64,000 bases of DNA from Paraglaciecola sp. MB-3u-78 (lineage in GTDB: Bacteria > Pseudomonadota > Gammaproteobacteria > Enterobacterales > Alteromonadaceae): positions 496,001-560,000 of the forward strand of contig NZ_PJCF01000003.1 in the NCBI RefSeq assembly GCF_002835935.1, read 5' to 3'. This document shows, in pieces, positions 1 to 64,000 of this stretch. The notes below the pieces were generated by a model. That model had not been told where the DNA came from. It ran no database searches and saw only the letters and a program-made list of their open reading frames with translations. The stretch's first letter is position 1. Every line of letters begins with the position of its first letter. Position numbers and translations under genes: made by a program.

Positions 1-1
1 A

Positions 2-1393
2 CGAATTCAGTTATATCTATTGATTGTACCGCTATCTCCAGAGTACTTTAAGAAGCCAGATTGGGTGTTCAATAAAGCATCTATATTTTTCAATTTTGGT
101 GTAGATGGTGCCAATATTGGCGATAAAAAATATTATTGGGATGACATGAGTTTTGGTTCAAATTCCAAACGTCCCAGTGCAGACATTTTCGATAAAACTG
201 AGGGTAATGCGCTACAACAAATTGATTTACCTATTAATTTTGAACAGAAAAACGTTAACTATTTAGTCTCTGATTTCGGGGGAACATATACAACAATCGG
301 AGCCGACCCGAGTGGGCGTAAAGGTAATGTAGCCATCACTACTAAAAACGCATTTAGTGAATTATGGGCGGGGTCTACTATAGGTACTAACAGCGGTTTC
401 GCCAACGCAATTCCTATCACTAGAACAAACAGTACCTTAACCGTTTGGGTTTATTCATCTGATGCAGGAATTCCTGTACTTTTGAAGTTGGAAAATAATT
501 ATGATGTCCGTTACAGTGCAGAAACTCAAACAAAAACAACAAAATCTAATACATGGGAGCCCATGATATTTGATTTTAATACCGCCAATTCATATAATGT
601 AGCTTTAAGTTATGCTGAACTTTGGAAAGGTTTTGGAGGATGGTATTTTACTTCCTTATTAATCTTTTTATGTTGGGCAGCTTCCTATCATGGTATCAAA
701 TACGCAATGTTATTCCAGCTCGAAAGAGATGAAGCAACAGGTCAAGCTCAACAAGCTAAACTGCTTAGTCTAGAAGCTTCAGAAGCGGCAAAAGAAGCGC
801 AGTTACAAATGCTACGTTATCAATTAAACCCCCATTTTATGTTTAATACTCTTAATGCAATTTATGCCTTAATTAAATTGGGTGATCAAGACCAGGCTAA
901 AGATATGGTCTCTAAACTTGGGAAGTTTTTGCGTTACCCACTCAACAATGATAACAATCAGTTAGTCAGTTTATCTGAGGAATTGGAAGCAATTTACTTG
1001 TATTTAGATATTGAAAAAGTACGCTTTGGTAATCGATTAACCATTAAAACCGACATTGAGCCTGTGGCTAGCTTATTTCTGGTGCCTAGCTTAATACTTC
1101 AACCTCTGGTTGAGAATGCGATTAAGTACGCAGTGGCTAAACAAGAAAATGGCGGTACTATTACGATCACTGGAAAAGTTAGAAAAAAACAGCTTATATT
1201 GACTGTCAGTGACGATGGTCCCGGTGCAGATTTATTTAACGGCAAGTTAACTAGCAAGATTGGCATTGGGTTACGCAATACCCAACAGCGCTTAGAAACA
1301 TTATTCGGTGCTAAACATTCATTCTCATTGGAAAATGTAGTACCTCATGGTTTTCGAATTGTAATGTGTTTACCAACTCGTAAAAGGTTGTAA
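2..1393 (+). CDS. Chimeric protein: glucanase accessory module fused to LytS-type histidine kinase (5' end outside window)
   Basis: The frame is open to the left edge, so the true start lies upstream; positions below count from the TTG at 20. Residues 1-46 end with KKYYWDDMSFG, the typical close of a carbohydrate-binding-type beta-sandwich found at the C-terminus of Alteromonadales laminarinases and agarases. A second copy of the same module starts near residue 68 and stops near 188 (TWEPMIFDFNTA), about 30 residues short. From about residue 192 the protein is a LytS/YehU-type kinase: one membrane segment (about 208-231), a short coiled coil, the His-kinase box RYQLNPHFMFNTLN (266-279, phospho-His in NPHF), the N box VENAIKY (364-370), DDGPG (398-402) and GIGLRNTQQRL. 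The LytTR regulator follows after 6 bases, which is the usual pairing. I infer a deletion that joined a secreted glucanase gene to the kinase gene while keeping frame. Whether a signal peptide survives upstream cannot be seen. Confidence 0.8.
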   Translation, partial: RIQLYLLIVPLSPEYFKKPDWVFNKASIFFNFGVDGANIGDKKYYWDDMSFGSNSKRPSADIFDKTEGNALQQIDLPINFEQKNVNYLVSDFGGTYTTIGADPSGRKGNVAITTKNAFSELWAGSTIGTNSGFANAIPITRTNSTLTVWVYSSDAGIPVLLKLENNYDVRYSAETQTKTTKSNTWEPMIFDFNTANSYNVALSYAELWKGFGGWYFTSLLIFLCWAASYHGIKYAMLFQLERDEATGQAQQAKLLSLEASEAAKEAQLQMLRYQLNPHFMFNTLNAIYALIKLGDQDQAKDMVSKLGKFLRYPLNNDNNQLVSLSEELEAIYLYLDIEKVRFGNRLTIKTDIEPVASLFLVPSLILQPLVENAIKYAVAKQENGGTITITGKVRKKQLILTVSDDGPGADLFNGKLTSKIGIGLRNTQQRLETLFGAKHSFSLENVVPHGFRIVMCLPTRKRL

Positions 1394-1399
1394 AAAAAC

Positions 1400-2230
1400 A
1401 TGCTCAAGTTAAAGACTATTATTGTGGATGATGAATATTTAGCTCGACGTTTGCTCAAAGCCAATTTAACTGACATAGCAGAAATCGAATTAGTCGCGGA
1501 ATGTGAAAATGGCCGTCAGGTATTAGAGGCTGTATCGAACCATAACCCAGATTTAATTTTTATGGACATCCAAATGCCTGGTATGAATGGTATCGAAGTA
1601 GTAAAAGCGATACCCGTGAACAACATGCCTATGATTATTTTTACTACCGCTTATGACCAATATGCGGTATCAGCGTTTGATATTAATGCAGTAGATTATT
1701 TATTAAAACCACTAGATGAAAAGCAGGTGGAAAGAGCGGTCCAAAGGGCTGTGCTAGAATATTCATCAAAACGCGCCCTTGGTGATATTAAACAACACCT
1801 ATTAGATGCTTTGGGGCAAATTGGACACTCACCATCACCTGCCCCAATAGTCAACATACCAAGTAAGTTAGTGCCGGATGAGAGTCATCATTACCCCGAA
1901 AAATTATTCATTAAAGACGGCGACACCATAACCTTAATTAGTATGAAAGATATCGATTGGGTCGATGCAGCAGGCGATTATATGTGTGTTCATAGTGATG
2001 GAATTACGCATGTGATGCGCAGCACCATGAAGGATTTGCTTGTACAGCTTGATCCTCAAATGTTTAAGCGAATTCATCGCTCTACTATTATTAATTTAGC
2101 AAAAATAAAACGTGTCACCAAACATTCAAAAGGAAAGTTTTTTGTTTATCTTGGCTGTGGTGAACAGCTAATGGTTAGTCGTAGTTTTGGTAGTGTCATA
2201 AAACAGTACCTTACCAATAAAGTGAAATAA
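1400..2230 (+). CDS. LytTR-family response regulator
   Basis: A 276-residue LytR/AlgR-type response regulator. The receiver domain (about 4-120) has the acidic pair D10/D11, the phospho-acceptor D56 in FMDIQMPG, T82/T83 and K103 in LLKPLDE. A variable linker (about 125-170) leads to a LytTR DNA-binding domain (about 170-274) with the core KRIHRSTIINL. It starts 6 bases after the kinase stop, so the two are probably cotranscribed and the kinase is its phosphodonor. The receiver looks intact. If the fused kinase is dead, this regulator would be an orphan. The target promoter is not evident. Confidence 0.93.
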   Translation: MLKLKTIIVDDEYLARRLLKANLTDIAEIELVAECENGRQVLEAVSNHNPDLIFMDIQMPGMNGIEVVKAIPVNNMPMIIFTTAYDQYAVSAFDINAVDYLLKPLDEKQVERAVQRAVLEYSSKRALGDIKQHLLDALGQIGHSPSPAPIVNIPSKLVPDESHHYPEKLFIKDGDTITLISMKDIDWVDAAGDYMCVHSDGITHVMRSTMKDLLVQLDPQMFKRIHRSTIINLAKIKRVTKHSKGKFFVYLGCGEQLMVSRSFGSVIKQYLTNKVK

Positions 2231-2478
2231 ATACGTAGCTAGTAGGATATTTATTACGCATAATAAAGTTTATTCAATTACATCTGATATTGAACAGAAC
2301 AAATCTCAAATTTTCTATTTAACCTCAATCCTATAAATCCTATATTTAAAGAGGGGTAAATTTTAATTACTTGTTCCACAAGACAGTGGTTTGTTTTATA
2401 CAATTGCGATTGATGAATTAAACAACGATATCATGATTATTAATAATAATTGAGCCATAATGTCAGTTTTAAGGAACC

Positions 2479-3171
2479 TTAGAGATTTACAGAAATTTTG
2501 ATTAGGTCACCATCCGCAGCGTATTTAGCTACACTGGTCAATAGGTTATCGAACAGTTACTTCATTCGTTTTTCATCTGCAAACACCGTAACCGTATCTA
2601 CCGAAGGCGCAAATTCAATGTTAATATTTTTTTCAGCTAACAGCGGATGATACCGCTGGGCTTCATTATGGAGTAGTGAAATAAGTTCAACCGACCCTTA
2701 CTATAATGCATGGTGCCTAAATCCGTTCTGGTCAGCTCATATAAATTGTCCAATAACTGTTCAAGTTCTTTCACTTCTTCATTAGCCGATTGAATACGCT
2801 CTATAGACAAAGCTCTTACGCCATCTAACATAGCTACTATTTTACCTTTTAATACCGCCACTGGGGTGCGTAACTCATGGGAAATATCTGCTATCCAACG
2901 TTTTCTGGCTTGTTCATTTTTGATCCAATGTTGTCGCCAGTTCATTAAAGTCTCGTCTAACAAAGCAAACTTACCCCGCAGGTGAAGGCTCTTTGTGCAT
3001 AAACAACTTCGCGTCTCTATCATTTGCTTGAAACTCCGGCGCTTTTGGCTGAGCAGCACCTAGAGGATTTTGTCTATCTGGAGGGGGGCGACCATCTCGA
3101 GGTGGTTTACCACTAAAGCCTGGCAGTTGAAACTCTGTATTTATTCGTTTTTTTATTTTTACTTCAAACAA
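2479..3171 (-). pseudogene. BaeS-like sensor histidine kinase relic
   Basis: Read on the minus strand in pieces. 3171-2971 gives a Pro/Gly-rich periplasmic-type segment (GKPPRDGRPPPDRQNP) ending FMHKEPSPAG. Another frame (3059 to about 2700) gives KFALLDETL, NEQARKRWIADISHELRTP (HisKA with the phospho-His) and a long helix ending YELTRTDLGTMHYSKG. Near 2700 the homology moves to a third frame: VELISLLHNEAQRYHPLLAE, then a TAA stop inside DEKRMK*LFDNLL, and it ends at 2479 before the catalytic ATPase motifs. I therefore count two frameshifts, one nonsense codon, loss of the membrane/HAMP region and loss of the 3' end. It resembles BaeS of envelope-stress systems. No partner regulator remains beside it. 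It cannot make a working kinase. Confidence 0.75.
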
Positions 3172-3180
3172 AAAATGGTG

Positions 3181-5246
3181 TCAGGGTATCGTCAAATCAA
3201 ACTTATAAGCATTGCCAATGACGTAGTCATTACCATCTGGCACTATCGAAAATTCAGCACGGGAAAAACCACTCGAAAGTGAGGGCGTCAGACTTTCCAA
3301 AGTCAACTCAACGCTTGATTGCCCTTGAGCAATCACGCTTTCTCCAAGCAGTTTATTTAGACGGGAATCGTTCGCATCATAGAGCGACACTTCATAAAGG
3401 ACTTCCAATGATTCGGTGGTCGTCCCTGTGCGCGAAAGCCTAACACCGGCATCGTTTGTCTGCGCTCCCACCTCTATCAGCATAAAATCAGGATCATTGG
3501 AGGCTTTAATACGCACGGGGTCGACACCTAACATGTACACATTGACGTCGTTGTACATGGTAAAGCTGGAGATATAAAAACTGCCACGGCTATCCCATGA
3601 ATCATATCCAGTAATAAATTGCTGGGTTGCCGAAACGTTATCCAAATCACTGATTTTGGCTAATTCAGAGGCCTGGCCACTGGCAATATCGTACTCCCAA
3701 ATGGCGTTTGGAGAACTTGTATCGCTGACTCCCATATAGATTTTTTCGCCATCTGCGGATAATTGAAAAACCCAAATTTTAGGAGTGCCTTCAACGCCTA
3801 TGAAATTGGGCTTCCCGATAAAACTCCAGCTCCCGTCGGCGTCGACAAAGCGGTAGATATTGCCTTGATCATCGGCCGTATAAAGTATCTCATTAGCTCT
3901 ATCCCACTGCCCGACTTCCATGGCATTGGGTCCTTGTAAAGGAAAATCATCCAGCTGCCCAAAGCCACTTTCTGGGTCGTAGTACCAGATATTGTTAAAT
4001 ATATCGGGGGACTCCCCACGTTTCCACTGGGCACGAGCCGAGCCAGCGCTGATATATACACGACCACGGGAATCTACCCACATGAAACGATTGGTGTAAA
4101 CAAAATCAGACCACTCAACGGGACTGCCCAGAATGGTAGTTTCGCTGCCCGCAATATCGTAACGAAGCAACCTGTTCTCCGGAACTGACATGCCATACAG
4201 CAGATTGTTTTTTTCATCTTTTTGGATACTGACGATTTGCACAGTAGCGGCGCCAACACCATCAGGCTCTACTGCACTCAAATCTAAAAATTTGTTTTCA
4301 ATAATATCGTAGCCATACCAATGGAACCCGCGGGTATTCAAAAAATTAAAATCCATAGAAGAACTATCAAGGGTAGCCAGATAGACCCGTCCGTCATGAT
4401 GAAGCGGGCGGTTTCTCTAGGTAGCCAGTTATCTGCAGCTTCAGACGCTGTTCGCGCATCACCCACCCAACGCAACACGTTATCTTCCTGATACATGCGA
4501 TATAGCATTGAGTTGTTTATGTGATCATGACCCAAAATATAAATCTCTCCATTAACATCCGATCCTACCGCTAACCAACATTGGTCCGGTCTATCACCAT
4601 TGGGTGAATTAGGCAGTTGCCATACCGTAACGCCATCGATATTGCCTGCTCGTGGTTCATCGGAGGGTACAGACACAGACACAAGCTCAACATCGGCATC
4701 AACGGCTGCAAACTCAATCCAATTGATATTGAAATCACCACCTATCACATCCAAACGAAGGGTCTGAGTCCCGCCTGGCTCAACAACAATAGTAGCGATA
4801 GAATTTGTGACAAAAACCTGCCATCCACCAGTATTGGACACGCTATCGCTGCTGATCACTTGCCCATCAAGTGCCAGATTATAGCTGCCAGTTAATACCT
4901 GAGAGGCTACCCGAGTTGTTACTGTATATTCCCCTGCACTAAGATTAACGTCATACTCAAGCCATTCTCCCGCTGCGGTCCAGCTGATGTGGAAGCCGCC
5001 ACCTGTATCGTCTGTCGCCTCTATGTCAACATCATCATTTCGGTAAGCACCTCCAGTATTACCAGCGTCAGAATCACTGAAAGCCACGTAATCTTCCGCT
5101 TGCACAATCAGAGCTGAAACCGGTTCAGAGGTTGGGGGCGGAGTGGGAGTTGGTTCGGGCGCCGCTTCTCCACCAGAACCACCACAGGCCATCAGCCCAA
5201 TGCACATCACGGGCACTACCAGACCCAAACGAACAGCATGTATCAT
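3181..5246 (-). pseudogene. CBM6 plus beta-propeller lipoprotein, split by one frameshift
   Basis: Start chosen at 5246 because AAGGA lies 7 bases upstream of ATG. This gives a signal peptide with lipobox GLMAC (lipid Cys about residue 21), a Pro/Thr linker, and a CBM6-like domain (IVQAEDYVAFSDSDAGNTGG to NINWIEFAAVDADVE). A propeller region of roughly 500 residues with repeated W/Y-D-P strands follows. The upstream frame runs into a hydrophobic tail and stop at 4338. The downstream frame is open from 4356, and its extension upstream reads RPLHHDGRVYLATLDSSSMD, which continues the protein. A one-base loss near 4402-4412 explains both. The product would be an outer-membrane lipoprotein binding a polysaccharide. 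It may be a genuine lesion or a single-base sequencing error. Both halves look otherwise well preserved. Confidence 0.72.
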
Positions 5247-5518
5247 CAAGTATTCCTTAATCAAAAATTTATTCATCACAATGTCAACCCGGCGAATTGC
5301 CAGACGGGGTTGCTTGGTATCTGAAACGGCAAGCACAAAAGCCCATCTCTTTCTCAATCTATCTTGATTCAGATTAAGCGCGCAGGGGTCGACCGTCTCA
5401 TCAAGGTCATTGTTACTGGTAGGGTTGTCCACTGCTGAGACAATGCAAGCTTGCGCGACAAAAACTCCACCATTGCACTGCTAAACTAAGCTACTGACCA
5501 ATAAATCACACAAACTGC

Positions 5519-5700
5519 GAGTATAGGTAAAATAAAACGTCATTTTTCCTAAAATAAAAATTCATGATGCCCTATATTTCCCATATTGACATCTATTTTA
5601 CATTCTTAGGGGAGTGAAAGTCGGCTGTTTTTCGTCTATTACTCAACTGTTTTCACGTAATTCAGAATTCAAGACAAGGGCCTCCCACTGTTGTGCAAAT
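5519..5700 (+). repeat. Dispersed repeat R1, copy 1 (left part only)
   Basis: Begins GAGTATAGGTAAAATAAAAC and contains GGAGTGAAAGTCGGC, GTCTATTACTCAACTGTTTT and CCCACTGTTGTGC. The same order of blocks occurs at 9976-10239 (same strand) and 42562-42832 (opposite strand). Similarity stops at about 5700, where the IS91 relic coding sequence takes over. The last codons of that relic (ending 5662) are made from repeat sequence. Confidence 0.85.
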
Positions 5701-6290
5701 CGGCTTTCCTGTCAATTTGTAGATGCTCGCTATAACTTTAACCGCAACACCGCATTGCTCACAGGTTTCAATGTCGATGTTAAAAACCCGTTTAAGTCTT
5801 TGCGCCCAGGTCATCGACTGGTGCTTTTGTGCCCGTGTTTTTTTCTGCCCTGTCGGCAATGCTTGTTTAGCCTTATTTCGTAAGGACGGCGTTATTGTCA
5901 CGCGGTGCCCACTGCTTGGTGGAGGGCCACCCCGTACAAATACACCGGGAATGAATTTTGACAACAATAGGTTGCCCGAAGGGTGAGAAACAAGGAGGTT
6001 TCTCATCTAAACGCGTCAGATTAACTCTGGGTTTGGGCACCAGTGCCGCTAAACGGGCAATAAAATCCAGAGGCTCAAAGATTACATGACTGTCCCGGTC
6101 ACCGGTGGTGCCGTCACGGTAGGGTGTTTTGAGTGGGTAGCGCACCTTGCCGTAACTCGTTATTGCCAACCTTTTTTCTGATACCCCAGAGCGGGACTCT
6201 TTTCAAAATAAGTAACGGCACAGCCTTTCGAGTTTACCCCTATCCTGTGCATTGCTCATGACACCTGCATGGAGACTTAAGCCTGCCACA
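5662..6290 (-). pseudogene. IS91-family transposase relic (C-terminal half)
   Basis: Minus-strand pieces in more than one frame match the C-terminal part of IS91-type (Y2) transposases. From 6290 down: AGLSLHAGVMSNAQDR, GKLERLCRYLF followed by a TGA, VRYPLKTPYRDGTT, HVIFEPLDFIARLAALVP with KPRVNLTR, then MTWAQRLKRVFNIDIETC with a paired Cys (EQCG). There is at least one in-frame stop, and a frame change near 5990. The short extra stretch GDRDS after DGTT looks like a small duplication. The normal C-terminus is replaced by sequence of repeat R1. Not functional. Confidence 0.85.
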
Positions 6291-6461
6291 TTTGCGGCAC
6301 ACGGCCTGACGCAAGCCCTTGCTCTGCCATAGGTGCAAGCACTTATGTGGTTATTTTTGGTAAACTCTGCTAATCGAGAAATACTGCTTTGGTACTGCTT
6401 CCAATCTTTGATGTAACAAGTCCAGAATATAGTCTATCATCGGTCAGTAGCCACAGGTTCG

Positions 6462-6921
6462 CATGAGCCAACCGGCGATTTGCTATGGTGACCAACTTCA
6501 TCGCAACTAACTCTGCCAATCCTTTATTCAGTGTAAGTTTACATGGTTTTGGCCGTTTTGCTCGCTCCCATGCGTCTATATCTGCCTTATTCGCCCTATA
6601 TAGTGTGCAGCAACCATTACGATTGCCCCCTCTGGAAATCGTCGAGGCAGAGCGATAGAGTTATTTTGCAAGCTCACGGATAGAAAACTGTGATGATAGC
6701 CCGCGAGAAATCTCCTCTCGCTCCTGAGTCGTTAGGCATCAAGCCGATCTTGTTTTATCAGGGGTCTTGTATACCCCCATTTTAGCTAATATTCCTTGAA
6801 TGCTAGAATGAAATCTATCAAAGAACTTAGCGATATCATTTAATGAATCACCTAGTTGATATCGTGCCCAAATTATCGCCCGCTGCTGTGGATTATAATA
6901 AATTCTTTTTCTCTGTTTCAT
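6462..6921 (-). pseudogene. IS30-family transposase relic (N-terminal part)
   Basis: From ATG 6921 the frame reads KQRKRIYYNPQQRAIIWARY, then FFDRFHSSIQGILAKMG, the typical IS30 N-terminal helix-turn-helix. The ORF ends at 6739. Downstream, a neighbouring frame carries EREEISRGLSSQFSIRELAK, a TAA, then LYRSASTISR and WERAKRPKPCKLTLNK, and further on QIAGWL. All are ordered IS30 blocks. The DDE catalytic region is missing. It sits between two IS91 fragments of opposite orientation, as if it had inserted into older IS debris. 6291-6461 beyond it holds only short unreadable IS-like debris. Confidence 0.8.
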
Positions 6922-6965
6922 GACAACGCATCCACTTTATTCAAGTATAGCGTTTCATTGACCGA

Positions 6966-7319
6966 TTGAGTTCACAGGCAATACAGGCCATTCAGGCAAT
7001 CGAGAGAAGCGCACAATATAAACGCCATCGCCCAGAAACCACGCTACTCTATCAGTTGGTCGAACGATACTACCCTGACTTTACAGCAAGCTTAGCAGAG
7101 CAAGGCAGGTGCTTACCCAAATATGTTGAGCGTGAATTTGATGAGTTCCTGCGTTGCGGTCGACTTGAGCACTGTTTCTTACGAGTCGTCTGCGGTGACT
7201 GTAAACATGAGAAGTTAATCGCATATAGTTGCAAGCGTAGAGGATTTTGCCCCAGTTGTGGTGCCAGCCGAATGGCCAAAAGTACAGCATTGCTGGTAGA
7301 TGATGTGCTACGCCAGTAA
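6966..7319 (+). pseudogene. IS91-family transposase relic (N-terminal zinc domain)
   Basis: A 117-codon frame from a non-ATG start matches the Tnp zinc-binding N-terminus of IS91 transposases: RPETTLLYQLVERYYPDF, REFDEFLRCGRLEHCFLRV, CGDCKHEKLIAYSCKRRGFC and PSCGASRMAKSTALLVD. The two CxxC pairs expected for zinc binding are intact. It stops at 7319 with no catalytic domain following. It runs opposite to the C-terminal relic at 5662-6290, so the two are either parts of different copies or were separated by an inversion. Confidence 0.82.
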
Positions 7320-7383
7320 CTGGATTAGGAGTACCTAATTCGCCATTGGGCTAAACTAAAGGAGTTTATTACCGTTGATGCGA

Positions 7384-7492
7384 GCCGGTGACCGACGCGA
7401 CCGTCCAGAATTCGAAACAACGCAGCAAAATTTCAATTGGGTTGCACCACACGCCAGTTAGCAAGCTCTAAAGTCAAGAAAAATAAGATCTG
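7384..7492 (+). repeat. Dispersed repeat R2, short copy
   Basis: Shares GCCGGTGACCG, CGCGACCGTCCAGAATTCG and AAACAACGCAGCAAAATTTC with 9710-9767, and ACGCCAGTTAGCAAGCTCTA up to AAGATCTG with 9933-9976. The 163 or so bases lying between these blocks at 9768-9933 are absent here. Both joints fall in a TGCACC word, which suggests deletion between short direct repeats. It lies just past the 3' end of the GH17 gene. Confidence 0.85.
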
Positions 7493-7512
7493 TTGCTTTG
7501 ATTTTGAATGTT

Positions 7513-9432
7513 TTATTCCAACCATGCAATATTTCTTACTTCAATTGTGCTATCCGTTGGTGCACTGCCGCCTGATTCTCCATAAAGGTCTGCAATAGTA
7601 AACGGAGAATTCACGGTTTCTAAGTTAGCACTGCTAAAATTGGAAAATTCGCTCAGGTCAATTGTGTAGCTTTTCCATTGATCTGTAAGTGTGTAGCTAC
7701 CGTTATTAAAACGTACCCAGTGACTGGTGCCATTTCCTACGGTTGTTTGAAACCCCAAATAAAAGCCAAACATAGCATTGCCTTTGATCTCAAAGGTCAT
7801 TTTCGTCGAATTCGACAAATTACTAGTGTCTTGGTCAATGCCGACACCTGCACCCCAACCCCACGTTTTTGCCGAACTTGGGCTCGTGCCTATCGTTAAC
7901 ACACCAGTTTCATCGCTTACGCTAGCGGAAGCTGATCCTTCCCAACCGTAAGCAAAGCCACCTTCGTATAAAGATTCCCCCAATATAGTGAACTGGCCTT
8001 CCACAGGTACATTAACGACAGGCGCACTTGGTGGAGCGAAAACGTCATTCATCATTACAGCTTGATTACCACCATAACTCTTAACAATTTGGAGGCCACC
8101 TCGTTGTAAGTCATCAAACACACCGGCGTCTACCATATCCCATAATAAATACTTAGCTTCACCGGCTAAATTGATCAAACCAAAGTTCTTTTCAGGATGA
8201 GAGGCAGGGTTTTGCGTACCCGCTTTCCACTGCTCATCAAATGCTTCAAAAAAGAATAATGAAATCCCACTGCGATTAGACCAATCGCGCAGTGTATCGT
8301 GTGCTAGTTTTTGCTTGTATTCATCAGCCGCTGCGGACCCAGATGGACTAAAATCCTCACCACCAGGGCTCCCTTTGGTTGCCCAGCCGGTCTCGCCGAT
8401 ATGAATGGGTTTGTTAATGCCCAAGTTCAGCATATAAGATTGTGCCGCCATATATTGCTCAACAACACGGGCCTGAGAGCGGGTTATGGCAGCATCAATT
8501 TTTTCCACTGTACTTAGATCAGATTCCTGCGGGGGGACTTCCCAGAAATCAGAGGCGTGATGGGTGTCGTGAAATGGGTAAGTGTGCAAAGAAATATAAT
8601 CAACCGCTGCTATCAAAGCGTTTAGATCATCTAGCTGCCCAGATACTCTCGGGTCGGTGCCAGACCATACTGCGTGGTTGTCTGAACTGGTTATCCATAC
8701 GTCGTTTGGAATAGTTCCATCGGTTTTTAAGCCTTGTAGTTCATTGACATAATTGAGAATGACACGTACCGGAACATCATGGGCTTGCCAATCGACCATT
8801 GCTTCATTACCAATGGCTATTACTTTTATTATATCTGAATAGTTTTGTACCATTTCTATTGCTTTGTCGATTTCAGCCCGATTGTTAACAGAGTCTTCTA
8901 ACGCGTTATTAACAAAGTTGGTATACGACCCTTGCGCTTGAATCCAAACACCGAGCATGACGTACATTTCAAAGTCTGGGTCAGCTGCTTTTAACTCTTC
9001 AATAGCAACCAATAGATTAGCCGTGTCACTGTATCCTCGAGTGTTGTATGTGCGCAGTACTTTAATTCCTATCGCTTCTAGAATAAGCATGTCTTCTTTT
9101 AGCTGAGTAACACTTGGGACAGTTGCTTCCTCGCGTGTGGCCTCACGGAAAGGACCATAAGAAATCGCCAGTAAACTTGCGTTTCCTAAAATTTGTTCAC
9201 CGTCTTTAGATAAAGGCGCTTCGCTATCACTTACTGCAGCCTGAGGCGTTGGCTGCGGAAGCGGAAGCGGGGTTGGTGCGGGCTCTGGTTCAGGTTCAAG
9301 TTCAGGTTCTGGCAAGGGTGCCGACACAGGAATGACCGGTGTTAACTCGGGGGTATCGGAACCACCTGAGCAGGCAAACACGAATATTGATGCACATATC
9401 AATAAACATAATTTGAAATTACCATTTTTCAT
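7513..9432 (-). CDS. GH17-like beta-glucanase lipoprotein with C-terminal carbohydrate-binding-type module
   Basis: Start placed at 9432: AAGGA lies 8 bases upstream, and the protein then opens with a 20-residue signal peptide and lipobox VFAC (Cys21). The longer frame to 9558 has no signal. A Pro/Glu-rich linker leads to a TIM-barrel of glycoside hydrolase family 17: ISYGPFRE, VLRTYNTRG, the acid/base candidate E210 in IGNEAM, LHTYPF, and the nucleophile candidate E347 in IGETGW. The last 160 or so residues form a beta-sandwich module (GWGAGVGIDQ, SHWVRFNNGSYTL). The likely role is surface cleavage of beta-1,3-glucan such as laminarin. The gene is flanked by two same-direction copies of repeat R2 and has no operon partner. 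Confidence 0.88.
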   Translation of the reverse strand: MKNGNFKLCLLICASIFVFACSGGSDTPELTPVIPVSAPLPEPELEPEPEPAPTPLPLPQPTPQAAVSDSEAPLSKDGEQILGNASLLAISYGPFREATREEATVPSVTQLKEDMLILEAIGIKVLRTYNTRGYSDTANLLVAIEELKAADPDFEMYVMLGVWIQAQGSYTNFVNNALEDSVNNRAEIDKAIEMVQNYSDIIKVIAIGNEAMVDWQAHDVPVRVILNYVNELQGLKTDGTIPNDVWITSSDNHAVWSGTDPRVSGQLDDLNALIAAVDYISLHTYPFHDTHHASDFWEVPPQESDLSTVEKIDAAITRSQARVVEQYMAAQSYMLNLGINKPIHIGETGWATKGSPGGEDFSPSGSAAADEYKQKLAHDTLRDWSNRSGISLFFFEAFDEQWKAGTQNPASHPEKNFGLINLAGEAKYLLWDMVDAGVFDDLQRGGLQIVKSYGGNQAVMMNDVFAPPSAPVVNVPVEGQFTILGESLYEGGFAYGWEGSASASVSDETGVLTIGTSPSSAKTWGWGAGVGIDQDTSNLSNSTKMTFEIKGNAMFGFYLGFQTTVGNGTSHWVRFNNGSYTLTDQWKSYTIDLSEFSNFSSANLETVNSPFTIADLYGESGGSAPTDSTIEVRNIAWLE

Positions 9433-9709
9433 GAACATTATCCTTTTAAACCGCTGGCGGATTGTTGCGCATAAGGCTTTTGTTAGCGATGCCTTATGCT
9501 GACAAATTGTAAAATTATTGTTAATGTTAGTATGACTTTTTTTTATACTATTACTCAAGATAAATACGGCAGTGTGGGAAATTAGACCGATGAAGTGGAT
9601 TGGGCATCGAGCCTAGCTAAACATCTAAGAGCCAATGCTCTCTGAAACTTCTAGCGATAGGCAACTTGATAAACCCTATCACACCAGGAGTATGTCGTGG
9701 GCGCACAGG

Positions 9710-9976
9710 CCGGTGACCGGCGCGACCGTCCAGAATTCGAAACAACGCAGCAAAATTTCAACTGGGTTGCACCTTTAACTGGGGCTTAGCACCAAGGCTC
9801 TTTGTCATTACGAACATACTTTTAATTAAGATAGGAGCACCTATGCTCGCTGGTGCAAAAATCTGCAATATCATGGATCTGAACAGTCTGATATTTCATC
9901 ACAATGTAATTTCACCCGACATAAACCTGCACCGTACGCCAGTTAGCAAGCTCTAAAGTCAGAAAAATAAGATCTG
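9710..9976 (+). repeat. Dispersed repeat R2, long copy
   Basis: Full form of the repeat seen in short form at 7384-7492. The outer blocks are nearly identical. The middle (9768-9933) is unique in this window and holds a short open stretch (NWGLAPRLFVITNI) that I could not assign. Its right end touches the start of repeat R1 at 9976, so R2 and R1 may be two halves of one mobile element. Confidence 0.85.
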
Positions 9977-10239
9977 AGTATAGGTAGAATAAAACGTCAT
10001 TTTTCATAAAATGACAGTACTTGATGCCTCATGTTTTCAATATTTACCTCTCTTTTATATCGTTAAGGGAGTGAAAGTCGGCGACTTCTCGTCTATTACT
10101 CAACTGTTTTTACATAATTCAAAAAAAGCACCGCCCACTGTTGTGCAAACCAGTTTTAAATATTGCTTTTGTTTATGATGATGAACTGCTCTTATTCATA
10201 CAAACTTATCTGAGGCGGCGCTTGGGCTGAACGTCCGGA
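9976..10239 (+). repeat. Dispersed repeat R1, copy 2 (full length)
   Basis: About 264 bases, starting GAGTATAGGTAGAATAAAAC and ending near CTGAACGTCCGGA. It shares all blocks with the inverted copy at 42562-42832, including TATTGCTTTTGTTTATGATG and CTTATCTGAGG, which copy 1 lacks. No open frame of note is inside. 10240-10413 beyond it shows nothing I recognise. Confidence 0.87.
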
Positions 10240-10413
10240 GATCGCTCAATCCAGTCACTCGAAAAGTAAACAACTGTATTGTCTTATTAACCACTTTATT
10301 GTTCTCTCACATGCAAGCGTATCTGGGTTCTCTGAGCTGTAAGACCGGTTACCTAACATTGGCTAGAATGTGTTTGGCATGTCTAACCTCAAGGGTTAAA
10401 TATTTAATTGGTT

Positions 10414-11985
10414 TTAGTTATCGCGGATAATCTCCCGTGCTGCGTTGTGCCCAGGTGCACCTGTCACTCCACCACCTGGATGGGTGCCAGCGCCACACAT
10501 ATACAAACCTTTGATAGGGGAACGGTAGTTGCCATGGCCTAACAGGGGCCTAGAACTAAACATCTGATCCAAGCTCATATTGCCATGCATAATGTCACCT
10601 TTAGTCAGTCCGAATACTCGTTCGAGATCAAGGGGGCTCAGCACTTGGCGACCCAGCACTGATTGTTTAAAGCCCGGGGCGAATTTTTCGACTTGTTCAA
10701 TAATTAAATCTGCCGCTGTTTCACGGTGTGTATCCCAATCGATATCTGGGTCGAACTGTTGGCAAAATAAACTTGCCACATGTTGTCCTTCAGGCGCCAA
10801 AGTATCATCAAGTGTTGAAGGAATAAGCATTTCCACAATGGGGGCTTTTGACCAGCCATGTTGTTTTGAATCACGGTAGGCTTGGTCTATGTAATCACAT
10901 GTAGCACCTACAATAATGCCACCAGTGAGGTGATCGGCGCTTGCCCGCTCTTGTTGTGCTAAACAGGTAAACTTAGGTAGTTCACTTAACGCCACATTTA
11001 TACGAAAGGTGCCTGAGCCGTTTTTGTAATGTTTCATGCGCCGTGCAAAATCTTCTGGCAACTGTTCTGCGTCAACTAATTGGTTATATAGCAGGCTTGG
11101 GTTGAGGTTTGAGACTATGACTTTGGCTTCTAGCGTTTCACCATTTTCTAACAATACACCGTAAGCTTGGCCATCTCTGACCAGTACTTTTTTGACTGCG
11201 GCATTGGTTTCGATTTCGACACCTTTGGCCATAGCCGACTTCGCCATAGCCTGAGTAATGGCACCCATACCCCCAATAGCATGACCCCATACCCCTTTTT
11301 CGCCGTTGACTTCACCAAAGGCATGGTGCATCAAAACGTAAGCGGAACCAGGGGTTTGGGTATCGGCGTAATTGCCAACAATGCCATCGAAGGCAAACGC
11401 GCCTTTGACATATTCGTTTTCAAAATATAAGTCTAAAAAATCCGAGACACTTTTTGTGAAGATATCCAACACAATACGTTCGTCTTCTATGGGTAATTTT
11501 CGCAGGCGATTACCAAATTTTGCCGCTTTAAAAATGTCTCTGATCCCGCCGCCAACATTGGGCGGTGTTTCCAGTAAAAAGTCACGGATAATATCGGCGA
11601 CCATGCCTGTGTCTCTAAAGTAGCGGTCTAGTGCATCAGCATCAGTCTTAGAAAAACGCGCTATCTCGGCCTTTAAATTATCAGAGCCTACAACAAAGGC
11701 TAAAAAATCATTGTCATCATGTGGCCATAAATTGTTGACCTTTCTATGCACAATCTTTAAGCCGTTTTGGTGTAGCTGTAAATCATCAATAACCTTTGGG
11801 TTTAGCAAACTTACCGTATAAGCAGCCACTGAATTTCTAAAGCCTGGATGAAATTCTTCAGTAACAGCAGCACCGCCCACCACATTGCGGCGTTCTAATA
11901 TACGTACATTTTTACCTGCCATTGCAAGGTAGTTGGCACATACTAACCCGTTGTGCCCTCCGCCTATAATGATTGCATCTAACAT
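10414..11985 (-). CDS. FAD-dependent oxidoreductase, phytoene-desaturase/PYROXD2-like
   Basis: A 523-residue flavoprotein of the amine oxidase/phytoene desaturase superfamily. The N-terminus has the dinucleotide-binding fold (IIIGGGHNGLVCANYLAMAG) with the ribose-binding Glu in ILERRNVVGG. The C-terminus has the FAD-contact motif GLYMCGAGTHPGGGVTGAPG. No signal peptide, so cytoplasmic. Family members of this branch are mostly uncharacterised in bacteria; the substrate is unknown. It diverges from the Rieske oxygenase gene across 94 bases, a layout that suggests shared regulation and one oxidative pathway. Length is normal for the family. Confidence 0.88.
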   Translation of the reverse strand: MLDAIIIGGGHNGLVCANYLAMAGKNVRILERRNVVGGAAVTEEFHPGFRNSVAAYTVSLLNPKVIDDLQLHQNGLKIVHRKVNNLWPHDDNDFLAFVVGSDNLKAEIARFSKTDADALDRYFRDTGMVADIIRDFLLETPPNVGGGIRDIFKAAKFGNRLRKLPIEDERIVLDIFTKSVSDFLDLYFENEYVKGAFAFDGIVGNYADTQTPGSAYVLMHHAFGEVNGEKGVWGHAIGGMGAITQAMAKSAMAKGVEIETNAAVKKVLVRDGQAYGVLLENGETLEAKVIVSNLNPSLLYNQLVDAEQLPEDFARRMKHYKNGSGTFRINVALSELPKFTCLAQQERASADHLTGGIIVGATCDYIDQAYRDSKQHGWSKAPIVEMLIPSTLDDTLAPEGQHVASLFCQQFDPDIDWDTHRETAADLIIEQVEKFAPGFKQSVLGRQVLSPLDLERVFGLTKGDIMHGNMSLDQMFSSRPLLGHGNYRSPIKGLYMCGAGTHPGGGVTGAPGHNAAREIIRDN

Positions 11986-12079
11986 CTATATTCCTAACAT
12001 TATGCTATGTGATGATTGACAGTATTTAACACTCGTTCAATACTGTCAATCTCGCTGCTTAAGCAGGTGGTCTTCACAT

Positions 12080-13285
12080 ATGGCACTTTCACAATCAGAT
12101 AAAATAAAGCAACTGGTGGTCACACAGCAAACGGGATATTCCCTTGCTCAGGCATTTTATAAAGACTCTGATGTGTATCAGGCTGAGATAAAAAAAATAT
12201 TCTTAAAGCATTGGTTGTACGCTGGACATGTGTCGCAAATCCCCAATATTGGCGACTACTTTACTTTTGAGTTTGATACCGAGTCGGTGATTGTTGTACG
12301 CACAGATGCGGGTGAGGTTAAAGCTCATATGAATGTGTGTCGGCATCGAGGTTCGAGAATTTGCCTAGAGCAATCGGGTTCACAAAAATCGTTGACCTGC
12401 CCCTATCACGCCTGGAGCTATAACTTAGATGGGGAGCTTATTTCTGCACGTAATATGCCCGATGATTTCTTGCGTTCTGAAAGCGGTTTACATAAGGTCA
12501 ATGTAGCACTTTTAGGCGGGTTTATTTTTATCTGTTTAAGTGAAGACCCGCCAAGCCTTGCTGCTCTTCGCCAAGATCTTAAGCAGACCTTCGATTTATT
12601 TGGTATGCATAGTATGCAACTTGCCGAACAGAAGTCGTACCTTATTCCTGCTAACTGGAAGCTAGCGGTTGAAAACTATCAAGAGTGTTATCACTGTGCG
12701 CCATCCCACCAAGAGTTTGCACAAATCCATGCCATGGCAAAGTCTCCCAAGGTGTTTCAAAAAGCCAAAGAACATTTTTCACAGACCAATCAAGGGAACC
12801 CAAAATTTATCGAACTAAATCGTTATTTCGACTTGGCTGAAGCAGGGCAAGAAGGGTATCAATATGACAGGAACCCATTGCTTCGTAATGCACTTAGCGG
12901 AAGTTTGGGGGGCAATCCAGTCGCCCCTTTGCTTGGTTCGTTACAGAGCTACGATGGTGGAGCGTCTGAGTTGATGATTGGCCCGTTGAGTTATTTTCTT
13001 ATTTACGACGACCACATGCTTAGTTACCGCTTTTTGCCCGTTTCTGTGAATGAATGTATTTGTGATGTGTCTTGGTTTGTGAATGAGTCAGCGGTAAAAG
13101 GTGAGGACTATCAACTGGACCAGCTCACTTGGCTTTGGGATGTGACCACCCAAGCGGATAAAACCATTATTATGAATAATCAAAAAGGCGTGGACTCTAG
13201 GTTTTATCAACCTGGGCGATTGTCGGACATGGAAAGTTTTCAGCAGAGTTTTTTAAATTGGTATTTGCAGATTGTGATTAATTAG
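12080..13285 (+). CDS. Rieske non-haem iron oxygenase, alpha subunit
   Basis: A 401-residue ring-hydroxylating-type oxygenase. The Rieske [2Fe-2S] site is CRHRG followed by CPYHAW. The catalytic domain carries the mononuclear iron site ENYQECYHCAPSH (two His). The residue that passes electrons between the centres is Glu here rather than the Asp usual in aromatic dioxygenases. Glu at this place is known in quaternary-amine oxygenases such as CntA and GbcA-type enzymes. With the BetI-like regulator relic just downstream I infer a betaine- or carnitine-like substrate. No reductase gene is adjacent. A possible ribosome site (GCAGGTGG) precedes ATG 12080. Confidence 0.88.
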   Translation: MALSQSDKIKQLVVTQQTGYSLAQAFYKDSDVYQAEIKKIFLKHWLYAGHVSQIPNIGDYFTFEFDTESVIVVRTDAGEVKAHMNVCRHRGSRICLEQSGSQKSLTCPYHAWSYNLDGELISARNMPDDFLRSESGLHKVNVALLGGFIFICLSEDPPSLAALRQDLKQTFDLFGMHSMQLAEQKSYLIPANWKLAVENYQECYHCAPSHQEFAQIHAMAKSPKVFQKAKEHFSQTNQGNPKFIELNRYFDLAEAGQEGYQYDRNPLLRNALSGSLGGNPVAPLLGSLQSYDGGASELMIGPLSYFLIYDDHMLSYRFLPVSVNECICDVSWFVNESAVKGEDYQLDQLTWLWDVTTQADKTIIMNNQKGVDSRFYQPGRLSDMESFQQSFLNWYLQIVIN

Positions 13286-13290
13286 CCTGC

Positions 13291-13902
13291 CTATTCACAG
13301 GTCGTATCCACCCATTGTTCACACAATAATACGGCTTCTTCGGCACTAAAAGGTGTCGCTAGAGAAACGCCATTCCAGCCACAAACCATCAATGATTTCC
13401 GTCAGGCCAATGGCGGCAAGGCGCGGAGAAGGTGTGACACAGTGGCGCTGCTCTAACTCAGAAAAACTTTGCTCGAGAAACACTCGAAATGCCTTATTCG
13501 ACGAATCATGAGCTTCTTTGATCTGGGGCGCTTTATCAATCATGCCCCAGAAAACCACCCAAGCCCGAAGGATCTTACGTTGCATCACTGAATCGCTAAA
13601 GGTTTCATTAATAAAAACAGACAGCCTTTGTCTAGGCAGTTTGGTGTTTTGTGATTTTACTATGGCCTTATTCATTATAGAAAACGCCAAATCTAAATCT
13701 GCGGCTGCTAATCTAAATCGTTGCGGGTGCCGAAATGATAATTTATCAAGCCAATTGCCATATTCACTTTTTCGCAATTTTTGCGTACCGAGCAGCCATC
13801 CACTCCTTCTTGCATCAAGGAATCTAAGGTGGCTTAAATAAGCTTTTTCTGAGCCTTGCTATAGCTAGATCTTCGGGTGCTTTTTATATCTAAGGTCGTC
13901 AT
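13291..13902 (-). pseudogene. TetR/BetI-like repressor, broken
   Basis: From ATG 13902 the minus strand reads STRRSSYSKAQKKLI, TAA, ATLDSLMQEGVDGCSVRKNC then EKVNMAIGLIN: a TetR N-terminus with its helix-turn-helix. It then shifts frame to NWLDKLSFRHPQRFRLAAAD, and the long frame 13777-13346 gives a BetI-like ligand domain (LRAWVVFWGMIDKAP, IIDGLWLEW). Near 13365 a further shift restores GVSLATPFSAEEAVLLCEQW, ending at 13291. Three lesions in all. It is convergent with the Rieske gene and probably once repressed it and the flavoprotein gene. Confidence 0.83.
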
Positions 13903-14186
13903 GCTGCAACCATAAAGTACAAATAGTTGAATGTCATCTTGAACTCATAAGGTGCAGCCTTGAATTAGTAGGTGTCACAAAAAAATCCACGGAATTAGAT
14001 TGCATTAACTCCGTCTCAGAGAAACTTAATCTGTCCCTATTTTGGTGCGGGTCTGCATAACCTCTCCTCAGTTGCACTACATTAGGGAGGGAATGTGCCT
14101 TTTATGGTCATTGGACGGTATTTGAGTGGGAACAATATTTGCTTTAACCCTAAAGAGATAATCATCACTTTAGGGTACAGAAGTAA

Positions 14187-14663
14187 ATGTTAGAACACCT
14201 TTGGCTGCTTATTTCTACTATGTTTGTTTTTTTAATGCAGGTAGGGTTTTTATGTTTAGAGAGTGGCAGGACTCGCAGTAAAAATAATATTAATGTAGCT
14301 GCTAAAAATGTCACCGATTTTATCGTTTCTGCTTGTGTTTTTTGGCTGTTTGGTTTTGGCTTAATGTTCGGGCCAAGCGTTGGAGGATGGATAGGAACCG
14401 GTGAATTTCTATTTGGTCAAAATAACACTCCTTATCAAATTTTGTTTTTCCTTTTCCAAATGATGTTTTGTAGTACAGCCGCTACCCTTATGTCTGGCGC
14501 TGTAGCAGAGCGCATGAGGTTTTCTGGGTATATCTATATCACCATTATTCTTAGTGCCTTTATTTATCCATTGGTGGGCCATTGGGCATGGGCTGGTGCA
14601 TTTACCGACGGTAACGAAGGATGGCTTGAAAATTTAGGCTTTGTGGATTTTGCAGGTTCATAA
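14187..14663 (+). pseudogene. Ammonium transporter (Amt) domain, truncated N-terminal part
   Basis: 158 codons from ATG 14187 encode the first membrane segments of an Amt/Mep/Rh transporter: MQVGFLCLESGRTRSKNNIN, NVTDFIVSACVFWLFGFGLM, FFLFQMMFCSTAATLMSGAV, then GHWAWAG. A complete Amt has about 11 segments and 400 residues. This one stops after GFVDFAGS, where family members continue with the channel's central part. The next codons read out of frame into the linker of a PAS-GGDEF-EAL protein. I infer an original Amt-PAS-GGDEF-EAL fusion protein that lost about 250 or more codons and its frame at about 14660. A four-segment piece cannot form the ammonia channel. Confidence 0.8.
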
Positions 14664-16377
14664 GCAATTTAAGTTGAGTGAAAAACGTAAAAGTGCCATT
14701 TTGGACTCATCCATGGATTGCATCATTTCCATTAACTGGCAAGGCCATATATTGGAGTTTAATCCTGCTGCAGAGCGGACTTTGGGCATTTTAAAAACTC
14801 AAATTTGCGGACACTGTTTTTTTGAAAACTTTGCTTTAAATGAGGACAAAAAAACATTTATGGTAAGCTTGTCCCACCAATTTTCCCATGCAAGTGGGTT
14901 AGTGTTAGACCGGCGTTCTAAAGTACAGTTAATGCGAGCTTCAGGACAAGCCTTCCCAGCTGAAATTACCATCACAAGCGCCAGAATAAGCATGGATAAA
15001 AGACTGGAGTTTACTTTACATCTTAGGGATGTCACCCAAGAGCAAAAAATTCAATCAAGGTTACATTTTTTAGCATATAAAAATCCACTCACTCACCTCT
15101 CTAATCGTACTCATCTAATGCTCGAGCTTAATTTGGCGGTCGAAGATGCAAAGCTCAATAATGACGTCTTAGCTTTGTTTTTTTTGGATTTAGATAACTT
15201 TAAAAAAATCAACGATACCTTAGGGCATAAAGCGGGTGACATTTTACTTGTGGAGGTCGCTTCTCGGTTAAACGCGGTCTGCGGTGAAAATGATATTATT
15301 GCACGTTTAGGAGGAGATGAATTTATTCTCGTATTAAGTGGAGACCTCACGTCCGAGAGTATCGGTGAAAAAGCACAACAAGTGTTAGCTGTATTGCGGG
15401 ATGTCATTACAATAAAAGAAAAAAATTACCGTATTCCTGCCAGTATCGGCATTGCGATCTCTGAGTCAGGTAGTGTCAATCCCGATGAACTCATACAACA
15501 CGCCGATATCGCTATGTACCATGCTAAAACCAAAGGCAGAGATAATTTCCAACTATATACACAACTATTGGGAGACCAAGCCCATGAAGACGGTGAATAT
15601 GAAAGGAGGATACAAGCTGCCTTAGAGCTCAATCAGCTAAGTATGGTGTATCAGCCAAAAGTAACCGCACAGGGCACATTAGTTTCATTAGAAGCGTTGA
15701 TACGATGGCACCATCCGACCCTAGGGAATATTTCTCCTGCCGAATTTATTCCTATTGCGGAGCAAAGTAATTTGATTGTGGCTATTGGTGAGTTTGTGAT
15801 TGTTTCCGTCTTGAAGACACTCAAACAGTGGTTTGACCAAGGGTATCAAATGTTGCCTGTATCCATCAATATTGCAGGGCGACATCTTGTTTGCCCAGAA
15901 TTTTTACCTTTTATAAAATCTCAATTAGCCCGTTACAACATTGACGGAAAGTACATAGAAATAGAAATTACGGAAAGCATGTTAATTGAAGATATTGATA
16001 CTTGTGTATCTATTCTGAATGAGTTGAAGTTACTTAATTGTAATGTATCAGTGGATGATTTTGGAACGGGCTATTCGTCGTTAAGTTACTTAAAAATATT
16101 ACCCTTAGATATACTAAAAATTGATCGCTCCTTTGTTGCAGAAAGTGATGTGAAAAATGAGGATGCTGAAATATGTGCGACTATTGTGAACCTAGCAAAG
16201 AGTCTTAAATTAACCGCCATTGCTGAAGGTATTGAAACTAAATCACAATTAATCGCCTTGCAAAAAATGGGGTGTGAATACTTTCAAGGTTTTTATTTCC
16301 ACAGACCTAAAAGTGCCGAAAATATTAGTAAGCTTTTAACCATAAAAAATGTCATTCAATACTCTGAGACGTTGTAG
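14641..16377 (+). CDS. PAS-GGDEF-EAL protein, C-terminal part of a deleted Amt fusion
   Basis: The frame opens at a TTG (14641) inside the end of the Amt fragment, and an ATG at 14713 is the first methionine in the PAS domain. Residues 10-135 form a PAS domain (MDCIISINWQGHILEFNPAA). 140-305 is a diguanylate cyclase with intact GGDEF at 224-228. 325-575 is a c-di-GMP phosphodiesterase with EALIRW at 351-356, VDDFGTGYSSL and AEGIETKSQL. All catalytic motifs needed for both activities are visible, so a cytosolic product could still act if translated. Its own ribosome site is not clear. It may be translated by coupling to the Amt fragment, with which it overlaps by 23 bases. Confidence 0.78.
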   Translation: MWILQVHKQFKLSEKRKSAILDSSMDCIISINWQGHILEFNPAAERTLGILKTQICGHCFFENFALNEDKKTFMVSLSHQFSHASGLVLDRRSKVQLMRASGQAFPAEITITSARISMDKRLEFTLHLRDVTQEQKIQSRLHFLAYKNPLTHLSNRTHLMLELNLAVEDAKLNNDVLALFFLDLDNFKKINDTLGHKAGDILLVEVASRLNAVCGENDIIARLGGDEFILVLSGDLTSESIGEKAQQVLAVLRDVITIKEKNYRIPASIGIAISESGSVNPDELIQHADIAMYHAKTKGRDNFQLYTQLLGDQAHEDGEYERRIQAALELNQLSMVYQPKVTAQGTLVSLEALIRWHHPTLGNISPAEFIPIAEQSNLIVAIGEFVIVSVLKTLKQWFDQGYQMLPVSINIAGRHLVCPEFLPFIKSQLARYNIDGKYIEIEITESMLIEDIDTCVSILNELKLLNCNVSVDDFGTGYSSLSYLKILPLDILKIDRSFVAESDVKNEDAEICATIVNLAKSLKLTAIAEGIETKSQLIALQKMGCEYFQGFYFHRPKSAENISKLLTIKNVIQYSETL

Positions 16378-16497
16378 ATTACCTGCCACTAATTGACTAA
16401 GCAGTTAAGGCGGCATAAGCGGAGATAAAAGATTTTCCCTGCTTGCTCATAGAGTGTAAGTAATACAAATTATAAGGTGCTTGTTGCAATTTTAGTG

Positions 16498-17892
16498 CTA
16501 TTTACCCGTCAGGTCTTTTAGAATAATACTCCAGTGATCAAGACCATCATAGAAGGTTTTGATGGGTAAACGTTCATTTAGACCATGGGCAAACATTTCA
16601 TCCGGGTTCATAAAGACACTGGGTAACGCCCATGTTGGGATACCTGCTTTGCGAAAGTGCATACCATCGGTGCCACCTGATTCCATGTAGGCAATGATTT
16701 CCACCTTAGGATAACGTGCATGTACCGCTTTTTTAACGGCTGCCATGACGTCATCCCGCAATTCTGAAATTGGGCTTTCTACTGGTGAGTCTAAGGTGAC
16801 AATTTCTATGGCAGCATTTTTAACCACTTTTGCCAGTGTTTGTTTGACGTCATCAACACTTATACCAGGGAAAATACGGCAATTAACTGTGGCTGTGGCT
16901 GATTGTGGTAAGGCATTTTCGGCGTGTCCTGCTTTTAACATAGTGGTGACACAGGTAGTACGAGTGGTGCCTACGTATGACGATTCTGTTTCCAGTCGAT
17001 CAGATGCCTTTTTGTTGGTTGGGTCAGCAGCAAATGCCGTCATAGCCTCACCCAGTTCGCCGCCCAATTGAGTCCCCGATACTTTGAAAAACTCACGGGT
17101 CATGTCGCTCCACATCACAGGAAAGTGGTAATCTCTGATGTTAAGTAAGGCCGTTGATAATTCATAAATTGCATTGTCGGGACGGGGTCTTGAACTATGG
17201 CCGCCTTTGTTGCGCAGGGTGAGTTCGAAACTGACATAGGTTTTTTCTGCCGCTTGCACTAGGTAAGCTATGGCTTTGCCATTTGCATCTAAGTCGCCAC
17301 CACCGGCATCAGAGTTAAGGGCATATTCTGCGTTTGCCAGTTCAGGGCGTTCATTGGCCAGCATTTTTGTGGTTAACATGCCGGTTTCTTCATCACCTGT
17401 GAAAGCCAGGAACATATCCCGGTTAGGCATAAAACCTTCTTTTTTCAAACGTATAAAGGTCGACGAGAGCATGGTAATGCCAAGTTTGTTGTCTATGGTG
17501 CCGCGACCGTAAAAATACTTATCATCTTGAGTGAGCTCAAAAGGAGGGCGATCCCAGTCTTTGTCCAGTGCTTCTACTACATCCATATGACCCAATAAAA
17601 GAATGGGTTTTTTGGCAGCAGTGCCGTCACCTTTGTAACGCACAATCATGCCGACTGTCTCACCCATAGGAATAATGTTTATATCTTCATCTTTAAAGCC
17701 GACTTCACGAAACTCTCTGGCTAGGTATGCAGCCATCTCTGGTACCTTACCGCGCCCCGCTACCGTTGGCATGCCGATAAGGGTTTTGTAAATCTCTAGG
17801 GACTTTAATGCATGGGGTGAGTCTTTTACTCCAACCGCGAGAGTAGGCATAGAGGCTAACAACAATAATGTGAGAGATATAATGTTTATCAT
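16498..17892 (-). CDS. Secreted M20-family metallopeptidase
   Basis: Start placed at 17892, giving a signal peptide (IISLTLLLLASMPTLAVG) and a weak GGAT site upstream; the frame extends to 17928. The di-zinc M20 ligands are all in place: His in LLLGHMDVVE, Asp in YGRGTIDNK, the Glu pair in TGDEETG, Asp in NSDAGGGD and His in MFAHGLNER. The dimerisation domain lies between (NKGGHSSRPRPDNAIY). Probably a periplasmic amino- or carboxypeptidase. It diverges from the cyanophycin-degradation genes, and a role in taking up or trimming Asp/Arg peptides is possible but only inferred from position. Confidence 0.88.
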   Translation of the reverse strand: MINIISLTLLLLASMPTLAVGVKDSPHALKSLEIYKTLIGMPTVAGRGKVPEMAAYLAREFREVGFKDEDINIIPMGETVGMIVRYKGDGTAAKKPILLLGHMDVVEALDKDWDRPPFELTQDDKYFYGRGTIDNKLGITMLSSTFIRLKKEGFMPNRDMFLAFTGDEETGMLTTKMLANERPELANAEYALNSDAGGGDLDANGKAIAYLVQAAEKTYVSFELTLRNKGGHSSRPRPDNAIYELSTALLNIRDYHFPVMWSDMTREFFKVSGTQLGGELGEAMTAFAADPTNKKASDRLETESSYVGTTRTTCVTTMLKAGHAENALPQSATATVNCRIFPGISVDDVKQTLAKVVKNAAIEIVTLDSPVESPISELRDDVMAAVKKAVHARYPKVEIIAYMESGGTDGMHFRKAGIPTWALPSVFMNPDEMFAHGLNERLPIKTFYDGLDHWSIILKDLTGK

Positions 17893-18082
17893 GTTGAGGA
17901 TCCATTTGTATAAAAAAAGAACAAACATCTACTCTAAACGTAATTTACTGCAATTGCTGTCTCTTAAAGCCCTTTATCTTTATTTTATACTCCAATCAAG
18001 CAGACAAAGCCTTTGCTAAGCAGCCTTGAGTGCTTTAGGATCTCTCGGTTGTGTTTCTTTTTTATATGTCGGTACATTTATA

Positions 18083-19255
18083 GTGGTCTCATCTAGTTCA
18101 ATTACTTTACTCAAAAATGCTAACGTTTATGCTCCAGATTCGATTGGGCTTAAGCATCTTGTTATTGGTGGTGGAGAAATTCTGTATATAGGTAATGAGT
18201 TGCCTATATTGGACTCGCTACTGGCTGTTGATGAACTCGACCTGCAAGGCCAAGCCCTGATCCCCGGTTTTATCGACGCTCATACCCATATCACTGGCGG
18301 AGGGGGTGAGGCCGGTTTTTCTACCCGTGTCCCGGCAGTGCCACTCAGTCAATTTACTCAGGCGGGTGTGACTACTGCTGTTGGTTTGTTGGGTACCGAT
18401 GACGTCACCCGCAGTACTGAGTCCTTATTAGCACAAGTTTACGCATTGCGTGAGGAAGGGTTGTCAGCCTATTGTTACACCGGTGGTTATCATCTTCCGC
18501 CTACTACTCTTACTGGCTCCATCAGAACGGATATTGTTTTCATAGAGCCCATTGTTGGTGTGGGTGAATTGGCTATCAGTGATCACCGATCGTCTCAACC
18601 CACTCTTAATGAGCTACTTAAAGTCGCATCCGAGGCCCATGTTTCACGTTTGATGACAGGTAAAGCCGGAATAGTACATTTGCATTTAGGAGATGGTGAA
18701 CGTGGATTAGAGTTAGTGCGTGAAGCGTTAGCACAGTCCGAGATACCTGCTAAAACCTTTAATCCCACTCATGTGAACCGGCGCAGAGAATTATTTGCAG
18801 AAGCTTGCGAGTTAACCAAGCAAGGTTGCTGGATTGATGTCACCGCATTTGAAACAGGCGATGTGGGATATGAGCCTGCTGACGCATTGTTACGCTTTAT
18901 CAATAGCGACTTTCCTCAAGACAAATTAACCATTAGCTCAGATGGCGGTGGTTGTCTGCCTAATTTTGATAAACAGGGTCATATGACTAAAATGGATTTT
19001 GCTAATTCTATTGCTATGACCCATGTTTTCTATCAGTTGCTTGACCAAGGAACAAAAATACAAGATTGCTTAGCCTTTTTTACAAGCAATGTTGCAACGC
19101 TTATGAACTTTAAAACTAAAGGTCGAATAGCACTCGGTATGGACGCTGATTTAATCGTTTTAGATAAACAAAACCGAATTAGCCACGTAATGGCAAAGGG
19201 TGTTTGGCATATCTACAATAAAGATGTTGTTAAAAAAGGTACCTTTGAGGAATAA
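18083..19255 (+). CDS. iadA: Isoaspartyl dipeptidase
   Basis: Amidohydrolase-superfamily beta-aspartyl dipeptidase. The N-terminus of known IadA aligns with SITLLKNANVYAPD, so I place the start at GTG 18083. The frame is open back to TTG 18026, another GTG lies at 18053, and no ribosome site settles it. Metal-site motifs: FIDAHTHITGGGGE, VGELAISDHRSSQPT, HLHLGDGERG, NPTHVNR and SSDGGGCLP. It splits beta-Asp-X dipeptides, here most likely the beta-Asp-Arg released from cyanophycin. The cyanophycinase gene begins 2 bases after its stop, so they form one operon. Confidence 0.92.
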   Translation: MVSSSSITLLKNANVYAPDSIGLKHLVIGGGEILYIGNELPILDSLLAVDELDLQGQALIPGFIDAHTHITGGGGEAGFSTRVPAVPLSQFTQAGVTTAVGLLGTDDVTRSTESLLAQVYALREEGLSAYCYTGGYHLPPTTLTGSIRTDIVFIEPIVGVGELAISDHRSSQPTLNELLKVASEAHVSRLMTGKAGIVHLHLGDGERGLELVREALAQSEIPAKTFNPTHVNRRRELFAEACELTKQGCWIDVTAFETGDVGYEPADALLRFINSDFPQDKLTISSDGGGCLPNFDKQGHMTKMDFANSIAMTHVFYQLLDQGTKIQDCLAFFTSNVATLMNFKTKGRIALGMDADLIVLDKQNRISHVMAKGVWHIYNKDVVKKGTFEE

Positions 19256-19257
19256 AA

Positions 19258-20076
19258 ATGCCGTCTCCAGATATTAAAGGGCAACAACGTGGGTTTGTCA
19301 TACCCATCGGTGGTGCTGAAGAAAAAATAGATAATCCTGAAATTTTAAAGAAGTTTGTTGAGTTATGTGGTGGTAGTGAAGCTGACATTTGCATTGTCCC
19401 TACCGCTTCTCAGCTGGAAGATACGGGCGAGCGATATCAAAAATTATTTAAAGATTTAGGGGCAGGCAACACCCATTGGTTACCTATTAGTGATCGAAAT
19501 GATGCTAAAAAAGAAGAATATGTCACACAGCTTGAAGGTTGTACGGGCATATTTATTACTGGTGGTAATCAGCTACGATTATCAACTATTCTGGGTGGTA
19601 CTCCTATAGCCCAAACTATTCGTAAGCTAAATGCCCAAGGCATTCATGTGGCGGGTACATCGGCGGGTGCAGCTATTGTGTCGCAACATATGATTACTGG
19701 TGGTAATACCGGTATTGTACCTACTGAAGATGGCGTTAACTTAGCACCTGGTTTGGGGCTGATTAATACTATCGTGGTTGACCAACACTTTAATGAACGC
19801 AATAGATTGTCACGTTTGTTAAGTGCTGTGTCTTACAATCCGTTTTTATTAGGTCTTGGATTGGATGAAGATACCGCCGCTTTTATCGACGGTGATAATG
19901 AATTTACTGTAGTAGGTAGTGGTGCAATTACGGTTATCGACCCTTCGGATATCGAGCATTCATCTATGGCCGAAGCTCGCAGTGGCGATGCACTCACCTT
20001 GCTGAACTTAAAACTGCATATATTGGCTAACGGCAGTCGTTACAATATTAACGATCGTAAAGCCTTTATCGAATAA
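19258..20076 (+). CDS. cphB: Cyanophycinase
   Basis: A 272-residue S51-family serine peptidase. The nucleophile is S135 in AGTSAGAAIVS, with IFITGGNQLRLSTILGG and DEDTAAFID also typical. It cuts the cyanophycin backbone to beta-Asp-Arg dipeptides. No signal peptide, so it acts on intracellular granules. It starts 2 bases after iadA, with GAGGAA inside the end of iadA as its ribosome site. A hairpin lies just after its stop. Length matches the family. Confidence 0.95.
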   Translation: MPSPDIKGQQRGFVIPIGGAEEKIDNPEILKKFVELCGGSEADICIVPTASQLEDTGERYQKLFKDLGAGNTHWLPISDRNDAKKEEYVTQLEGCTGIFITGGNQLRLSTILGGTPIAQTIRKLNAQGIHVAGTSAGAAIVSQHMITGGNTGIVPTEDGVNLAPGLGLINTIVVDQHFNERNRLSRLLSAVSYNPFLLGLGLDEDTAAFIDGDNEFTVVGSGAITVIDPSDIEHSSMAEARSGDALTLLNLKLHILANGSRYNINDRKAFIE

Positions 20077-20087
20077 TCCCTTCTTAT

Positions 20088-20120
20088 GAAATGGGCAGGT
20101 GATTTTTTACTGCCCATTTC
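20088..20120 (+). terminator. Hairpin after cphB
   Basis: Perfect 11-bp stem GAAATGGGCAG / CTGCCCATTTC with an 11-base T-rich loop, 12 bases after the cphB stop. No strong T run follows, so it may be a weak terminator or an mRNA end stabiliser separating iadA-cphB from cphA. Confidence 0.65.
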
Positions 20121-20259
20121 AGATTAATAATTTTCCTTAACAAACTAAAAACATTGGCGCTTATCAGCGTTTTTCGATAAGTTAGTCCGATGCGTAATAC
20201 ATCGATGCATTCTCAACCTAATCATAATTCAGTCAAACTTAAACAGGAAACCTTAGTCT

Positions 20260-23076
20260 ATGAAAATACTTAGCAAAAATGTGTATGTTGGCCCTAACAT
20301 CTACGCTAATTTTCCTGTCATTCGTTATCAGATTGATATTGGTGAGCTTGAGCAATGGCCTTCAGTAAAATTAGGCGTTGGATTTATTGATGGATTAATA
20401 GAGGCATTGCCTTCATTGCAAAGCCACGGCTGTTCATATGGTGAAGAAGGCGGCTTTATCAAGCGCTTGAAAGAAGATGAGGGAACGTGGATAGGACATA
20501 TTTGGGAACATGTCGCCCTTGAATTACAAAACTTGGCAGGCTCACCGGTCAATTTTGGTCGCACCAGAAGTTTGAAGAAAGAAGGTTGTTACAATGTTGT
20601 TTATCAATATCATCAAAGAGACGTGGGGCTAGAAGCAGGCACCTTAGGTCTGCGTTTATTAACGCACTTGATGCCTGCTAATGTGCAGCAAGTCATTCAG
20701 GCGGATATCGAGGACGATTTTGATTTTAACGATGAGCTTCGCAGTTTTGTGCGCATGGCTCAGCGTAAAGAATTTGGCCCCAGTACCGGCTCTTTAGTAG
20801 CGGCTGCTGAACAGCGTAATATTCCTTGGCTTAGACTAAATGAATACAGTCTTGTGCAGTTTGGACACGGTAAATACCAGCAGCGTATCCAAGCCACCAT
20901 CACCAGTGAAACCAAACACATAGCAGTAGAAATTTCTTGCGACAAAGAAGACACCCATAACCTACTCAATGATTTAGGTTTGCCCGTGCCACAACAGATG
21001 ATGGTATATAGTGAAAAACAAGCGGCCAGAGCAGCCAATAGAATGGGTTTTCCAGTGGTTGTTAAACCTTTAAATGCCAATCACGGGCGAGGGGTGAGTA
21101 TCAACCTTACCACTGATGAAGAGGTCATCACCGCTTACCATGAAGCGCAAAAACACGGCACCAGTAAAGCCATTTTAATAGAGAGTTTTTTAACGGGTTA
21201 CGATCACCGAATGTTAGTGGTGAATAATGAACTGGTCGCAGTAGCAAAAAGGGTACCCGGCCATGTAGTAGGTGATGGTACCAGTAGTATTGAAGAGCTG
21301 ATCGACATAGTTAACCTCGATCCCCGTCGTGGTATCGGTCATGAAAAAGTACTCACAAGATTGGAGTTAGACAGTCAAGCCGAACGGTTAATGGAAGAGG
21401 CTAACTACAACAAACAAACAATATTAGACAAAGACCAAGTTTTCTTTTTGCGCTCTACGGCAAACCTATCCACTGGTGGAACCGCCATAGATGTCACAGA
21501 TATGGTGCACCCTGACAACAGAGATATGGCGGTGCGTTCAATCAAAGCCATCGGCCTTGACATTGGTGGGGTGGATTTTTTAACGGACGATATCAGTAAA
21601 TCTTATAAAGAAATTGGCGGCGGTATTTGTGAATGTAATGCTGCGCCTGGTTTTAGAATGCATGTGGCACCAAGCGAAGGTACTCCCAGAGATGTGGCTG
21701 GAAAAGTCATCGATATGTTATTTCCCGTTGGTACTAATGCGCGCATTCCTATTGCCGCGATTACGGGAACTAATGGTAAAACCACCACCTCTCGTATGTT
21801 AGCCAGCATCATGAAGTCTTCTGGATTTACCACGGGTATGACCTCTACAGATGGGGTCTATATCGACGGACATTTAACGGTTAAAGGCGACATGACCGGT
21901 CCCACAGCCGCACAAATTGTATTACGTGACCCTAGCGTTGATTTCGCCATTATGGAAACCGCGCGCGGTGGTATTCTCAAGCGTGGTTTAGGCTATAACA
22001 CTTGTAATGTTGGCGCTTGTCTTAATGTCACAGCTGATCACCTGGGGCAAAGGGGCATTAATACAGTCGAGCAACTGGCGCAAATTAAACGTGTGGTAGT
22101 TGAAGTCGCAAAAGATGTAGTGGTATTGAATGCCGATGATCACTTGTGTTTACAGATGGCCGATTTTTGTGACGCTGAGCGTATTTGTTATATTACTATG
22201 GATTCGGGTCATGGCTTAGTGCGCGAACATATTCGCAGCGGTGGCATGGCAGCTGTGCTCGAAAAGGGCATCAACGGCGATATGATCACCATTTATGATA
22301 AGGGCGCACATATACCTTTACTATGGACCCATTTAATTCCCGCTACAGTGGAAGGTAAGGCGTTGCACAATGTGCAAAATGCCATGTTTGCCGCGGCTAT
22401 TGCTTATAGTTTTGACACCTCGCTGGAAGATATTCGCCAAGGATTACGGATTTTTAATACCTCATTCTATCAAGCGCCAGGTCGACTCAATATATACGAT
22501 GAATTGCCGTTCAAAGTCATACTTGATTACGCTCACAATCCAGCTGCAATCGCGACTATTACCGACTTAGCAACACGCTTAGATGTGAACGGGAAACGTC
22601 GTATTGTATTGGCGATGCCCGGAGACAGAAGAGATGAAGATGTATTAGCCGTGGCAAATATTACCGCCAAAGGTTTCGATAATTTCATTTGCAAAGCTGA
22701 CGACGATAGGCGAGGACGCGGTCATGATGAAGTGCCGCAATTGCTCAAACAAACATTGTTGGATGCAGGTATCGATGAAGCTAAGATTCAAGTTATCCCA
22801 TCTGAAGAAGATGCCGTTGAGCAAGCCCTTAAAGATTGTAAAAATGGCGACTTGCTGATTATTCTGGGAGACAACATCACCCGTTGTTGGAAACAAATTG
22901 TGCATTTTAATGGCACGACAGACTCAGACAATCAAGATGAAACTCCGTCTCAAGATTTCCCTGAAAAACTATTTGAACATGTAGAGCATAAGTTCGAATT
23001 AAACGCCGGTGAGTCGCTGGTACATGATGAGCGTGGTGTGCGTTTAGTGGTTGAACATGACGAAGATTCTGATTGA
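20260..23076 (+). CDS. cphA: Cyanophycin synthetase
   Basis: A 938-residue three-domain enzyme that makes the Asp/Arg polymer cyanophycin with ATP. The N-domain (about 1-160) has YGEEGGFIKRLKEDEGTWIG and HIWEHVALELQ. An ATP-grasp domain (about 210-480) adds Asp (GFPVVVKPLNANHGRG, IGGGICECNAAPGFRMH). The C-terminal Mur-ligase domain (about 490-890) adds Arg, with P-loop ITGTNGKTTTSRM near residue 500 and DYAHNPAAI. An acidic tail of about 45 residues follows. It is preceded by AGGAAA and followed after a short gap by a paralogue. This arrangement is known from proteobacterial cyanophycin loci. Confidence 0.96.
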   Translation: MKILSKNVYVGPNIYANFPVIRYQIDIGELEQWPSVKLGVGFIDGLIEALPSLQSHGCSYGEEGGFIKRLKEDEGTWIGHIWEHVALELQNLAGSPVNFGRTRSLKKEGCYNVVYQYHQRDVGLEAGTLGLRLLTHLMPANVQQVIQADIEDDFDFNDELRSFVRMAQRKEFGPSTGSLVAAAEQRNIPWLRLNEYSLVQFGHGKYQQRIQATITSETKHIAVEISCDKEDTHNLLNDLGLPVPQQMMVYSEKQAARAANRMGFPVVVKPLNANHGRGVSINLTTDEEVITAYHEAQKHGTSKAILIESFLTGYDHRMLVVNNELVAVAKRVPGHVVGDGTSSIEELIDIVNLDPRRGIGHEKVLTRLELDSQAERLMEEANYNKQTILDKDQVFFLRSTANLSTGGTAIDVTDMVHPDNRDMAVRSIKAIGLDIGGVDFLTDDISKSYKEIGGGICECNAAPGFRMHVAPSEGTPRDVAGKVIDMLFPVGTNARIPIAAITGTNGKTTTSRMLASIMKSSGFTTGMTSTDGVYIDGHLTVKGDMTGPTAAQIVLRDPSVDFAIMETARGGILKRGLGYNTCNVGACLNVTADHLGQRGINTVEQLAQIKRVVVEVAKDVVVLNADDHLCLQMADFCDAERICYITMDSGHGLVREHIRSGGMAAVLEKGINGDMITIYDKGAHIPLLWTHLIPATVEGKALHNVQNAMFAAAIAYSFDTSLEDIRQGLRIFNTSFYQAPGRLNIYDELPFKVILDYAHNPAAIATITDLATRLDVNGKRRIVLAMPGDRRDEDVLAVANITAKGFDNFICKADDDRRGRGHDEVPQLLKQTLLDAGIDEAKIQVIPSEEDAVEQALKDCKNGDLLIILGDNITRCWKQIVHFNGTTDSDNQDETPSQDFPEKLFEHVEHKFELNAGESLVHDERGVRLVVEHDEDSD

Positions 23077-23090
23077 GGAAGATTCAAATA

Positions 23091-24782
23091 ATGCGATTAG
23101 AACTAGAAGAAGCAAGGCGCTTAACCGGGCCTAACCTATTGTGGGATCACCCCGGTGCCATTCTTGACGTGTTTATTGAAGGCATCGATAAAAGCACAGT
23201 GGTGAATGTTTGGCAGAAGTGGGTTGAAAAGTTGCTAACTGAGTTTGGTTGGCAGCAACATACTACCTATCGGCTGCATAGTGGCGGGGCAAATTTAGCC
23301 CTTAGCGCTCCTATGGATGCCCTTTATTGTGCTTGTGATCTTGCTGAATTAGCTTGGCATTGTGGTGTTGCAGAGCTAAAAAGTGAAACAACACCCAATT
23401 GGCAACAGCGGCTAAATGAATTGCATGGTGAACTTGCCGAAGAACTCAATCCTGCACTTTTGACTTTTATGCATGAAGCACAAAAACATGGGGTGAGTTG
23501 CATAACCGATGATGACGATGTCAGCCTAGGTATGGGTAAGTCATCACACACTTGGCCGGTTCGTGAATTGCCAGTATTAAGAGATATTCAATGGCAACAC
23601 TATCAAGACATACCAAGGGCTTTCATCACAGGCACAAATGGTAAATCAACCAGCGTACGTTTAGCCTCGCACATTGCTAAGGCCGCAGGTTTTGTTGCTG
23701 GGGTCACGTCTACCGATTTTATTCGTGTGGGTGACAATATTATTGACACGGGTGACTATTCCGGACCGGGTGGTGCCAGAATGTTACTTAGAGACCAACG
23801 TACTGAACTGGCATTTTTAGAGGTCGCCCGTGGTGGAATATTAAGAAGAGGTCTACCCATTGATTCAGTCGATGCCGTACTGATTACCAATGTTGCCAGC
23901 GACCATTTGGGTCAATACGGTATCAATACAGTGGCAGAATTAGCAGCTACAAAGTTTGTGGTCGCTAAGGGGCTAGATGCACAGGGCACCTTAGTGTTGA
24001 ATGCCGATAATGCACTTGTCGTTGAGCAAGGATTAAAGCTCGAAAATAAGATTTGTTGGTACAGCACAGACGAGTCTAATGCTTTGATCCAAAGCCAGTT
24101 GAAAACTGGTGGTGCAGCGGTATTTATCCGTCATCAACATATTGTTTACGCCATGGGTAACGTAGAAGAAAACATCGCATCATTAGATCAAGTCCCTATG
24201 ACGCTTAATGGTGCTGCTCAGCACAATGTGCAAAATGCTTTAGGCGTAGTGGGATTATCTAAAGCCCTGAATTTATCAACAGAGGCCATTAGAGCGGGTT
24301 TAAAGGATTTCGGTAGTAACGCAGAAGATAACCCCGGAAGAGGCAATATCTATGAGATTAACGGCATCAAGGTACTAGTCGATTTTGCCCACAATGAACA
24401 CAGTATGCGAGCTGTGGTCAAAACCATTAATCAATTGCCCGCTACACGTAAAATAGCCATGTTCAGTCATGCTGGGGACAGAAGTGACGACGAAATTCGT
24501 CATCTCACCGATGCCGTCACCGAGTTAGATGCAAGTTTATATGTTGTCACTGAGTTAGAACATTATTTACGGGGCCGCGAGATAGGTGACGTCCCACAAA
24601 TTGTGGGCAAGTATCTGCAGCAACAATCGATCCCTTCAGAAAAAATACACTATGCTGGGGATCCATTAGCAGGCGCAAAAATCGCAATGGATTTTGCGCA
24701 ACCCGGTGATGTAGTGTTGTTATTTGTATTAGCAGACAGAGAGCAAGTGCACGAATATTTGACTCAATTAGATAACCGATAA
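23091..24782 (+). CDS. Mur-ligase family paralogue of CphA lacking the ATP-grasp domain
   Basis: The start is ATG 23091, with GAGGAAG upstream; the frame also opens at a TTG overlapping cphA. About 563 residues. An N-terminal region of about 160 residues has no clear motif (HSGGANLALSAPMDALYCA). It is followed by a Mur-ligase domain with P-loop ITGTNGKSTSVRLASH, EVARGGILRRGLP, ASDHLGQYGINT and VDFAHNEHSMRA. Similar CphA-like proteins lie beside cphA in other proteobacteria, and their role is not well established. A Mur-type module alone could ligate an amino acid to a polymer or dipeptide. It is probably in one operon with cphA, 14 bases apart. Confidence 0.88.
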   Translation: MRLELEEARRLTGPNLLWDHPGAILDVFIEGIDKSTVVNVWQKWVEKLLTEFGWQQHTTYRLHSGGANLALSAPMDALYCACDLAELAWHCGVAELKSETTPNWQQRLNELHGELAEELNPALLTFMHEAQKHGVSCITDDDDVSLGMGKSSHTWPVRELPVLRDIQWQHYQDIPRAFITGTNGKSTSVRLASHIAKAAGFVAGVTSTDFIRVGDNIIDTGDYSGPGGARMLLRDQRTELAFLEVARGGILRRGLPIDSVDAVLITNVASDHLGQYGINTVAELAATKFVVAKGLDAQGTLVLNADNALVVEQGLKLENKICWYSTDESNALIQSQLKTGGAAVFIRHQHIVYAMGNVEENIASLDQVPMTLNGAAQHNVQNALGVVGLSKALNLSTEAIRAGLKDFGSNAEDNPGRGNIYEINGIKVLVDFAHNEHSMRAVVKTINQLPATRKIAMFSHAGDRSDDEIRHLTDAVTELDASLYVVTELEHYLRGREIGDVPQIVGKYLQQQSIPSEKIHYAGDPLAGAKIAMDFAQPGDVVLLFVLADREQVHEYLTQLDNR

Positions 24783-25261
24783 AACGTCATACCTTAAAGT
24801 TGAACAGGCCTTATTTATAGTAGGGTCTGATTCATTCTGACTTGGCATGACAAGCAAAGTCTGAGCGTAGATAAAACAGTAGACCGTGATTTATTTATAT
24901 GATTTATTATTACTCTAGTGGCATTTTTTCCAACAATATAGTCTTTTAGTCCTTGGTATTATATTGGTGTATTCTTGTCAATAATGTCTCTCGTTAGGAA
25001 CATCAAACATCAACTAAGTTCGTGCCATTTATAGGCATACACTATTGATTCAAAAAACATTGGGTCACTGCTCTCCTCTCCAACAGCGGATTATCATACA
25101 TATCTTATACAAACGTTCAGATACACTTTACTAAAGTAGGCGTTTTCTGAAACTAAGTCTGTTGTATAGAGCAGAGATAGCGTTTATTCTAAACTGAATA
25201 GTTTCTTTTTTTCGTGCTATTCCTTTGATTTACAACAACCTTAAAGCTGTTGGGATATAAC
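24783..25261. other. Intergenic region before the hybrid kinase
   Basis: About 480 bases without a credible gene. AT-rich, with no repeat shared with the rest of the window and no clear terminator for the cphA pair. I see nothing assignable. Confidence 0.6.
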
Positions 25262-28200
25262 ATGTTGATTATTATTCGCTTTTTTTTATTTTTTATCTTC
25301 TTGGTTGGGATTTTTGTACCAGTCTATGGCAATGAGCAGCCTTCAACGCTTATTAACGAATATTCTGTAAAAAGGCTAACAGGGGAAGATGGATTCGTTT
25401 CTTCTGAGATATATTCAATCATTCAGGATAAGCAAGGTTTACTCTGGTTTGGGACCGCCGAAAATGGCGTCATGCGTTATGATGGCAGAAAGGTCACCCT
25501 GTTTGAATATGATAGCCTGAGTTCAAACGGTTTGGCTCATAATGATGCAGGCAACCTTATGCTAGACCATAACGGAAAAATATGGATTGGCACTTGGGGA
25601 GGAGGCGCAAATTTTTATGACCCTCAAACAGGGATATTTAAGAATTTCGTTCATGATCCACTTCGTGTTAAATCGATTTCATCGAACCGAATACAGTCCT
25701 TATTTCACGACCAAAAAGGGGTTATTTGGTTAGGATCATATGACAAAGGGTTAAGTCGATATTTCGGTAATAATAATTTTGAGCATATTGAAAAAATTGA
25801 TGATGCACCATCGTCTTTATCTCATAATAGAATATGGGACATTGAAGACAGCGATAGCGATAGCCTTTGGGTGGCCACTAGCTTTGGCTTAAACTTATAT
25901 AATAAGACGAAGGGAACCTTTTCTCACTTCCTACCTGCCCCAAAGAATAAAAGCCCTTCAGGCGCAAACGAAATTCGAAGTATTTTGAAAACGTCAAAAA
26001 AACAGCTTTATGTTGGGACACAACGAGGCCCTTTTACCTTTGATAAACGAAATGCCCTTTTTACACCATTAAAAACTCTTGATGATGAATACTTAGGTCA
26101 AGTGAACTCTATGATTGAGGATCAGGAAGGTTATATTTGGTTTGTTACCAGTAAAGGTTTATTTCGACAATCTAATTCAGGCCCCCAAATTGAACAATTT
26201 AACCTTGAGCAGAACAATGGTCTAAGAGTGATTTTCGAAGATAATTCGAGAACAATATGGGTTACCAGCGAAACTCACGGTATATATAAGTTAGTGCCAA
26301 ATCGAAAATTTAAGTCAATTAACAATCCTGCATTGACAGCACCAAATGGCATCGCAACGGACGCTAATGGTGATTTGTTAATTGTATCGTCATCATCACA
26401 ATTATATAGATGGGATGTATCATCACAAACGCTAGAAACATTATCTGGGCCCATTTTTAAAGATGGCGATGATGAAAGTAGGTTATTTGAAAAACCCATT
26501 ATATTTCCGGATGGTACTGATAGTTTATGGATTGCACAAGGTGAAGGTTTAGCTAAATTCAGCTTAGAAACTAAGCAGGTTGAGCTATTAACATACCCTA
26601 AATCAGATCCAAACTATGAGGAGTTTAGAGAGTTACGAGCCCTTAGTATGGATCAATACGGAAACCTTTGGATTGGTACTTATAAAAATGGTTTACATCG
26701 TTATGATCCTCAGACTAAAACCTTTACTCACTTAAATGAATCTGTAGGATTATCTCATCCCGAAGTGTCAGAAATTTTTAAAGATAGCGAACAAAACATG
26801 TGGGTCGGTACCGGCGATGGAGTCAACCTTTGGCAGGAAGACAGCCAACGATTTATTTCATTTAAAAGTGATAAAAACATAGTTGATAGTTTATTGGGAG
26901 CCATAGTTCAGGATGTGCATCAATCTAGGGATGGAGAAATTTGGATTTCTACTCAAAAAGGGCTTAATCAATACCTCCCTAAAACAAAAAGTTTTAAACA
27001 TTTTAGCGCCAAAACAGGATTACCCACTTCTTTGATACGCGCGATTTCAGATGATAAAAATGGCCATTTGTGGTTAACCACGAATAAAGGAATTTCAAAG
27101 CTAAACCCAGTGTTGGGAGAAGTAACCAACTATGACGGTAGTAATGGCTTGTTGGGTTCAAACTTCTACGCAAATAGTCTGATACAGGGCGGTAATGAAA
27201 CGCTATTTACCAGCAGCCAAAGGGGTATTGAATATTTTAACACCGCATATGTAGCACCAAATTCTAGTGAGTTGAAGCTTGTTCTAACTGGATTCAATAA
27301 GATGGGGCAGTCAGTAAAGTTTGAAACACCTTATTCTTATGTCACTGATATTCAGTTGTCTTATTTGGATTACTTTTTTTCTTTTGAATTCTCTATATTA
27401 GATTTTATTGCTCCTAACAAGAATCAGTATGCTTATAAACTAGAAGGATATGATGACCGTTGGATTGATATTGGTAATCAAAATACCGCTTCTTTTACAA
27501 GCTTAGAGGGCGGCTCTTATAAATTCTTAGTAAAAGCGACTAACAGTAGTGGCAAATTGGGGGCGGAGTTACTGTCAATCAATTTGCATGTATCACCACC
27601 GCCTTGGAAAACCTGGTGGGCATATAGCTTGTATGCATTTGCAGCCTTGCTTGCCTTATCCATTTTAGTTTATTTAAGAACGCGTTTACAGCGGGCAGAA
27701 ATAGTGAGGCAGAAGCAGTTTGTTTTAATGCTTGAAGAGCAAGTTACTGAGAAAACAGCTTCATTAAATACGCAAGCTAAGGACTTAGTTGAAGCATTGA
27801 AGAAAGCCGAAGAATCGACACTCCTGAAGTCAGAATTTTTGGCAAATATGAGCCACGAAATACGTACTCCAATGAACGGTGTATTAGGTATGTTGGGACT
27901 GATATTACATAGCAAACTAACCGAAGAGCAGCGGTATAGGGCCAGCATAGCGAAAACTAGTGCTGAATCATTATTGACAATTATCAATGAAATACTGGAT
28001 TTCTCTAAAATTGAAGCGGACAAGTTGGAACTTGAGATACTCGAATTCAATTTACAAGATATGCTCGGCGAGTTCATCCAATCTATGGCGTTAACAGCTC
28101 AAATTAAAGGCTTAGAATTAATTTTAGATACAAGTGCTATTGATTATAAAGTTGTCAAATCTGACCCAGGTCGTATTAGGCAAATTCTCACCAATATTGT

Positions 28201-29422
28201 AGGCAATGCGATTAAGTTCACCGAAACAGGTGAAGTTATTGTCTTCGTATCGACTAACGCGATTAGTGAGGATCAAGAACGTTTAAAAATGGATTGTACA
28301 GTAACCGATACAGGTATAGGAATACCCAAAGATAAGCGAAATCATCTGTTTAATTCATTTAGTCAGGTCGATGCCTCGACGACCAGAAAATACGGAGGAA
28401 CAGGGTTAGGTCTGACAATTACCAAGAAATTGTGTGAATTAATGGGCGGAGAGATACAAATGTCCAGTAATCCCAAAGGTGGTAGTTGTTTTCACTTCAC
28501 GCTATTCCTTGAAAAAGGACATTGCAAGACAAGTGATATATCGAATATAGATGTGCCCATTAAAAGAATACTGATAGTGGATGATAACGAGACGAATCGA
28601 AGATTTTTGCGCGCGCAATTAGAGCAATGGGGAATGCTAATTGAAGAAGCTGTAGACGCGAAAATGGCATTGGAGCAATGCCGAAAAAACGTCGATGAAA
28701 ACGGAAATGTTCTTTTTGATATTGCTATTTTGGATATGAAAATGCCTGGTATGAATGGAGATGAGCTAGGTAAACTACTGAGTAGCACTCCTGAATTTTC
28801 CAAAATGAAACTAATGATGATGAGACCTGTGGGGCAAAAGGGAGATGCTGAAAAACGTTTAAAGTCTGGATTCTGTGCGGACTTTCCTAAACCTGTCACC
28901 TCAAAAGATCTGCTTTATGCTGTTTCAGTTGCATCTGGAATGGAAAAGGCAAAGGCAATAGAGTTGCCATCTCTCTTAACGGCAGACAACAGTTTAGCTA
29001 CCTCAAAATCTGTATATAACTGGCCTTCCGATACAAGAATACTATTGGTGGAAGATAATCACATTAACCAGGTAGTTGCAGAGTGTTTACTTGAAAATAT
29101 CGGATTGTCCGCCGACTCCGTATCCAACGGAATCGAAGCCATAGAAAGTTTAAAAAATGCAACTGAACACTTACCCTACACGCTCATCTTAATGGACTGC
29201 CAAATGCCAGAAATGGATGGATATGAGGCGACAAGACAAATTCGTCTCGGTAATGGAGGGAAACAAAATCAAATGGTTCCTATCATTGCTATGACAGCCA
29301 ATGCAATGGTTGGCGACCGCGAAAAGTGTATCGATGCAGGCATGAATGATCATATTACGAAACCGATAAATGAGGAACAAATTTACACAAAACTGTTGCA
29401 GTGGTTGAATCTGCAAAGCTGA
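25262..29422 (+). CDS. Hybrid histidine kinase with two-component propeller sensor, Y_Y_Y, HisKA-HATPase and two receivers
   Basis: About 1386 residues from ATG 25262 (TTG 25250 is an in-frame alternative). Signal peptide/anchor, then about 14 short propeller repeats of the Reg_prop type (IIQDKQGLLWFGTAENGVMR, GKIWIGTWGGG). Next a Y_Y_Y domain (YKLEGYDDRWIDIG), a membrane segment (WAYSLYAFAALLALSILVYL), a coiled coil, HisKA with the phospho-His in MSHEIRTPMNG (about residue 865), HATPase (DTGIGIPKDKR, GTGLGLTITKKL), and two receivers (DMKMPGMNG and MDCQMPEMDG). Kinases of this type often control polysaccharide use. No Hpt domain is present. Receiver 1 has LMMMRPVGQ where a Thr or Ser normally sits, so it may not switch normally. 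It stands alone as a transcription unit. Confidence 0.93.
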   Translation: MLIIIRFFLFFIFLVGIFVPVYGNEQPSTLINEYSVKRLTGEDGFVSSEIYSIIQDKQGLLWFGTAENGVMRYDGRKVTLFEYDSLSSNGLAHNDAGNLMLDHNGKIWIGTWGGGANFYDPQTGIFKNFVHDPLRVKSISSNRIQSLFHDQKGVIWLGSYDKGLSRYFGNNNFEHIEKIDDAPSSLSHNRIWDIEDSDSDSLWVATSFGLNLYNKTKGTFSHFLPAPKNKSPSGANEIRSILKTSKKQLYVGTQRGPFTFDKRNALFTPLKTLDDEYLGQVNSMIEDQEGYIWFVTSKGLFRQSNSGPQIEQFNLEQNNGLRVIFEDNSRTIWVTSETHGIYKLVPNRKFKSINNPALTAPNGIATDANGDLLIVSSSSQLYRWDVSSQTLETLSGPIFKDGDDESRLFEKPIIFPDGTDSLWIAQGEGLAKFSLETKQVELLTYPKSDPNYEEFRELRALSMDQYGNLWIGTYKNGLHRYDPQTKTFTHLNESVGLSHPEVSEIFKDSEQNMWVGTGDGVNLWQEDSQRFISFKSDKNIVDSLLGAIVQDVHQSRDGEIWISTQKGLNQYLPKTKSFKHFSAKTGLPTSLIRAISDDKNGHLWLTTNKGISKLNPVLGEVTNYDGSNGLLGSNFYANSLIQGGNETLFTSSQRGIEYFNTAYVAPNSSELKLVLTGFNKMGQSVKFETPYSYVTDIQLSYLDYFFSFEFSILDFIAPNKNQYAYKLEGYDDRWIDIGNQNTASFTSLEGGSYKFLVKATNSSGKLGAELLSINLHVSPPPWKTWWAYSLYAFAALLALSILVYLRTRLQRAEIVRQKQFVLMLEEQVTEKTASLNTQAKDLVEALKKAEESTLLKSEFLANMSHEIRTPMNGVLGMLGLILHSKLTEEQRYRASIAKTSAESLLTIINEILDFSKIEADKLELEILEFNLQDMLGEFIQSMALTAQIKGLELILDTSAIDYKVVKSDPGRIRQILTNIVGNAIKFTETGEVIVFVSTNAISEDQERLKMDCTVTDTGIGIPKDKRNHLFNSFSQVDASTTRKYGGTGLGLTITKKLCELMGGEIQMSSNPKGGSCFHFTLFLEKGHCKTSDISNIDVPIKRILIVDDNETNRRFLRAQLEQWGMLIEEAVDAKMALEQCRKNVDENGNVLFDIAILDMKMPGMNGDELGKLLSSTPEFSKMKLMMMRPVGQKGDAEKRLKSGFCADFPKPVTSKDLLYAVSVASGMEKAKAIELPSLLTADNSLATSKSVYNWPSDTRILLVEDNHINQVVAECLLENIGLSADSVSNGIEAIESLKNATEHLPYTLILMDCQMPEMDGYEATRQIRLGNGGKQNQMVPIIAMTANAMVGDREKCIDAGMNDHITKPINEEQIYTKLLQWLNLQS

Positions 29423-29502
29423 TAACGTAAATGATATGTAACTATTCAGCCCGTTAAAAAATAAACTTGCACTGATCTGGCGATCCTATTGCCCGATCAT
29501 TC

Positions 29503-29533
29503 TGAAGTGTCATGCTATCGACATGACACTTCA
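29503..29533. terminator. Strong hairpin after the hybrid kinase
   Basis: Perfect 12-bp stem TGAAGTGTCATG / CATGACACTTCA with a 7-base loop, followed by TTCTCTTC. About 80 bases past the kinase stop. It may be a terminator, or part of the IS debris that begins about 80 bases further on. Confidence 0.6.
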
Positions 29534-29609
29534 TTCTCTTCGACTCTGAACCTAAGCGGCATTAATATTACTGAAGTAGTAGAGCGAACAAAGGCGCAGT
29601 TGCAAAACG

Positions 29610-29861
29610 ATGCAATACTTTTTGTTGAGTCTCAATGCCGAGGTAGCAGGGTATACTATGAGGATGTTGACAGCTGATAAAGTCCAGTATTACCGGCAAT
29701 GTTATCGCGATATTTTGCATGAGTGTGAGCAAACCTGCCCAGCCCTGGACAAAGACACCCGCGAGCCTTGGCAGCGAGGGCGCTTAAAAAGGAGTAAGTC
29801 ACGAGCGTTACTTGATCGTTTGAGGGAATGCGAAGTCGATAGTTTAGATTATGAACCCTAA
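29610..29861 (+). pseudogene. IS66-family transposase relic
   Basis: An 83-codon frame whose middle and end match the late part of IS66 TnpC: LTADKVQYYRQCYRDILHEC, then RGRLKRSKSRALLDRLRECE. In full transposases this is followed by the last catalytic residue region (NNQAERD), which is missing. The first 15 or so codons do not match. It sits 3 bases from the convergent end of the CHASE3 protein gene, so the insertion reached the very edge of that gene. Confidence 0.7.
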
Positions 29862-29864
29862 TAT

Positions 29865-32306
29865 TTATGGCCGCCAAGCGATATCAGGCTTCCAGTTTTG
29901 CAGCCATGGCGGAATATGACTAGCAGGCATAGGCTTTGCAATACCGTAACCTTGTGCTAATTCACAGCCTAGTTGTAATAGAGCATTACCATGCTCAATC
30001 GTTTCTACTCCTTCAGCAATCACCTTAAGTTGAAAGGCTTTCGCTAAACTGACAACGCCCACAACAATGGCTAAGTCATCCTCATTCGTTAACATATAGC
30101 GTATAAAACTCTGGTCTATTTTAATCAGACTGGCTGGTAGGCGTCTGAGATAGGTAAGGGAAGAATACCCGGTACCAAAATCATCTAGAGCAAAGTGTAC
30201 ACCAAGGTCAATGCAAGCATAGATAGTCGCTACAACATGGTTGATGTCACTCACTGCGCTGGTTTCTAATATTTCTAATTCCAATAAACGGGGTGGGACT
30301 TCAGGATGTACTGCCAATAATGCTGCTAAGCGTTCTACGAAGTCAGCTTGCTGGAGTTGGTAAGCACTGATGTTGACGCTGATAGATAATGTGATCCCCA
30401 TGCTTTGCCATTGGCTTATTTGGCTCAGTGCTGTGTCAATGACCCATTCACCTATATCGATGCTAATGGTATGATTTTCTGTGTCAGGTAAAAAATCCAA
30501 GGGTGGAACTAAACCACGTACTGGGTGCTGCCAGCGGATCAACGCTTCTACGCCAACCACCTCACCCGAAGACATATTCACTTTGGGTTGATAATACAAG
30601 ACGAGCTCACCTGTATGGAGTGCTGCACTGATATGAACAATACTTTCTTGTCGAATGTTAACGGCATCATCTTGTACGCTATCAAATAAGTGGTAGAAAT
30701 TTTTACCTGATTGTTTTGCCACATACATTGCTTGATCCGCATGACGCACCAGTATATCTGAATTCGAAGTATCTTGAGGGTAGAGCGTGACACCTATGCT
30801 AACGGATACTTTTAATGTCAAATTACCGACCAAGATAGGCGCTGACGCAGCCAGTAATAACTTTTCTATTGATGACTTATAATCATCAGGCTTGGCTAAA
30901 TCGGTTAATATCACGACAAATTCATCACCACCAATACGGGCGAGTGTATCCCCCTGACACAATACGTGGCTCATCCGCTCAGCCACGATAATGAGGAGTT
31001 CATCACCTACAACATGGCCATAGGTATCATTAATATATTTAAAGCCATCTATATCCATAAGAGCGACGGCAAGTGAGTTATGGAGGCGCTCGCATTGCAG
31101 CATGGCTTGGTTTAGTCGGTCAGCAAGTAATGCCCGATTAGGTAGTTTGGTTAAAGCATCGTAATGTGCTATCTGTTCTAGTTGAAATTGATGTTCTCTT
31201 TGCTGAGTAATATCACTAAATAATAAGACGTAATGACTGACTTCACCCACCCCATCTTTTACGGTACTGATGGTTGTACTTGCAACATAGTTTTCGCCAT
31301 TTTTACGACGACTCGAAATTTCACCCACCCATTGACCAGTAGTGCTAATTACTTGCCGCATCGCGCTATAAAACTCAGATGGATGACGGTCTGCTTCCAG
31401 GAAACGAGAGGATTGACCGATGACCTCTTCCCGAGAGTAACCAGTAATGTCGGTAAATGTGTTGTTAACGTCAATAATAGTCGTCGCAGAGTCGGTTATC
31501 ATAATACCTTCTAGGGCATATGTGAATACACTGGCGGCCAGCATTAATTCATTTGCACGTTTATCTTTTTCTTGGTTTTGAATGGCAAGGGCTTCGTTAG
31601 CATGGGTGAGGTCTTTTTCTGCCTTCAATTGCCAAAAAAGTAACTTCCGGATTTTGATGAAAGTAACCAGACTAATGAGGATAATAAGAAGAAATCCAGT
31701 TACTTGCGTGCTCAGGACTAACATTTTGCTTAGGTATAAAGCGTGACGTCTTTCTATCACAAGTGCGTATTCCGCGTTTATCATTTCATTAATGAGGACG
31801 CTAAGTCGGCCCATCAGCATTTTCCCTTCGCCATTAATAACGATACGCATTGCTGCTTCTCTGTTTTGAGTCGATATTAAAAAAATTGTGTTTGCTAATT
31901 CCTTTAACTTTTCATCTTTCAAAGGAATGATTTTTTTCAATCTGTTTTGTTGACTGGGATTGTCCATGATTAACAGACGAACCGAAGTTAATAGGCTGTC
32001 TAATTGTTCAATGGACTGAGTATAAGGCTTAAGATACGTTGTGTTTTCGGTCAGAAGGAATCCACGCTGTCCAGTCTCTGCACTTTTTAGCGCCAATAGT
32101 ATTTGAAAAAAGGATGCATTAACTTGATGGGAATGGGCTACCCAATTTTCCGCTTCTTCTGCTTTATTACTAAACCAAAAATTAATGCCAACAATTAATA
32201 TTAACGTTGGAAGGGCAATCAAACTAGCATAATAGCTGATTTTTTTAGCCGAAATATTCGGTGGTTTTTTTAGGTCAAGGGTAGTCTTTGATACATCAGT
32301 TTTCAT
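29865..32306 (-). CDS. CHASE3-PAS-GGDEF-EAL membrane protein
   Basis: 813 residues. Two membrane segments (about 24-46 and 203-225) enclose a periplasmic CHASE3 sensor (SAETGQRGFLLTENTTYL). A coiled coil, a PAS domain (LEGIMITDSATTIIDVNNTF, ITGYSREEVIG), a GGDEF domain with intact ARIGGDEFVV, and an EAL domain with VEALIRWQHP, DDFGTGYSSLTYL and AEGVETIEHG follow. Both catalytic sites look active, so net effect on c-di-GMP cannot be told. Single gene; its 285-base upstream region shows no clear operator. Confidence 0.93.
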   Translation of the reverse strand: MKTDVSKTTLDLKKPPNISAKKISYYASLIALPTLILIVGINFWFSNKAEEAENWVAHSHQVNASFFQILLALKSAETGQRGFLLTENTTYLKPYTQSIEQLDSLLTSVRLLIMDNPSQQNRLKKIIPLKDEKLKELANTIFLISTQNREAAMRIVINGEGKMLMGRLSVLINEMINAEYALVIERRHALYLSKMLVLSTQVTGFLLIILISLVTFIKIRKLLFWQLKAEKDLTHANEALAIQNQEKDKRANELMLAASVFTYALEGIMITDSATTIIDVNNTFTDITGYSREEVIGQSSRFLEADRHPSEFYSAMRQVISTTGQWVGEISSRRKNGENYVASTTISTVKDGVGEVSHYVLLFSDITQQREHQFQLEQIAHYDALTKLPNRALLADRLNQAMLQCERLHNSLAVALMDIDGFKYINDTYGHVVGDELLIIVAERMSHVLCQGDTLARIGGDEFVVILTDLAKPDDYKSSIEKLLLAASAPILVGNLTLKVSVSIGVTLYPQDTSNSDILVRHADQAMYVAKQSGKNFYHLFDSVQDDAVNIRQESIVHISAALHTGELVLYYQPKVNMSSGEVVGVEALIRWQHPVRGLVPPLDFLPDTENHTISIDIGEWVIDTALSQISQWQSMGITLSISVNISAYQLQQADFVERLAALLAVHPEVPPRLLELEILETSAVSDINHVVATIYACIDLGVHFALDDFGTGYSSLTYLRRLPASLIKIDQSFIRYMLTNEDDLAIVVGVVSLAKAFQLKVIAEGVETIEHGNALLQLGCELAQGYGIAKPMPASHIPPWLQNWKPDIAWRP

Positions 32307-32591
32307 TTTAAATCAGTTTCTATTGTGTGGCTCACCGTTTGTGAGTGCAGCTCACTTTTGAAATTCAGATACCTAATCAAGTATTATTTGATTAAACAAT
32401 GTCACTGATCTAGCCTAAACACCTTTTAAAGCATAAAACATAGGTATTATTACGCGTTTTTAATTATACATTAGTCAAAAAAGCCACAAACTCACCACCC
32501 TATTAACACAGAGATTATGCTACCTTTTTTTATGCGTGTCCTCGCTTGTCATGTGCGAAGGGTTTGCATTTTGTAGAGCCTTAGGCGAATA

Positions 32592-33560
32592 ATGTCGTAT
32601 ATTTACCCTCGAGTGTCAGATTCAGTGATCATCAAACACCAAGAAAAAATTGCTTCCCCAGAGATTATTCAAAGCCGTTACGAAGACTTAGGTTACATAT
32701 GCAGTCATTCAGTCGCCACCGCCATATACTTGGCTTGTCATTTGCAAAAACCGATTCTAATTGAAGGCCCTCCTGGTGTAGGAAAAACCGAATTAGCCAA
32801 AGTCACTGCCACTTATCTCAACGCACCGCTGATCCGCATGCAATGTTATGAAGGGCTTGACGAGTCAAAGGCACTGTATGAATGGAAGTATGGTAAACAA
32901 TTGCTTTACACCCAAGTACTCAAAGAACAACTGGGCGATGTGCTCAGAGGTGCGCGGGGGTTGGATGAGTCTATCGCCAGACTGCATGATTTTGGAGACA
33001 TATTCTATTCACAAGAATTTTTGGAACCCAGACCTTTATTGCAAGCTCTACAGAGTCAAGATGGTGCCGTCTTACTGATTGATGAAATTGACAAGGCCGA
33101 TCAAGAGTTTGAAGCTTTTCTGCTGGAGCTGTTATCGGATTATCAGGTGTCTATTCCAGAAATTGGTACGGTGAAGGCCGTTTCGACCCCCATAGTGATG
33201 TTAACCAGTAATAACACGCGAGAGCTCGGAGACGCACTGAAGCGCCGTTGTTTACATCTGTATATTCCTTTTCCTGATGCCGCTTTAGAAAGTCGTATTT
33301 TAGCGACTCAGGTGGAAGGTCTTGATTCACAGCTAAGAGAGCAGATAGTGGCACTGATTGGCAAACTTAGAGACATGCCTTTGAAAAAATCACCCGCAGT
33401 CAGTGAAACCATCGATTGGGCAAGGGCGCTGCTTTTATTAAATGTTGAAGAGCTAGACTCTCATTGGGTTAAAGAAACCTTGAATTTATTACTAAAATTT
33501 CAGGATGATATTGAATTAGTCGAACCAGAAATTAAAGCCTTGTTGAAGAGTTTACCTTAG
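32592..33560 (+). CDS. MoxR-family AAA+ ATPase
   Basis: 322 residues. Walker A GPPGVGKTE begins at residue 59, Walker B is VLLIDEIDKAD, sensor 1 is IVMLTSNNTREL and the arginine finger region is ALKRRCLHLYIPFPD. MoxR ATPases work with a VWA-domain partner as metal-cofactor or protein maturation chaperones, and the partner gene follows with no gap. This subgroup resembles CoxD of CO dehydrogenase loci, but no Cox or molybdoenzyme genes are nearby, so the client is unknown. Confidence 0.93.
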   Translation: MSYIYPRVSDSVIIKHQEKIASPEIIQSRYEDLGYICSHSVATAIYLACHLQKPILIEGPPGVGKTELAKVTATYLNAPLIRMQCYEGLDESKALYEWKYGKQLLYTQVLKEQLGDVLRGARGLDESIARLHDFGDIFYSQEFLEPRPLLQALQSQDGAVLLIDEIDKADQEFEAFLLELLSDYQVSIPEIGTVKAVSTPIVMLTSNNTRELGDALKRRCLHLYIPFPDAALESRILATQVEGLDSQLREQIVALIGKLRDMPLKKSPAVSETIDWARALLLLNVEELDSHWVKETLNLLLKFQDDIELVEPEIKALLKSLP

Positions 33561-35024
33561 GTGCGTTTTGTTGCCGACTTTATAGGTGCGCTGCGTGAAG
33601 CGGGTCTACAGGTGTCGCCAGCCGAGTCCTTGGATGCACTCAAAGCTATCAAGTTGTTAGGACTTGAGAGTCGCGAAACATCCAAAACTGTCTTAGCTTT
33701 GACCTTGGTTAAGCGACAGGCTGATCAAGTGATTTATGAGGAGTTGTTTGACCTATATTTTGCGGGTGTTGAAAAAGCCAAAGCGTCGAATAAAGAGGCG
33801 ATTAAAACGTCGAATAAAGCGTCAAATAAAGAGGCGGATAAAAGCGAGAGCGAGTCCTCTGAGAATGCGCTAGATGCAAAGAGTAACTCGAGCTCAAGCC
33901 AAGCTGATATGTCAGATGGGGAAGGGATGCAAACTAGCCCAAGTTCATCATTGGGGCAGGCTCTAGGTAAAAATAAAGATATGAGTTTGGCAATCACACA
34001 GGCTGCTATAGATGAGAAACTGTCTTCCATTGTTTTGTTTACTCAAAAAAATCACTTCGCTTATAAAATAATGCAACGCCTTGGGGATGAAGCTTTAAGC
34101 ACTGAAATTCGTGCCGACGCCAACAGCCCTGAGCATAAAAGCAGTCTTGAACAGAAAAACAGCCCTGAGCACAAAAGAAAGCAACGGAAATTAATAAAAT
34201 CCCGGGCACGTCTGCTTGATCAAGTGAAAGATTATGTAGAGCAGCAGTATGGGATTTTTGCTCAACATAAAGGCCTGAAGTACCGTGAGGAATATCTACA
34301 GCAGGCAAAATTAAGCCAGCTTGATCGTCTCGATTATAAATTAATGCAACGTTTGGTGCAGCGAGCCGCACGGAAATTAGCTTCGCAACATAGTCGTAAA
34401 CGTTTAACCCGTAAACGGGGTCAGTTGGACGTGCGCAAAACTATCGCCGCCAATGCTGCTTTTGATGGAGCATTATTTCACACTCGCTGGAAAGCGACGC
34501 GTATTGAACGACCTAAAATTGTGGCGATCTGTGATGTCAGCGGTTCGGTTAGTCGTGTTGCGCGTTTTCTTTTGTTGTTTCTCTACTCTATGCAAGACGT
34601 TATGCCAAAAGTGCGTTCTTTTGTTTTTGCCTCGGAGATGATCGAGGTCACGGAACTCTTTAAGCAACAAGGTATTGAGTTGGCGCTCGAAGACATCATG
34701 AAACGCTGGGGTGGCTTGTCTACAGATTATGGCAAAGCGCTGGCAGGGTTTCAGTCACAAGCGCTGGCGAGTATCGATAAAAAAACCACGGTTATCATGC
34801 TCGGCGATGCGCGAAATAATCAAGGTGATGGTCGAACTGACATTTGGGAAAAGGTGTTTCGTCAGAGTAAACGCGTTTTGTGGCTGAACCCCGAACAACG
34901 AAATAGTTGGGATAGCGGCGACTCTATCATGTCTGAGTATTCGCCTTGGTGTAGCAGTGTTGAACCTTGCCGAAATTTGAAGGATATCGAACGTATTTTT
35001 AGTCGGCTTTTGAAGTACAGTTAA
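33561..35024 (+). CDS. VWA-domain protein of the CoxE type, MoxR partner
   Basis: 487 residues from a GTG that directly follows the MoxR stop, so translation is probably coupled. The N-terminal helical part (about 1-75) is followed by a low-complexity Lys/Ser/Asn region with repeated words (ASNKEA, then NSPEHK twice near residues 190-210). The C-terminal VWA domain has the metal site DVSGSVS at residue 325, with a later Asp in MLGDARNNQGDGRTD. The pair probably remodels a client enzyme. The repeated region is likely a flexible linker and differs in length among relatives by inference only. Confidence 0.9.
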   Translation: MRFVADFIGALREAGLQVSPAESLDALKAIKLLGLESRETSKTVLALTLVKRQADQVIYEELFDLYFAGVEKAKASNKEAIKTSNKASNKEADKSESESSENALDAKSNSSSSQADMSDGEGMQTSPSSSLGQALGKNKDMSLAITQAAIDEKLSSIVLFTQKNHFAYKIMQRLGDEALSTEIRADANSPEHKSSLEQKNSPEHKRKQRKLIKSRARLLDQVKDYVEQQYGIFAQHKGLKYREEYLQQAKLSQLDRLDYKLMQRLVQRAARKLASQHSRKRLTRKRGQLDVRKTIAANAAFDGALFHTRWKATRIERPKIVAICDVSGSVSRVARFLLLFLYSMQDVMPKVRSFVFASEMIEVTELFKQQGIELALEDIMKRWGGLSTDYGKALAGFQSQALASIDKKTTVIMLGDARNNQGDGRTDIWEKVFRQSKRVLWLNPEQRNSWDSGDSIMSEYSPWCSSVEPCRNLKDIERIFSRLLKYS

Positions 35025-35049
35025 TATATCCCCAGTCGTTCTGACACGC

Positions 35050-36039
35050 TCATTTTGAGGTTGTATGGGTATGCGATGGGCGAAGGCGTGAGCGAAATTC
35101 TCGAGGCGTGACATCGGTCAGCGATTTAAATACTTTTGAGAACGAGCTGACATCTCGATAACCCACCCCCATTCCAATTGTTTTAATACTGTCTTGGGTA
35201 TTAGCTAAACAGTGTTTTGCGGCTTCAACCCGAAGTCGTTGTAAATAGCGAGACGGCAGTTCACCTGTTGCTTTTTGAAAGCGGCGAATGAAGGTGCGTT
35301 TACTCATACCAATTTGTTTGGCTAGATGCTGCAGCTCCAAGCTTTCGGTATAACGTTCGTCGAGCCAGTCCTGCGCTCGATGAATGCCCACATCTCTGTG
35401 TTGCCGAAAACCTGCGATATTAATCAGGTTTACATCATTGGTTCGACGGCTATCAAAGCTAATGTCTCTGGCCAAACTTGCGGCTAGAGAGGGGCCACAA
35501 AATTTTTCCAACAGATGCATACTTAGGTCCATAGAGGCATTTTGGCCATTTGAGCTGTAGATACCTTCATGCTCTACACTTGCTTGGTTAGCCTGCCATT
35601 GAATATCAGGATAACGCTGTTCAAATTCTCGCAGGTGACGCCAATAGGTGGTCGCTCGGCCTCCATTCAATATACCGGCCTCTGCAGCCCAAAAAATACC
35701 GCTGTTAATTCCAGCGATGCGCGCACCTTGAGCATATTGCTGCGCCAGCCAAGGTGGAATGTCAGGATGTTGCTGAGTGACCTGTTCGAAATCCCCCCAG
35801 TAGTGGGCAAGTATAATAAGATCATAAGATTGCTCGCCTATCATCGTATCGCCATTGATTGAATGGCCACCATATAGCTGGACTGGTTGCTTGTCTGAAC
35901 TGAGCAAATCACAGTGGAATTGCTGATCCTTGGGTTGACGTAAATTAGCGCTGTGAAACAATTCCAATGAGCTAAAAACTGTAGAAGCCCAGGCACCATT
36001 ATAGATCAATAAGGCAACTCGCCATTTTGCATCAGACAT
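35050..36039 (-). CDS. GlxA-type transcriptional regulator (DJ-1/PfpI plus AraC domain)
   Basis: Start placed at 36039 (MSDAKWRVALLIYNG); the frame extends to 36105. The N-terminal DJ-1/PfpI-like domain (about 1-170) holds DLIILAHYWGD and IAGINSGIFWAAEAGIL, with Ser where active relatives have Cys, so it senses rather than catalyses. The C-terminal AraC domain has two helix-turn-helix motifs (LAKQIGMSKRTFIRRFQ and IGMGVGYRDVSSFSKVFK). It diverges from the acyl-CoA dehydrogenase operon and is the obvious candidate regulator for it. Confidence 0.9.
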   Translation of the reverse strand: MSDAKWRVALLIYNGAWASTVFSSLELFHSANLRQPKDQQFHCDLLSSDKQPVQLYGGHSINGDTMIGEQSYDLIILAHYWGDFEQVTQQHPDIPPWLAQQYAQGARIAGINSGIFWAAEAGILNGGRATTYWRHLREFEQRYPDIQWQANQASVEHEGIYSSNGQNASMDLSMHLLEKFCGPSLAASLARDISFDSRRTNDVNLINIAGFRQHRDVGIHRAQDWLDERYTESLELQHLAKQIGMSKRTFIRRFQKATGELPSRYLQRLRVEAAKHCLANTQDSIKTIGMGVGYRDVSSFSKVFKSLTDVTPREFRSRLRPSHTHTTSK

Positions 36040-36216
36040 GATTTTCGACACTTGAATAATTTTCTCCGGGGCACTTTCTATTTTAACTAAACTATTTTGA
36101 CACATATACCGTATTAAGTGGCACTTTACCCTAAGTACAATGCAAAAGAAGGGGCGTAAAGTAGTGGCCTACTTGGGGTCAGTCCCGAGATGAACAATCG
36201 ATAGAGGAAATACAAA

Positions 36217-37398
36217 GTGGATATTACATTTTCAGCTGAGGAATTGGCTTTTAGAGACCAAGTGCGTGCATTTTTGTCTGAGTCTTGGACTGAAGATTTA
36301 GCGTCGCGTATAAACGGTCGTAGTGGCGATTACAAAGCAGCACAAATTGAATGGCAGAATAAACTCAGTGCAAAAGGATGGCTTGCTCCGGGTTGGCCTG
36401 TTGAACATGGTGGTGTGGATTGGTCGGTGACCGAAAACTTTATTTTTGAAACGGAACGTTCACTAGCTGGTATTCCTGATGTGGTGCCATTTGGCTTAAA
36501 AATGGTGGCCCCGGTTATTTATGACTTTGGTAACGACGAACAGAAAAAGCGTTTCTTACCGCGCATTCTTAAAAACCAAGATTGGTGGTGTCAAGGTTAT
36601 TCAGAACCTGGTGCAGGTTCAGACCTAGCGGCATTAAAAACCAAAGCAGAATTAGATGGCGATGACTACATCGTAACAGGGGCCAAAATTTGGACGACTT
36701 ACGCACAGTATTCTGATTGGATTTTCTGCTTGGTTCGCACCGACTCTTCTGGCAAACGCCAAGACGGTATTACCTTCCTATTGATTGATATGAGTACTCC
36801 TGGTGTTTCGGTTAATAAGATTTCTTCTATTGACGATCACCATAGTCTTAATGAAGTTGTGTTTGACAATGTGCGTGTTCCTACTGCAAATCGCATTGGC
36901 GAGGAAGGCAAAGGTTGGACTTATGCCAAGGCTTTATTGGCTCACGAACGTACCTCTATAGCAGCCGTTGCGGATTCTAAGCGTAAGCTGCGCGAGCTTC
37001 GGGATTTACTTGCTCAAGAAGTGAGCGGTGGACGCCCTCTTAGCGAAGATACCCAGTTTCAGAATCGTCTTTCTAATACTGAAATTGAGCTGATGGCCCT
37101 AGAATATACAGAGCTACGAGTGTTGGCCTCAACAGCAGACGGCAAAGGGCCGGGCGTTGAGTCTTCACTGCTAAAAATCAAAGGTACTGAAATTCAACAA
37201 GGGATCCAGCAGATGTATATGGATTTAGCCGGATACTACAGTGGTGTGATCCACGGCGAAGATACTGCAGAAACCATTGGCCACGCTTTTGGACACTCAG
37301 CGAGACAAGCTTATATGTACGGACGAGCAGCCACGATTTACGGTGGTTCAAACGAAGTACAGAAAAATATTACCGCTAAATACGTATTGGGCCTTTAA
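36217..37398 (+). CDS. Acyl-CoA dehydrogenase, subunit 1
   Basis: 393 residues from GTG 36217 with AGAGGAAA upstream. FAD-binding signatures WWCQGYSEPGAGSDLA and ATIYGGSNEVQKNI place it in the acyl-CoA dehydrogenase family. It is the large member of a tandem pair (next gene 2 bases on). Such heteromeric pairs act on bulky or dicarboxylic acyl-CoAs, for example PimC/PimD-type and steroid FadE pairs. The substrate here is unknown. Confidence 0.92.
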   Translation: MDITFSAEELAFRDQVRAFLSESWTEDLASRINGRSGDYKAAQIEWQNKLSAKGWLAPGWPVEHGGVDWSVTENFIFETERSLAGIPDVVPFGLKMVAPVIYDFGNDEQKKRFLPRILKNQDWWCQGYSEPGAGSDLAALKTKAELDGDDYIVTGAKIWTTYAQYSDWIFCLVRTDSSGKRQDGITFLLIDMSTPGVSVNKISSIDDHHSLNEVVFDNVRVPTANRIGEEGKGWTYAKALLAHERTSIAAVADSKRKLRELRDLLAQEVSGGRPLSEDTQFQNRLSNTEIELMALEYTELRVLASTADGKGPGVESSLLKIKGTEIQQGIQQMYMDLAGYYSGVIHGEDTAETIGHAFGHSARQAYMYGRAATIYGGSNEVQKNITAKYVLGL

Positions 37399-37400
37399 TT

Positions 37401-38540
37401 ATGAATTTTAATTTATCCGAAGAACAAAATATGCTCAAAGACAGTGTCGCGCGCTTTGTGCGAGACGAATATGACTTTGATAGCCGCCGCGCTAATGCCG
37501 CCAGTGAGTTAGGCTTTAACCCTGCTAACTGGCAAATGTTTGCTGAACTGGGTTGGCTTTCTATTCCTTTCGACGAAGCCCATGGCGGTTTTGGCGGCGG
37601 TGCCACTGAAGTGATGGCAGTGATGGAAGAGATGGGTAAAGGTTTAGTGGTCGAGCCCTTTGTTGCAACCGTATTAATGTTTGGTGGTTTGCTAAATAAA
37701 AGCGGTAACGCTGCCTTACAAGATGCCAATATTGAAAAAATCATCGACGGCTCACTGCAAGGTTCATTTGCCTACTTAGAACGTCAAAGCCGTTTTGAAT
37801 TGGCCGACGTGAAAACCCAAGCTAAACGTGACGGAGCTGATTTTGTCCTTAACGGCGAAAAGACCGTGGTGTCTAACGGCATGGCCGCCAATAAAGTGGT
37901 GGTGTCTGCGAGAACTTCAGGTGAACAGTGTGATGAAGCGGGTATTACACTGTTTCTGATTGATACCGACGCACCGGGTGTAGAGCGAACTTCTTACCGC
38001 CTGATGGACGGACAATTAGTTGCAAACATCAAACTCACCGATGTGCGTGTTGTTGGTGATCACGTTTTAGGGGATGTTGATAAAGGCTACACACTGATTG
38101 AGGCAGTGGTGGGTGACGTCATTATCGCTTTGTGTGCAGAAGCCATGGGCATTATGCAAAAACTCAACACCACCACGATTGAATACACCAAGACACGACA
38201 ACAATTTGGTGTGGCTATTAGTAGCTTTCAGGCATTGCAGCATCGCATGGTTGATATGTTTATGGCCGGTGAACAAGCGAAGTCAATTTTGTACCGTGCA
38301 GTGTGTGCTGCAGAAAGTGGTGCAGAAGATTTGCCCAAAAACATTGCAGCGTTAAAAGTGATGATTGGGCGTAACGGTAAGTTGATTGGCGATGAAGCCA
38401 TTCAATTACACGGCGGCATGGGCTTGACAGACGAGCTTGATGTAGGTCATTTCGTTAAGCGTTTGATGATGATCAACACCACTTTTGGTGATGCCGATTT
38501 TCAACAGAAAAAGTTTAACCGACTAACTTATTCTGACTAA
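37401..38540 (+). CDS. Acyl-CoA dehydrogenase, subunit 2
   Basis: 379 residues, starting 2 bases after subunit 1. It matches the smaller partner type: MAELGWLSIPFDEAHGG-like N-terminus (FAELGWLSIPFDEAHGGFGG), the FAD-domain motif TRQQFGVAISSFQALQHRMV, and the C-terminal IQLHGGMGLTDELDVGH. The pair probably forms an alpha2-beta2 flavoenzyme. A stable hairpin follows at 38588, which closes the operon. Confidence 0.92.
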   Translation: MNFNLSEEQNMLKDSVARFVRDEYDFDSRRANAASELGFNPANWQMFAELGWLSIPFDEAHGGFGGGATEVMAVMEEMGKGLVVEPFVATVLMFGGLLNKSGNAALQDANIEKIIDGSLQGSFAYLERQSRFELADVKTQAKRDGADFVLNGEKTVVSNGMAANKVVVSARTSGEQCDEAGITLFLIDTDAPGVERTSYRLMDGQLVANIKLTDVRVVGDHVLGDVDKGYTLIEAVVGDVIIALCAEAMGIMQKLNTTTIEYTKTRQQFGVAISSFQALQHRMVDMFMAGEQAKSILYRAVCAAESGAEDLPKNIAALKVMIGRNGKLIGDEAIQLHGGMGLTDELDVGHFVKRLMMINTTFGDADFQQKKFNRLTYSD

Positions 38541-38587
38541 TCAGGTGTTTAGTTTGATAAAAATGTCTAAACGTTAATCCAAGCTCT

Positions 38588-38621
38588 AATGAGATGGTCA
38601 TCTTAATTTGATCATCTCATT
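38588..38621 (+). terminator. Hairpin terminator after the acyl-CoA dehydrogenase pair
   Basis: 12-bp stem AATGAGATGGTC / GATCATCTCATT with one G-T pair and a 10-base loop, 48 bases after the stop and followed by TACTTAATT. Good position for operon termination. Confidence 0.65.
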
Positions 38622-39019
38622 TACTTAATTCACCTCACCTCAAATATTTGTTACTTAATTTCAACTACTTATTAATCCACTAAATCTTCCAAAATAAATC
38701 TACCTAGTATCAAGACCCAGGCTCGTATGATGAGTTATTTGATAAGCTCTTCAATAACCTATCTTAAGCCCAGATAAAAACCCTACTTCTAGATTATTAA
38801 TACAGAAGCATTTTCCAACCTGTCGCAGTTGTGGTCCAAGCTAACTTAATCCTTAGGGTAAAAAAATCGATACGTGTTATACAAGATATGTTTTCTGTGG
38901 GGCGCTTTAATTCTCAATTTCTTTATACGGGTACTGATGTCGCTTATTTAAGTTTGTAAGTTTTAGATGCACAGCTTCAACCCCACTGATTAGTAACCTA
39001 TGCAACTTTTGGAGTTCAT
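38622..39019. other. Intergenic region before the GH16 gene
   Basis: About 400 AT-rich bases with no gene and no shared repeat. GGAG lies 8 bases before the GH16 ATG. I see no other assignable site. Confidence 0.55.
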
Positions 39020-39880
39020 ATGAAGAATATCTTGGCCATCATCACACTAGCGGTTTTTGTCTCTGGCTGCTCCCAAACCGCTCTAGAAGATCCCGTTCAA
39101 CCAAAGCAGGTTGCTGTTGTTAGCGGTTGGCAAGTCAATTTCATAGATGAGTTTGACACCTTTAACCCAGAAAACTGGCAAGACCAAATGTTATGGGTGA
39201 ATAACGAAGACCAATGTTATGTGCCTGATAATCAGTTTAATACTCGAGAAGTCAGCAATGGGACCCTAAAAATACGAGTGATTGACCTTGGTGAAAAACG
39301 TCCTTGTGACAACCTCAATAAACAAGGTCAACAACATCACGATACACAATATGTGGCTGGTCGTATTGCCTCAAAAAACCTTAAAGAGTTTGTTAAAGGT
39401 AAATGGACTGCCAGATTAAAAGTGGAAAATAGTGGTCAAACTGGGATGTTTCCGGCGTGGTGGTTGTTAGGGGCTTTAAACAATGAACCCCCCGTGCAAG
39501 AAGCCGATGAAATTGTATGTTGGCCCATGACAGGCTCAGGTGAAATCGACATCTTTGAACATCATAGTGATGGTGGCCCTGATCACTATGCAGCCCGGGC
39601 AATTACTAGTCTGGGTTATTGTGATGGTGGTGATTGGCAGGCACTCATGTTGGTGCAAGCCGCCACTCTGGGTGAGTACCATGATTATTCAGTAGAGTTG
39701 CTTGGTAATGACATTATTTTCCGCCTTGATGGAGTAGAAGTGTATCGTAATAACAAGGACGAAGATCAATTCCCGGAGCCCTTATTCGCTATCCTAAATT
39801 TTGCTAAGATTAATGACTCTCCCATGACCCAAAACTGGACCATGGAAGTGGACTGGGTGAAACACGAAGTCTGGAAATAA
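39020..39880 (+). CDS. GH16 beta-glucanase lipoprotein
   Basis: 286 residues. Signal peptide with lipobox VSGC (Cys17), so anchored in the outer membrane. The glycoside hydrolase 16 active site is GSGEIDIFEHHSD with E175 as nucleophile, D177 and E180 as acid/base. FIDEFDTFNPENWQ and MFPAWWLLG are also typical. Likely substrate a beta-1,3- or beta-1,3-1,4-glucan. Compared with other family members it is short, has no added binding modules, and carries four cysteines in the catalytic domain (DQCYV, RPCDN, VCWPM, GYCDGG). Stands alone between two intergenic gaps. Confidence 0.92.
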   Translation: MKNILAIITLAVFVSGCSQTALEDPVQPKQVAVVSGWQVNFIDEFDTFNPENWQDQMLWVNNEDQCYVPDNQFNTREVSNGTLKIRVIDLGEKRPCDNLNKQGQQHHDTQYVAGRIASKNLKEFVKGKWTARLKVENSGQTGMFPAWWLLGALNNEPPVQEADEIVCWPMTGSGEIDIFEHHSDGGPDHYAARAITSLGYCDGGDWQALMLVQAATLGEYHDYSVELLGNDIIFRLDGVEVYRNNKDEDQFPEPLFAILNFAKINDSPMTQNWTMEVDWVKHEVWK

Positions 39881-40129
39881 ACAAACGCTCTTCAGTAACC
39901 TCAAGTTTGCCTGATAATTTTTCAGTTAGATAATTTGGCTATTGCATAGCAAATCTGATATTCGTTTTTACGCCCACTTTAGTTTTGTGTTTGATATTAA
40001 GGTCTGCCAAAAAAAACATGCCTGAATTCATCATCGATATTTAACAAATATGATATACAAACTGCCTTTGCTCTATACAATAACCGCGATTAACACACAT
40101 TCAACTTAGAGTATTAAAAAGGGCATCCC

Positions 40130-41794
40130 TTGAAGATTTTTAACACTATTAATCGAAACAGTTTGAAGGGAGATATTTTAGGGGGCTTAACTGCCGCTAT
40201 CGTGTCCTTACCTTTGGCTTTAGCATTCGGTTTAGCCTCAGGAGCAGGGCCAGAAGCAGGTCTGTATGGAGCCATTATTATAGGCTTTTTTGCGGCACTA
40301 TTTGGCGGTACCCCTACATTAATATCAGAGCCCACAGGTCCTATGACAGTGATCATGGCAGCTGTGGTGACGGCTATGGTCGCGCGCTATCCTGATACGG
40401 GTTTAGCCATGGCATTTACCGTAGTTATGATTGCGGGGGTCACCCAAATATTATTTGGCGTATTGAAGTTAGGTAAATACATTACCTTGATGCCCTATAG
40501 CGTGATCAGCGGCTTTATGTCAGGCATTGGTTGTATATTAATCATCATGCAGTTTGCACCTGCGGTGGGAGTGACAGCTCCGTCTGGTGGCGTTACCGGA
40601 GCGATAATCGCTTTTCCAGAGACCTTACGTCATATCAGTATTACGGAGTTGGGTATGGCCCTAGGCACCCTGCTCTTAATCTTATTTACACCCCGTAAAG
40701 TGAAACAGTGGGTGCCACCACAATTGATTGCGCTGGTGGTTATTTCGTTAATCTCAGTGTTTTTACTGACCGACCCAGATATAAAACGTATCGGCGAAAT
40801 TGACGTCAGTTTGCCTTCATTAGTATTCCCTACTTTTACCCCTGAATTATTACAAACTATGATACTAGATGGCATTGTGCTGGGTATGCTGGGTTGTATT
40901 GATTCGATGTTAACTTCAGTCATTGCTGACAACCTCACGCGCAGTGAGCACAAATCAGATAAAGAACTGATTGGCCAAGGTTTAGGTAATTTGTTCTCAG
41001 GTTTGTTTGGTGGTTTGCCAGGTGCGGGGGCAACCATGGGTACAGTGGTGAATATCCAAACTGGGGCCAAATCGGCCTTGTCAGGTCTTATCCGTGTGTT
41101 CATATTAATTGTGGCTGTATTTGGTGCATCTGGCCTCATCTCGGTTATTCCTATCGCTGTGCTGGCGGGCATTGCTATCAAGGTGGGCATAGATATTCTG
41201 GATTGGAGTTTTATTAAACGCGCCCATAAAACATCCAAGCAAACCAGTTACATCATGTACGCGGTATTGCTGCTGACAGTCTTTGTTGATTTGGTTGTTG
41301 CCGTAGGGATTGGGGTATTTATTGCGAATATTATTACGATTGAAAAACTCAGTGCTTCACAAGCCAAAAATATTAAAGCTATAAGTGATGTTGACGGTCG
41401 ATTACCCCTTAATAAAGAGCAACGCTCGCTGCTGAATAAAGCCCAAGGACAAATCCTGTATTTTTACTTAAGTGGGACTATGATTTTTGGTGTATCAAAA
41501 GCCCTCTCCAGAGAGCTTGGAAGTTTGGGTGATCACCATGCTTTAATTGTAGATTTAAGCGATGTTTCTTTTTTAGATGACACTATCGCTCTGACTATCG
41601 AAAATTTGATAAAAGATGCACAAGAACTTGATAAACAAGTGGTGATGCTGGTGAATAAGCCCCGCACCAAAGACAAACTAATGCACTTGGGTTTTGAAAC
41701 CCTACTGACCGATGCTGACTTTGTATATGACCGCACCCAAGCGTTAACCTTAGCTCATCAAAAACTTCACAATGCCGGTGTTTTAATTGATTGA
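40130..41794 (+). CDS. SulP-family anion transporter with STAS domain
   Basis: 554 residues from TTG 40130, with AAAGGG 8-9 bases upstream. The SulP core of about 10-14 membrane segments spans about 10-410 (ISEPTGPMTVIMAAVV, VLGMLGCIDSMLTSVIAD, GGLPGAGATMGTVVNI). A C-terminal STAS domain (about 440-535) contains VDLSDVSFLDDTIALTI. In SulP proteins this domain regulates transport. Marine relatives carry sulphate or bicarbonate with Na+; the substrate cannot be told from sequence alone. Confidence 0.93.
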   Translation: MKIFNTINRNSLKGDILGGLTAAIVSLPLALAFGLASGAGPEAGLYGAIIIGFFAALFGGTPTLISEPTGPMTVIMAAVVTAMVARYPDTGLAMAFTVVMIAGVTQILFGVLKLGKYITLMPYSVISGFMSGIGCILIIMQFAPAVGVTAPSGGVTGAIIAFPETLRHISITELGMALGTLLLILFTPRKVKQWVPPQLIALVVISLISVFLLTDPDIKRIGEIDVSLPSLVFPTFTPELLQTMILDGIVLGMLGCIDSMLTSVIADNLTRSEHKSDKELIGQGLGNLFSGLFGGLPGAGATMGTVVNIQTGAKSALSGLIRVFILIVAVFGASGLISVIPIAVLAGIAIKVGIDILDWSFIKRAHKTSKQTSYIMYAVLLLTVFVDLVVAVGIGVFIANIITIEKLSASQAKNIKAISDVDGRLPLNKEQRSLLNKAQGQILYFYLSGTMIFGVSKALSRELGSLGDHHALIVDLSDVSFLDDTIALTIENLIKDAQELDKQVVMLVNKPRTKDKLMHLGFETLLTDADFVYDRTQALTLAHQKLHNAGVLID

Positions 41795-41800
41795 GCTAGG

Positions 41801-41907
41801 TAACCTAACCTGATTTTGGGATAAGCCATACCGTTCAGTACCGCTATTACTGCGCCAATCTTCGTTGAACTTGCTGTACAAGCATATTAAAGTTTGAAAC
41901 TGAAACC
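41801..41907 (+). repeat. Degenerate repeat R3, copy A
   Basis: Starts 7 bases after the SulP stop. Its ends, TAACCTAACCTGATTTTGGG and GTACAAGCATATTAAAGTTT followed by GAAACTG, recur in the same order on the opposite strand at 49421-49205. The spacing between the ends differs (about 60 versus 170 bases). Probably remains of the same IS or MITE. Confidence 0.6.
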
Positions 41908-42561
41908 CCATGAAACCCGCGATTTTGTATATTTAGTTTTTGCCCAAATTATGTAATGTTTGTAACTAGGAAAAGCCAAAGTTTAAACTTGGGGTTTTGT
42001 TTAACAACATACGTTTTAGTCATTATGGCTTCGATTATTTTCTTTTTTACGAATTATCTGACTATCTGAAGGTAACTGCGCAATCTTTCTTTTTTTGGGT
42101 TATGTCGTTTATCTGTCTTTCTCTGGTTTTAGTTGTTTCAGTTGAAGGGTATATTAAACTGTGTATCGCCTTCAAGAAATCGACAAAATCCGCAAAAGAA
42201 AAAGTTAAGAGCTTTTTTAAACGATTTTTTGCGGTTAAAAACTTTAGCAGTGAGCGGCCTTTCTTGCTTACTTCTTTTGGCTGTTGAAAAGAAGTCAGTC
42301 AGACAATATGGATGTTGTTTGAAGAAAGGCATGGATGCCGGTGTGCGAAGCACATTTTTGACTATCAAATTTAATCGAATCTGACAGTTCAAGGAATCAA
42401 CATCTCTTGACCCTATCGATTTGCTGACCCTATCGATTAGGAGCGTCCATATATGTCTTGTTAAATAGCATTAACGATGTCTGTCTTCTTTATACCATCA
42501 GACTATATTGAGCGAAAAAAACCATCATACGATTAATCAACGTTGACTGACGGCAATGAAT
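41908..42561. other. Accessory intergenic DNA, no confident gene
   Basis: Very AT-rich. Overlapping weak frames at 41997-42287 (one hydrophobic stretch, TTG start) and 42133-42384 have no recognisable domain or good ribosome site and I do not call them. At 42408-42421 and 42425-42438 the 14-base word TGACCCTATCGATT occurs twice, 17 bases apart; each contains the palindrome ATCGAT. Confidence 0.5.
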
Positions 42562-42832
42562 TCCGGACATTCAGCCCAAGCACCACCTCAGATAAGTCTG
42601 TTTGAATAAAAGCCGTTCATCATCATAAACAAAAGCATTATTCAAAACTGGTTAGCACAACAGTGGGAGGCGCTTTTTTTTAATTCTGAATTATGTAAAA
42701 ACAGTTGATTAATAGACGAAAAATAACCGAGTTTCACTCCCTCAAGGATATAAAAGAGAGGTAAATACGGAAAATATGAGGCACCATGTATTTTGATTTT
42801 ATGAAAAATGACGTTTTATTTTACCTATACTC
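42562..42832 (-). repeat. Dispersed repeat R1, copy 3 (full length, inverted)
   Basis: Reverse complement of the 9976-10239 repeat over about 270 bases, from GAGTATAGGTAAAATAAAAC (42832) to TCCGGA (42562). It shares blocks missing from copy 1. Copies 1, 2 and 3 differ by scattered substitutions and small gaps, so the copies are old. Confidence 0.87.
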
Positions 42833-42954
42833 TTAAAGCTAGCAATCCGTTCTATTGTCCAAACGCTGCCAACTGAACCCACGAAAATCAATGCTATTCG
42901 GGCAATAATTTCGGCTTTTAGCACTTTGTGCAGTAGTGCTATTAAGGCAAACAA

Positions 42955-43221
42955 CAAAACTGGGATATCTCGAAGTTATCGATTCGCCGTCCTTACAAAA
43001 CTAAAGCTTCTCAACACCCACTTGGCCTGACTAAAAAAGAACAGCAAGTTTTGGTGTTACTAGCAAAAGGCGAGAATAGCAAAGAAATTTCCCTTCAGTT
43101 GTCTCGCTCACTACGAACGGTTGAACATCATGTTACTTGATTTTTAACCAAACTTAATGCACCAAACCGCATGGCTGTATTGTTGCGAGTGCAAAACGAA
43201 CCATGGTTGTTGCCGGAATAA
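42955..43221 (+). pseudogene. LuxR/NarL-type DNA-binding domain relic
   Basis: One frame reads KLSIRRPYKTKASQHPLG, LTKKEQQVLVLLAKGENSKE, ISLQLSRSLRTVEHHVT, a TGA at 43138, then FLTKLNAPNRMAVLLRVQNE ending at 43221. This is a complete C-terminal helix-turn-helix with one nonsense codon inside the last helices. A stop before 42955 cuts it off from any sensor domain. It lies next to repeat R1 and faces the end of the lipoxygenase gene. Confidence 0.75.
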
Positions 43222-43325
43222 GAGCAGAAGCTGGCATAATTAGGAAGCGTAAAAGGCGCAACTAAGCTACCAAGAAGACTCGTTACTGAAGCCTAATTGG
43301 TGAGCACGCTGTGCCTTAGTTTACG

Positions 43326-45365
43326 TTAATACTGGATACCGGCCGTAAGACAGCATTCCATTCTAGTTTCCGCCACATCCTTGTCGTCGGTTCCTGGCAT
43401 AAGCTTGGGAAAGCCGTATTTATTCATAATTGCAGGAATGTCTTTTTCCTTATGTGAACCATAAAGTACAGGCTCACCTTTTTTATTATAGTACTTTGCG
43501 TTAACTTTCATCAGACTTAACTGAAACTCTTCACGCAGGCCTTGTAAATCAAGTCGCTGCGCTTCCGTTAATACCGGTCTTCCTGCTTTCACCCATTCTG
43601 CTCTCAATACTTTCATTTTAGGAGGCAATTGGTCTTCCGGGATTAAAAATTCGTACTCACAATCATAGATTAAAGTGGTACTGTGTGGTCTATAAAACAA
43701 TAGATCTGCCATTTTAGTGTAGATCAAATCAGTGGGCCAGCAAAGCGGTACGCTACCTTCAGTTAGTTTAGCCTCTTCAATCTCTGAAATCAGCTTATCG
43801 CCAAGTTTATCAATGATAAAGCCAATCGGCCCGCCTTCTTTCTTGAGCAATCGCTGAATTATATCTTCGATACCTTTAACGGCACCAGTTAGGTATTTGA
43901 CCCCTTTTTCTCCAAGCGCTTCAGCTATCGTTTCTTCCACTACTGTATCGTTTGAGGCCGGTGGCCTTACGCGAATAATAAAGGGCACAGGGTCTGTGTC
44001 GATCATCATATGTAATACGCTATGGTCAGAGGTATGAACAATCGCAGCATTCCAGATCACTATTGCTAGCACTTTAGTCAACACTTCTTTATCACAGATC
44101 GCTATCTCATCTGGAAACAAAGGCATATATTTTGATATCTCATGTGCCCAACGTTGGATCTCAAGCCAAATAATATCTTCTTGTTCTGGGGAGCTTGTTG
44201 GATCTGGTAACTTGTTTACAAAATCTCTCACAAAACTCAAAATTGGCGTGTAATAGTCTTTCAAATACTCACCGTATCGTGACGCATCAAGTCCAATAAA
44301 CGACTTGATGGGGCCACCTTCCAGATTATCGGGGTCCATAATTTCATCAGGATCGAGGCTGAAACCATAACGTGGGTAAGAGGTGTTGTTGCCGTCCCAA
44401 TAGTATTTTGATCCAGCCCAACTAAATGGAATTAGTTTTCGAATTTCTTCACCATTGGCAACAACCGGGCTCCATGGATACCAGGTATTACGGTTAATGA
44501 TTGAGCGTTCTCCTTCCAATACCACGTTGTCGACGGGTAAGGTCAAACGAAAATGCGGCATCAGTAATTGCTGAACAGGGTGCCAGCGAGGAAATACCGA
44601 CTTGGTAATTGCGTTTATGGTATCGGAGGGAAAGTGCACCTTAATATGGTCAACTAGATTAATTCTGTGGATTGCACCTTGCAGTACAAAATATTTCGCC
44701 AACCACCACGCAGACGATGACTGGTGCTTCTTCGCGTCAAAAACAAGATTTTCGTTGAACTCATATTTACCTTTGTCGTTCTTGTCTGCAAGTGCAATGG
44801 CGACCAATTCGTAGTTCCATTTAGTATCGTCAGTGAGTGGCAGTTTTCGACGCACAATCGCAATTGCGGGCGCAACATACTCACCTTCCCAAGGTTTTTC
44901 CACTACTCGCATACAAGATTGGTCAGATTTCAAGTATTGATAATTAGCATCGTCTTTTACTCCAAACAAAGCTTCATCAGCAGGATCAAGCAGCCCTAAA
45001 TATTTGCTGTATAGGCTCTCTGTGATGAGTTCTGTGAAGTGTGTATCAGTTAATGGTGCATAACCTGCAATCCCATATTTCTCGAATCTATCGCGTGCGA
45101 ATTCCGCACTTTTAAACCCAAATGGCGATGGATGCTTTTCGGTGCCTAGTGCGTTTTGCGTGTAGTAGTTACCTACATTTTCTTGCCAGTCTGCCCGTTC
45201 TTCATCAGGAAGGTTTGAGACGGTAGGCGCCTGACCATAGGGATAGTCGAATGACGTTTCTGGCCATGGTTCATTGTTTGGGTATAAAAATTCGTCGGTT
45301 CGGTATTGCATACCTAAAGTTTGTCTTTGACGTGCATAGAAGTGAGAAAAGTTGTTAGTAGTCAT
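43326..45365 (-). CDS. Lipoxygenase-like protein
   Basis: 679 residues. The lipoxygenase core is suggested by WWLAKYFVLQGAIHRINLVD, H240-IKVH-F, then WHPVQQLLMPHFRLTLPVDN and RSIINRNTW, in the family order and spacing. Later come VLAIVIWNAAIVHTSDHSVL with H444-x3-H448, fitting the third and fourth iron ligands. The first ligand, expected five residues before H240, is Ile235; the nearest His is H233. The chain ends in Tyr rather than the usual Ile. No signal peptide. AAGGGAC precedes ATG 45365. It lies 150 bases after the STAND ATPase gene on the same strand and may share its transcript. If active it would oxygenate polyunsaturated fatty acids. Assignment is moderate because similarity outside the core is low. 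Confidence 0.62.
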   Translation of the reverse strand: MTTNNFSHFYARQRQTLGMQYRTDEFLYPNNEPWPETSFDYPYGQAPTVSNLPDEERADWQENVGNYYTQNALGTEKHPSPFGFKSAEFARDRFEKYGIAGYAPLTDTHFTELITESLYSKYLGLLDPADEALFGVKDDANYQYLKSDQSCMRVVEKPWEGEYVAPAIAIVRRKLPLTDDTKWNYELVAIALADKNDKGKYEFNENLVFDAKKHQSSSAWWLAKYFVLQGAIHRINLVDHIKVHFPSDTINAITKSVFPRWHPVQQLLMPHFRLTLPVDNVVLEGERSIINRNTWYPWSPVVANGEEIRKLIPFSWAGSKYYWDGNNTSYPRYGFSLDPDEIMDPDNLEGGPIKSFIGLDASRYGEYLKDYYTPILSFVRDFVNKLPDPTSSPEQEDIIWLEIQRWAHEISKYMPLFPDEIAICDKEVLTKVLAIVIWNAAIVHTSDHSVLHMMIDTDPVPFIIRVRPPASNDTVVEETIAEALGEKGVKYLTGAVKGIEDIIQRLLKKEGGPIGFIIDKLGDKLISEIEEAKLTEGSVPLCWPTDLIYTKMADLLFYRPHSTTLIYDCEYEFLIPEDQLPPKMKVLRAEWVKAGRPVLTEAQRLDLQGLREEFQLSLMKVNAKYYNKKGEPVLYGSHKEKDIPAIMNKYGFPKLMPGTDDKDVAETRMECCLTAGIQY

Positions 45366-45515
45366 TATTCTGTCCCTTTTATTTATTGCTAGATCTTCAA
45401 TTAAATATCTTCAGTCAGTTCAACTGCCTTTTTGCGAATCATACTTATTGTGATTAATAGCTTTAGCGCAACCGTGCGCTAGTAATAATACGACTAAATT
45501 TATTGCTCTTATTCC

Positions 45516-48500
45516 CTATACGAATTCTTCGGAAAATTTATGAACTTTGCCAGCCGCTATGGTGCCATCGCCGTCTCTCAGTTCTTGCGTGGCTTGCTCG
45601 ATTGTTTCTCGCGCCGCGCTTTTGTCTGTGAGAGCTTGAAATTCTACCAAATCAGCCAAACTCTTTATTCCCCAGCCAAACATGCCTCTTGTCTCAGCTA
45701 GGTGAATACTTTCACACCAGTATTTTATAGCATCCTTTGCCTGTCCACTTGCTGCACAAAGCTTCGCTTTACATCGGTAAAGTTCGCTTTCTGCCCAACG
45801 TTCGTTAGTATCTTCCACCAGCTTAAATGCCTGATCAAGAACTGTTTTAGCTTTTTCAAGTTGACCTGACTTTACGCATGCTTGAGCAAGTAGCGTTAGC
45901 CAACATGGAACATAGGCCTGCGAACCAATGCTCTGCCAGGCTACTATACTTTGTTCAACTTGCTTTGTGCCCATTTCCAATTCGCCACTGTTGCAAAGGA
46001 TAAGACCATCGATCGCATTGCTCTGTATCTGGAATGCGAGTAAACCGTATTCTTCCGCTAAACATCTAAGTTCAGGACTGAGTTTAGCTACCGTAACAAA
46101 ATCATCGGCAAAGACTGCTTGCCATGCTTTCATTGCAAGGCAAAAACCTCTTGTTTGAGGATGCTTGAATTGTGTATTGCTTAGACTCAATGCCTCAGTA
46201 TACTCTTCTACTGCGGCTTGATTGCCAACCAAATAATAGGTCCATAATAGGAACACTTGCGCCATCACGTTAGGGTCTTGGCCATAGATAAAAGCATGGT
46301 CGCCGTGCAAATTAGGCTCATAAGTTTCCCTGCATCTGAGTAGGTTTTTCTCTGCCTCACCCAAGCGTCCTAAATAGAAGTTACTTAAGCCTAGTAACAT
46401 TTCTACTTCCACCTGCATATTGCAAACAGGATCTGCGTTATCGTTTATTAGTGTCTGCATGTCCAATGCAGTTTTATGCGATTTTTCATGCTGTCCGTTG
46501 ACCATATAATAAGTACAGACACTAAACAGTGCTAAAAAGCGCGACGCTACATCAGTGACAGACTCACACAAGGTGAGGGCTCTCTGACCTACTTCTGCAA
46601 TTTCATCAGAGCTATATCCAAAAAGAGCAATTATTGATGGGATTTTTTGAGTCTGAATATCTAGTTCTAATTTGTTCCGCTCGCCATTTTCGGGCAACTT
46701 GGATAAAACCTGCAACGCATTAGTGCATAGTTGGTGCGATTCTTGATCTGCAGAAGCTCTGCGTGCCACCGCTGCAGCCTTCAACCAATAATGAATAGCT
46801 TTATGTTGATTCTCGCTAGTTCCTGGAGCGTTGGAATAGTGCAGCGCGACTACCTCTGGATGAGGTGTCCACAGACCTGAAAATATACTTTCTAAGGAAT
46901 GTGCCACACATAAGTGATAGCTTTCGCGAGTAGATTTGAGCATCGACACGTAAGCCGCTTCCTGAAGTAATGCGTGTTTAAACAAATAGCTTGATGTTTC
47001 TCCGCTACCTCGACAACTAATCAATTCAAGTTTTACCAGCTCACCGAGATGTTCATGAATTTGCTCTGAGGTTAAGTCTGTATTTGCCTTTAGTAGTGTA
47101 TAGCTAAACTCCCGGCCAATAATAGAACCTAGGTTTAGCAACTGCTTAGCAGCACCTAAATGATGAAGCCGTGCGCTTAAAGATTCCTGTAATGTGTTTG
47201 GAATCACCAGTGAAACTTTATCATCTGGTCCCTTCGATTCTAGAGCTTGAAGTACCGACTTTGTATATTCCTCAATAAATAAAGGTACACCATCTGACTT
47301 CGCAACAATTGCCTCCCGCACGTCATCATTAATAATACCTGTCGAATCTATAGAGAGTGCCAACTGATTTGCTTGAGCGGCAGTCAGACGTTTTATATTC
47401 AATAAGCTAACGTGAGAATAATCTGTCCATGCGGTTTTGAACTGCGGCCGGAACGTGATTAACACTAACAACGACTCAGTAGGCGATTGTGCGAGCAGAA
47501 GGTCTAAAAATTCAACGCTTGTGGAATCAGCCCAATGCACGTCTTCTACCAAAATATAAGTTGGTGTTGTTGCTACCTCCTTGATGATAATTTGTAGCAA
47601 CGCTTGCAGCAATAATTGCTTTTGTTTTCCGGGCTCAACCCCAATAATTTCTTGTTCGCACTCTATTGACAACATTTGTGCAATCAATGGCAGGTATTGA
47701 TGTGTAGACAGCTCATTAGCTATTAAAAGCTCTCTAAGCTTCTCTATTTTTTTGTCATGTTCGTCTGCTTCATCGAACTGCAAAATACTATGTGAGAATA
47801 AATTAGCGACAGGGTAGAGTGTAGAGTTGTTGTGGTAAGACGAGCATTGCAGAATTAACGTTCGTACATTTTCTTCGATCGCAATTTTTGAGCTAATCGC
47901 GTTGACTAAGGTGGACTTTCCGTTGCCTGCATCGCCGCGCAACAATACTACTTGGCCATTACCTTCTTTCGCCATTAACCAGCTTTCATCCAACAAGTCC
48001 ATTTCGCGCTCGCGGCCAATCATCAGATGGCTATTTAGGGTCAACTTCGATCCTTGAATTCCTATTTCTTCGGGTCTATACACCTGAATGGGTTCTGAGC
48101 CACCTGGCATCTGAATAGTTTGGACCATTTTACATTCGAGCTTGCCTTTCAGCATTTGGAAAACATCATGGCTCAGATTGGTCTCATTAGCAGCACTACC
48201 AAGTTGCAGCGTAGACACTAATTTTAATACCGAACCAATGTTGCTAACCCACTTATTGACAGTCTTGTCTGCTAGTTCTTCTACAATACCAAAGCCGCAA
48301 TGTAGGGCAAGATTAAGTTGAATCTGAATTCCATTATTCTCGGCATGACTTTTATTAAAAACCTTCAGGTACTTCATCATCTCTTGTGAAGCTACTACTG
48401 CTCGCAGAGCATCATCTTCATGAGCAACTCGTACACCAAAGTAAGCAGTAACTAGCTCTGTGTCGTTAGCGGCAAGATAGCCTTCATATTTCTCAACAAT

Positions 48501-49019
48501 ATTTGTAAATTCAGCAACGATATCAGGCAAAACTCTGCGAAACTGTTCCTGATGATCTTCAGTGCCATGAGCATCAATTGGAGAAATAGCACATTGGACC
48601 ACGGTTATCATCCGACGTTCTGGGTCACTTGTTTGCAGTGGCTCAGGTACTTCTTCCCGCTCTTTTTCGTCCAATAAATGTTCAGTTTTTTCTATTTGCT
48701 GTATAGGTTCGGCATCTTTGGTAAGGAAAATGCCCGCCCTAGTGATATCAAAAAACCATGCCATGAGCATTACAACTGGCGATGCAGCGTAAACGGTAAT
48801 GATGAGTGCTTGTAATATCCACGCCGGGGCTTCAAATGCAGTTAGGATGACATTGGCGACTTCAATCACTATCCAAGAGGAGATAATATAAGCCACAGCG
48901 GTCGACAAGACGCGACGACGTTTGGCCTCAAAGTAGAGTCCGCTAGGTTTCTTTTTAGCATCGATTTTATTCGACACAGTAGTATCTTTATCAGATTGTG
49001 GTTCTTCTGATTTACTCAT
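45516..49019 (-). CDS. Membrane-anchored cyclase-like / STAND ATPase / TPR protein
   Basis: About 1167 residues from ATG 49019 (a GTG at 49040 is in frame; numbers here count from it). Two membrane segments (about 48-98; AVAYIISSWIVIEVANVILT) precede a class III nucleotidyl cyclase-like domain (about 143-325). The first metal Asp is lost (CAISPIDAHG for CDLVGST-type) and the NIGSVLKL motif lacks the usual Arg, so it is probably a dead cyclase used for sensing. An AAA_16/STAND ATPase follows with Walker A GDAGNGKST (369-377) and Walker B YILVEDVHWAD. About 500 residues of TPR-like helices complete it. Such proteins act as ligand-driven switches. It lies upstream of the lipoxygenase-like gene in the same direction. 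Confidence 0.88.
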   Translation of the reverse strand: MSKSEEPQSDKDTTVSNKIDAKKKPSGLYFEAKRRRVLSTAVAYIISSWIVIEVANVILTAFEAPAWILQALIITVYAASPVVMLMAWFFDITRAGIFLTKDAEPIQQIEKTEHLLDEKEREEVPEPLQTSDPERRMITVVQCAISPIDAHGTEDHQEQFRRVLPDIVAEFTNIVEKYEGYLAANDTELVTAYFGVRVAHEDDALRAVVASQEMMKYLKVFNKSHAENNGIQIQLNLALHCGFGIVEELADKTVNKWVSNIGSVLKLVSTLQLGSAANETNLSHDVFQMLKGKLECKMVQTIQMPGGSEPIQVYRPEEIGIQGSKLTLNSHLMIGREREMDLLDESWLMAKEGNGQVVLLRGDAGNGKSTLVNAISSKIAIEENVRTLILQCSSYHNNSTLYPVANLFSHSILQFDEADEHDKKIEKLRELLIANELSTHQYLPLIAQMLSIECEQEIIGVEPGKQKQLLLQALLQIIIKEVATTPTYILVEDVHWADSTSVEFLDLLLAQSPTESLLVLITFRPQFKTAWTDYSHVSLLNIKRLTAAQANQLALSIDSTGIINDDVREAIVAKSDGVPLFIEEYTKSVLQALESKGPDDKVSLVIPNTLQESLSARLHHLGAAKQLLNLGSIIGREFSYTLLKANTDLTSEQIHEHLGELVKLELISCRGSGETSSYLFKHALLQEAAYVSMLKSTRESYHLCVAHSLESIFSGLWTPHPEVVALHYSNAPGTSENQHKAIHYWLKAAAVARRASADQESHQLCTNALQVLSKLPENGERNKLELDIQTQKIPSIIALFGYSSDEIAEVGQRALTLCESVTDVASRFLALFSVCTYYMVNGQHEKSHKTALDMQTLINDNADPVCNMQVEVEMLLGLSNFYLGRLGEAEKNLLRCRETYEPNLHGDHAFIYGQDPNVMAQVFLLWTYYLVGNQAAVEEYTEALSLSNTQFKHPQTRGFCLAMKAWQAVFADDFVTVAKLSPELRCLAEEYGLLAFQIQSNAIDGLILCNSGELEMGTKQVEQSIVAWQSIGSQAYVPCWLTLLAQACVKSGQLEKAKTVLDQAFKLVEDTNERWAESELYRCKAKLCAASGQAKDAIKYWCESIHLAETRGMFGWGIKSLADLVEFQALTDKSAARETIEQATQELRDGDGTIAAGKVHKFSEEFV

Positions 49020-49164
49020 AATTCCATTTGGTTTATCCACATATTATGAATCAAGATTACTCTAGTCAATCACACCATTCAAGAGAATTTGCCTGCGGGG
49101 TTGTTCGTTTACCATCCATTTGTCCCTTAAACATTACCAACGCTCAATGACTGGTTATGGCACA

Positions 49165-49184
49165 AACCCGTCGGACAGCGGGTT
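49165..49184. terminator. Terminator-like hairpin
   Basis: Stem AACCCG / CGGGTT with an 8-base loop, followed by TTATTT. An outer CACAA / TTGTG pair extends it. It lies upstream of the STAND gene, so it would end transcription coming from the left only if a relic gene was there; its purpose is unclear. Confidence 0.5.
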
Positions 49185-49204
49185 TTATTTAGTTGTGCGA
49201 GTTT

Positions 49205-49421
49205 CAAACATTAATTCCCAGTTTCAAACTTTAATATGCTCGTACACTTGCTCTCAATAGCTGGCTATTCCTTCACAAGCTCGCCTCGATAAACACAGTA
49301 ATATCAGCACTGGATGCATTAAATACCTTAGCAAATCAGTTGTTACGTCCTAACGTACTGTTTTTATTAAAAATATTTTTAGGATCGCGGCACGTCTTAA
49401 CCCAAGTTCAGGTTAGGTAAC
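49205..49421 (-). repeat. Degenerate repeat R3, copy B (inverted to copy A)
   Basis: On the minus strand it begins TTACCTAACCTGAACTTGGG and ends GAGCATATTAAAGTTTGAAA, the same end blocks as copy A at 41801-41907. An extra copy of GTTTCAAACATTAAT lies just outside. With copy A it brackets the lipoxygenase/STAND segment in inverted orientation. The rest of 49041-49565 shows nothing assignable. Confidence 0.6.
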
Positions 49422-49565
49422 AAAATCATTGGGGATGAAAGTAATATCGAATAACAAAGGTAAATTGGAATAATAAAGGTTGGTGCTGTGTTGAAGTGAT
49501 CTTGATCTTTGCTTGCAGGGTATAATTTGGCATGATTTTAGCATTATTTATTATCCGGAATATTG

Positions 49566-50306
49566 ATGAAATATTTAGTTTTACTTAGTTTTAGCCTCTT
49601 GTTCAGTCCGATGTTATTGGCTCAATGGTCTGCTGGAGTGGCGACCATCTTTCCGTCTAATCCATACGCAGGAACAGATACCGAAATAAAGGTATTACCC
49701 ATCATCACTTACGAAGGAAAAAGGTTCAGTTGGCGTGGCCCCTCTTTGGCCTACAAACTCAGCGGATTGGAGCGGGGAGAGCCGTCATTTGCATTGAGTT
49801 TAAATTTGGCACCTAATGAGCTTGATACTAACGATAGCGATAGATTGAACGGTATAAAAGATCGTGATTTTTCGTTTATGTTGGGTGTTAATTATAGTCA
49901 TCCCCTCGATTTTGCGACCGTATCTATTTCATTGGAAACAGATATCTCTAACAAGCATCAAGGTCAGCGCGCAGTTGTTGGGTTGCAAAGAACACTTTTT
50001 ACTCACCCAAAACGTAAGTGGATGATTAACCTTGGAGCAGAATTGGAATATTTGTCTGCTGATTATGCTGACTATTATTTTGGTGTTGATGCAGACGAGC
50101 AAAATAATTCTGTTTACTCACAATACCAAGTAGGCAGTGTGCTTCCGCTAGGGGTTACGTTGGGCGGTTATTATCAAATAAACAAGCAATGGAATATGGT
50201 GGCAAATTTACGCTGGCAATCTCTTCCTAGTGATGTGAAAAATAGTCCAATTGTGGATGGAAGCAGTGCGGTTAATGGTTTTTTTGGGTTACTTTACGCT
50301 TTTTAA
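49566..50306 (+). CDS. MipA/OmpV-family outer-membrane protein
   Basis: Start at ATG 49566 (TTG just upstream is in frame). A signal peptide ending LLAQ is followed by about 225 residues of alternating beta strands: PSNPYAGTDTEIKVLPIITY near the N-terminus and an aromatic C-terminus, GLLYAF, typical of outer-membrane barrels. MipA-family proteins are porin-like or scaffolds for murein enzymes. No operon partner. Confidence 0.85.
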   Translation: MKYLVLLSFSLLFSPMLLAQWSAGVATIFPSNPYAGTDTEIKVLPIITYEGKRFSWRGPSLAYKLSGLERGEPSFALSLNLAPNELDTNDSDRLNGIKDRDFSFMLGVNYSHPLDFATVSISLETDISNKHQGQRAVVGLQRTLFTHPKRKWMINLGAELEYLSADYADYYFGVDADEQNNSVYSQYQVGSVLPLGVTLGGYYQINKQWNMVANLRWQSLPSDVKNSPIVDGSSAVNGFFGLLYAF

Positions 50307-50450
50307 GCTAATTGTTTATAAGCTGTTTTTTAAACTATTGATATTTAAAATATGTGATTTAGACAGTAAATAAGGTTTGTAACCTGTTTACATCTTATAG
50401 ATGCGCGACCCAAAAATAAATTTAATAGAAATATAACAGAAGGGTGTAAA

Positions 50451-51104
50451 ATGAAAATTATATTATCAATATTGACATCAATATTTGTGACTGGGTGTTC
50501 AGTTGTGGTCCAAAGTGATGTGGAAACAGCTCCCTATACTCTTCTAAAAACCGACGAGGCTCAGAAAATTGAAGTGCGTAACTATGATTCAATGGTATTG
50601 GTGTCTACTAGTATGTCCAGTGAAAGTGGTAACAGCGCATTTAGAAAATTGTTCAGCTATATTACCGGCGATAATGAAGGGGCAACAGAAATTGCTATGA
50701 CGGCTCCCGTCATTATGAACGATAAAAAAGACGTGAAAAAAGACGTGAGAAAGGACGCAACAAAAGGCGCAGAAATATCGATGACTGCACCTGTGTTTAT
50801 GAAGGACAGTGCCGACAACTCGATGATGTCATTCGTGATGCCAAAAGATTTCACATTAGCCACAACGCCTAAACCCACTAACCCTGAAGTATATGTGAGT
50901 GAGCTCAAAGATTATAAAGTGGCTAGCATTCAATTTAGTGGAACGTTGAGTGACAGTAACGTAGAAAAATACACCCGCATCCTTAAAACTTGGATGACTG
51001 AAAATGGTTACGAGGCTATCAGTGAGCCAGTAAAAGCTGGCTACAATGGACCTTTAACGTTACCTATGTGGCGTCGCAATGAAATGTTAATTGAGGTTAG
51101 ATAA
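50451..51104 (+). CDS. SOUL haem-binding-family lipoprotein
   Basis: 217 residues. Lipobox FVTGC puts the lipid on Cys16. The SOUL domain shows APYTLLKTDEAQKIEVRNYD, FRKLFSYITGDNEG, the twice-used MTAPV motif and FVMPKDFTL. A Lys/Asp-rich insert (DKKDVKKDVRKDATKG) separates the two MTAPV motifs. SOUL proteins bind haem or fatty-acid-like ligands, and bacterial roles are unclear. Single gene with AGAAGGG before ATG. Confidence 0.88.
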   Translation: MKIILSILTSIFVTGCSVVVQSDVETAPYTLLKTDEAQKIEVRNYDSMVLVSTSMSSESGNSAFRKLFSYITGDNEGATEIAMTAPVIMNDKKDVKKDVRKDATKGAEISMTAPVFMKDSADNSMMSFVMPKDFTLATTPKPTNPEVYVSELKDYKVASIQFSGTLSDSNVEKYTRILKTWMTENGYEAISEPVKAGYNGPLTLPMWRRNEMLIEVR

Positions 51105-51269
51105 ATTTATTTAATTGTTATCCAGACTGTTACCCAGACAACCATTGTAAATGTTCAAAAGTACCTAAACATTAAATTGAATTAACATCGCTGTCTGTGT
51201 AGTAATCCCATTTAAATGTTAATCTAACCATTATTCATTTACCGCCTTTCACTATTCAGGAAATTCCTT

Positions 51270-52499
51270 TTGACACTCAATCGAAAAAAGTCTCGCATTA
51301 TAGTTATTGGCGCTAATTTCGCTGGTCTTACTGCCGTAAGCAAGCTATGTAAAAGCCATGACGTAACCGTCATCGATGCGAAGCAGGATTTTCAGTGGAC
51401 ACCTAACATCCATGAGATTTTGTCAGATGTTAAAAAAGAAACCAGCCTAAGTTTAAATCTAGACACCATCATCACAAGATTAGGGCACCGCTTTATTAAC
51501 CAAACTGTCTCTAGCATTGACGGCGCTTTGCAAACCGTCACGTTAGATGACAAACAAATACTCAATTATGATGTATTGTTGATTGCATCTGGCCATTCAC
51601 GATCAAACTATGGCATTAAAGGCGCTAGCGAATATGCATATGGATTTCGTACTGCTGATGATGTAATACAAATACACAACGATATTGAGGCCGTTCTTAA
51701 CAATAATAAACAGCCCCTTAATATCAGTATTGTTGGCGCAGGTTTTACCGGCGTAGAAGTTTTGGGTGAATTATTACGCAAATACGCATCAAACAAGCAA
51801 TTGCACATTAACGTCATCGACAGTGCCTCAAGATTGGTACAAGCCTTGCCAGAAAAGTTGTCTGATGACGTTATAAGCCAATGTAAAAGCTACCAAGTTA
51901 GTTTTCACTTCAACCAAAAAATCATTGAAGTTAAACAATCTAGTATCCATTTCAGTGACAACAAATCTATCGATTCAGACGTAACCATTTGGTCTGCTGG
52001 CACCAAGCTGCCTGATTATCTTAACGACATCAATACACCGATTACTTCTAATGGATTAGCAGTTAATGAGTACTTACAAACTACAGAGTTTAGTAGTGTT
52101 TTTGTTGCAGGTGATTCTGCTACGCTATCAAACTCATTACCTAAGCAAGCCAGTATAGCCCTAGACATGGGGCTTCATGCAGCGCTTAATATTAATAGGT
52201 TTTGTGCTAAAAAAACGTTAAAACCCTTTAAAGTCCGTACCAAACCTATTTTGCTCTCGCTAGGTGACATCAACACATACTTCATCCAAGGCAAGTTTGT
52301 TTTAGCCAGTCCACTTCTGGCCGCAGGTAAAGAAGCGGTTTACCAGTTTTATATGGCTCGCTTATCAGCACTTCTGCCCATAGAGCACAGAGTTTTAGGT
52401 ATAGCTGACAGAATGACTCTATCCACCGAGAAGCTATTATTAGTCGAAATTTTAAAGTTAAGACCCAGAGTATTACTAGGGCGTAGTAAAGTTTTATAA
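51270..52499 (+). CDS. NDH-2-like FAD/NAD(P) oxidoreductase
   Basis: 409 residues from TTG 51270, with AGGAAA about 10 bases upstream. FAD-binding motif RIIVIGANFAGLTAV (second Gly replaced by Asn in GxGxxG), VLLIASGHSRSNYG, NAD-binding motif ISIVGAGFTGVEVLGEL, and VFVAGDSATL. It resembles type II NADH dehydrogenases and related quinone reductases. The C-terminus has a hydrophobic stretch (GKFVLASPLLAAGKEAVY) that could touch the membrane. The electron acceptor is unknown. Confidence 0.85.
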   Translation: MTLNRKKSRIIVIGANFAGLTAVSKLCKSHDVTVIDAKQDFQWTPNIHEILSDVKKETSLSLNLDTIITRLGHRFINQTVSSIDGALQTVTLDDKQILNYDVLLIASGHSRSNYGIKGASEYAYGFRTADDVIQIHNDIEAVLNNNKQPLNISIVGAGFTGVEVLGELLRKYASNKQLHINVIDSASRLVQALPEKLSDDVISQCKSYQVSFHFNQKIIEVKQSSIHFSDNKSIDSDVTIWSAGTKLPDYLNDINTPITSNGLAVNEYLQTTEFSSVFVAGDSATLSNSLPKQASIALDMGLHAALNINRFCAKKTLKPFKVRTKPILLSLGDINTYFIQGKFVLASPLLAAGKEAVYQFYMARLSALLPIEHRVLGIADRMTLSTEKLLLVEILKLRPRVLLGRSKVL

Positions 52500-52917
52500 G
52501 GGCATTCATCATCATCTTTTAATACAATGTCAGTCTTACATTATAAAACTAGGCAAGGCAGATTGTTTCATAACTCATTGCCAATACGATTTAACGAATC
52601 GACAAATTGATTATTTAGACAATAGTTGGCTCAATCCATTATTTTTTCATAGTAATATGGAACATGCCTCTTATATTCTTTAGATGCAAAGCCTACATAT
52701 TCGGCCGTTGCTTTAAACAAAAATTAGCGGTACTTTAAATTCAGTATTAAATATTCTCCCTCACTTCATGCTGATATGAGGTTAATCAAGTTATGCAAAA
52801 CGTTTGTGTATAATTAATAAATGTAGGCTTGGTTATTGTTGGTATTTAGGCAAGTAATGTAGTCCATATGAAAGGGACCACAGAAAGACGTTTTTCATCA
52901 ACCAGAAAGGAAACTCA
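52500..52917. other. Intergenic region before the wax ester synthase
   Basis: About 420 AT-rich bases. No gene, repeat or clear hairpin seen. GAAAGGAAAC directly before ATG 52918 is a strong ribosome site. Confidence 0.55.
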
Positions 52918-54378
52918 ATGGATCACCTTAGCGGCTTAGATGCGGCCTTTTTACACTTAGAATCACCTGAAACTCCGATGCATGTTGGTGGCCTAAGCAT
53001 ATTAGAGCTGCCTGCAGATTATGAAGGTGATTTTATGGAGGATGTGCGAACCCACATTCAAAATCGCATGCACATGGCACCTATTTTTCAGCGCAAGTTA
53101 ATCAATATGCCATTCGATATCGCTAATCCGATTTGGGTTATGGACGAGGCTATCGATATTGACTACCATATTCGACATGTGATTGTACCGCCACCTGCGA
53201 CTAGGGGGAGTGTGGATAAACTGGTAGCTCGATTGCATTCTAGCTTGCTTGATCGCAGCCGCCCTTTATGGGAGATGCATATACTCGATGGTTTACCCGT
53301 TCCGTCAGACTCTCCTGAGGGCACCCGCTATGTGGGACTCTATTCTAAAATGCATCATGCTGCGCTAGATGGTATGGGCGGGCAAGTATTAATGGAAGCC
53401 ATTATGGACGTGTCGGCAGTGCCACGCGCAGCGAACAAACGTAAGCGCCTTAGAGAATCTGCCAGGGCTGACAACTATGGTATTGCTGAACTTACCGCGT
53501 CAGGTGTTATGCATAACATTAGCCAATCAATTAAATTGACCAAAAACGTGCCAAAGCTAACACTCAAAGCTTTGGCCATGCTCAGACCCACTAAGTCCCC
53601 TGACGGAAGCAATGCACATCGCATGAACTGGCTTGCACCCAAGACACCACTTAACGCTACTATTACTAATCAACGTAGTTTTGCACGTTTTTCTATTCCT
53701 TACGCCGAGAGTAAAAAAATCGCTAAACTCAATAATGTCAGTCTTAATGATGTGGTTATGGCAATCTCTGGGGAGGGTATGAATCGCTACTTCAAGGATG
53801 AGGGATTTTACGCTGAAGAACCTTTGTTGGCTGCTATACCAGTCAGTGTGCGCCCTGAAGGCAACACCGAACTCAGTAACCAAGTGTCTATGGCCCGAAT
53901 GAGTCTTGCAACTAATATCAAAGACCCTCTGGAGCGGCTCCAGGCCATCAATGTTTCTTCCACACACACCAAAACACTGATGTCTGATGTAAAAGCCATT
54001 ATGCCCACTGATTTTCCCTCAATAGGTGCTCCCTGGTTAGTGAGTAGCATCGCCTCGACGTTAACTCGTACCAGAGTCGCAAACTCGGTACCACCGTTTG
54101 CCAACGTGCTGATTTCTAATGTTCCTGGTCCTAATATTACGCTGTACTTTGCAGGCGCCAAACAGATCAGTACCTACCCAGTATCGATCCCTTATCATGG
54201 AATGGGATTGAACATCACATTGCAGAGTTACAACGGTTGGCTCGATTTTGGTTTAATCTCATGTCAAAAACTGATGCCCGACATACATGAATTGGCGCAA
54301 CATATGACAGATGCACATAAAGAACTGTTAGAGCTTAGTTTGAATGCACATCCTGAAGTTTCTAAAAGCGAAAGCTAA
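52918..54378 (+). CDS. Wax ester synthase / acyl-CoA:diacylglycerol acyltransferase
   Basis: 486 residues, normal length for WS/DGAT. The catalytic motif HHAALDG is at 146-152, with PLWEMHILDG before it and the conserved NVPGPN (ISNVPGPNITLYFAG) near residue 400. It makes wax esters or triacylglycerol from acyl-CoA at the inner membrane face. No partner gene is adjacent. The acyl-CoA dehydrogenase pair is 14 kb away. Confidence 0.93.
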   Translation: MDHLSGLDAAFLHLESPETPMHVGGLSILELPADYEGDFMEDVRTHIQNRMHMAPIFQRKLINMPFDIANPIWVMDEAIDIDYHIRHVIVPPPATRGSVDKLVARLHSSLLDRSRPLWEMHILDGLPVPSDSPEGTRYVGLYSKMHHAALDGMGGQVLMEAIMDVSAVPRAANKRKRLRESARADNYGIAELTASGVMHNISQSIKLTKNVPKLTLKALAMLRPTKSPDGSNAHRMNWLAPKTPLNATITNQRSFARFSIPYAESKKIAKLNNVSLNDVVMAISGEGMNRYFKDEGFYAEEPLLAAIPVSVRPEGNTELSNQVSMARMSLATNIKDPLERLQAINVSSTHTKTLMSDVKAIMPTDFPSIGAPWLVSSIASTLTRTRVANSVPPFANVLISNVPGPNITLYFAGAKQISTYPVSIPYHGMGLNITLQSYNGWLDFGLISCQKLMPDIHELAQHMTDAHKELLELSLNAHPEVSKSES

Positions 54379-54544
54379 ACGTTACAGTGATTTTGGAATT
54401 GAAGGATTGATTTTATCTTGGCTTGGCTAAAGGTGTTTCCAACAAGGGCCAGAAACCAACGGTTCGGATTACTAGCCGTCTTAATAAATAATTTATTTGG
54501 CTGAAAATCGTTATTTACATGTTTGAAAGTGGGAGGTAAATATT

Positions 54545-55450
54545 TTGTCGAGGCTTATTAATCATAAACATTTACATTATTTCTGGACAGTCGCAAATGA
54601 AGGCAGCATTGCTAAGGCAAGTAAAAGCTTACACATTACTCCCCATACTATTAGCGGACAGATATCATTGCTGGAAGCGAATATGGGGTGCGCACTCCTC
54701 GAAAAAGAGGGTAGAAAACTGATCCTGACGGAGTCGGGCAGAATTGTTCAGAAATATGCAGATGAAATTTTTGGACTAAGCCGTGAGTTAAGTAGCGTGA
54801 TGCGAGGTTCTAGCAAATGTAATCAAACTGATTTTATGGTGGGAGCTGCCAGCTTTCTGCCGAAAACTATCGTATGCAAAATTATTGAACCTGCGCTAAG
54901 TTTATCTGAGCCTATTAATCTCATTAGTACCGAAGGCCCGGTTTTAGAGCTTTTGGCTGACTTAGCTGTGCATAAACTTGATATGGTAATCAGTGATTCG
55001 CCTACTAATCACACTTTTGGTAATACAGCCTTTAATCATTACCTTGGAGAGTCAGGCTTAACCTTTTTTGCTGCCCCTGAGTTAAAGAAATTGCTCACCC
55101 CTAACTTCCCTCATTCACTACATCATGCACCCATGTTGTTGCCAACATCACAGTTTGGGATCAGGCAATTATTTGACCAATGGGTACATCGTCAAAAAAT
55201 ATTTCCCAACGTCATTGGACAATTTGACGACAGCGGATTGATCAAGGCATTTGGAAAAAGGGGCCTTGGCGCTTTTTTTATGCCAACAGCAATCGCAGAT
55301 GAAGTTTGTCACAGTTTTGATGTCCAAATTATCGGGCAAACTGAGCAGGTGCAAAACAAGTTTTATGCTATCTCGGCTGAACGGAAAATCAGTCACCCTG
55401 CAATCGAGGCTATTTGTAATACTGCGCGAACCTGCATTTTTTCTAGTTAA
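54545..55450 (+). CDS. nhaR: NhaR-like LysR-family regulator
   Basis: 301 residues from TTG 54545 with GGGAGGT upstream. The N-terminus HKHLHYFWTVANEGSIAKAS and the helix-turn-helix HITPHTISGQISLLEANMG match NhaR, which senses Na+ and activates Na+/H+ antiporter genes, rather than general LysR proteins. It lies 147 bases before the Mrp operon and points toward it, so it is probably that operon's activator. Confidence 0.87.
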   Translation: MSRLINHKHLHYFWTVANEGSIAKASKSLHITPHTISGQISLLEANMGCALLEKEGRKLILTESGRIVQKYADEIFGLSRELSSVMRGSSKCNQTDFMVGAASFLPKTIVCKIIEPALSLSEPINLISTEGPVLELLADLAVHKLDMVISDSPTNHTFGNTAFNHYLGESGLTFFAAPELKKLLTPNFPHSLHHAPMLLPTSQFGIRQLFDQWVHRQKIFPNVIGQFDDSGLIKAFGKRGLGAFFMPTAIADEVCHSFDVQIIGQTEQVQNKFYAISAERKISHPAIEAICNTARTCIFSS

Positions 55451-55597
55451 TTCCCTTCACTGCCCATCCGAGGCCTTTATTTTTAAGGTCTCTCGTTAAT
55501 CCCGATTCAATGTCACGTTTTATTCGACTTTTTTTCTTTACCACCATTGCTAACATCCTAATCTCAGAAATCTAACTGAAACTAGCATGGGTAATTA

Positions 55598-56164
55598 ATG
55601 AGAAAATTAACTGAGGATAATCAAAGAGGCACCCTTCGAACCTCAAGGTTCACGCTTAGTATTAATTTCTGGATCCGGATAGCATTATTTAGTGTTTTTT
55701 GGATGCTGCTTACAGGGTGGCAACCAAGCTCTTGGGGCGTTGGCGCAGTGTTCGTTATTATGTCGAGTTCACTAAGCCTGTTCCTGACAGACAAACAACA
55801 ACAAACTAAAAATTGGATAATAAACCCAACAAAATCTATATCATTTTTATTCTACTTTTTTGAGCAATCGTTACGTGGTGGATGGGATATAGCAAAACTC
55901 GCTCTTATACCCCAGTCTAAGTTGTCACCAGGGGTTATCACTTACCATACAGATTTAGTCACTGAATCTCAGATTTTTACTTTGATGCAAATTCTCAGCT
56001 TATTGCCTGGCACTGTTAGTGCCCATCGCCAAGATGGCGAGATTACTATACATGTCCTTAACCTAAATTCGTTTGATAGAACTGAAATAGACGATTGTCA
56101 ACTGCGCGTTAGTGAGTTGTTAGGCAGTCGGACACCATTATTAGGAGGCAGAGTAGACTCATGA
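55598..56164 (+). CDS. mrpE: Mrp antiporter subunit E
   Basis: 188 residues with two or three N-terminal membrane segments (INFWIRIALFSVFWMLLTGW) and a cytosolic C-terminal domain (QIFTLMQILSLLPGTVSAHR, TIHVLN). First gene of an eight-gene Na+/H+ antiporter operon; its stop overlaps mrpF by 4 bases. Confidence 0.9.
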   Translation: MRKLTEDNQRGTLRTSRFTLSINFWIRIALFSVFWMLLTGWQPSSWGVGAVFVIMSSSLSLFLTDKQQQTKNWIINPTKSISFLFYFFEQSLRGGWDIAKLALIPQSKLSPGVITYHTDLVTESQIFTLMQILSLLPGTVSAHRQDGEITIHVLNLNSFDRTEIDDCQLRVSELLGSRTPLLGGRVDS

Positions 56165-56418
56165 CAACTTATTTTCTAGCGATTGTTTTGGTATTGGCAC
56201 TGCTCTTATCGCTAAGCCTATTGAGCGTATTGCGCGCACCTAGTTATACAGATTGCATATTGGCAACTCAGTTGGTCGGAACGATTGGTGTGGCCATGCT
56301 TATTATATTGTCGGTCATTAAGCGCGAACCTTATCTATTAGACGTTTCCCTCGTTCTCGCGCTACTTACTTCAATCATGCTCGTGACTTTCACCCAACTT
56401 CGAAGAAATGCTCAATGA
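56161..56418 (+). CDS. mrpF: Mrp antiporter subunit F
   Basis: 85 residues, three membrane segments. APSYTDCILATQLVGTIGVA holds the Asp conserved in MrpF. Overlaps both neighbours by 4 bases, which implies translational coupling. Confidence 0.9.
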   Translation: MTTYFLAIVLVLALLLSLSLLSVLRAPSYTDCILATQLVGTIGVAMLIILSVIKREPYLLDVSLVLALLTSIMLVTFTQLRRNAQ

Positions 56419-56768
56419 ATGCCTTTGACGTATTTAGTCTGGTATTTTGTTCATCTGGTCTATTTTTCTTCTTTGCTGGCACGGTGGGTTTAATCAGATT
56501 TCCTGACACTCTGAGCCGCCTTCACGCGCTCACCAAAGCTGATAATTTGGGTCTAGGGCTCATCATTATTGGCATAATACCTCACCTATCTTCTTTATTG
56601 GACGTGTTTAGATTGCTGCTAGTGTGGTTATTAATCATTTTTTCAAGTGCGGCTTGTAGCTACCTCATTGCGTCACAGGTAATACGGGATAAATCTATAA
56701 ATACAAAATCACTATTAAAATTCAAAAAGAAGTCGGAGACCAATGATGAACCTTCAAATAGCCTTTGA
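56415..56768 (+). CDS. mrpG: Mrp antiporter subunit G
   Basis: 117 residues, three membrane segments. FPDTLSRLHALTKADNLGLG is the family signature. A charged C-terminal tail overlaps the next gene by 26 bases. Confidence 0.9.
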   Translation: MNAFDVFSLVFCSSGLFFFFAGTVGLIRFPDTLSRLHALTKADNLGLGLIIIGIIPHLSSLLDVFRLLLVWLLIIFSSAACSYLIASQVIRDKSINTKSLLKFKKKSETNDEPSNSL

Positions 56769-57045
56769 TGTGATGCTTATGCTCAATTGTTTGATCCTTG
56801 CTTGGATGAGTATTTTCTCTAAATCTTTGTTTCGTTGCATCGTGCTTTTTGTATGTTTGGGCCTTTTAGTCACCATTGCATGGGGACAAATGGGGGCATT
56901 TGACGTGGCAATTGCCGAGGCTGCAATTGGGGCAGGTATAACCGGCGCGCTGTTGCTAGCTGCATGGAATCGTATTAAGCCTGAAGACGAAGATGCACAG
57001 CCAGCCCAGCCTGCTTCTGAAGTCAATAATCGGGGAGCCCGATAG
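56743..57045 (+). CDS. DUF4040/MbhD-like Mrp subunit (normally the C-terminal part of MrpA)
   Basis: 100 residues, three membrane segments and an acidic/Pro tail. GAFDVAIAEAAIGAGITGAL is the MbhD signature. In Bacillus-type systems this segment is fused to the end of MrpA. Here it is a separate gene between G and B, as in hydrogenase-linked (Mbh) and related Mrp clusters. Confidence 0.85.
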   Translation: MMNLQIAFDVMLMLNCLILAWMSIFSKSLFRCIVLFVCLGLLVTIAWGQMGAFDVAIAEAAIGAGITGALLLAAWNRIKPEDEDAQPAQPASEVNNRGAR

Positions 57046-57046
57046 C

Positions 57047-57790
57047 ATGTTTAATCAAATAGATCTTGAATATAACGGACCCGTTAACGATCCAAAAGCA
57101 TCGTGGCTAATAACCCTGTGTTCAGTTTTGGGCTTTTTGATTGTGTTGACTCTAGTGCTGCTGAACTATGATGCCCACAATGCAGGATTGCGGCCCTATG
57201 TTGAAGGCAGTTTAAGTAGCAGCGGCGTAACTAACCCTGTCACCGCAGTACTACTAAACTTTCGCGCTTACGATACTTTACTCGAAATTGCTGTGTTATT
57301 GATTGTTGTCATCGCTGTGTTGCCGTTACGCAACTCTAAAACATCGCTTGTTAGATGTATTGAGGTCACAAATCATGATCTTGTTCTCACCTCGTTGCAG
57401 CGCTGGCTTGCGCCTGCTGTGCTTATGTTTGCTGGCTATTTACTATGGGCTGGCGCGACTCAGCCAGGCGGAGCGTTTCAAGCTGGGGCCTTATTGGCGG
57501 GGGCTTGTGTGTTAATGTTTCAAACTGGGGTTTACCGGGTTAACTACACATCAATTATGGCAAGAAGCTTAATGGCATGTGGTTTAGCTATGTTTATTGC
57601 CGTTGGTTTAGCACTCATTTGGTTTGAAGGTAGTTTACTCAAATACCCCCAAGATTACGCTGGTGTGCTGATTTTACTGATAGAAAGTGGCGCTACTTTG
57701 TCAATTGCTATATGCCTAGCGTCCCTTTACAGCAGCCTTATTGATATTCCTGGTACAGGTCACGCTGCTACTTTTGAGTCTGGCTCATGA
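57047..57790 (+). CDS. mrpB: Mrp antiporter subunit B with MbhE-like N-terminus
   Basis: Start placed at ATG 57047, 1 base after the previous stop, with GGGGAG upstream; the frame extends to 56993. 247 residues. The MbhE-like part has TNPVTAVLLNFRAYDTLLEI, and the MrpB part has GATQPGGAFQAGALLAG. About seven membrane segments. Overlaps mrpC by 4 bases. Confidence 0.88.
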   Translation: MFNQIDLEYNGPVNDPKASWLITLCSVLGFLIVLTLVLLNYDAHNAGLRPYVEGSLSSSGVTNPVTAVLLNFRAYDTLLEIAVLLIVVIAVLPLRNSKTSLVRCIEVTNHDLVLTSLQRWLAPAVLMFAGYLLWAGATQPGGAFQAGALLAGACVLMFQTGVYRVNYTSIMARSLMACGLAMFIAVGLALIWFEGSLLKYPQDYAGVLILLIESGATLSIAICLASLYSSLIDIPGTGHAATFESGS

Positions 57791-58083
57791 GTTCGGAGCT
57801 GCTTTACAGTCTTACTGGATTAGGGCTTTTTGCTATCGGTTTGCTTGGGATAGTAGTTGCAGGCCATGTGATGCGTAAAATCTTGGCCCTCAATATCATG
57901 GGTATCGGGATATTTATGTTATTGATTGCCATCGCTAAGCAGGATGGATCATTCGTCGACCCTGTGCCACATGCTATGGTCTTAACTGGGATTGTTATCG
58001 CCGCTGCAGGCACTGCTTTAGCCTTAAACTTAATGGTCCGACTGCATAGAATGAGCGATCCTAAGCAGGGGAAACCAAAGTGA
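57787..58083 (+). CDS. mrpC: Mrp antiporter subunit C
   Basis: 98 residues, three membrane segments, homologous to NuoK of complex I (VPHAMVLTGIVIAAAGTALA). Its stop shares the sequence TGATG with the start of mrpD. Confidence 0.92.
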   Translation: MSSELLYSLTGLGLFAIGLLGIVVAGHVMRKILALNIMGIGIFMLLIAIAKQDGSFVDPVPHAMVLTGIVIAAAGTALALNLMVRLHRMSDPKQGKPK

Positions 58084-59612
58084 TGACCAGTCTAAGTTCA
58101 TCGCTATTGTTACCTATCATTGTGTTTTTGCCTTTGATAGCGGCTTTAGTCGGCTTTATTTTGAGTCGAAACACCTTTCAAGGTCAGCTCAATGTTGGTT
58201 TTGCATTTGTGCAATTTCTGATTGTTGTATTGATGACGATACTGTTTTTGGACGAACAATCCTATCAGAGCGCCGTCTATCAAATCGGTTCATGGGGAGC
58301 TCCGCTAGGTATTGACTTAGTGGTAGACGGGTTTTCGATTTTAATGATTGGGCTGACCGGATTGCTCACCCTGATATTAACTATCTACGGTGCTGCGTAT
58401 TATGCTGATGATCCTAAAAGTCTGCGTTTTTGGCCATTATGGTGGTTATTAATCGCAGGATTAAACGCGCTATTTGTGTCCGGCGATGCCTTTAATATTT
58501 ATGTATGTTTGGAAATTATAGGATTGTCTGCGGCAGCGCTGGTTGCTTTGCAATCGACACGAGCGTCATTGGAAGCGGCGCTAAGATATCTTCTGGTTGG
58601 TTTATTGGGTTCGCTTTTCTACTTGATGGCGATTGCTATTCTTTACCGTAGCCATGGCACACTCGATCTGGCGCAGATTGCGGCGAGTTCCGGCAACGGA
58701 CTTCCAGACCAAGTCGCGATGATACTTATTACGATTGGACTTCTGCTTAAGATTGCCTTGTTTCCATTGCACTTTTGGTTACCCCAAGCTCATGCGAATG
58801 CGCCTACACCGGTAAGTGCGATCCTTTCAGCGTTGGTGGTTAAAGCCTCACTTTACGTATTAATAAAATTTTGGTTTGAAGTACTAAGTGGATCTACTAC
58901 CTTCGGTGCGTCTCAGGTTTTAGGGGTTTTAGGCGGTATAGCAATCGTCTATGGATCTTGGAAGGCTTTTCGTGCTACGCAGTTAAAAGTACTGATTGCC
59001 TACTCTACGGTGGCACAACTCGGCTACATCTTTTTACTTTTTCCGTTAAGCGAACATGCTGCAAACACTAGCTCTTTTTCTGGCTCGTCTTTTTCTGGCT
59101 CGTCTTTTTCTGGCTCGGCATCACAGGCTGCGATCTATTTTATAGTGGCACACGCTTGCGCTAAAGCGGCGATGTTCTTATCGGCAGGAAACCTGATCTT
59201 ATCCCAGGGCAGTGGAGATATTGCCCAACTCAAGGGGATCGCGACACGAGAGCCGCTTAACGTATTGATATTTACCATCGCAGGAGTCAGCTTAATTGGT
59301 CTGCCACCCAGTGCAGGTTTTATTGCAAAATGGTTACTCCTCACAACATCTATCGAGAGTGGTCAGTGGTGGTGGGTGTTAGTCGTGCTAAGTGGAGGGC
59401 TGTTGGCGGCAATGTATTTGTTCAAGATACTCAGCTTAGCATTTGATAACACGCTTGATGATGGCGCGGTTCAACGTCAACCAAAAGCACTGTCTTCCAA
59501 GTTATTAACAAGTTCAGCACTGGTGCTTGCGCTGATTACACTGGCCTTGGGTTTCAATGCTGAATTTATTCTGAATATTAGTAATCCTCCAGTTGGGGTA
59601 AGTGGCATATGA
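58083..59612 (+). CDS. mrpD: Mrp antiporter subunit D
   Basis: 509 residues, about 14 membrane segments, homologous to NuoM/N. The TM5 glutamate is present (E144 in NIYVCLEIIGLSA), as are the lysines in LLKIALFPLHFWLP and in SALVVKASLY. A Ser/Gly/Phe loop near residue 330-345 is encoded by three tandem 15-base repeats. Overlaps the next gene by 4 bases. Confidence 0.92.
   Translation: MTSLSSSLLLPIIVFLPLIAALVGFILSRNTFQGQLNVGFAFVQFLIVVLMTILFLDEQSYQSAVYQIGSWGAPLGIDLVVDGFSILMIGLTGLLTLILTIYGAAYYADDPKSLRFWPLWWLLIAGLNALFVSGDAFNIYVCLEIIGLSAAALVALQSTRASLEAALRYLLVGLLGSLFYLMAIAILYRSHGTLDLAQIAASSGNGLPDQVAMILITIGLLLKIALFPLHFWLPQAHANAPTPVSAILSALVVKASLYVLIKFWFEVLSGSTTFGASQVLGVLGGIAIVYGSWKAFRATQLKVLIAYSTVAQLGYIFLLFPLSEHAANTSSFSGSSFSGSSFSGSASQAAIYFIVAHACAKAAMFLSAGNLILSQGSGDIAQLKGIATREPLNVLIFTIAGVSLIGLPPSAGFIAKWLLLTTSIESGQWWWVLVVLSGGLLAAMYLFKILSLAFDNTLDDGAVQRQPKALSSKLLTSSALVLALITLALGFNAEFILNISNPPVGVSGI
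59073..59117 (+). repeat. Three tandem 15-bp repeats inside mrpD
   Basis: TCTTTTTCTGGCTCG occurs three times without interruption, encoding SFSGS units in a loop between membrane segments. Frame is kept at any copy number, so length variation among strains is likely. Confidence 0.9.
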
Positions 59613-62600
59613 GCATTAACGTCCTGTTACCCGCAATGATTGTTCTAGGACCCTTTATTGCTGGTCTTGCGATTATGGCGACACCTGAGCACAAGGCGAC
59701 ACTGCGTCGAATCCTTAACATTACTGGTGCATTGATTACATTAAGCCTAATCGGACTGCTTCTTACGAGTGTTGATAGCGGTATAGACTTCGAAACACGT
59801 CTACCCCTGCTACCCAATATCGACCTTGTACTTCGGGCTGACTCTCTTTCACTTCTATTCGTGAGCCTGTCAGGATTCCTATGGTTTTTTACCACTATTT
59901 ATGCCATTGGTTATTTTAAAGGCACGGCCAACCGCAGCCGGTTCTTCGCTTTTTTTAGCTTATGTGTTGGCGCAACGATTGGATTAGCCCTTGCTGGCAA
60001 TCTGGTTACGTTTCTCATTTTTTATGAATTGTTAACTCTTACCACCTATCCGCTGATCGCTCACAAGGGCAATGCTGCGTCAATCAAAGCCGCAAAGACT
60101 TACCTTGTCTACACGATGATCGGTGGGGCGCTATTGTTGGCAGGTATAGTGTGGCTCAAAGTATTAGCCGGCCCACTTGATTTTACTACTGCCGGTTTGT
60201 TGGTAGATATCCCTAATCTTGATAGAACACATTTGCAGATAATTTTTGTCTTGCTGATCGCAGGTCTCGGTGTCAAAGCCGCTCTGTTCCCGTTGCATGG
60301 TTGGTTGCCTGTCTCAATGGCCGCGCCCGCGCCAGTCAGTTCATTGCTGCATGCAGTAGCAGTTGTGAAAGCGGGCGCATTTGGGATTGTACGGGTTGTC
60401 TACGATATCTACGGTGTTGAATTTACAAGAGACTTGGGCCTAACTATATTTTTGGCTGCGCTTGCGGCGTTTACGGTTGTCTATGGATCTATTCGGGCAT
60501 TAAGCCAAGATGATTTGAAGAAACGCTTAGCTTATTCGACCGTCAGTCAAGTTTCATATATTGCACTAGGTACTGCAATCGCAGGGCCAATTGCGACAAT
60601 CGGTGGCCTTGTTCATTTGGTACACCAAGGGTTGATGAAAATCACTCTGTTTTTCTGCGCGGGTAATATTGCGGAAACCCTCGGCGTTCACAAAGTAAGT
60701 CAAATGAACGGCTTAGGTAAGCGCATGCCTTTGACGATGGGGGCATTCACCATTGCTGCGCTTGGAATGATCGGCATTCCTCCTATCGCGGGGTTTGTTT
60801 CAAAGTGGTACTTGGGAGTGGGTGCCCTGGAGGCTCAGGCGCCCTGGGTCTTAGGCGTCCTGGCAATCAGTAGTATTTTGAATGCCGCCTATTTTTTGCC
60901 AATAATAAACGCTGTCTGGTTTAAGGAGCAGGATTCGCCTTGGCCAAAAGAACAACCTCGTTTGAAATTGGAAACCCACTGGATGCTACTTTTGCCTCCA
61001 TTGGTTACCGCGTTTTGTGCCTTACTCGCTGGGCTATTAGCATCTGTGTCCGTCAGCCCTTTATCTTGGTCGACATTGATTGCGACCCAGGAATATCGGT
61101 CAGTACTGCCAGACCTTTCCAGTATGGCGCTAACCTACCGCACTAGCTCTTTCTGGGTATTGGTATTGCCTATTTCTTTACTGGCGATGATGGCGATTAA
61201 AAATTGTCGAGCCTTGGTTATCAGGCTTATACCACTTGCTCCACTTCCTGGACTACTCGCGGCTGTTCTGATGGCGGATGGGGACATAACCAAACAAGCT
61301 TTTCTGACATTGACTGCGCTGCTGTGGTTTGTTGGGGCGCTCTATGCTCAAGCATATTTGGCTAACGACGAGAAACGGAACAGGTTTTACCTATTTTTTC
61401 TACTCACGATGATTGGCAATATAGGTGTTGTGTTATCTGAAGAAATATCCTCATTCATTGGCTTTTTTGCCCTGATGAGCTTTTCTGCCTACCCATTGAT
61501 ACTTCATTCTGAAAGCGACGAGGCACGTTCAGCCGCATCAACCTATATAAAATGGGTAGTGTTTGGCGAAGTTATCCTGTTTGCTGCCTTGGTTGGCAAT
61601 ACTTATTATTCTAATTTTGCGAGAGACGAAGTGCCTGTTATTTGGGTAACCGCATTTTTGCTGATAGGTTTTGGGGTTAAAGCGGGCCTAGCGACGTTGC
61701 ATGTTTGGTTACCTAAAGCGCATCCTGTCGCGCCAGTTCCTGCCAGTGCTTTATTAAGTGCTGTAATGGTAAAAGTGGGTTTGTTGGGTTGGATACGTTT
61801 TTTACCATTAGGTGACGAGTCTATTCTGGTTCTAGCGCAGCCTATGATGCTGCTCGGTTGTTCAGCAGCCTTTCTTGGTGCTATTTACGGTGTGTTCCAG
61901 AATAATCCAAAAACAGTGTTGGCTTACTCGACAATCAGTCAGCTTGGGATCATTAGTGCCAGTATTGGTTTTGCCTTGGCATTTCCTAACAGTTGGGAGG
62001 CTTTACTACCGGCCATTGTGTTTTTCGCTATGCATCATGGGTTTGCCAAATCTACATTGTTTCTATGTGTTGGACTAAAAAAAGAACTAGAACAAAAAAC
62101 GCGATTGACTCCCTTTCTATGGCTACTTGCGCTAATTCCTGCTTTATCCTTGATAGGTTTGCCGTTAACAAGTGGAGCATTCGCAAAAGAAGCACTCAAA
62201 AGTGCCACCTCAAGTTGGCCTTTGTTTTCGACCTTTTTGGTTTTGAGTGCTGTAGGTACTTCGTTATTAATGGGGCGTTTTATACAGTTAATGCAACAGC
62301 CTTTTACTCAACCACAATCTACTCAAAAACGATCTGCTCAACTGCTATCTATGCAAAAAACCTCAGATTCAGTACCACGTTGGGGGCTTATCTTGCCAAC
62401 TGCGCTTTGTGCTTTGCTGTGTGTAGGGTATGTATATTTCACACCCGCATTCGAATTTAAAATTCACCAAAGTGTCTTTTCTACAATGAGCTGGGCTGCG
62501 TTATGGCCTGGACTCATTGGACTGATGATATTAATTGCCAGTTTTAAAGTACGTGCCGCAATAGTTGCCCCTGCAGCCGGTGATATATTAATTATCTATC

Positions 62601-62809
62601 AAAAAATCGGACTATTATGCCAAAAAATCGGACAACATCTTGGACACTCCATTGCCAGAAAATCTACAGGTTTGAGCAGTTATTTTTACCAGACATTAGA
62701 ACGGTCGCAATCCTTACTCAACAACTCAAGTAAACACTGGGTCATCGAGACTCCGGGAACTGTGATGGTTGTCGTTTTAGTCCTACTTTTTTATACCTTT
62801 GTTAGCTAA
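59609..62809 (+). CDS. Double antiporter subunit: two MrpA/D-type modules fused
   Basis: 1066 residues. Module 1 (about 1-500) is a full MrpA/NuoL-like antiporter unit: E140 in FLIFYELLTLTTYPL, Lys in LGVKAALFPLHGWLP and Lys in AVVKAGAFG. Module 2 (about 550-960) repeats the fold: SSFIGFFALMSFSAYPLIL has Ala621 where module 1 has E140, while Lys in FGVKAGLATLHVWLP and in AVMVKVGLLG remain. Normal MrpA is about 800 residues with MbhD/MbhE at its end; those parts are separate genes here. A low-complexity Gln/Ser/Thr stretch lies near residue 895-915. Last gene of the operon before the stress protein. Confidence 0.9.
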   Translation: MSINVLLPAMIVLGPFIAGLAIMATPEHKATLRRILNITGALITLSLIGLLLTSVDSGIDFETRLPLLPNIDLVLRADSLSLLFVSLSGFLWFFTTIYAIGYFKGTANRSRFFAFFSLCVGATIGLALAGNLVTFLIFYELLTLTTYPLIAHKGNAASIKAAKTYLVYTMIGGALLLAGIVWLKVLAGPLDFTTAGLLVDIPNLDRTHLQIIFVLLIAGLGVKAALFPLHGWLPVSMAAPAPVSSLLHAVAVVKAGAFGIVRVVYDIYGVEFTRDLGLTIFLAALAAFTVVYGSIRALSQDDLKKRLAYSTVSQVSYIALGTAIAGPIATIGGLVHLVHQGLMKITLFFCAGNIAETLGVHKVSQMNGLGKRMPLTMGAFTIAALGMIGIPPIAGFVSKWYLGVGALEAQAPWVLGVLAISSILNAAYFLPIINAVWFKEQDSPWPKEQPRLKLETHWMLLLPPLVTAFCALLAGLLASVSVSPLSWSTLIATQEYRSVLPDLSSMALTYRTSSFWVLVLPISLLAMMAIKNCRALVIRLIPLAPLPGLLAAVLMADGDITKQAFLTLTALLWFVGALYAQAYLANDEKRNRFYLFFLLTMIGNIGVVLSEEISSFIGFFALMSFSAYPLILHSESDEARSAASTYIKWVVFGEVILFAALVGNTYYSNFARDEVPVIWVTAFLLIGFGVKAGLATLHVWLPKAHPVAPVPASALLSAVMVKVGLLGWIRFLPLGDESILVLAQPMMLLGCSAAFLGAIYGVFQNNPKTVLAYSTISQLGIISASIGFALAFPNSWEALLPAIVFFAMHHGFAKSTLFLCVGLKKELEQKTRLTPFLWLLALIPALSLIGLPLTSGAFAKEALKSATSSWPLFSTFLVLSAVGTSLLMGRFIQLMQQPFTQPQSTQKRSAQLLSMQKTSDSVPRWGLILPTALCALLCVGYVYFTPAFEFKIHQSVFSTMSWAALWPGLIGLMILIASFKVRAAIVAPAAGDILIIYQKIGLLCQKIGQHLGHSIARKSTGLSSYFYQTLERSQSLLNNSSKHWVIETPGTVMVVVLVLLFYTFVS

Positions 62810-62844
62810 ACAATCGCGCGTTATGCACCGCAAGAGATACACCA

Positions 62845-63780
62845 ATGAAACGTTTTAAAAATATACTGATTAAAGTGAACAAACAAACAGAACCTGAACT
62901 CGACATCGCGGTTATAAGAGGTATCGAATTAGCTAGACGTACCGGAGCAAAAGTCACTCTATTTGATGTGGTAGAGCCACTTGAAAGTATAGTGAGATGT
63001 TATATCGATATCGTCAGTCCTGAAGAACTAACCGAATTTATAGTTGAGCAGCGACTCGATCAACTCACAGAGCTAGCGCAACAACTACAGAGCAAAGATG
63101 TGAAAGTAACTCCGCAAGTAGGCATCGGTAAAAATTTCATTGAAATTATTAAAGCAGTCATCAACAGAAAAAGTGATTTACTAATTAAAGTCGCCAACGA
63201 CTGCGAACAGAGCTTCGATAGTAATGATTTTCATTTAATGCGTAAATGCGCAATCCCTGTTTGGATAATCAAGACTACACAATCCAATTCAATCAATAAA
63301 ATTTTAGCTGCGGTTGACTTGTCGATGGAACAACATGCCGAAGGTCGTGCTCAAAATCGAATGATTATGGATATAGCCTCGTCTTTGAGTAAATTTGAAA
63401 AAGCTAAGCTCACTGTACTCTCTTGCTGGCAGCTATACGGAGAACAAGCGCTGAAACATGGGGCATTCGCTAGAGTTTCAACAGATAAAATTGATGAGTT
63501 ATTAAAAGTGGAAGAGAATGAATATAAAGACAGTCTTGAGATTTTGGTTAGCGAGTATGCGAATTCAAATTTTGAGCAATGTTTGGAAAAAGGCTCTCCT
63601 AAATTACTTATTCCAAAATATGCAAACAGTAATGAAATCGATACCGTGGTGATGGGGACTCTTAGCCGTTCAGGGATCCCAGGGTTTTTGATTGGACACA
63701 ATTCAGAGACAGTTCTGCAACGCATCAATTCGTCAGTGATCACCTTAAAACCTGCGGGTTTTCTATCGCCAGTACGTTAG
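62845..63780 (+). CDS. Tandem universal stress protein
   Basis: 311 residues with two UspA domains (about 1-145 and 150-305). The second keeps the ATP-binding loop MGTLSRSGIPGFLIGHNSE; the first lacks a clear one. It starts 35 bases after the Mrp operon and probably shares its transcript, fitting a salt or pH stress role. 63781-64000 beyond it shows no gene. Confidence 0.9.
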   Translation: MKRFKNILIKVNKQTEPELDIAVIRGIELARRTGAKVTLFDVVEPLESIVRCYIDIVSPEELTEFIVEQRLDQLTELAQQLQSKDVKVTPQVGIGKNFIEIIKAVINRKSDLLIKVANDCEQSFDSNDFHLMRKCAIPVWIIKTTQSNSINKILAAVDLSMEQHAEGRAQNRMIMDIASSLSKFEKAKLTVLSCWQLYGEQALKHGAFARVSTDKIDELLKVEENEYKDSLEILVSEYANSNFEQCLEKGSPKLLIPKYANSNEIDTVVMGTLSRSGIPGFLIGHNSETVLQRINSSVITLKPAGFLSPVR

Positions 63781-64000
63781 ATAATTCTGATTACCAAGAC
63801 CCTTAATATTCGTAAATATTGACTGCATGATGAGCCATTGCAAATCATCAGCTGCAATGTTTAAGCAGGGAGCCGGTGGTTAATTTTATTTAACTGGAAA
63901 GTGTGGCCACTAAAATAATGCCATTTTTACGGCTCTTGCCTTGAAATTTCAATCGCTATTCAATACATCGTATTTTTCGAAGTTTTACCTGCATTAGTTC

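Follow-up and report, generated by a model that had tools for sequence, protein, structure and literature searches.

In soluble adenylyl cyclase-type and mycobacterial cyclase-AAA proteins, a cyclase homology domain is fused to a STAND-type AAA module, and anti-phage systems commonly contain STAND and TIR proteins. Arachidonic, linoleic and other polyunsaturated fatty acids (PUFAs) are substrates of bacterial lipoxygenases; a review treats the idea that bacterial oxylipins form and maintain multicellular structures as not definitively confirmed (PMC11011848). One such enzyme, Myxococcus fulvus LOX1, is active as a 12S-lipoxygenase with an iron load of 5.6% and a low but measurable turnover (PMC6612559). 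Pseudomonas aeruginosa makes oxylipins that serve as signals in an oxylipin-dependent form of quorum sensing (PMC6377657).

Here we analysed a stretch of 64,000 nt (the window) of Paraglaciecola sp. MB-3u-78 (contig NZ_PJCF01000003.1, 496,001-560,000), in which a STAND ATPase gene lies upstream of a lipoxygenase homologue gene, both on the minus strand. Coordinates are window-based.

43326..45365, minus strand: divergent lipoxygenase homologue, 679 aa (ORF, Pfam, PDB profile match)
45366..45515, minus strand: 150-nt gap between the STAND stop and the lipoxygenase homologue start
45516..49040, minus strand: STAND ATPase, 1174 aa, with hydrophobic N-terminus, pseudo-cyclase, AAA_16 NTPase and TPR-like parts (ORF, profiles)
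48696..48953, minus strand: N-terminal hydrophobic module, residues ~30-115 (hydrophobicity)
48051..48629, minus strand: class III cyclase homology domain, catalytic residues lost, residues ~138-330
47463..48020, minus strand: AAA_16 NTPase domain with intact Walker A and B, residues 341-526
45582..46199, minus strand: TPR-like region, residues 948-1153 (TPR_MalT 31.6 bits, curated cut-off 45)

Both genes are real, and their order, strand and 150-nt gap were confirmed. A site scan revealed no terminator-like or promoter-like site on the minus strand of the gap, in a region where the overall number of such sites was about the same as in shuffles.

The Pfam lipoxygenase model PF00305 matched the window enzyme with 31.3 bits (cut-off 23.6), covering only residues 186-280. 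It scored 22.0 bits, below cut-off, on the Haliea copy, and a Pfam search of the L005/L002 and L012 copies gave no match. A profile built from seven relatives retrieved 52 distinct PDB sequences at E<=0.01, every one of them named as a lipoxygenase, and hhalign against eight canonical bacterial lipoxygenases gave 99.6% with E 1.5e-23. Putative metal ligands are H240 and H244 (HxxxH), H444 and H448, together with the terminal carboxylate at Y679. The first motif is HxxxH in 7/7 clade members vs HxxxxH in 26 of the 27 canonical rows, and aligns to the canonical first ligand pair with one gap; we therefore class the protein as a lipoxygenase homologue and not as a canonical lipoxygenase. The second histidine pair (HxxxN/H) reads HTSDH in the window enzyme and is present in all six clade members reading through that motif; the six whose sequence covers both motifs keep the histidines of each in position. 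At the C-terminus, Tyr (5/7) or Phe (2/7) replaces the Ile/Val of 26/27 canonical rows, the residue of L011 being taken from the second open piece of its gene; a terminal carboxylate could still bind metal.

The seven enzymes form a clade apart from canonical lipoxygenases with support 100/100 in a second tree, from which L014, L105, L106, L100, L030 and L032 were excluded; the first tree gave a long-branch warning for L014, L105 and L106. L110, whose enzyme is in two pieces, was excluded from the motif table and both trees. No signal peptide was evident by eye at the N-terminus of the window enzyme. Structure prediction from three input sequences gave an unusable model (mean pLDDT 37).

The STAND protein carries hydrophobic windows over residues ~44-99, and its N-terminal module probably consists of two membrane helices. 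ORFs found elsewhere in this genus and order match the protein only at about residues 25-124. The cyclase-like domain has a PDB match in CyaB (1.4e-8) and no match to Pfam Guanylate_cyc. Alignment with the L011, L012 and L028 partners, whose metal Asp are intact, revealed the changes Asp to Ala, Asp to Glu, Asn to Lys and Arg to Thr, which place the domain outside the class III cyclases as defined by two metal-binding Asp together with an Asn and an Arg in the last helix. The NTPase is intact: AAA_16 matched above cut-off (4.5e-19), with Walker A GDAGNGKS at 369 and Walker B ILVEDVHWAD at 496, as expected of a STAND ATPase. Matches to TPR models (best E 1.3e-7) all stayed below curated cut-offs; TPR_12 was above cut-off in the Haliea STAND copy. 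Taken together, the earlier description of a membrane-anchored, cyclase-like STAND fits the window protein, with the reservations that the N-terminal part is not conserved (TIR in Haliea) and that the cyclase catalytic residues are lost.

A direct same-strand neighbour with a class III cyclase or cyclase-like domain was found for five of the seven clade members, with a different architecture each time:

Window: hydrophobic module, pseudo-cyclase, AAA, TPR; gap 150 nt
Haliea MAG (L004): TIR, cyclase, AAA, TPR; gap 18 nt
L011: cyclase, AAA, cut by the contig end
L012: 7TMR-DISM, cyclase, no AAA part; 7-nt overlap
L028: kinase, AAA, GAF, cyclase

The initial annotation had proposed co-occurrence in other genomes as a check. 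The STAND-enzyme pair indeed recurs in the Haliea MAG, and three further genomes carry other cyclase-domain partners, two of them with AAA. Both genes are on the same strand in 5/5 loci, with gaps of 150, 18, 61, -7 and -107 nt (the last depending on the start codon); the cyclase protein comes first in three and the enzyme in two. In L028, a cNMP-binding-domain protein is encoded ahead of the enzyme, in the same orientation. The cyclase domains of the L011, L012 and L028 partners keep their metal-binding residues. That of Haliea, like that of the window, is without catalytic residues, and a second messenger common to all five loci is therefore ruled out. No cyclase-type neighbour was found at Yersinia alsatica L005 and G1266 L027, the other two clade members, nor at the more distant HxxxH proteins L105 and L106, with which linkage becomes 5/9.

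As background, 800 kb from two genomes (G000 and G529) yielded one class III cyclase, no STAND-AAA match and no kinase match. Assuming independent loci and about one gene per kb, the rough chance of a 5/7 linkage lies between 2e-12 and 1e-8. The five linked members may share one origin (support 66/56 in the second tree, 85/94 in the first) and thus do not count as five independent events. Within these bounds, the pairing of enzyme and cyclase protein looks non-random. A contig profile search with a two-row alignment recovered two loci; no relatives were obtained with a single protein, and plasmid and viral-contig searches gave no relative of the enzyme. Among the literature matches listed (titles and abstract openings, often covering a minor share of the hits), none described this linkage.

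Among canonical lipoxygenases, a kinase-AAA-GGDEF protein lies tail-to-tail with the enzyme in 8/27 rows, under three family codes, and the other 19 rows have no directly adjoining kinase-AAA protein. The small GGDEF neighbours of canonical L037 and L097 fit chance at the background rate (computed with n=18, where 19 is correct). The custom domain HMMs used in these counts were seeded partly from neighbours that they detect, and those matches therefore hold by construction. Pfam backs the AAA of the window and L004 partners, the cyclase and TIR of L004, the L011 and L012 partner domains, and those of the neighbours at L028, L029, L033, L038 and L013. The window cyclase-like domain was identified by the PDB match, TIGR03903 and a custom HMM seeded without it, instead of Pfam; the L030, L031, L032, L036 and L108 neighbours were called by custom HMMs alone. 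Absence of a neighbour is weak evidence at loci touching contig ends (L011, L094, L097, L100, L103 and L104, which end at one, and L109, which begins at one).

The segment had been described as an acquired island, enclosed by repeats in opposite orientation and holding an R1 copy and a LuxR relic. All these features were found:

41800-41833 and 49388-49421, unstranded: outer inverted repeat (R3) pair, 34 nt, 79%
41875-41902 and 49219-49246, unstranded: inner inverted repeat pair, 28 nt, 96%
about 41990-49157, unstranded: variable block vs relative G001 (alignment; G001 flanks match on both sides)
42562..42832, unstranded: R1 repeat copy (three overlapping pairs)
43027..43221, plus strand: LuxR-type HTH relic with in-frame stop (translation judged by eye)

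Core patterns from the outer and inner copies each had two matches in the window, vs shuffle means of 0.00 and 0.03 (100 shuffles). The outer repeat was searched in the window only. The inner core occurred 12 times in the genome (<=2 mismatches; reversed control, 0), and in G001 the inner pair (27 nt, 100%) encloses different cargo. On the evidence of this inner pair, a dispersed repeat, the inverted repeats were rejected as element ends. Between its matching flanks G001 has an IS110 and a HipA/HTH pair; one 66-nt G001 match falls inside the variable block (42494-42559). The genes immediately flanking the segment encode SulP and MipA. Two further R1 copies, 5519-5707 and 9976-10239, lie close to an IS91-type transposase fragment (6966-7319). 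No relative of the window enzyme was detected in 21 same-genus genomes. This absence, together with the different cargo of G001, supports the enzyme-STAND segment as accessory cargo at an exchangeable chromosomal site; the island claim holds to this extent, and the reading of the inverted repeats as its ends is not supported.

We favour, tentatively, the possibility that the two genes, as accessory cargo, make up a lipid-oxidation signalling module, and the similar pairs in four other bacteria suggest a signalling circuit as the setting in which these enzymes act. The enzyme, apparently cytosolic, would most likely use a single non-heme metal to insert dioxygen into an acyl lipid or an unsaturated fatty acid. 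A stimulus may be received by the TPR-like repeats or the N-terminal domain of the STAND protein, whose NTPase would then change state, and the dead cyclase domain may relay this state as a docking or nucleotide-sensing part rather than as a catalyst. The two proteins would be co-expressed, presumably from one transcript, with the STAND protein either controlling the enzyme or reading its product. A broader and more doubtful proposal is that interchangeable sensors (membrane, TIR, kinase, 7TM) of STAND/cyclase type are wired to bacterial lipoxygenase homologues as their enzymatic limb, oxidised lipids being an intracellular signal linked with cyclic nucleotides and the HxxxH clade a dedicated enzyme.

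Could the pair instead serve abortive infection or inter-bacterial defence, the STAND sensing phage or attack and the oxygenase damaging membrane lipids until the cell halts? The TIR domain on the Haliea STAND, the frequency of such proteins in anti-phage systems and the accessory site, occupied in G001 by the HipA/HTH pair, point this way. PADLOC, however, gave no match for the window enzyme, only weak matches (best E 2e-4) to the STAND, within its ATPase region, nothing at 1e-4 for four flanking window genes other than SulP and MipA, and TIR-level matches only for the Haliea partner. Moreover, no PUFA synthase (PfaA) was found above the curated cut-off in the genome, which weighs on the signalling module too, and a membrane without PUFA offers little lipoxygenase substrate. 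With 7TM-cyclase and kinase-GAF-cyclase partners that resemble ordinary signalling, we regard defence as improbable. The missing synthase would rather suit an enzyme oxidising exogenous PUFAs, in foraging or in interaction with algae or other eukaryotes, where the STAND merely regulates a catabolic or detoxification gene. The rare, patchy distribution of the enzyme and the substrates of bacterial lipoxygenases (PMC11011848) agree with this, but the lack of an evident signal peptide and the signalling-type direct partners in the five linked loci, instead of lipases or transporters, make it unlikely.

The altered metal site raises a different alternative, in which the homologue is no longer an oxygenase and instead serves the STAND as a scaffold or as a partner that binds lipid. 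Canonical spacing and the C-terminal Ile/Val are both altered across the whole clade, the Pfam match is partial, and M. fulvus LOX1, with an implied HxxxH, carries little iron and turns over slowly. On the other hand, LOX1 turnover is still measurable (PMC6612559), and the clade retains the histidines of both motifs in position, as well as the C-terminal end; loss of activity thus seems rather improbable. That two unrelated accessory genes simply dropped into a hotspot is very hard to credit: although the site is variable and some clade members have no partner, recurrence in 5/7 against one cyclase gene in 800 kb, on the same strand in 5/5, argues against chance. A signalling module remains our preferred reading. 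The recurrent STAND/cyclase link makes the role of bacterial lipoxygenases in the cell a testable question and gives candidate regulators; the altered-metal-site clade, for its part, asks how much canonical lipoxygenase geometry catalysis needs.

Several described systems share features with the pair. As in Pycsar, the L012 and L028 cyclases match PycC models and the L028 cNMP-binding protein matches Pycsar effector models, all at domain level (PADLOC); in contrast, the window cyclase is degenerate and Pfam found no cNMP-binding domain in either of the two window proteins. The P. aeruginosa system differs by its oleic-acid-derived oxylipins, diol synthase operon and LysR-type regulator, and its abstract mentions neither lipoxygenase nor STAND (PMC6377657). 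The TOMM system kinase/cyclase fusion protein model (TIGR03903) aligns over STAND residues 138-1131, but with 426.8 bits against a cut-off of 705.75, from profile position 281 only, and without a kinase domain in the window protein (Pfam), which is thus not a TOMM member. Unlike soluble adenylyl cyclase-type and mycobacterial cyclase-AAA proteins, the window cyclase domain has lost metal-binding and transition-state residues. M. fulvus LOX1 is likewise bacterial, and its stated ligands His372/His376 imply HxxxH; by description rather than sequence, its second motif differs (His-Ala-Ala-Val-Asn), and the sections consulted mention no STAND partner (PMC6612559). With the PF00305 family, finally, the window enzyme shares a homologous catalytic core, an HxxxH second motif and a chain end at the C-terminal ligand position, whereas HxxxH in place of HxxxxH and Tyr/Phe in place of Ile/Val set its clade apart.

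The pair is encoded between the genes for a transporter and a MipA-type protein:

40130-41794, SulP/BicA-type transporter, left neighbour of the pair
43326-45365, minus strand, lipoxygenase homologue of 679 aa, 150 nt downstream of the STAND gene
45516-49040, minus strand, STAND ATPase of 1174 aa
49563-50306, MipA-type protein, right neighbour of the pair

Between STAND and enzyme genes, no minus-strand terminator-like or promoter-like site was listed by a site scan whose overall count was about equal to that of its shuffles. Such a gap is compatible with a single transcript, without proving one. The STAND protein begins with a hydrophobic N-terminal module, the only part that matches ORFs elsewhere in the genus and order; further on come a class III cyclase homology domain, an AAA_16 domain whose Walker motifs are intact, and a TPR-like region.

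At E<=0.001, a relative of the enzyme was found in one of the 60 genomes searched, the window's own, and in none of the 21 other same-genus genomes among them. G001 is the relative whose transporter is most similar (99%); its flanks align with the window through 41989 and again from 49158, with a single 66-nt match inside the variable block. The same site is occupied there by an IS110-type transposase, a DUF772 transposase piece and a HipA/HTH pair (L071:1062-7484). Because G001 holds other cargo between matching flanks, the site, as read from the alignment of this one genome pair, carries exchangeable cargo. The inner inverted repeat (41875-41902/49219-49246) was rejected as element ends: it is a dispersed repeat, also present in G001 (27 nt, 100%), and 12 copies of its core lie in the window's genome, compared to 0 for the reversed control. 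The separate repeat R1 has copies at 42562-42832, 5519-5707 and 9976-10239, the latter two flanking an IS91-type transposase zinc-binding fragment (6966-7319).

Taken alone, the window enzyme gave a partial lipoxygenase match (residues 186-280) and one PDB hit at 3.9e-5. A profile of seven members comprises the enzymes of the window, of a Haliea sp. MAG (L004, 53% identical), of Yersinia alsatica (L005) and of loci L011, L012, L027 and L028. All 52 PDB sequences listed with this profile at E<=0.01 are lipoxygenases, and a comparison by hhalign with eight canonical bacterial lipoxygenases gave 99.6% and 1.5e-23. With these relatives included, profile comparison makes the lipoxygenase homology of the clade firm. 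The seven members split from 23 canonical sequences with support 100/100 in a tree from which three long-branch sequences were left out. The first two histidines are spaced as HxxxH in 7/7 members versus HxxxxH in 26/27 canonical sequences, and the C-terminal residue is Tyr or Phe in 7/7 (that of L011 being taken from the next open piece) versus Ile or Val in 26/27; L014 is the sole canonical exception for both. All six members readable at the second pair retain its HxxxH. The L011 gene (1405-3003, minus strand) carries an in-frame TAG just past the first histidine of this motif, for which a pseudogene, a sequencing error and recoding are candidates.

In five of the seven clade loci, the enzyme has a direct same-strand neighbour with a class III cyclase or cyclase-like domain (CYC).

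Partners of the clade enzymes (domains; gap between genes)
Window: hydrophobic-CYC-AAA-TPR; 150 nt
Haliea L004: TIR-CYC-AAA-TPR; 18 nt
L011: CYC-AAA, cut by contig end; 61 nt
L012: DISMED2-7TM-CYC; -7 nt
L028: kinase-AAA-GAF-CYC; -107 nt (by first possible start)

In three of these loci the cyclase protein precedes the enzyme, and in two it follows. In an alignment of the cyclase domains, the window has Ala and Glu in place of the metal aspartates and Lys and Thr in place of the Asn/Arg pair; Haliea has Gln and Glu in place of the aspartates and Ala in place of the Arg; the domains of L011, L012 and L028 retain the aspartates, L011 without the Asn. In L028, a cNMP-binding-domain protein (10592-11290, minus strand), its N-terminal half hydrophobic by eye, is encoded directly upstream of the enzyme on the same strand, and the kinase-STAND-GAF-cyclase gene follows the enzyme. 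With these two genes on either side of the enzyme, L028 encodes a candidate maker and a candidate reader of a cyclic nucleotide. Two genes downstream of the Haliea pair lies a peroxidase-family gene, KatG-like by eye (L004:10366-12756, minus strand).

With the same HMMs, 40 background stretches (800 kb) from two of the genomes contained one class III cyclase, six GGDEF and no STAND-AAA or kinase domains. At this background, 5/7 would arise by chance with a probability of about 2e-12, rising to 1e-8 at the upper limit of the rate, taking one gene per kb and loci as independent, which common descent may violate. The five linked members form one group with support 66/56 in one tree and 85/94 in another. 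Against the link count Y. alsatica L005 and L027, which have no cyclase-domain neighbour, as well as two more distant lipoxygenase-like proteins, also HxxxH (L105:8203-9681 and L106:8267-9865), with no cyclase neighbour either. Upstream of the L027 enzyme, a protein resembling by eye an RHS-repeat protein is encoded (2-2293, plus strand).

Among canonical lipoxygenases, 8/27 lie tail-to-tail with a protein of about 1700 aa with kinase, AAA and GGDEF domains, at gaps of 65-718 nt (L029, L030, L031, L032, L033, L036, L038 and L108). The neighbour domains are Pfam kinase-AAA_16-GAF-GGDEF for three, the other five resting on our own HMMs. These eight lipoxygenases, from three family codes (f1, f134, f297), form one clade (96/95). 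At L013, a kinase-AAA protein lies 2.8 kb from the lipoxygenase; the other canonical loci had none within the stretches examined, some of which end at contig ends. Taking the clade link and this tail-to-tail link together, STAND-type proteins that carry nucleotide-cyclase parts are thus linked to two distant bacterial lipoxygenase branches. At L013, a RoxA-like cytochrome c gene (3965-5896, plus strand) overlaps the start of the lipoxygenase gene; its product is a possible second redox partner.

The oxygenase-type enzyme is the constant part and the sensor protein the variable one; most likely, the two form a module whose STAND protein either governs the enzyme or senses its product. Enzyme activity, the coupling and the direction of control are all what we infer here. 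Since no PUFA synthase of the window's genome scored above the cut-off, the substrate may come from outside the cell, or may not be a PUFA. It is possible that the pair serves defence, for which nothing specific was found in support. The link between enzyme and STAND/cyclase proteins is not described among the matches listed in the full-text literature, whose coverage excludes most subscription papers. What is new here is a divergent clade, related to lipoxygenases, in which a STAND/cyclase-type partner recurs.

The point of interest in the metal site of this clade is the missing residue between the first two histidines. In canonical lipoxygenases, the first histidine ligands are borne on a helix with a pi-turn, which the one-residue deletion could remove. 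By its authors' numbering (His372, His376), Myxococcus fulvus LOX1 shares the HxxxH spacing of the clade; this enzyme is active, although its iron load is 5.6% and its turnover low (PMC6612559).
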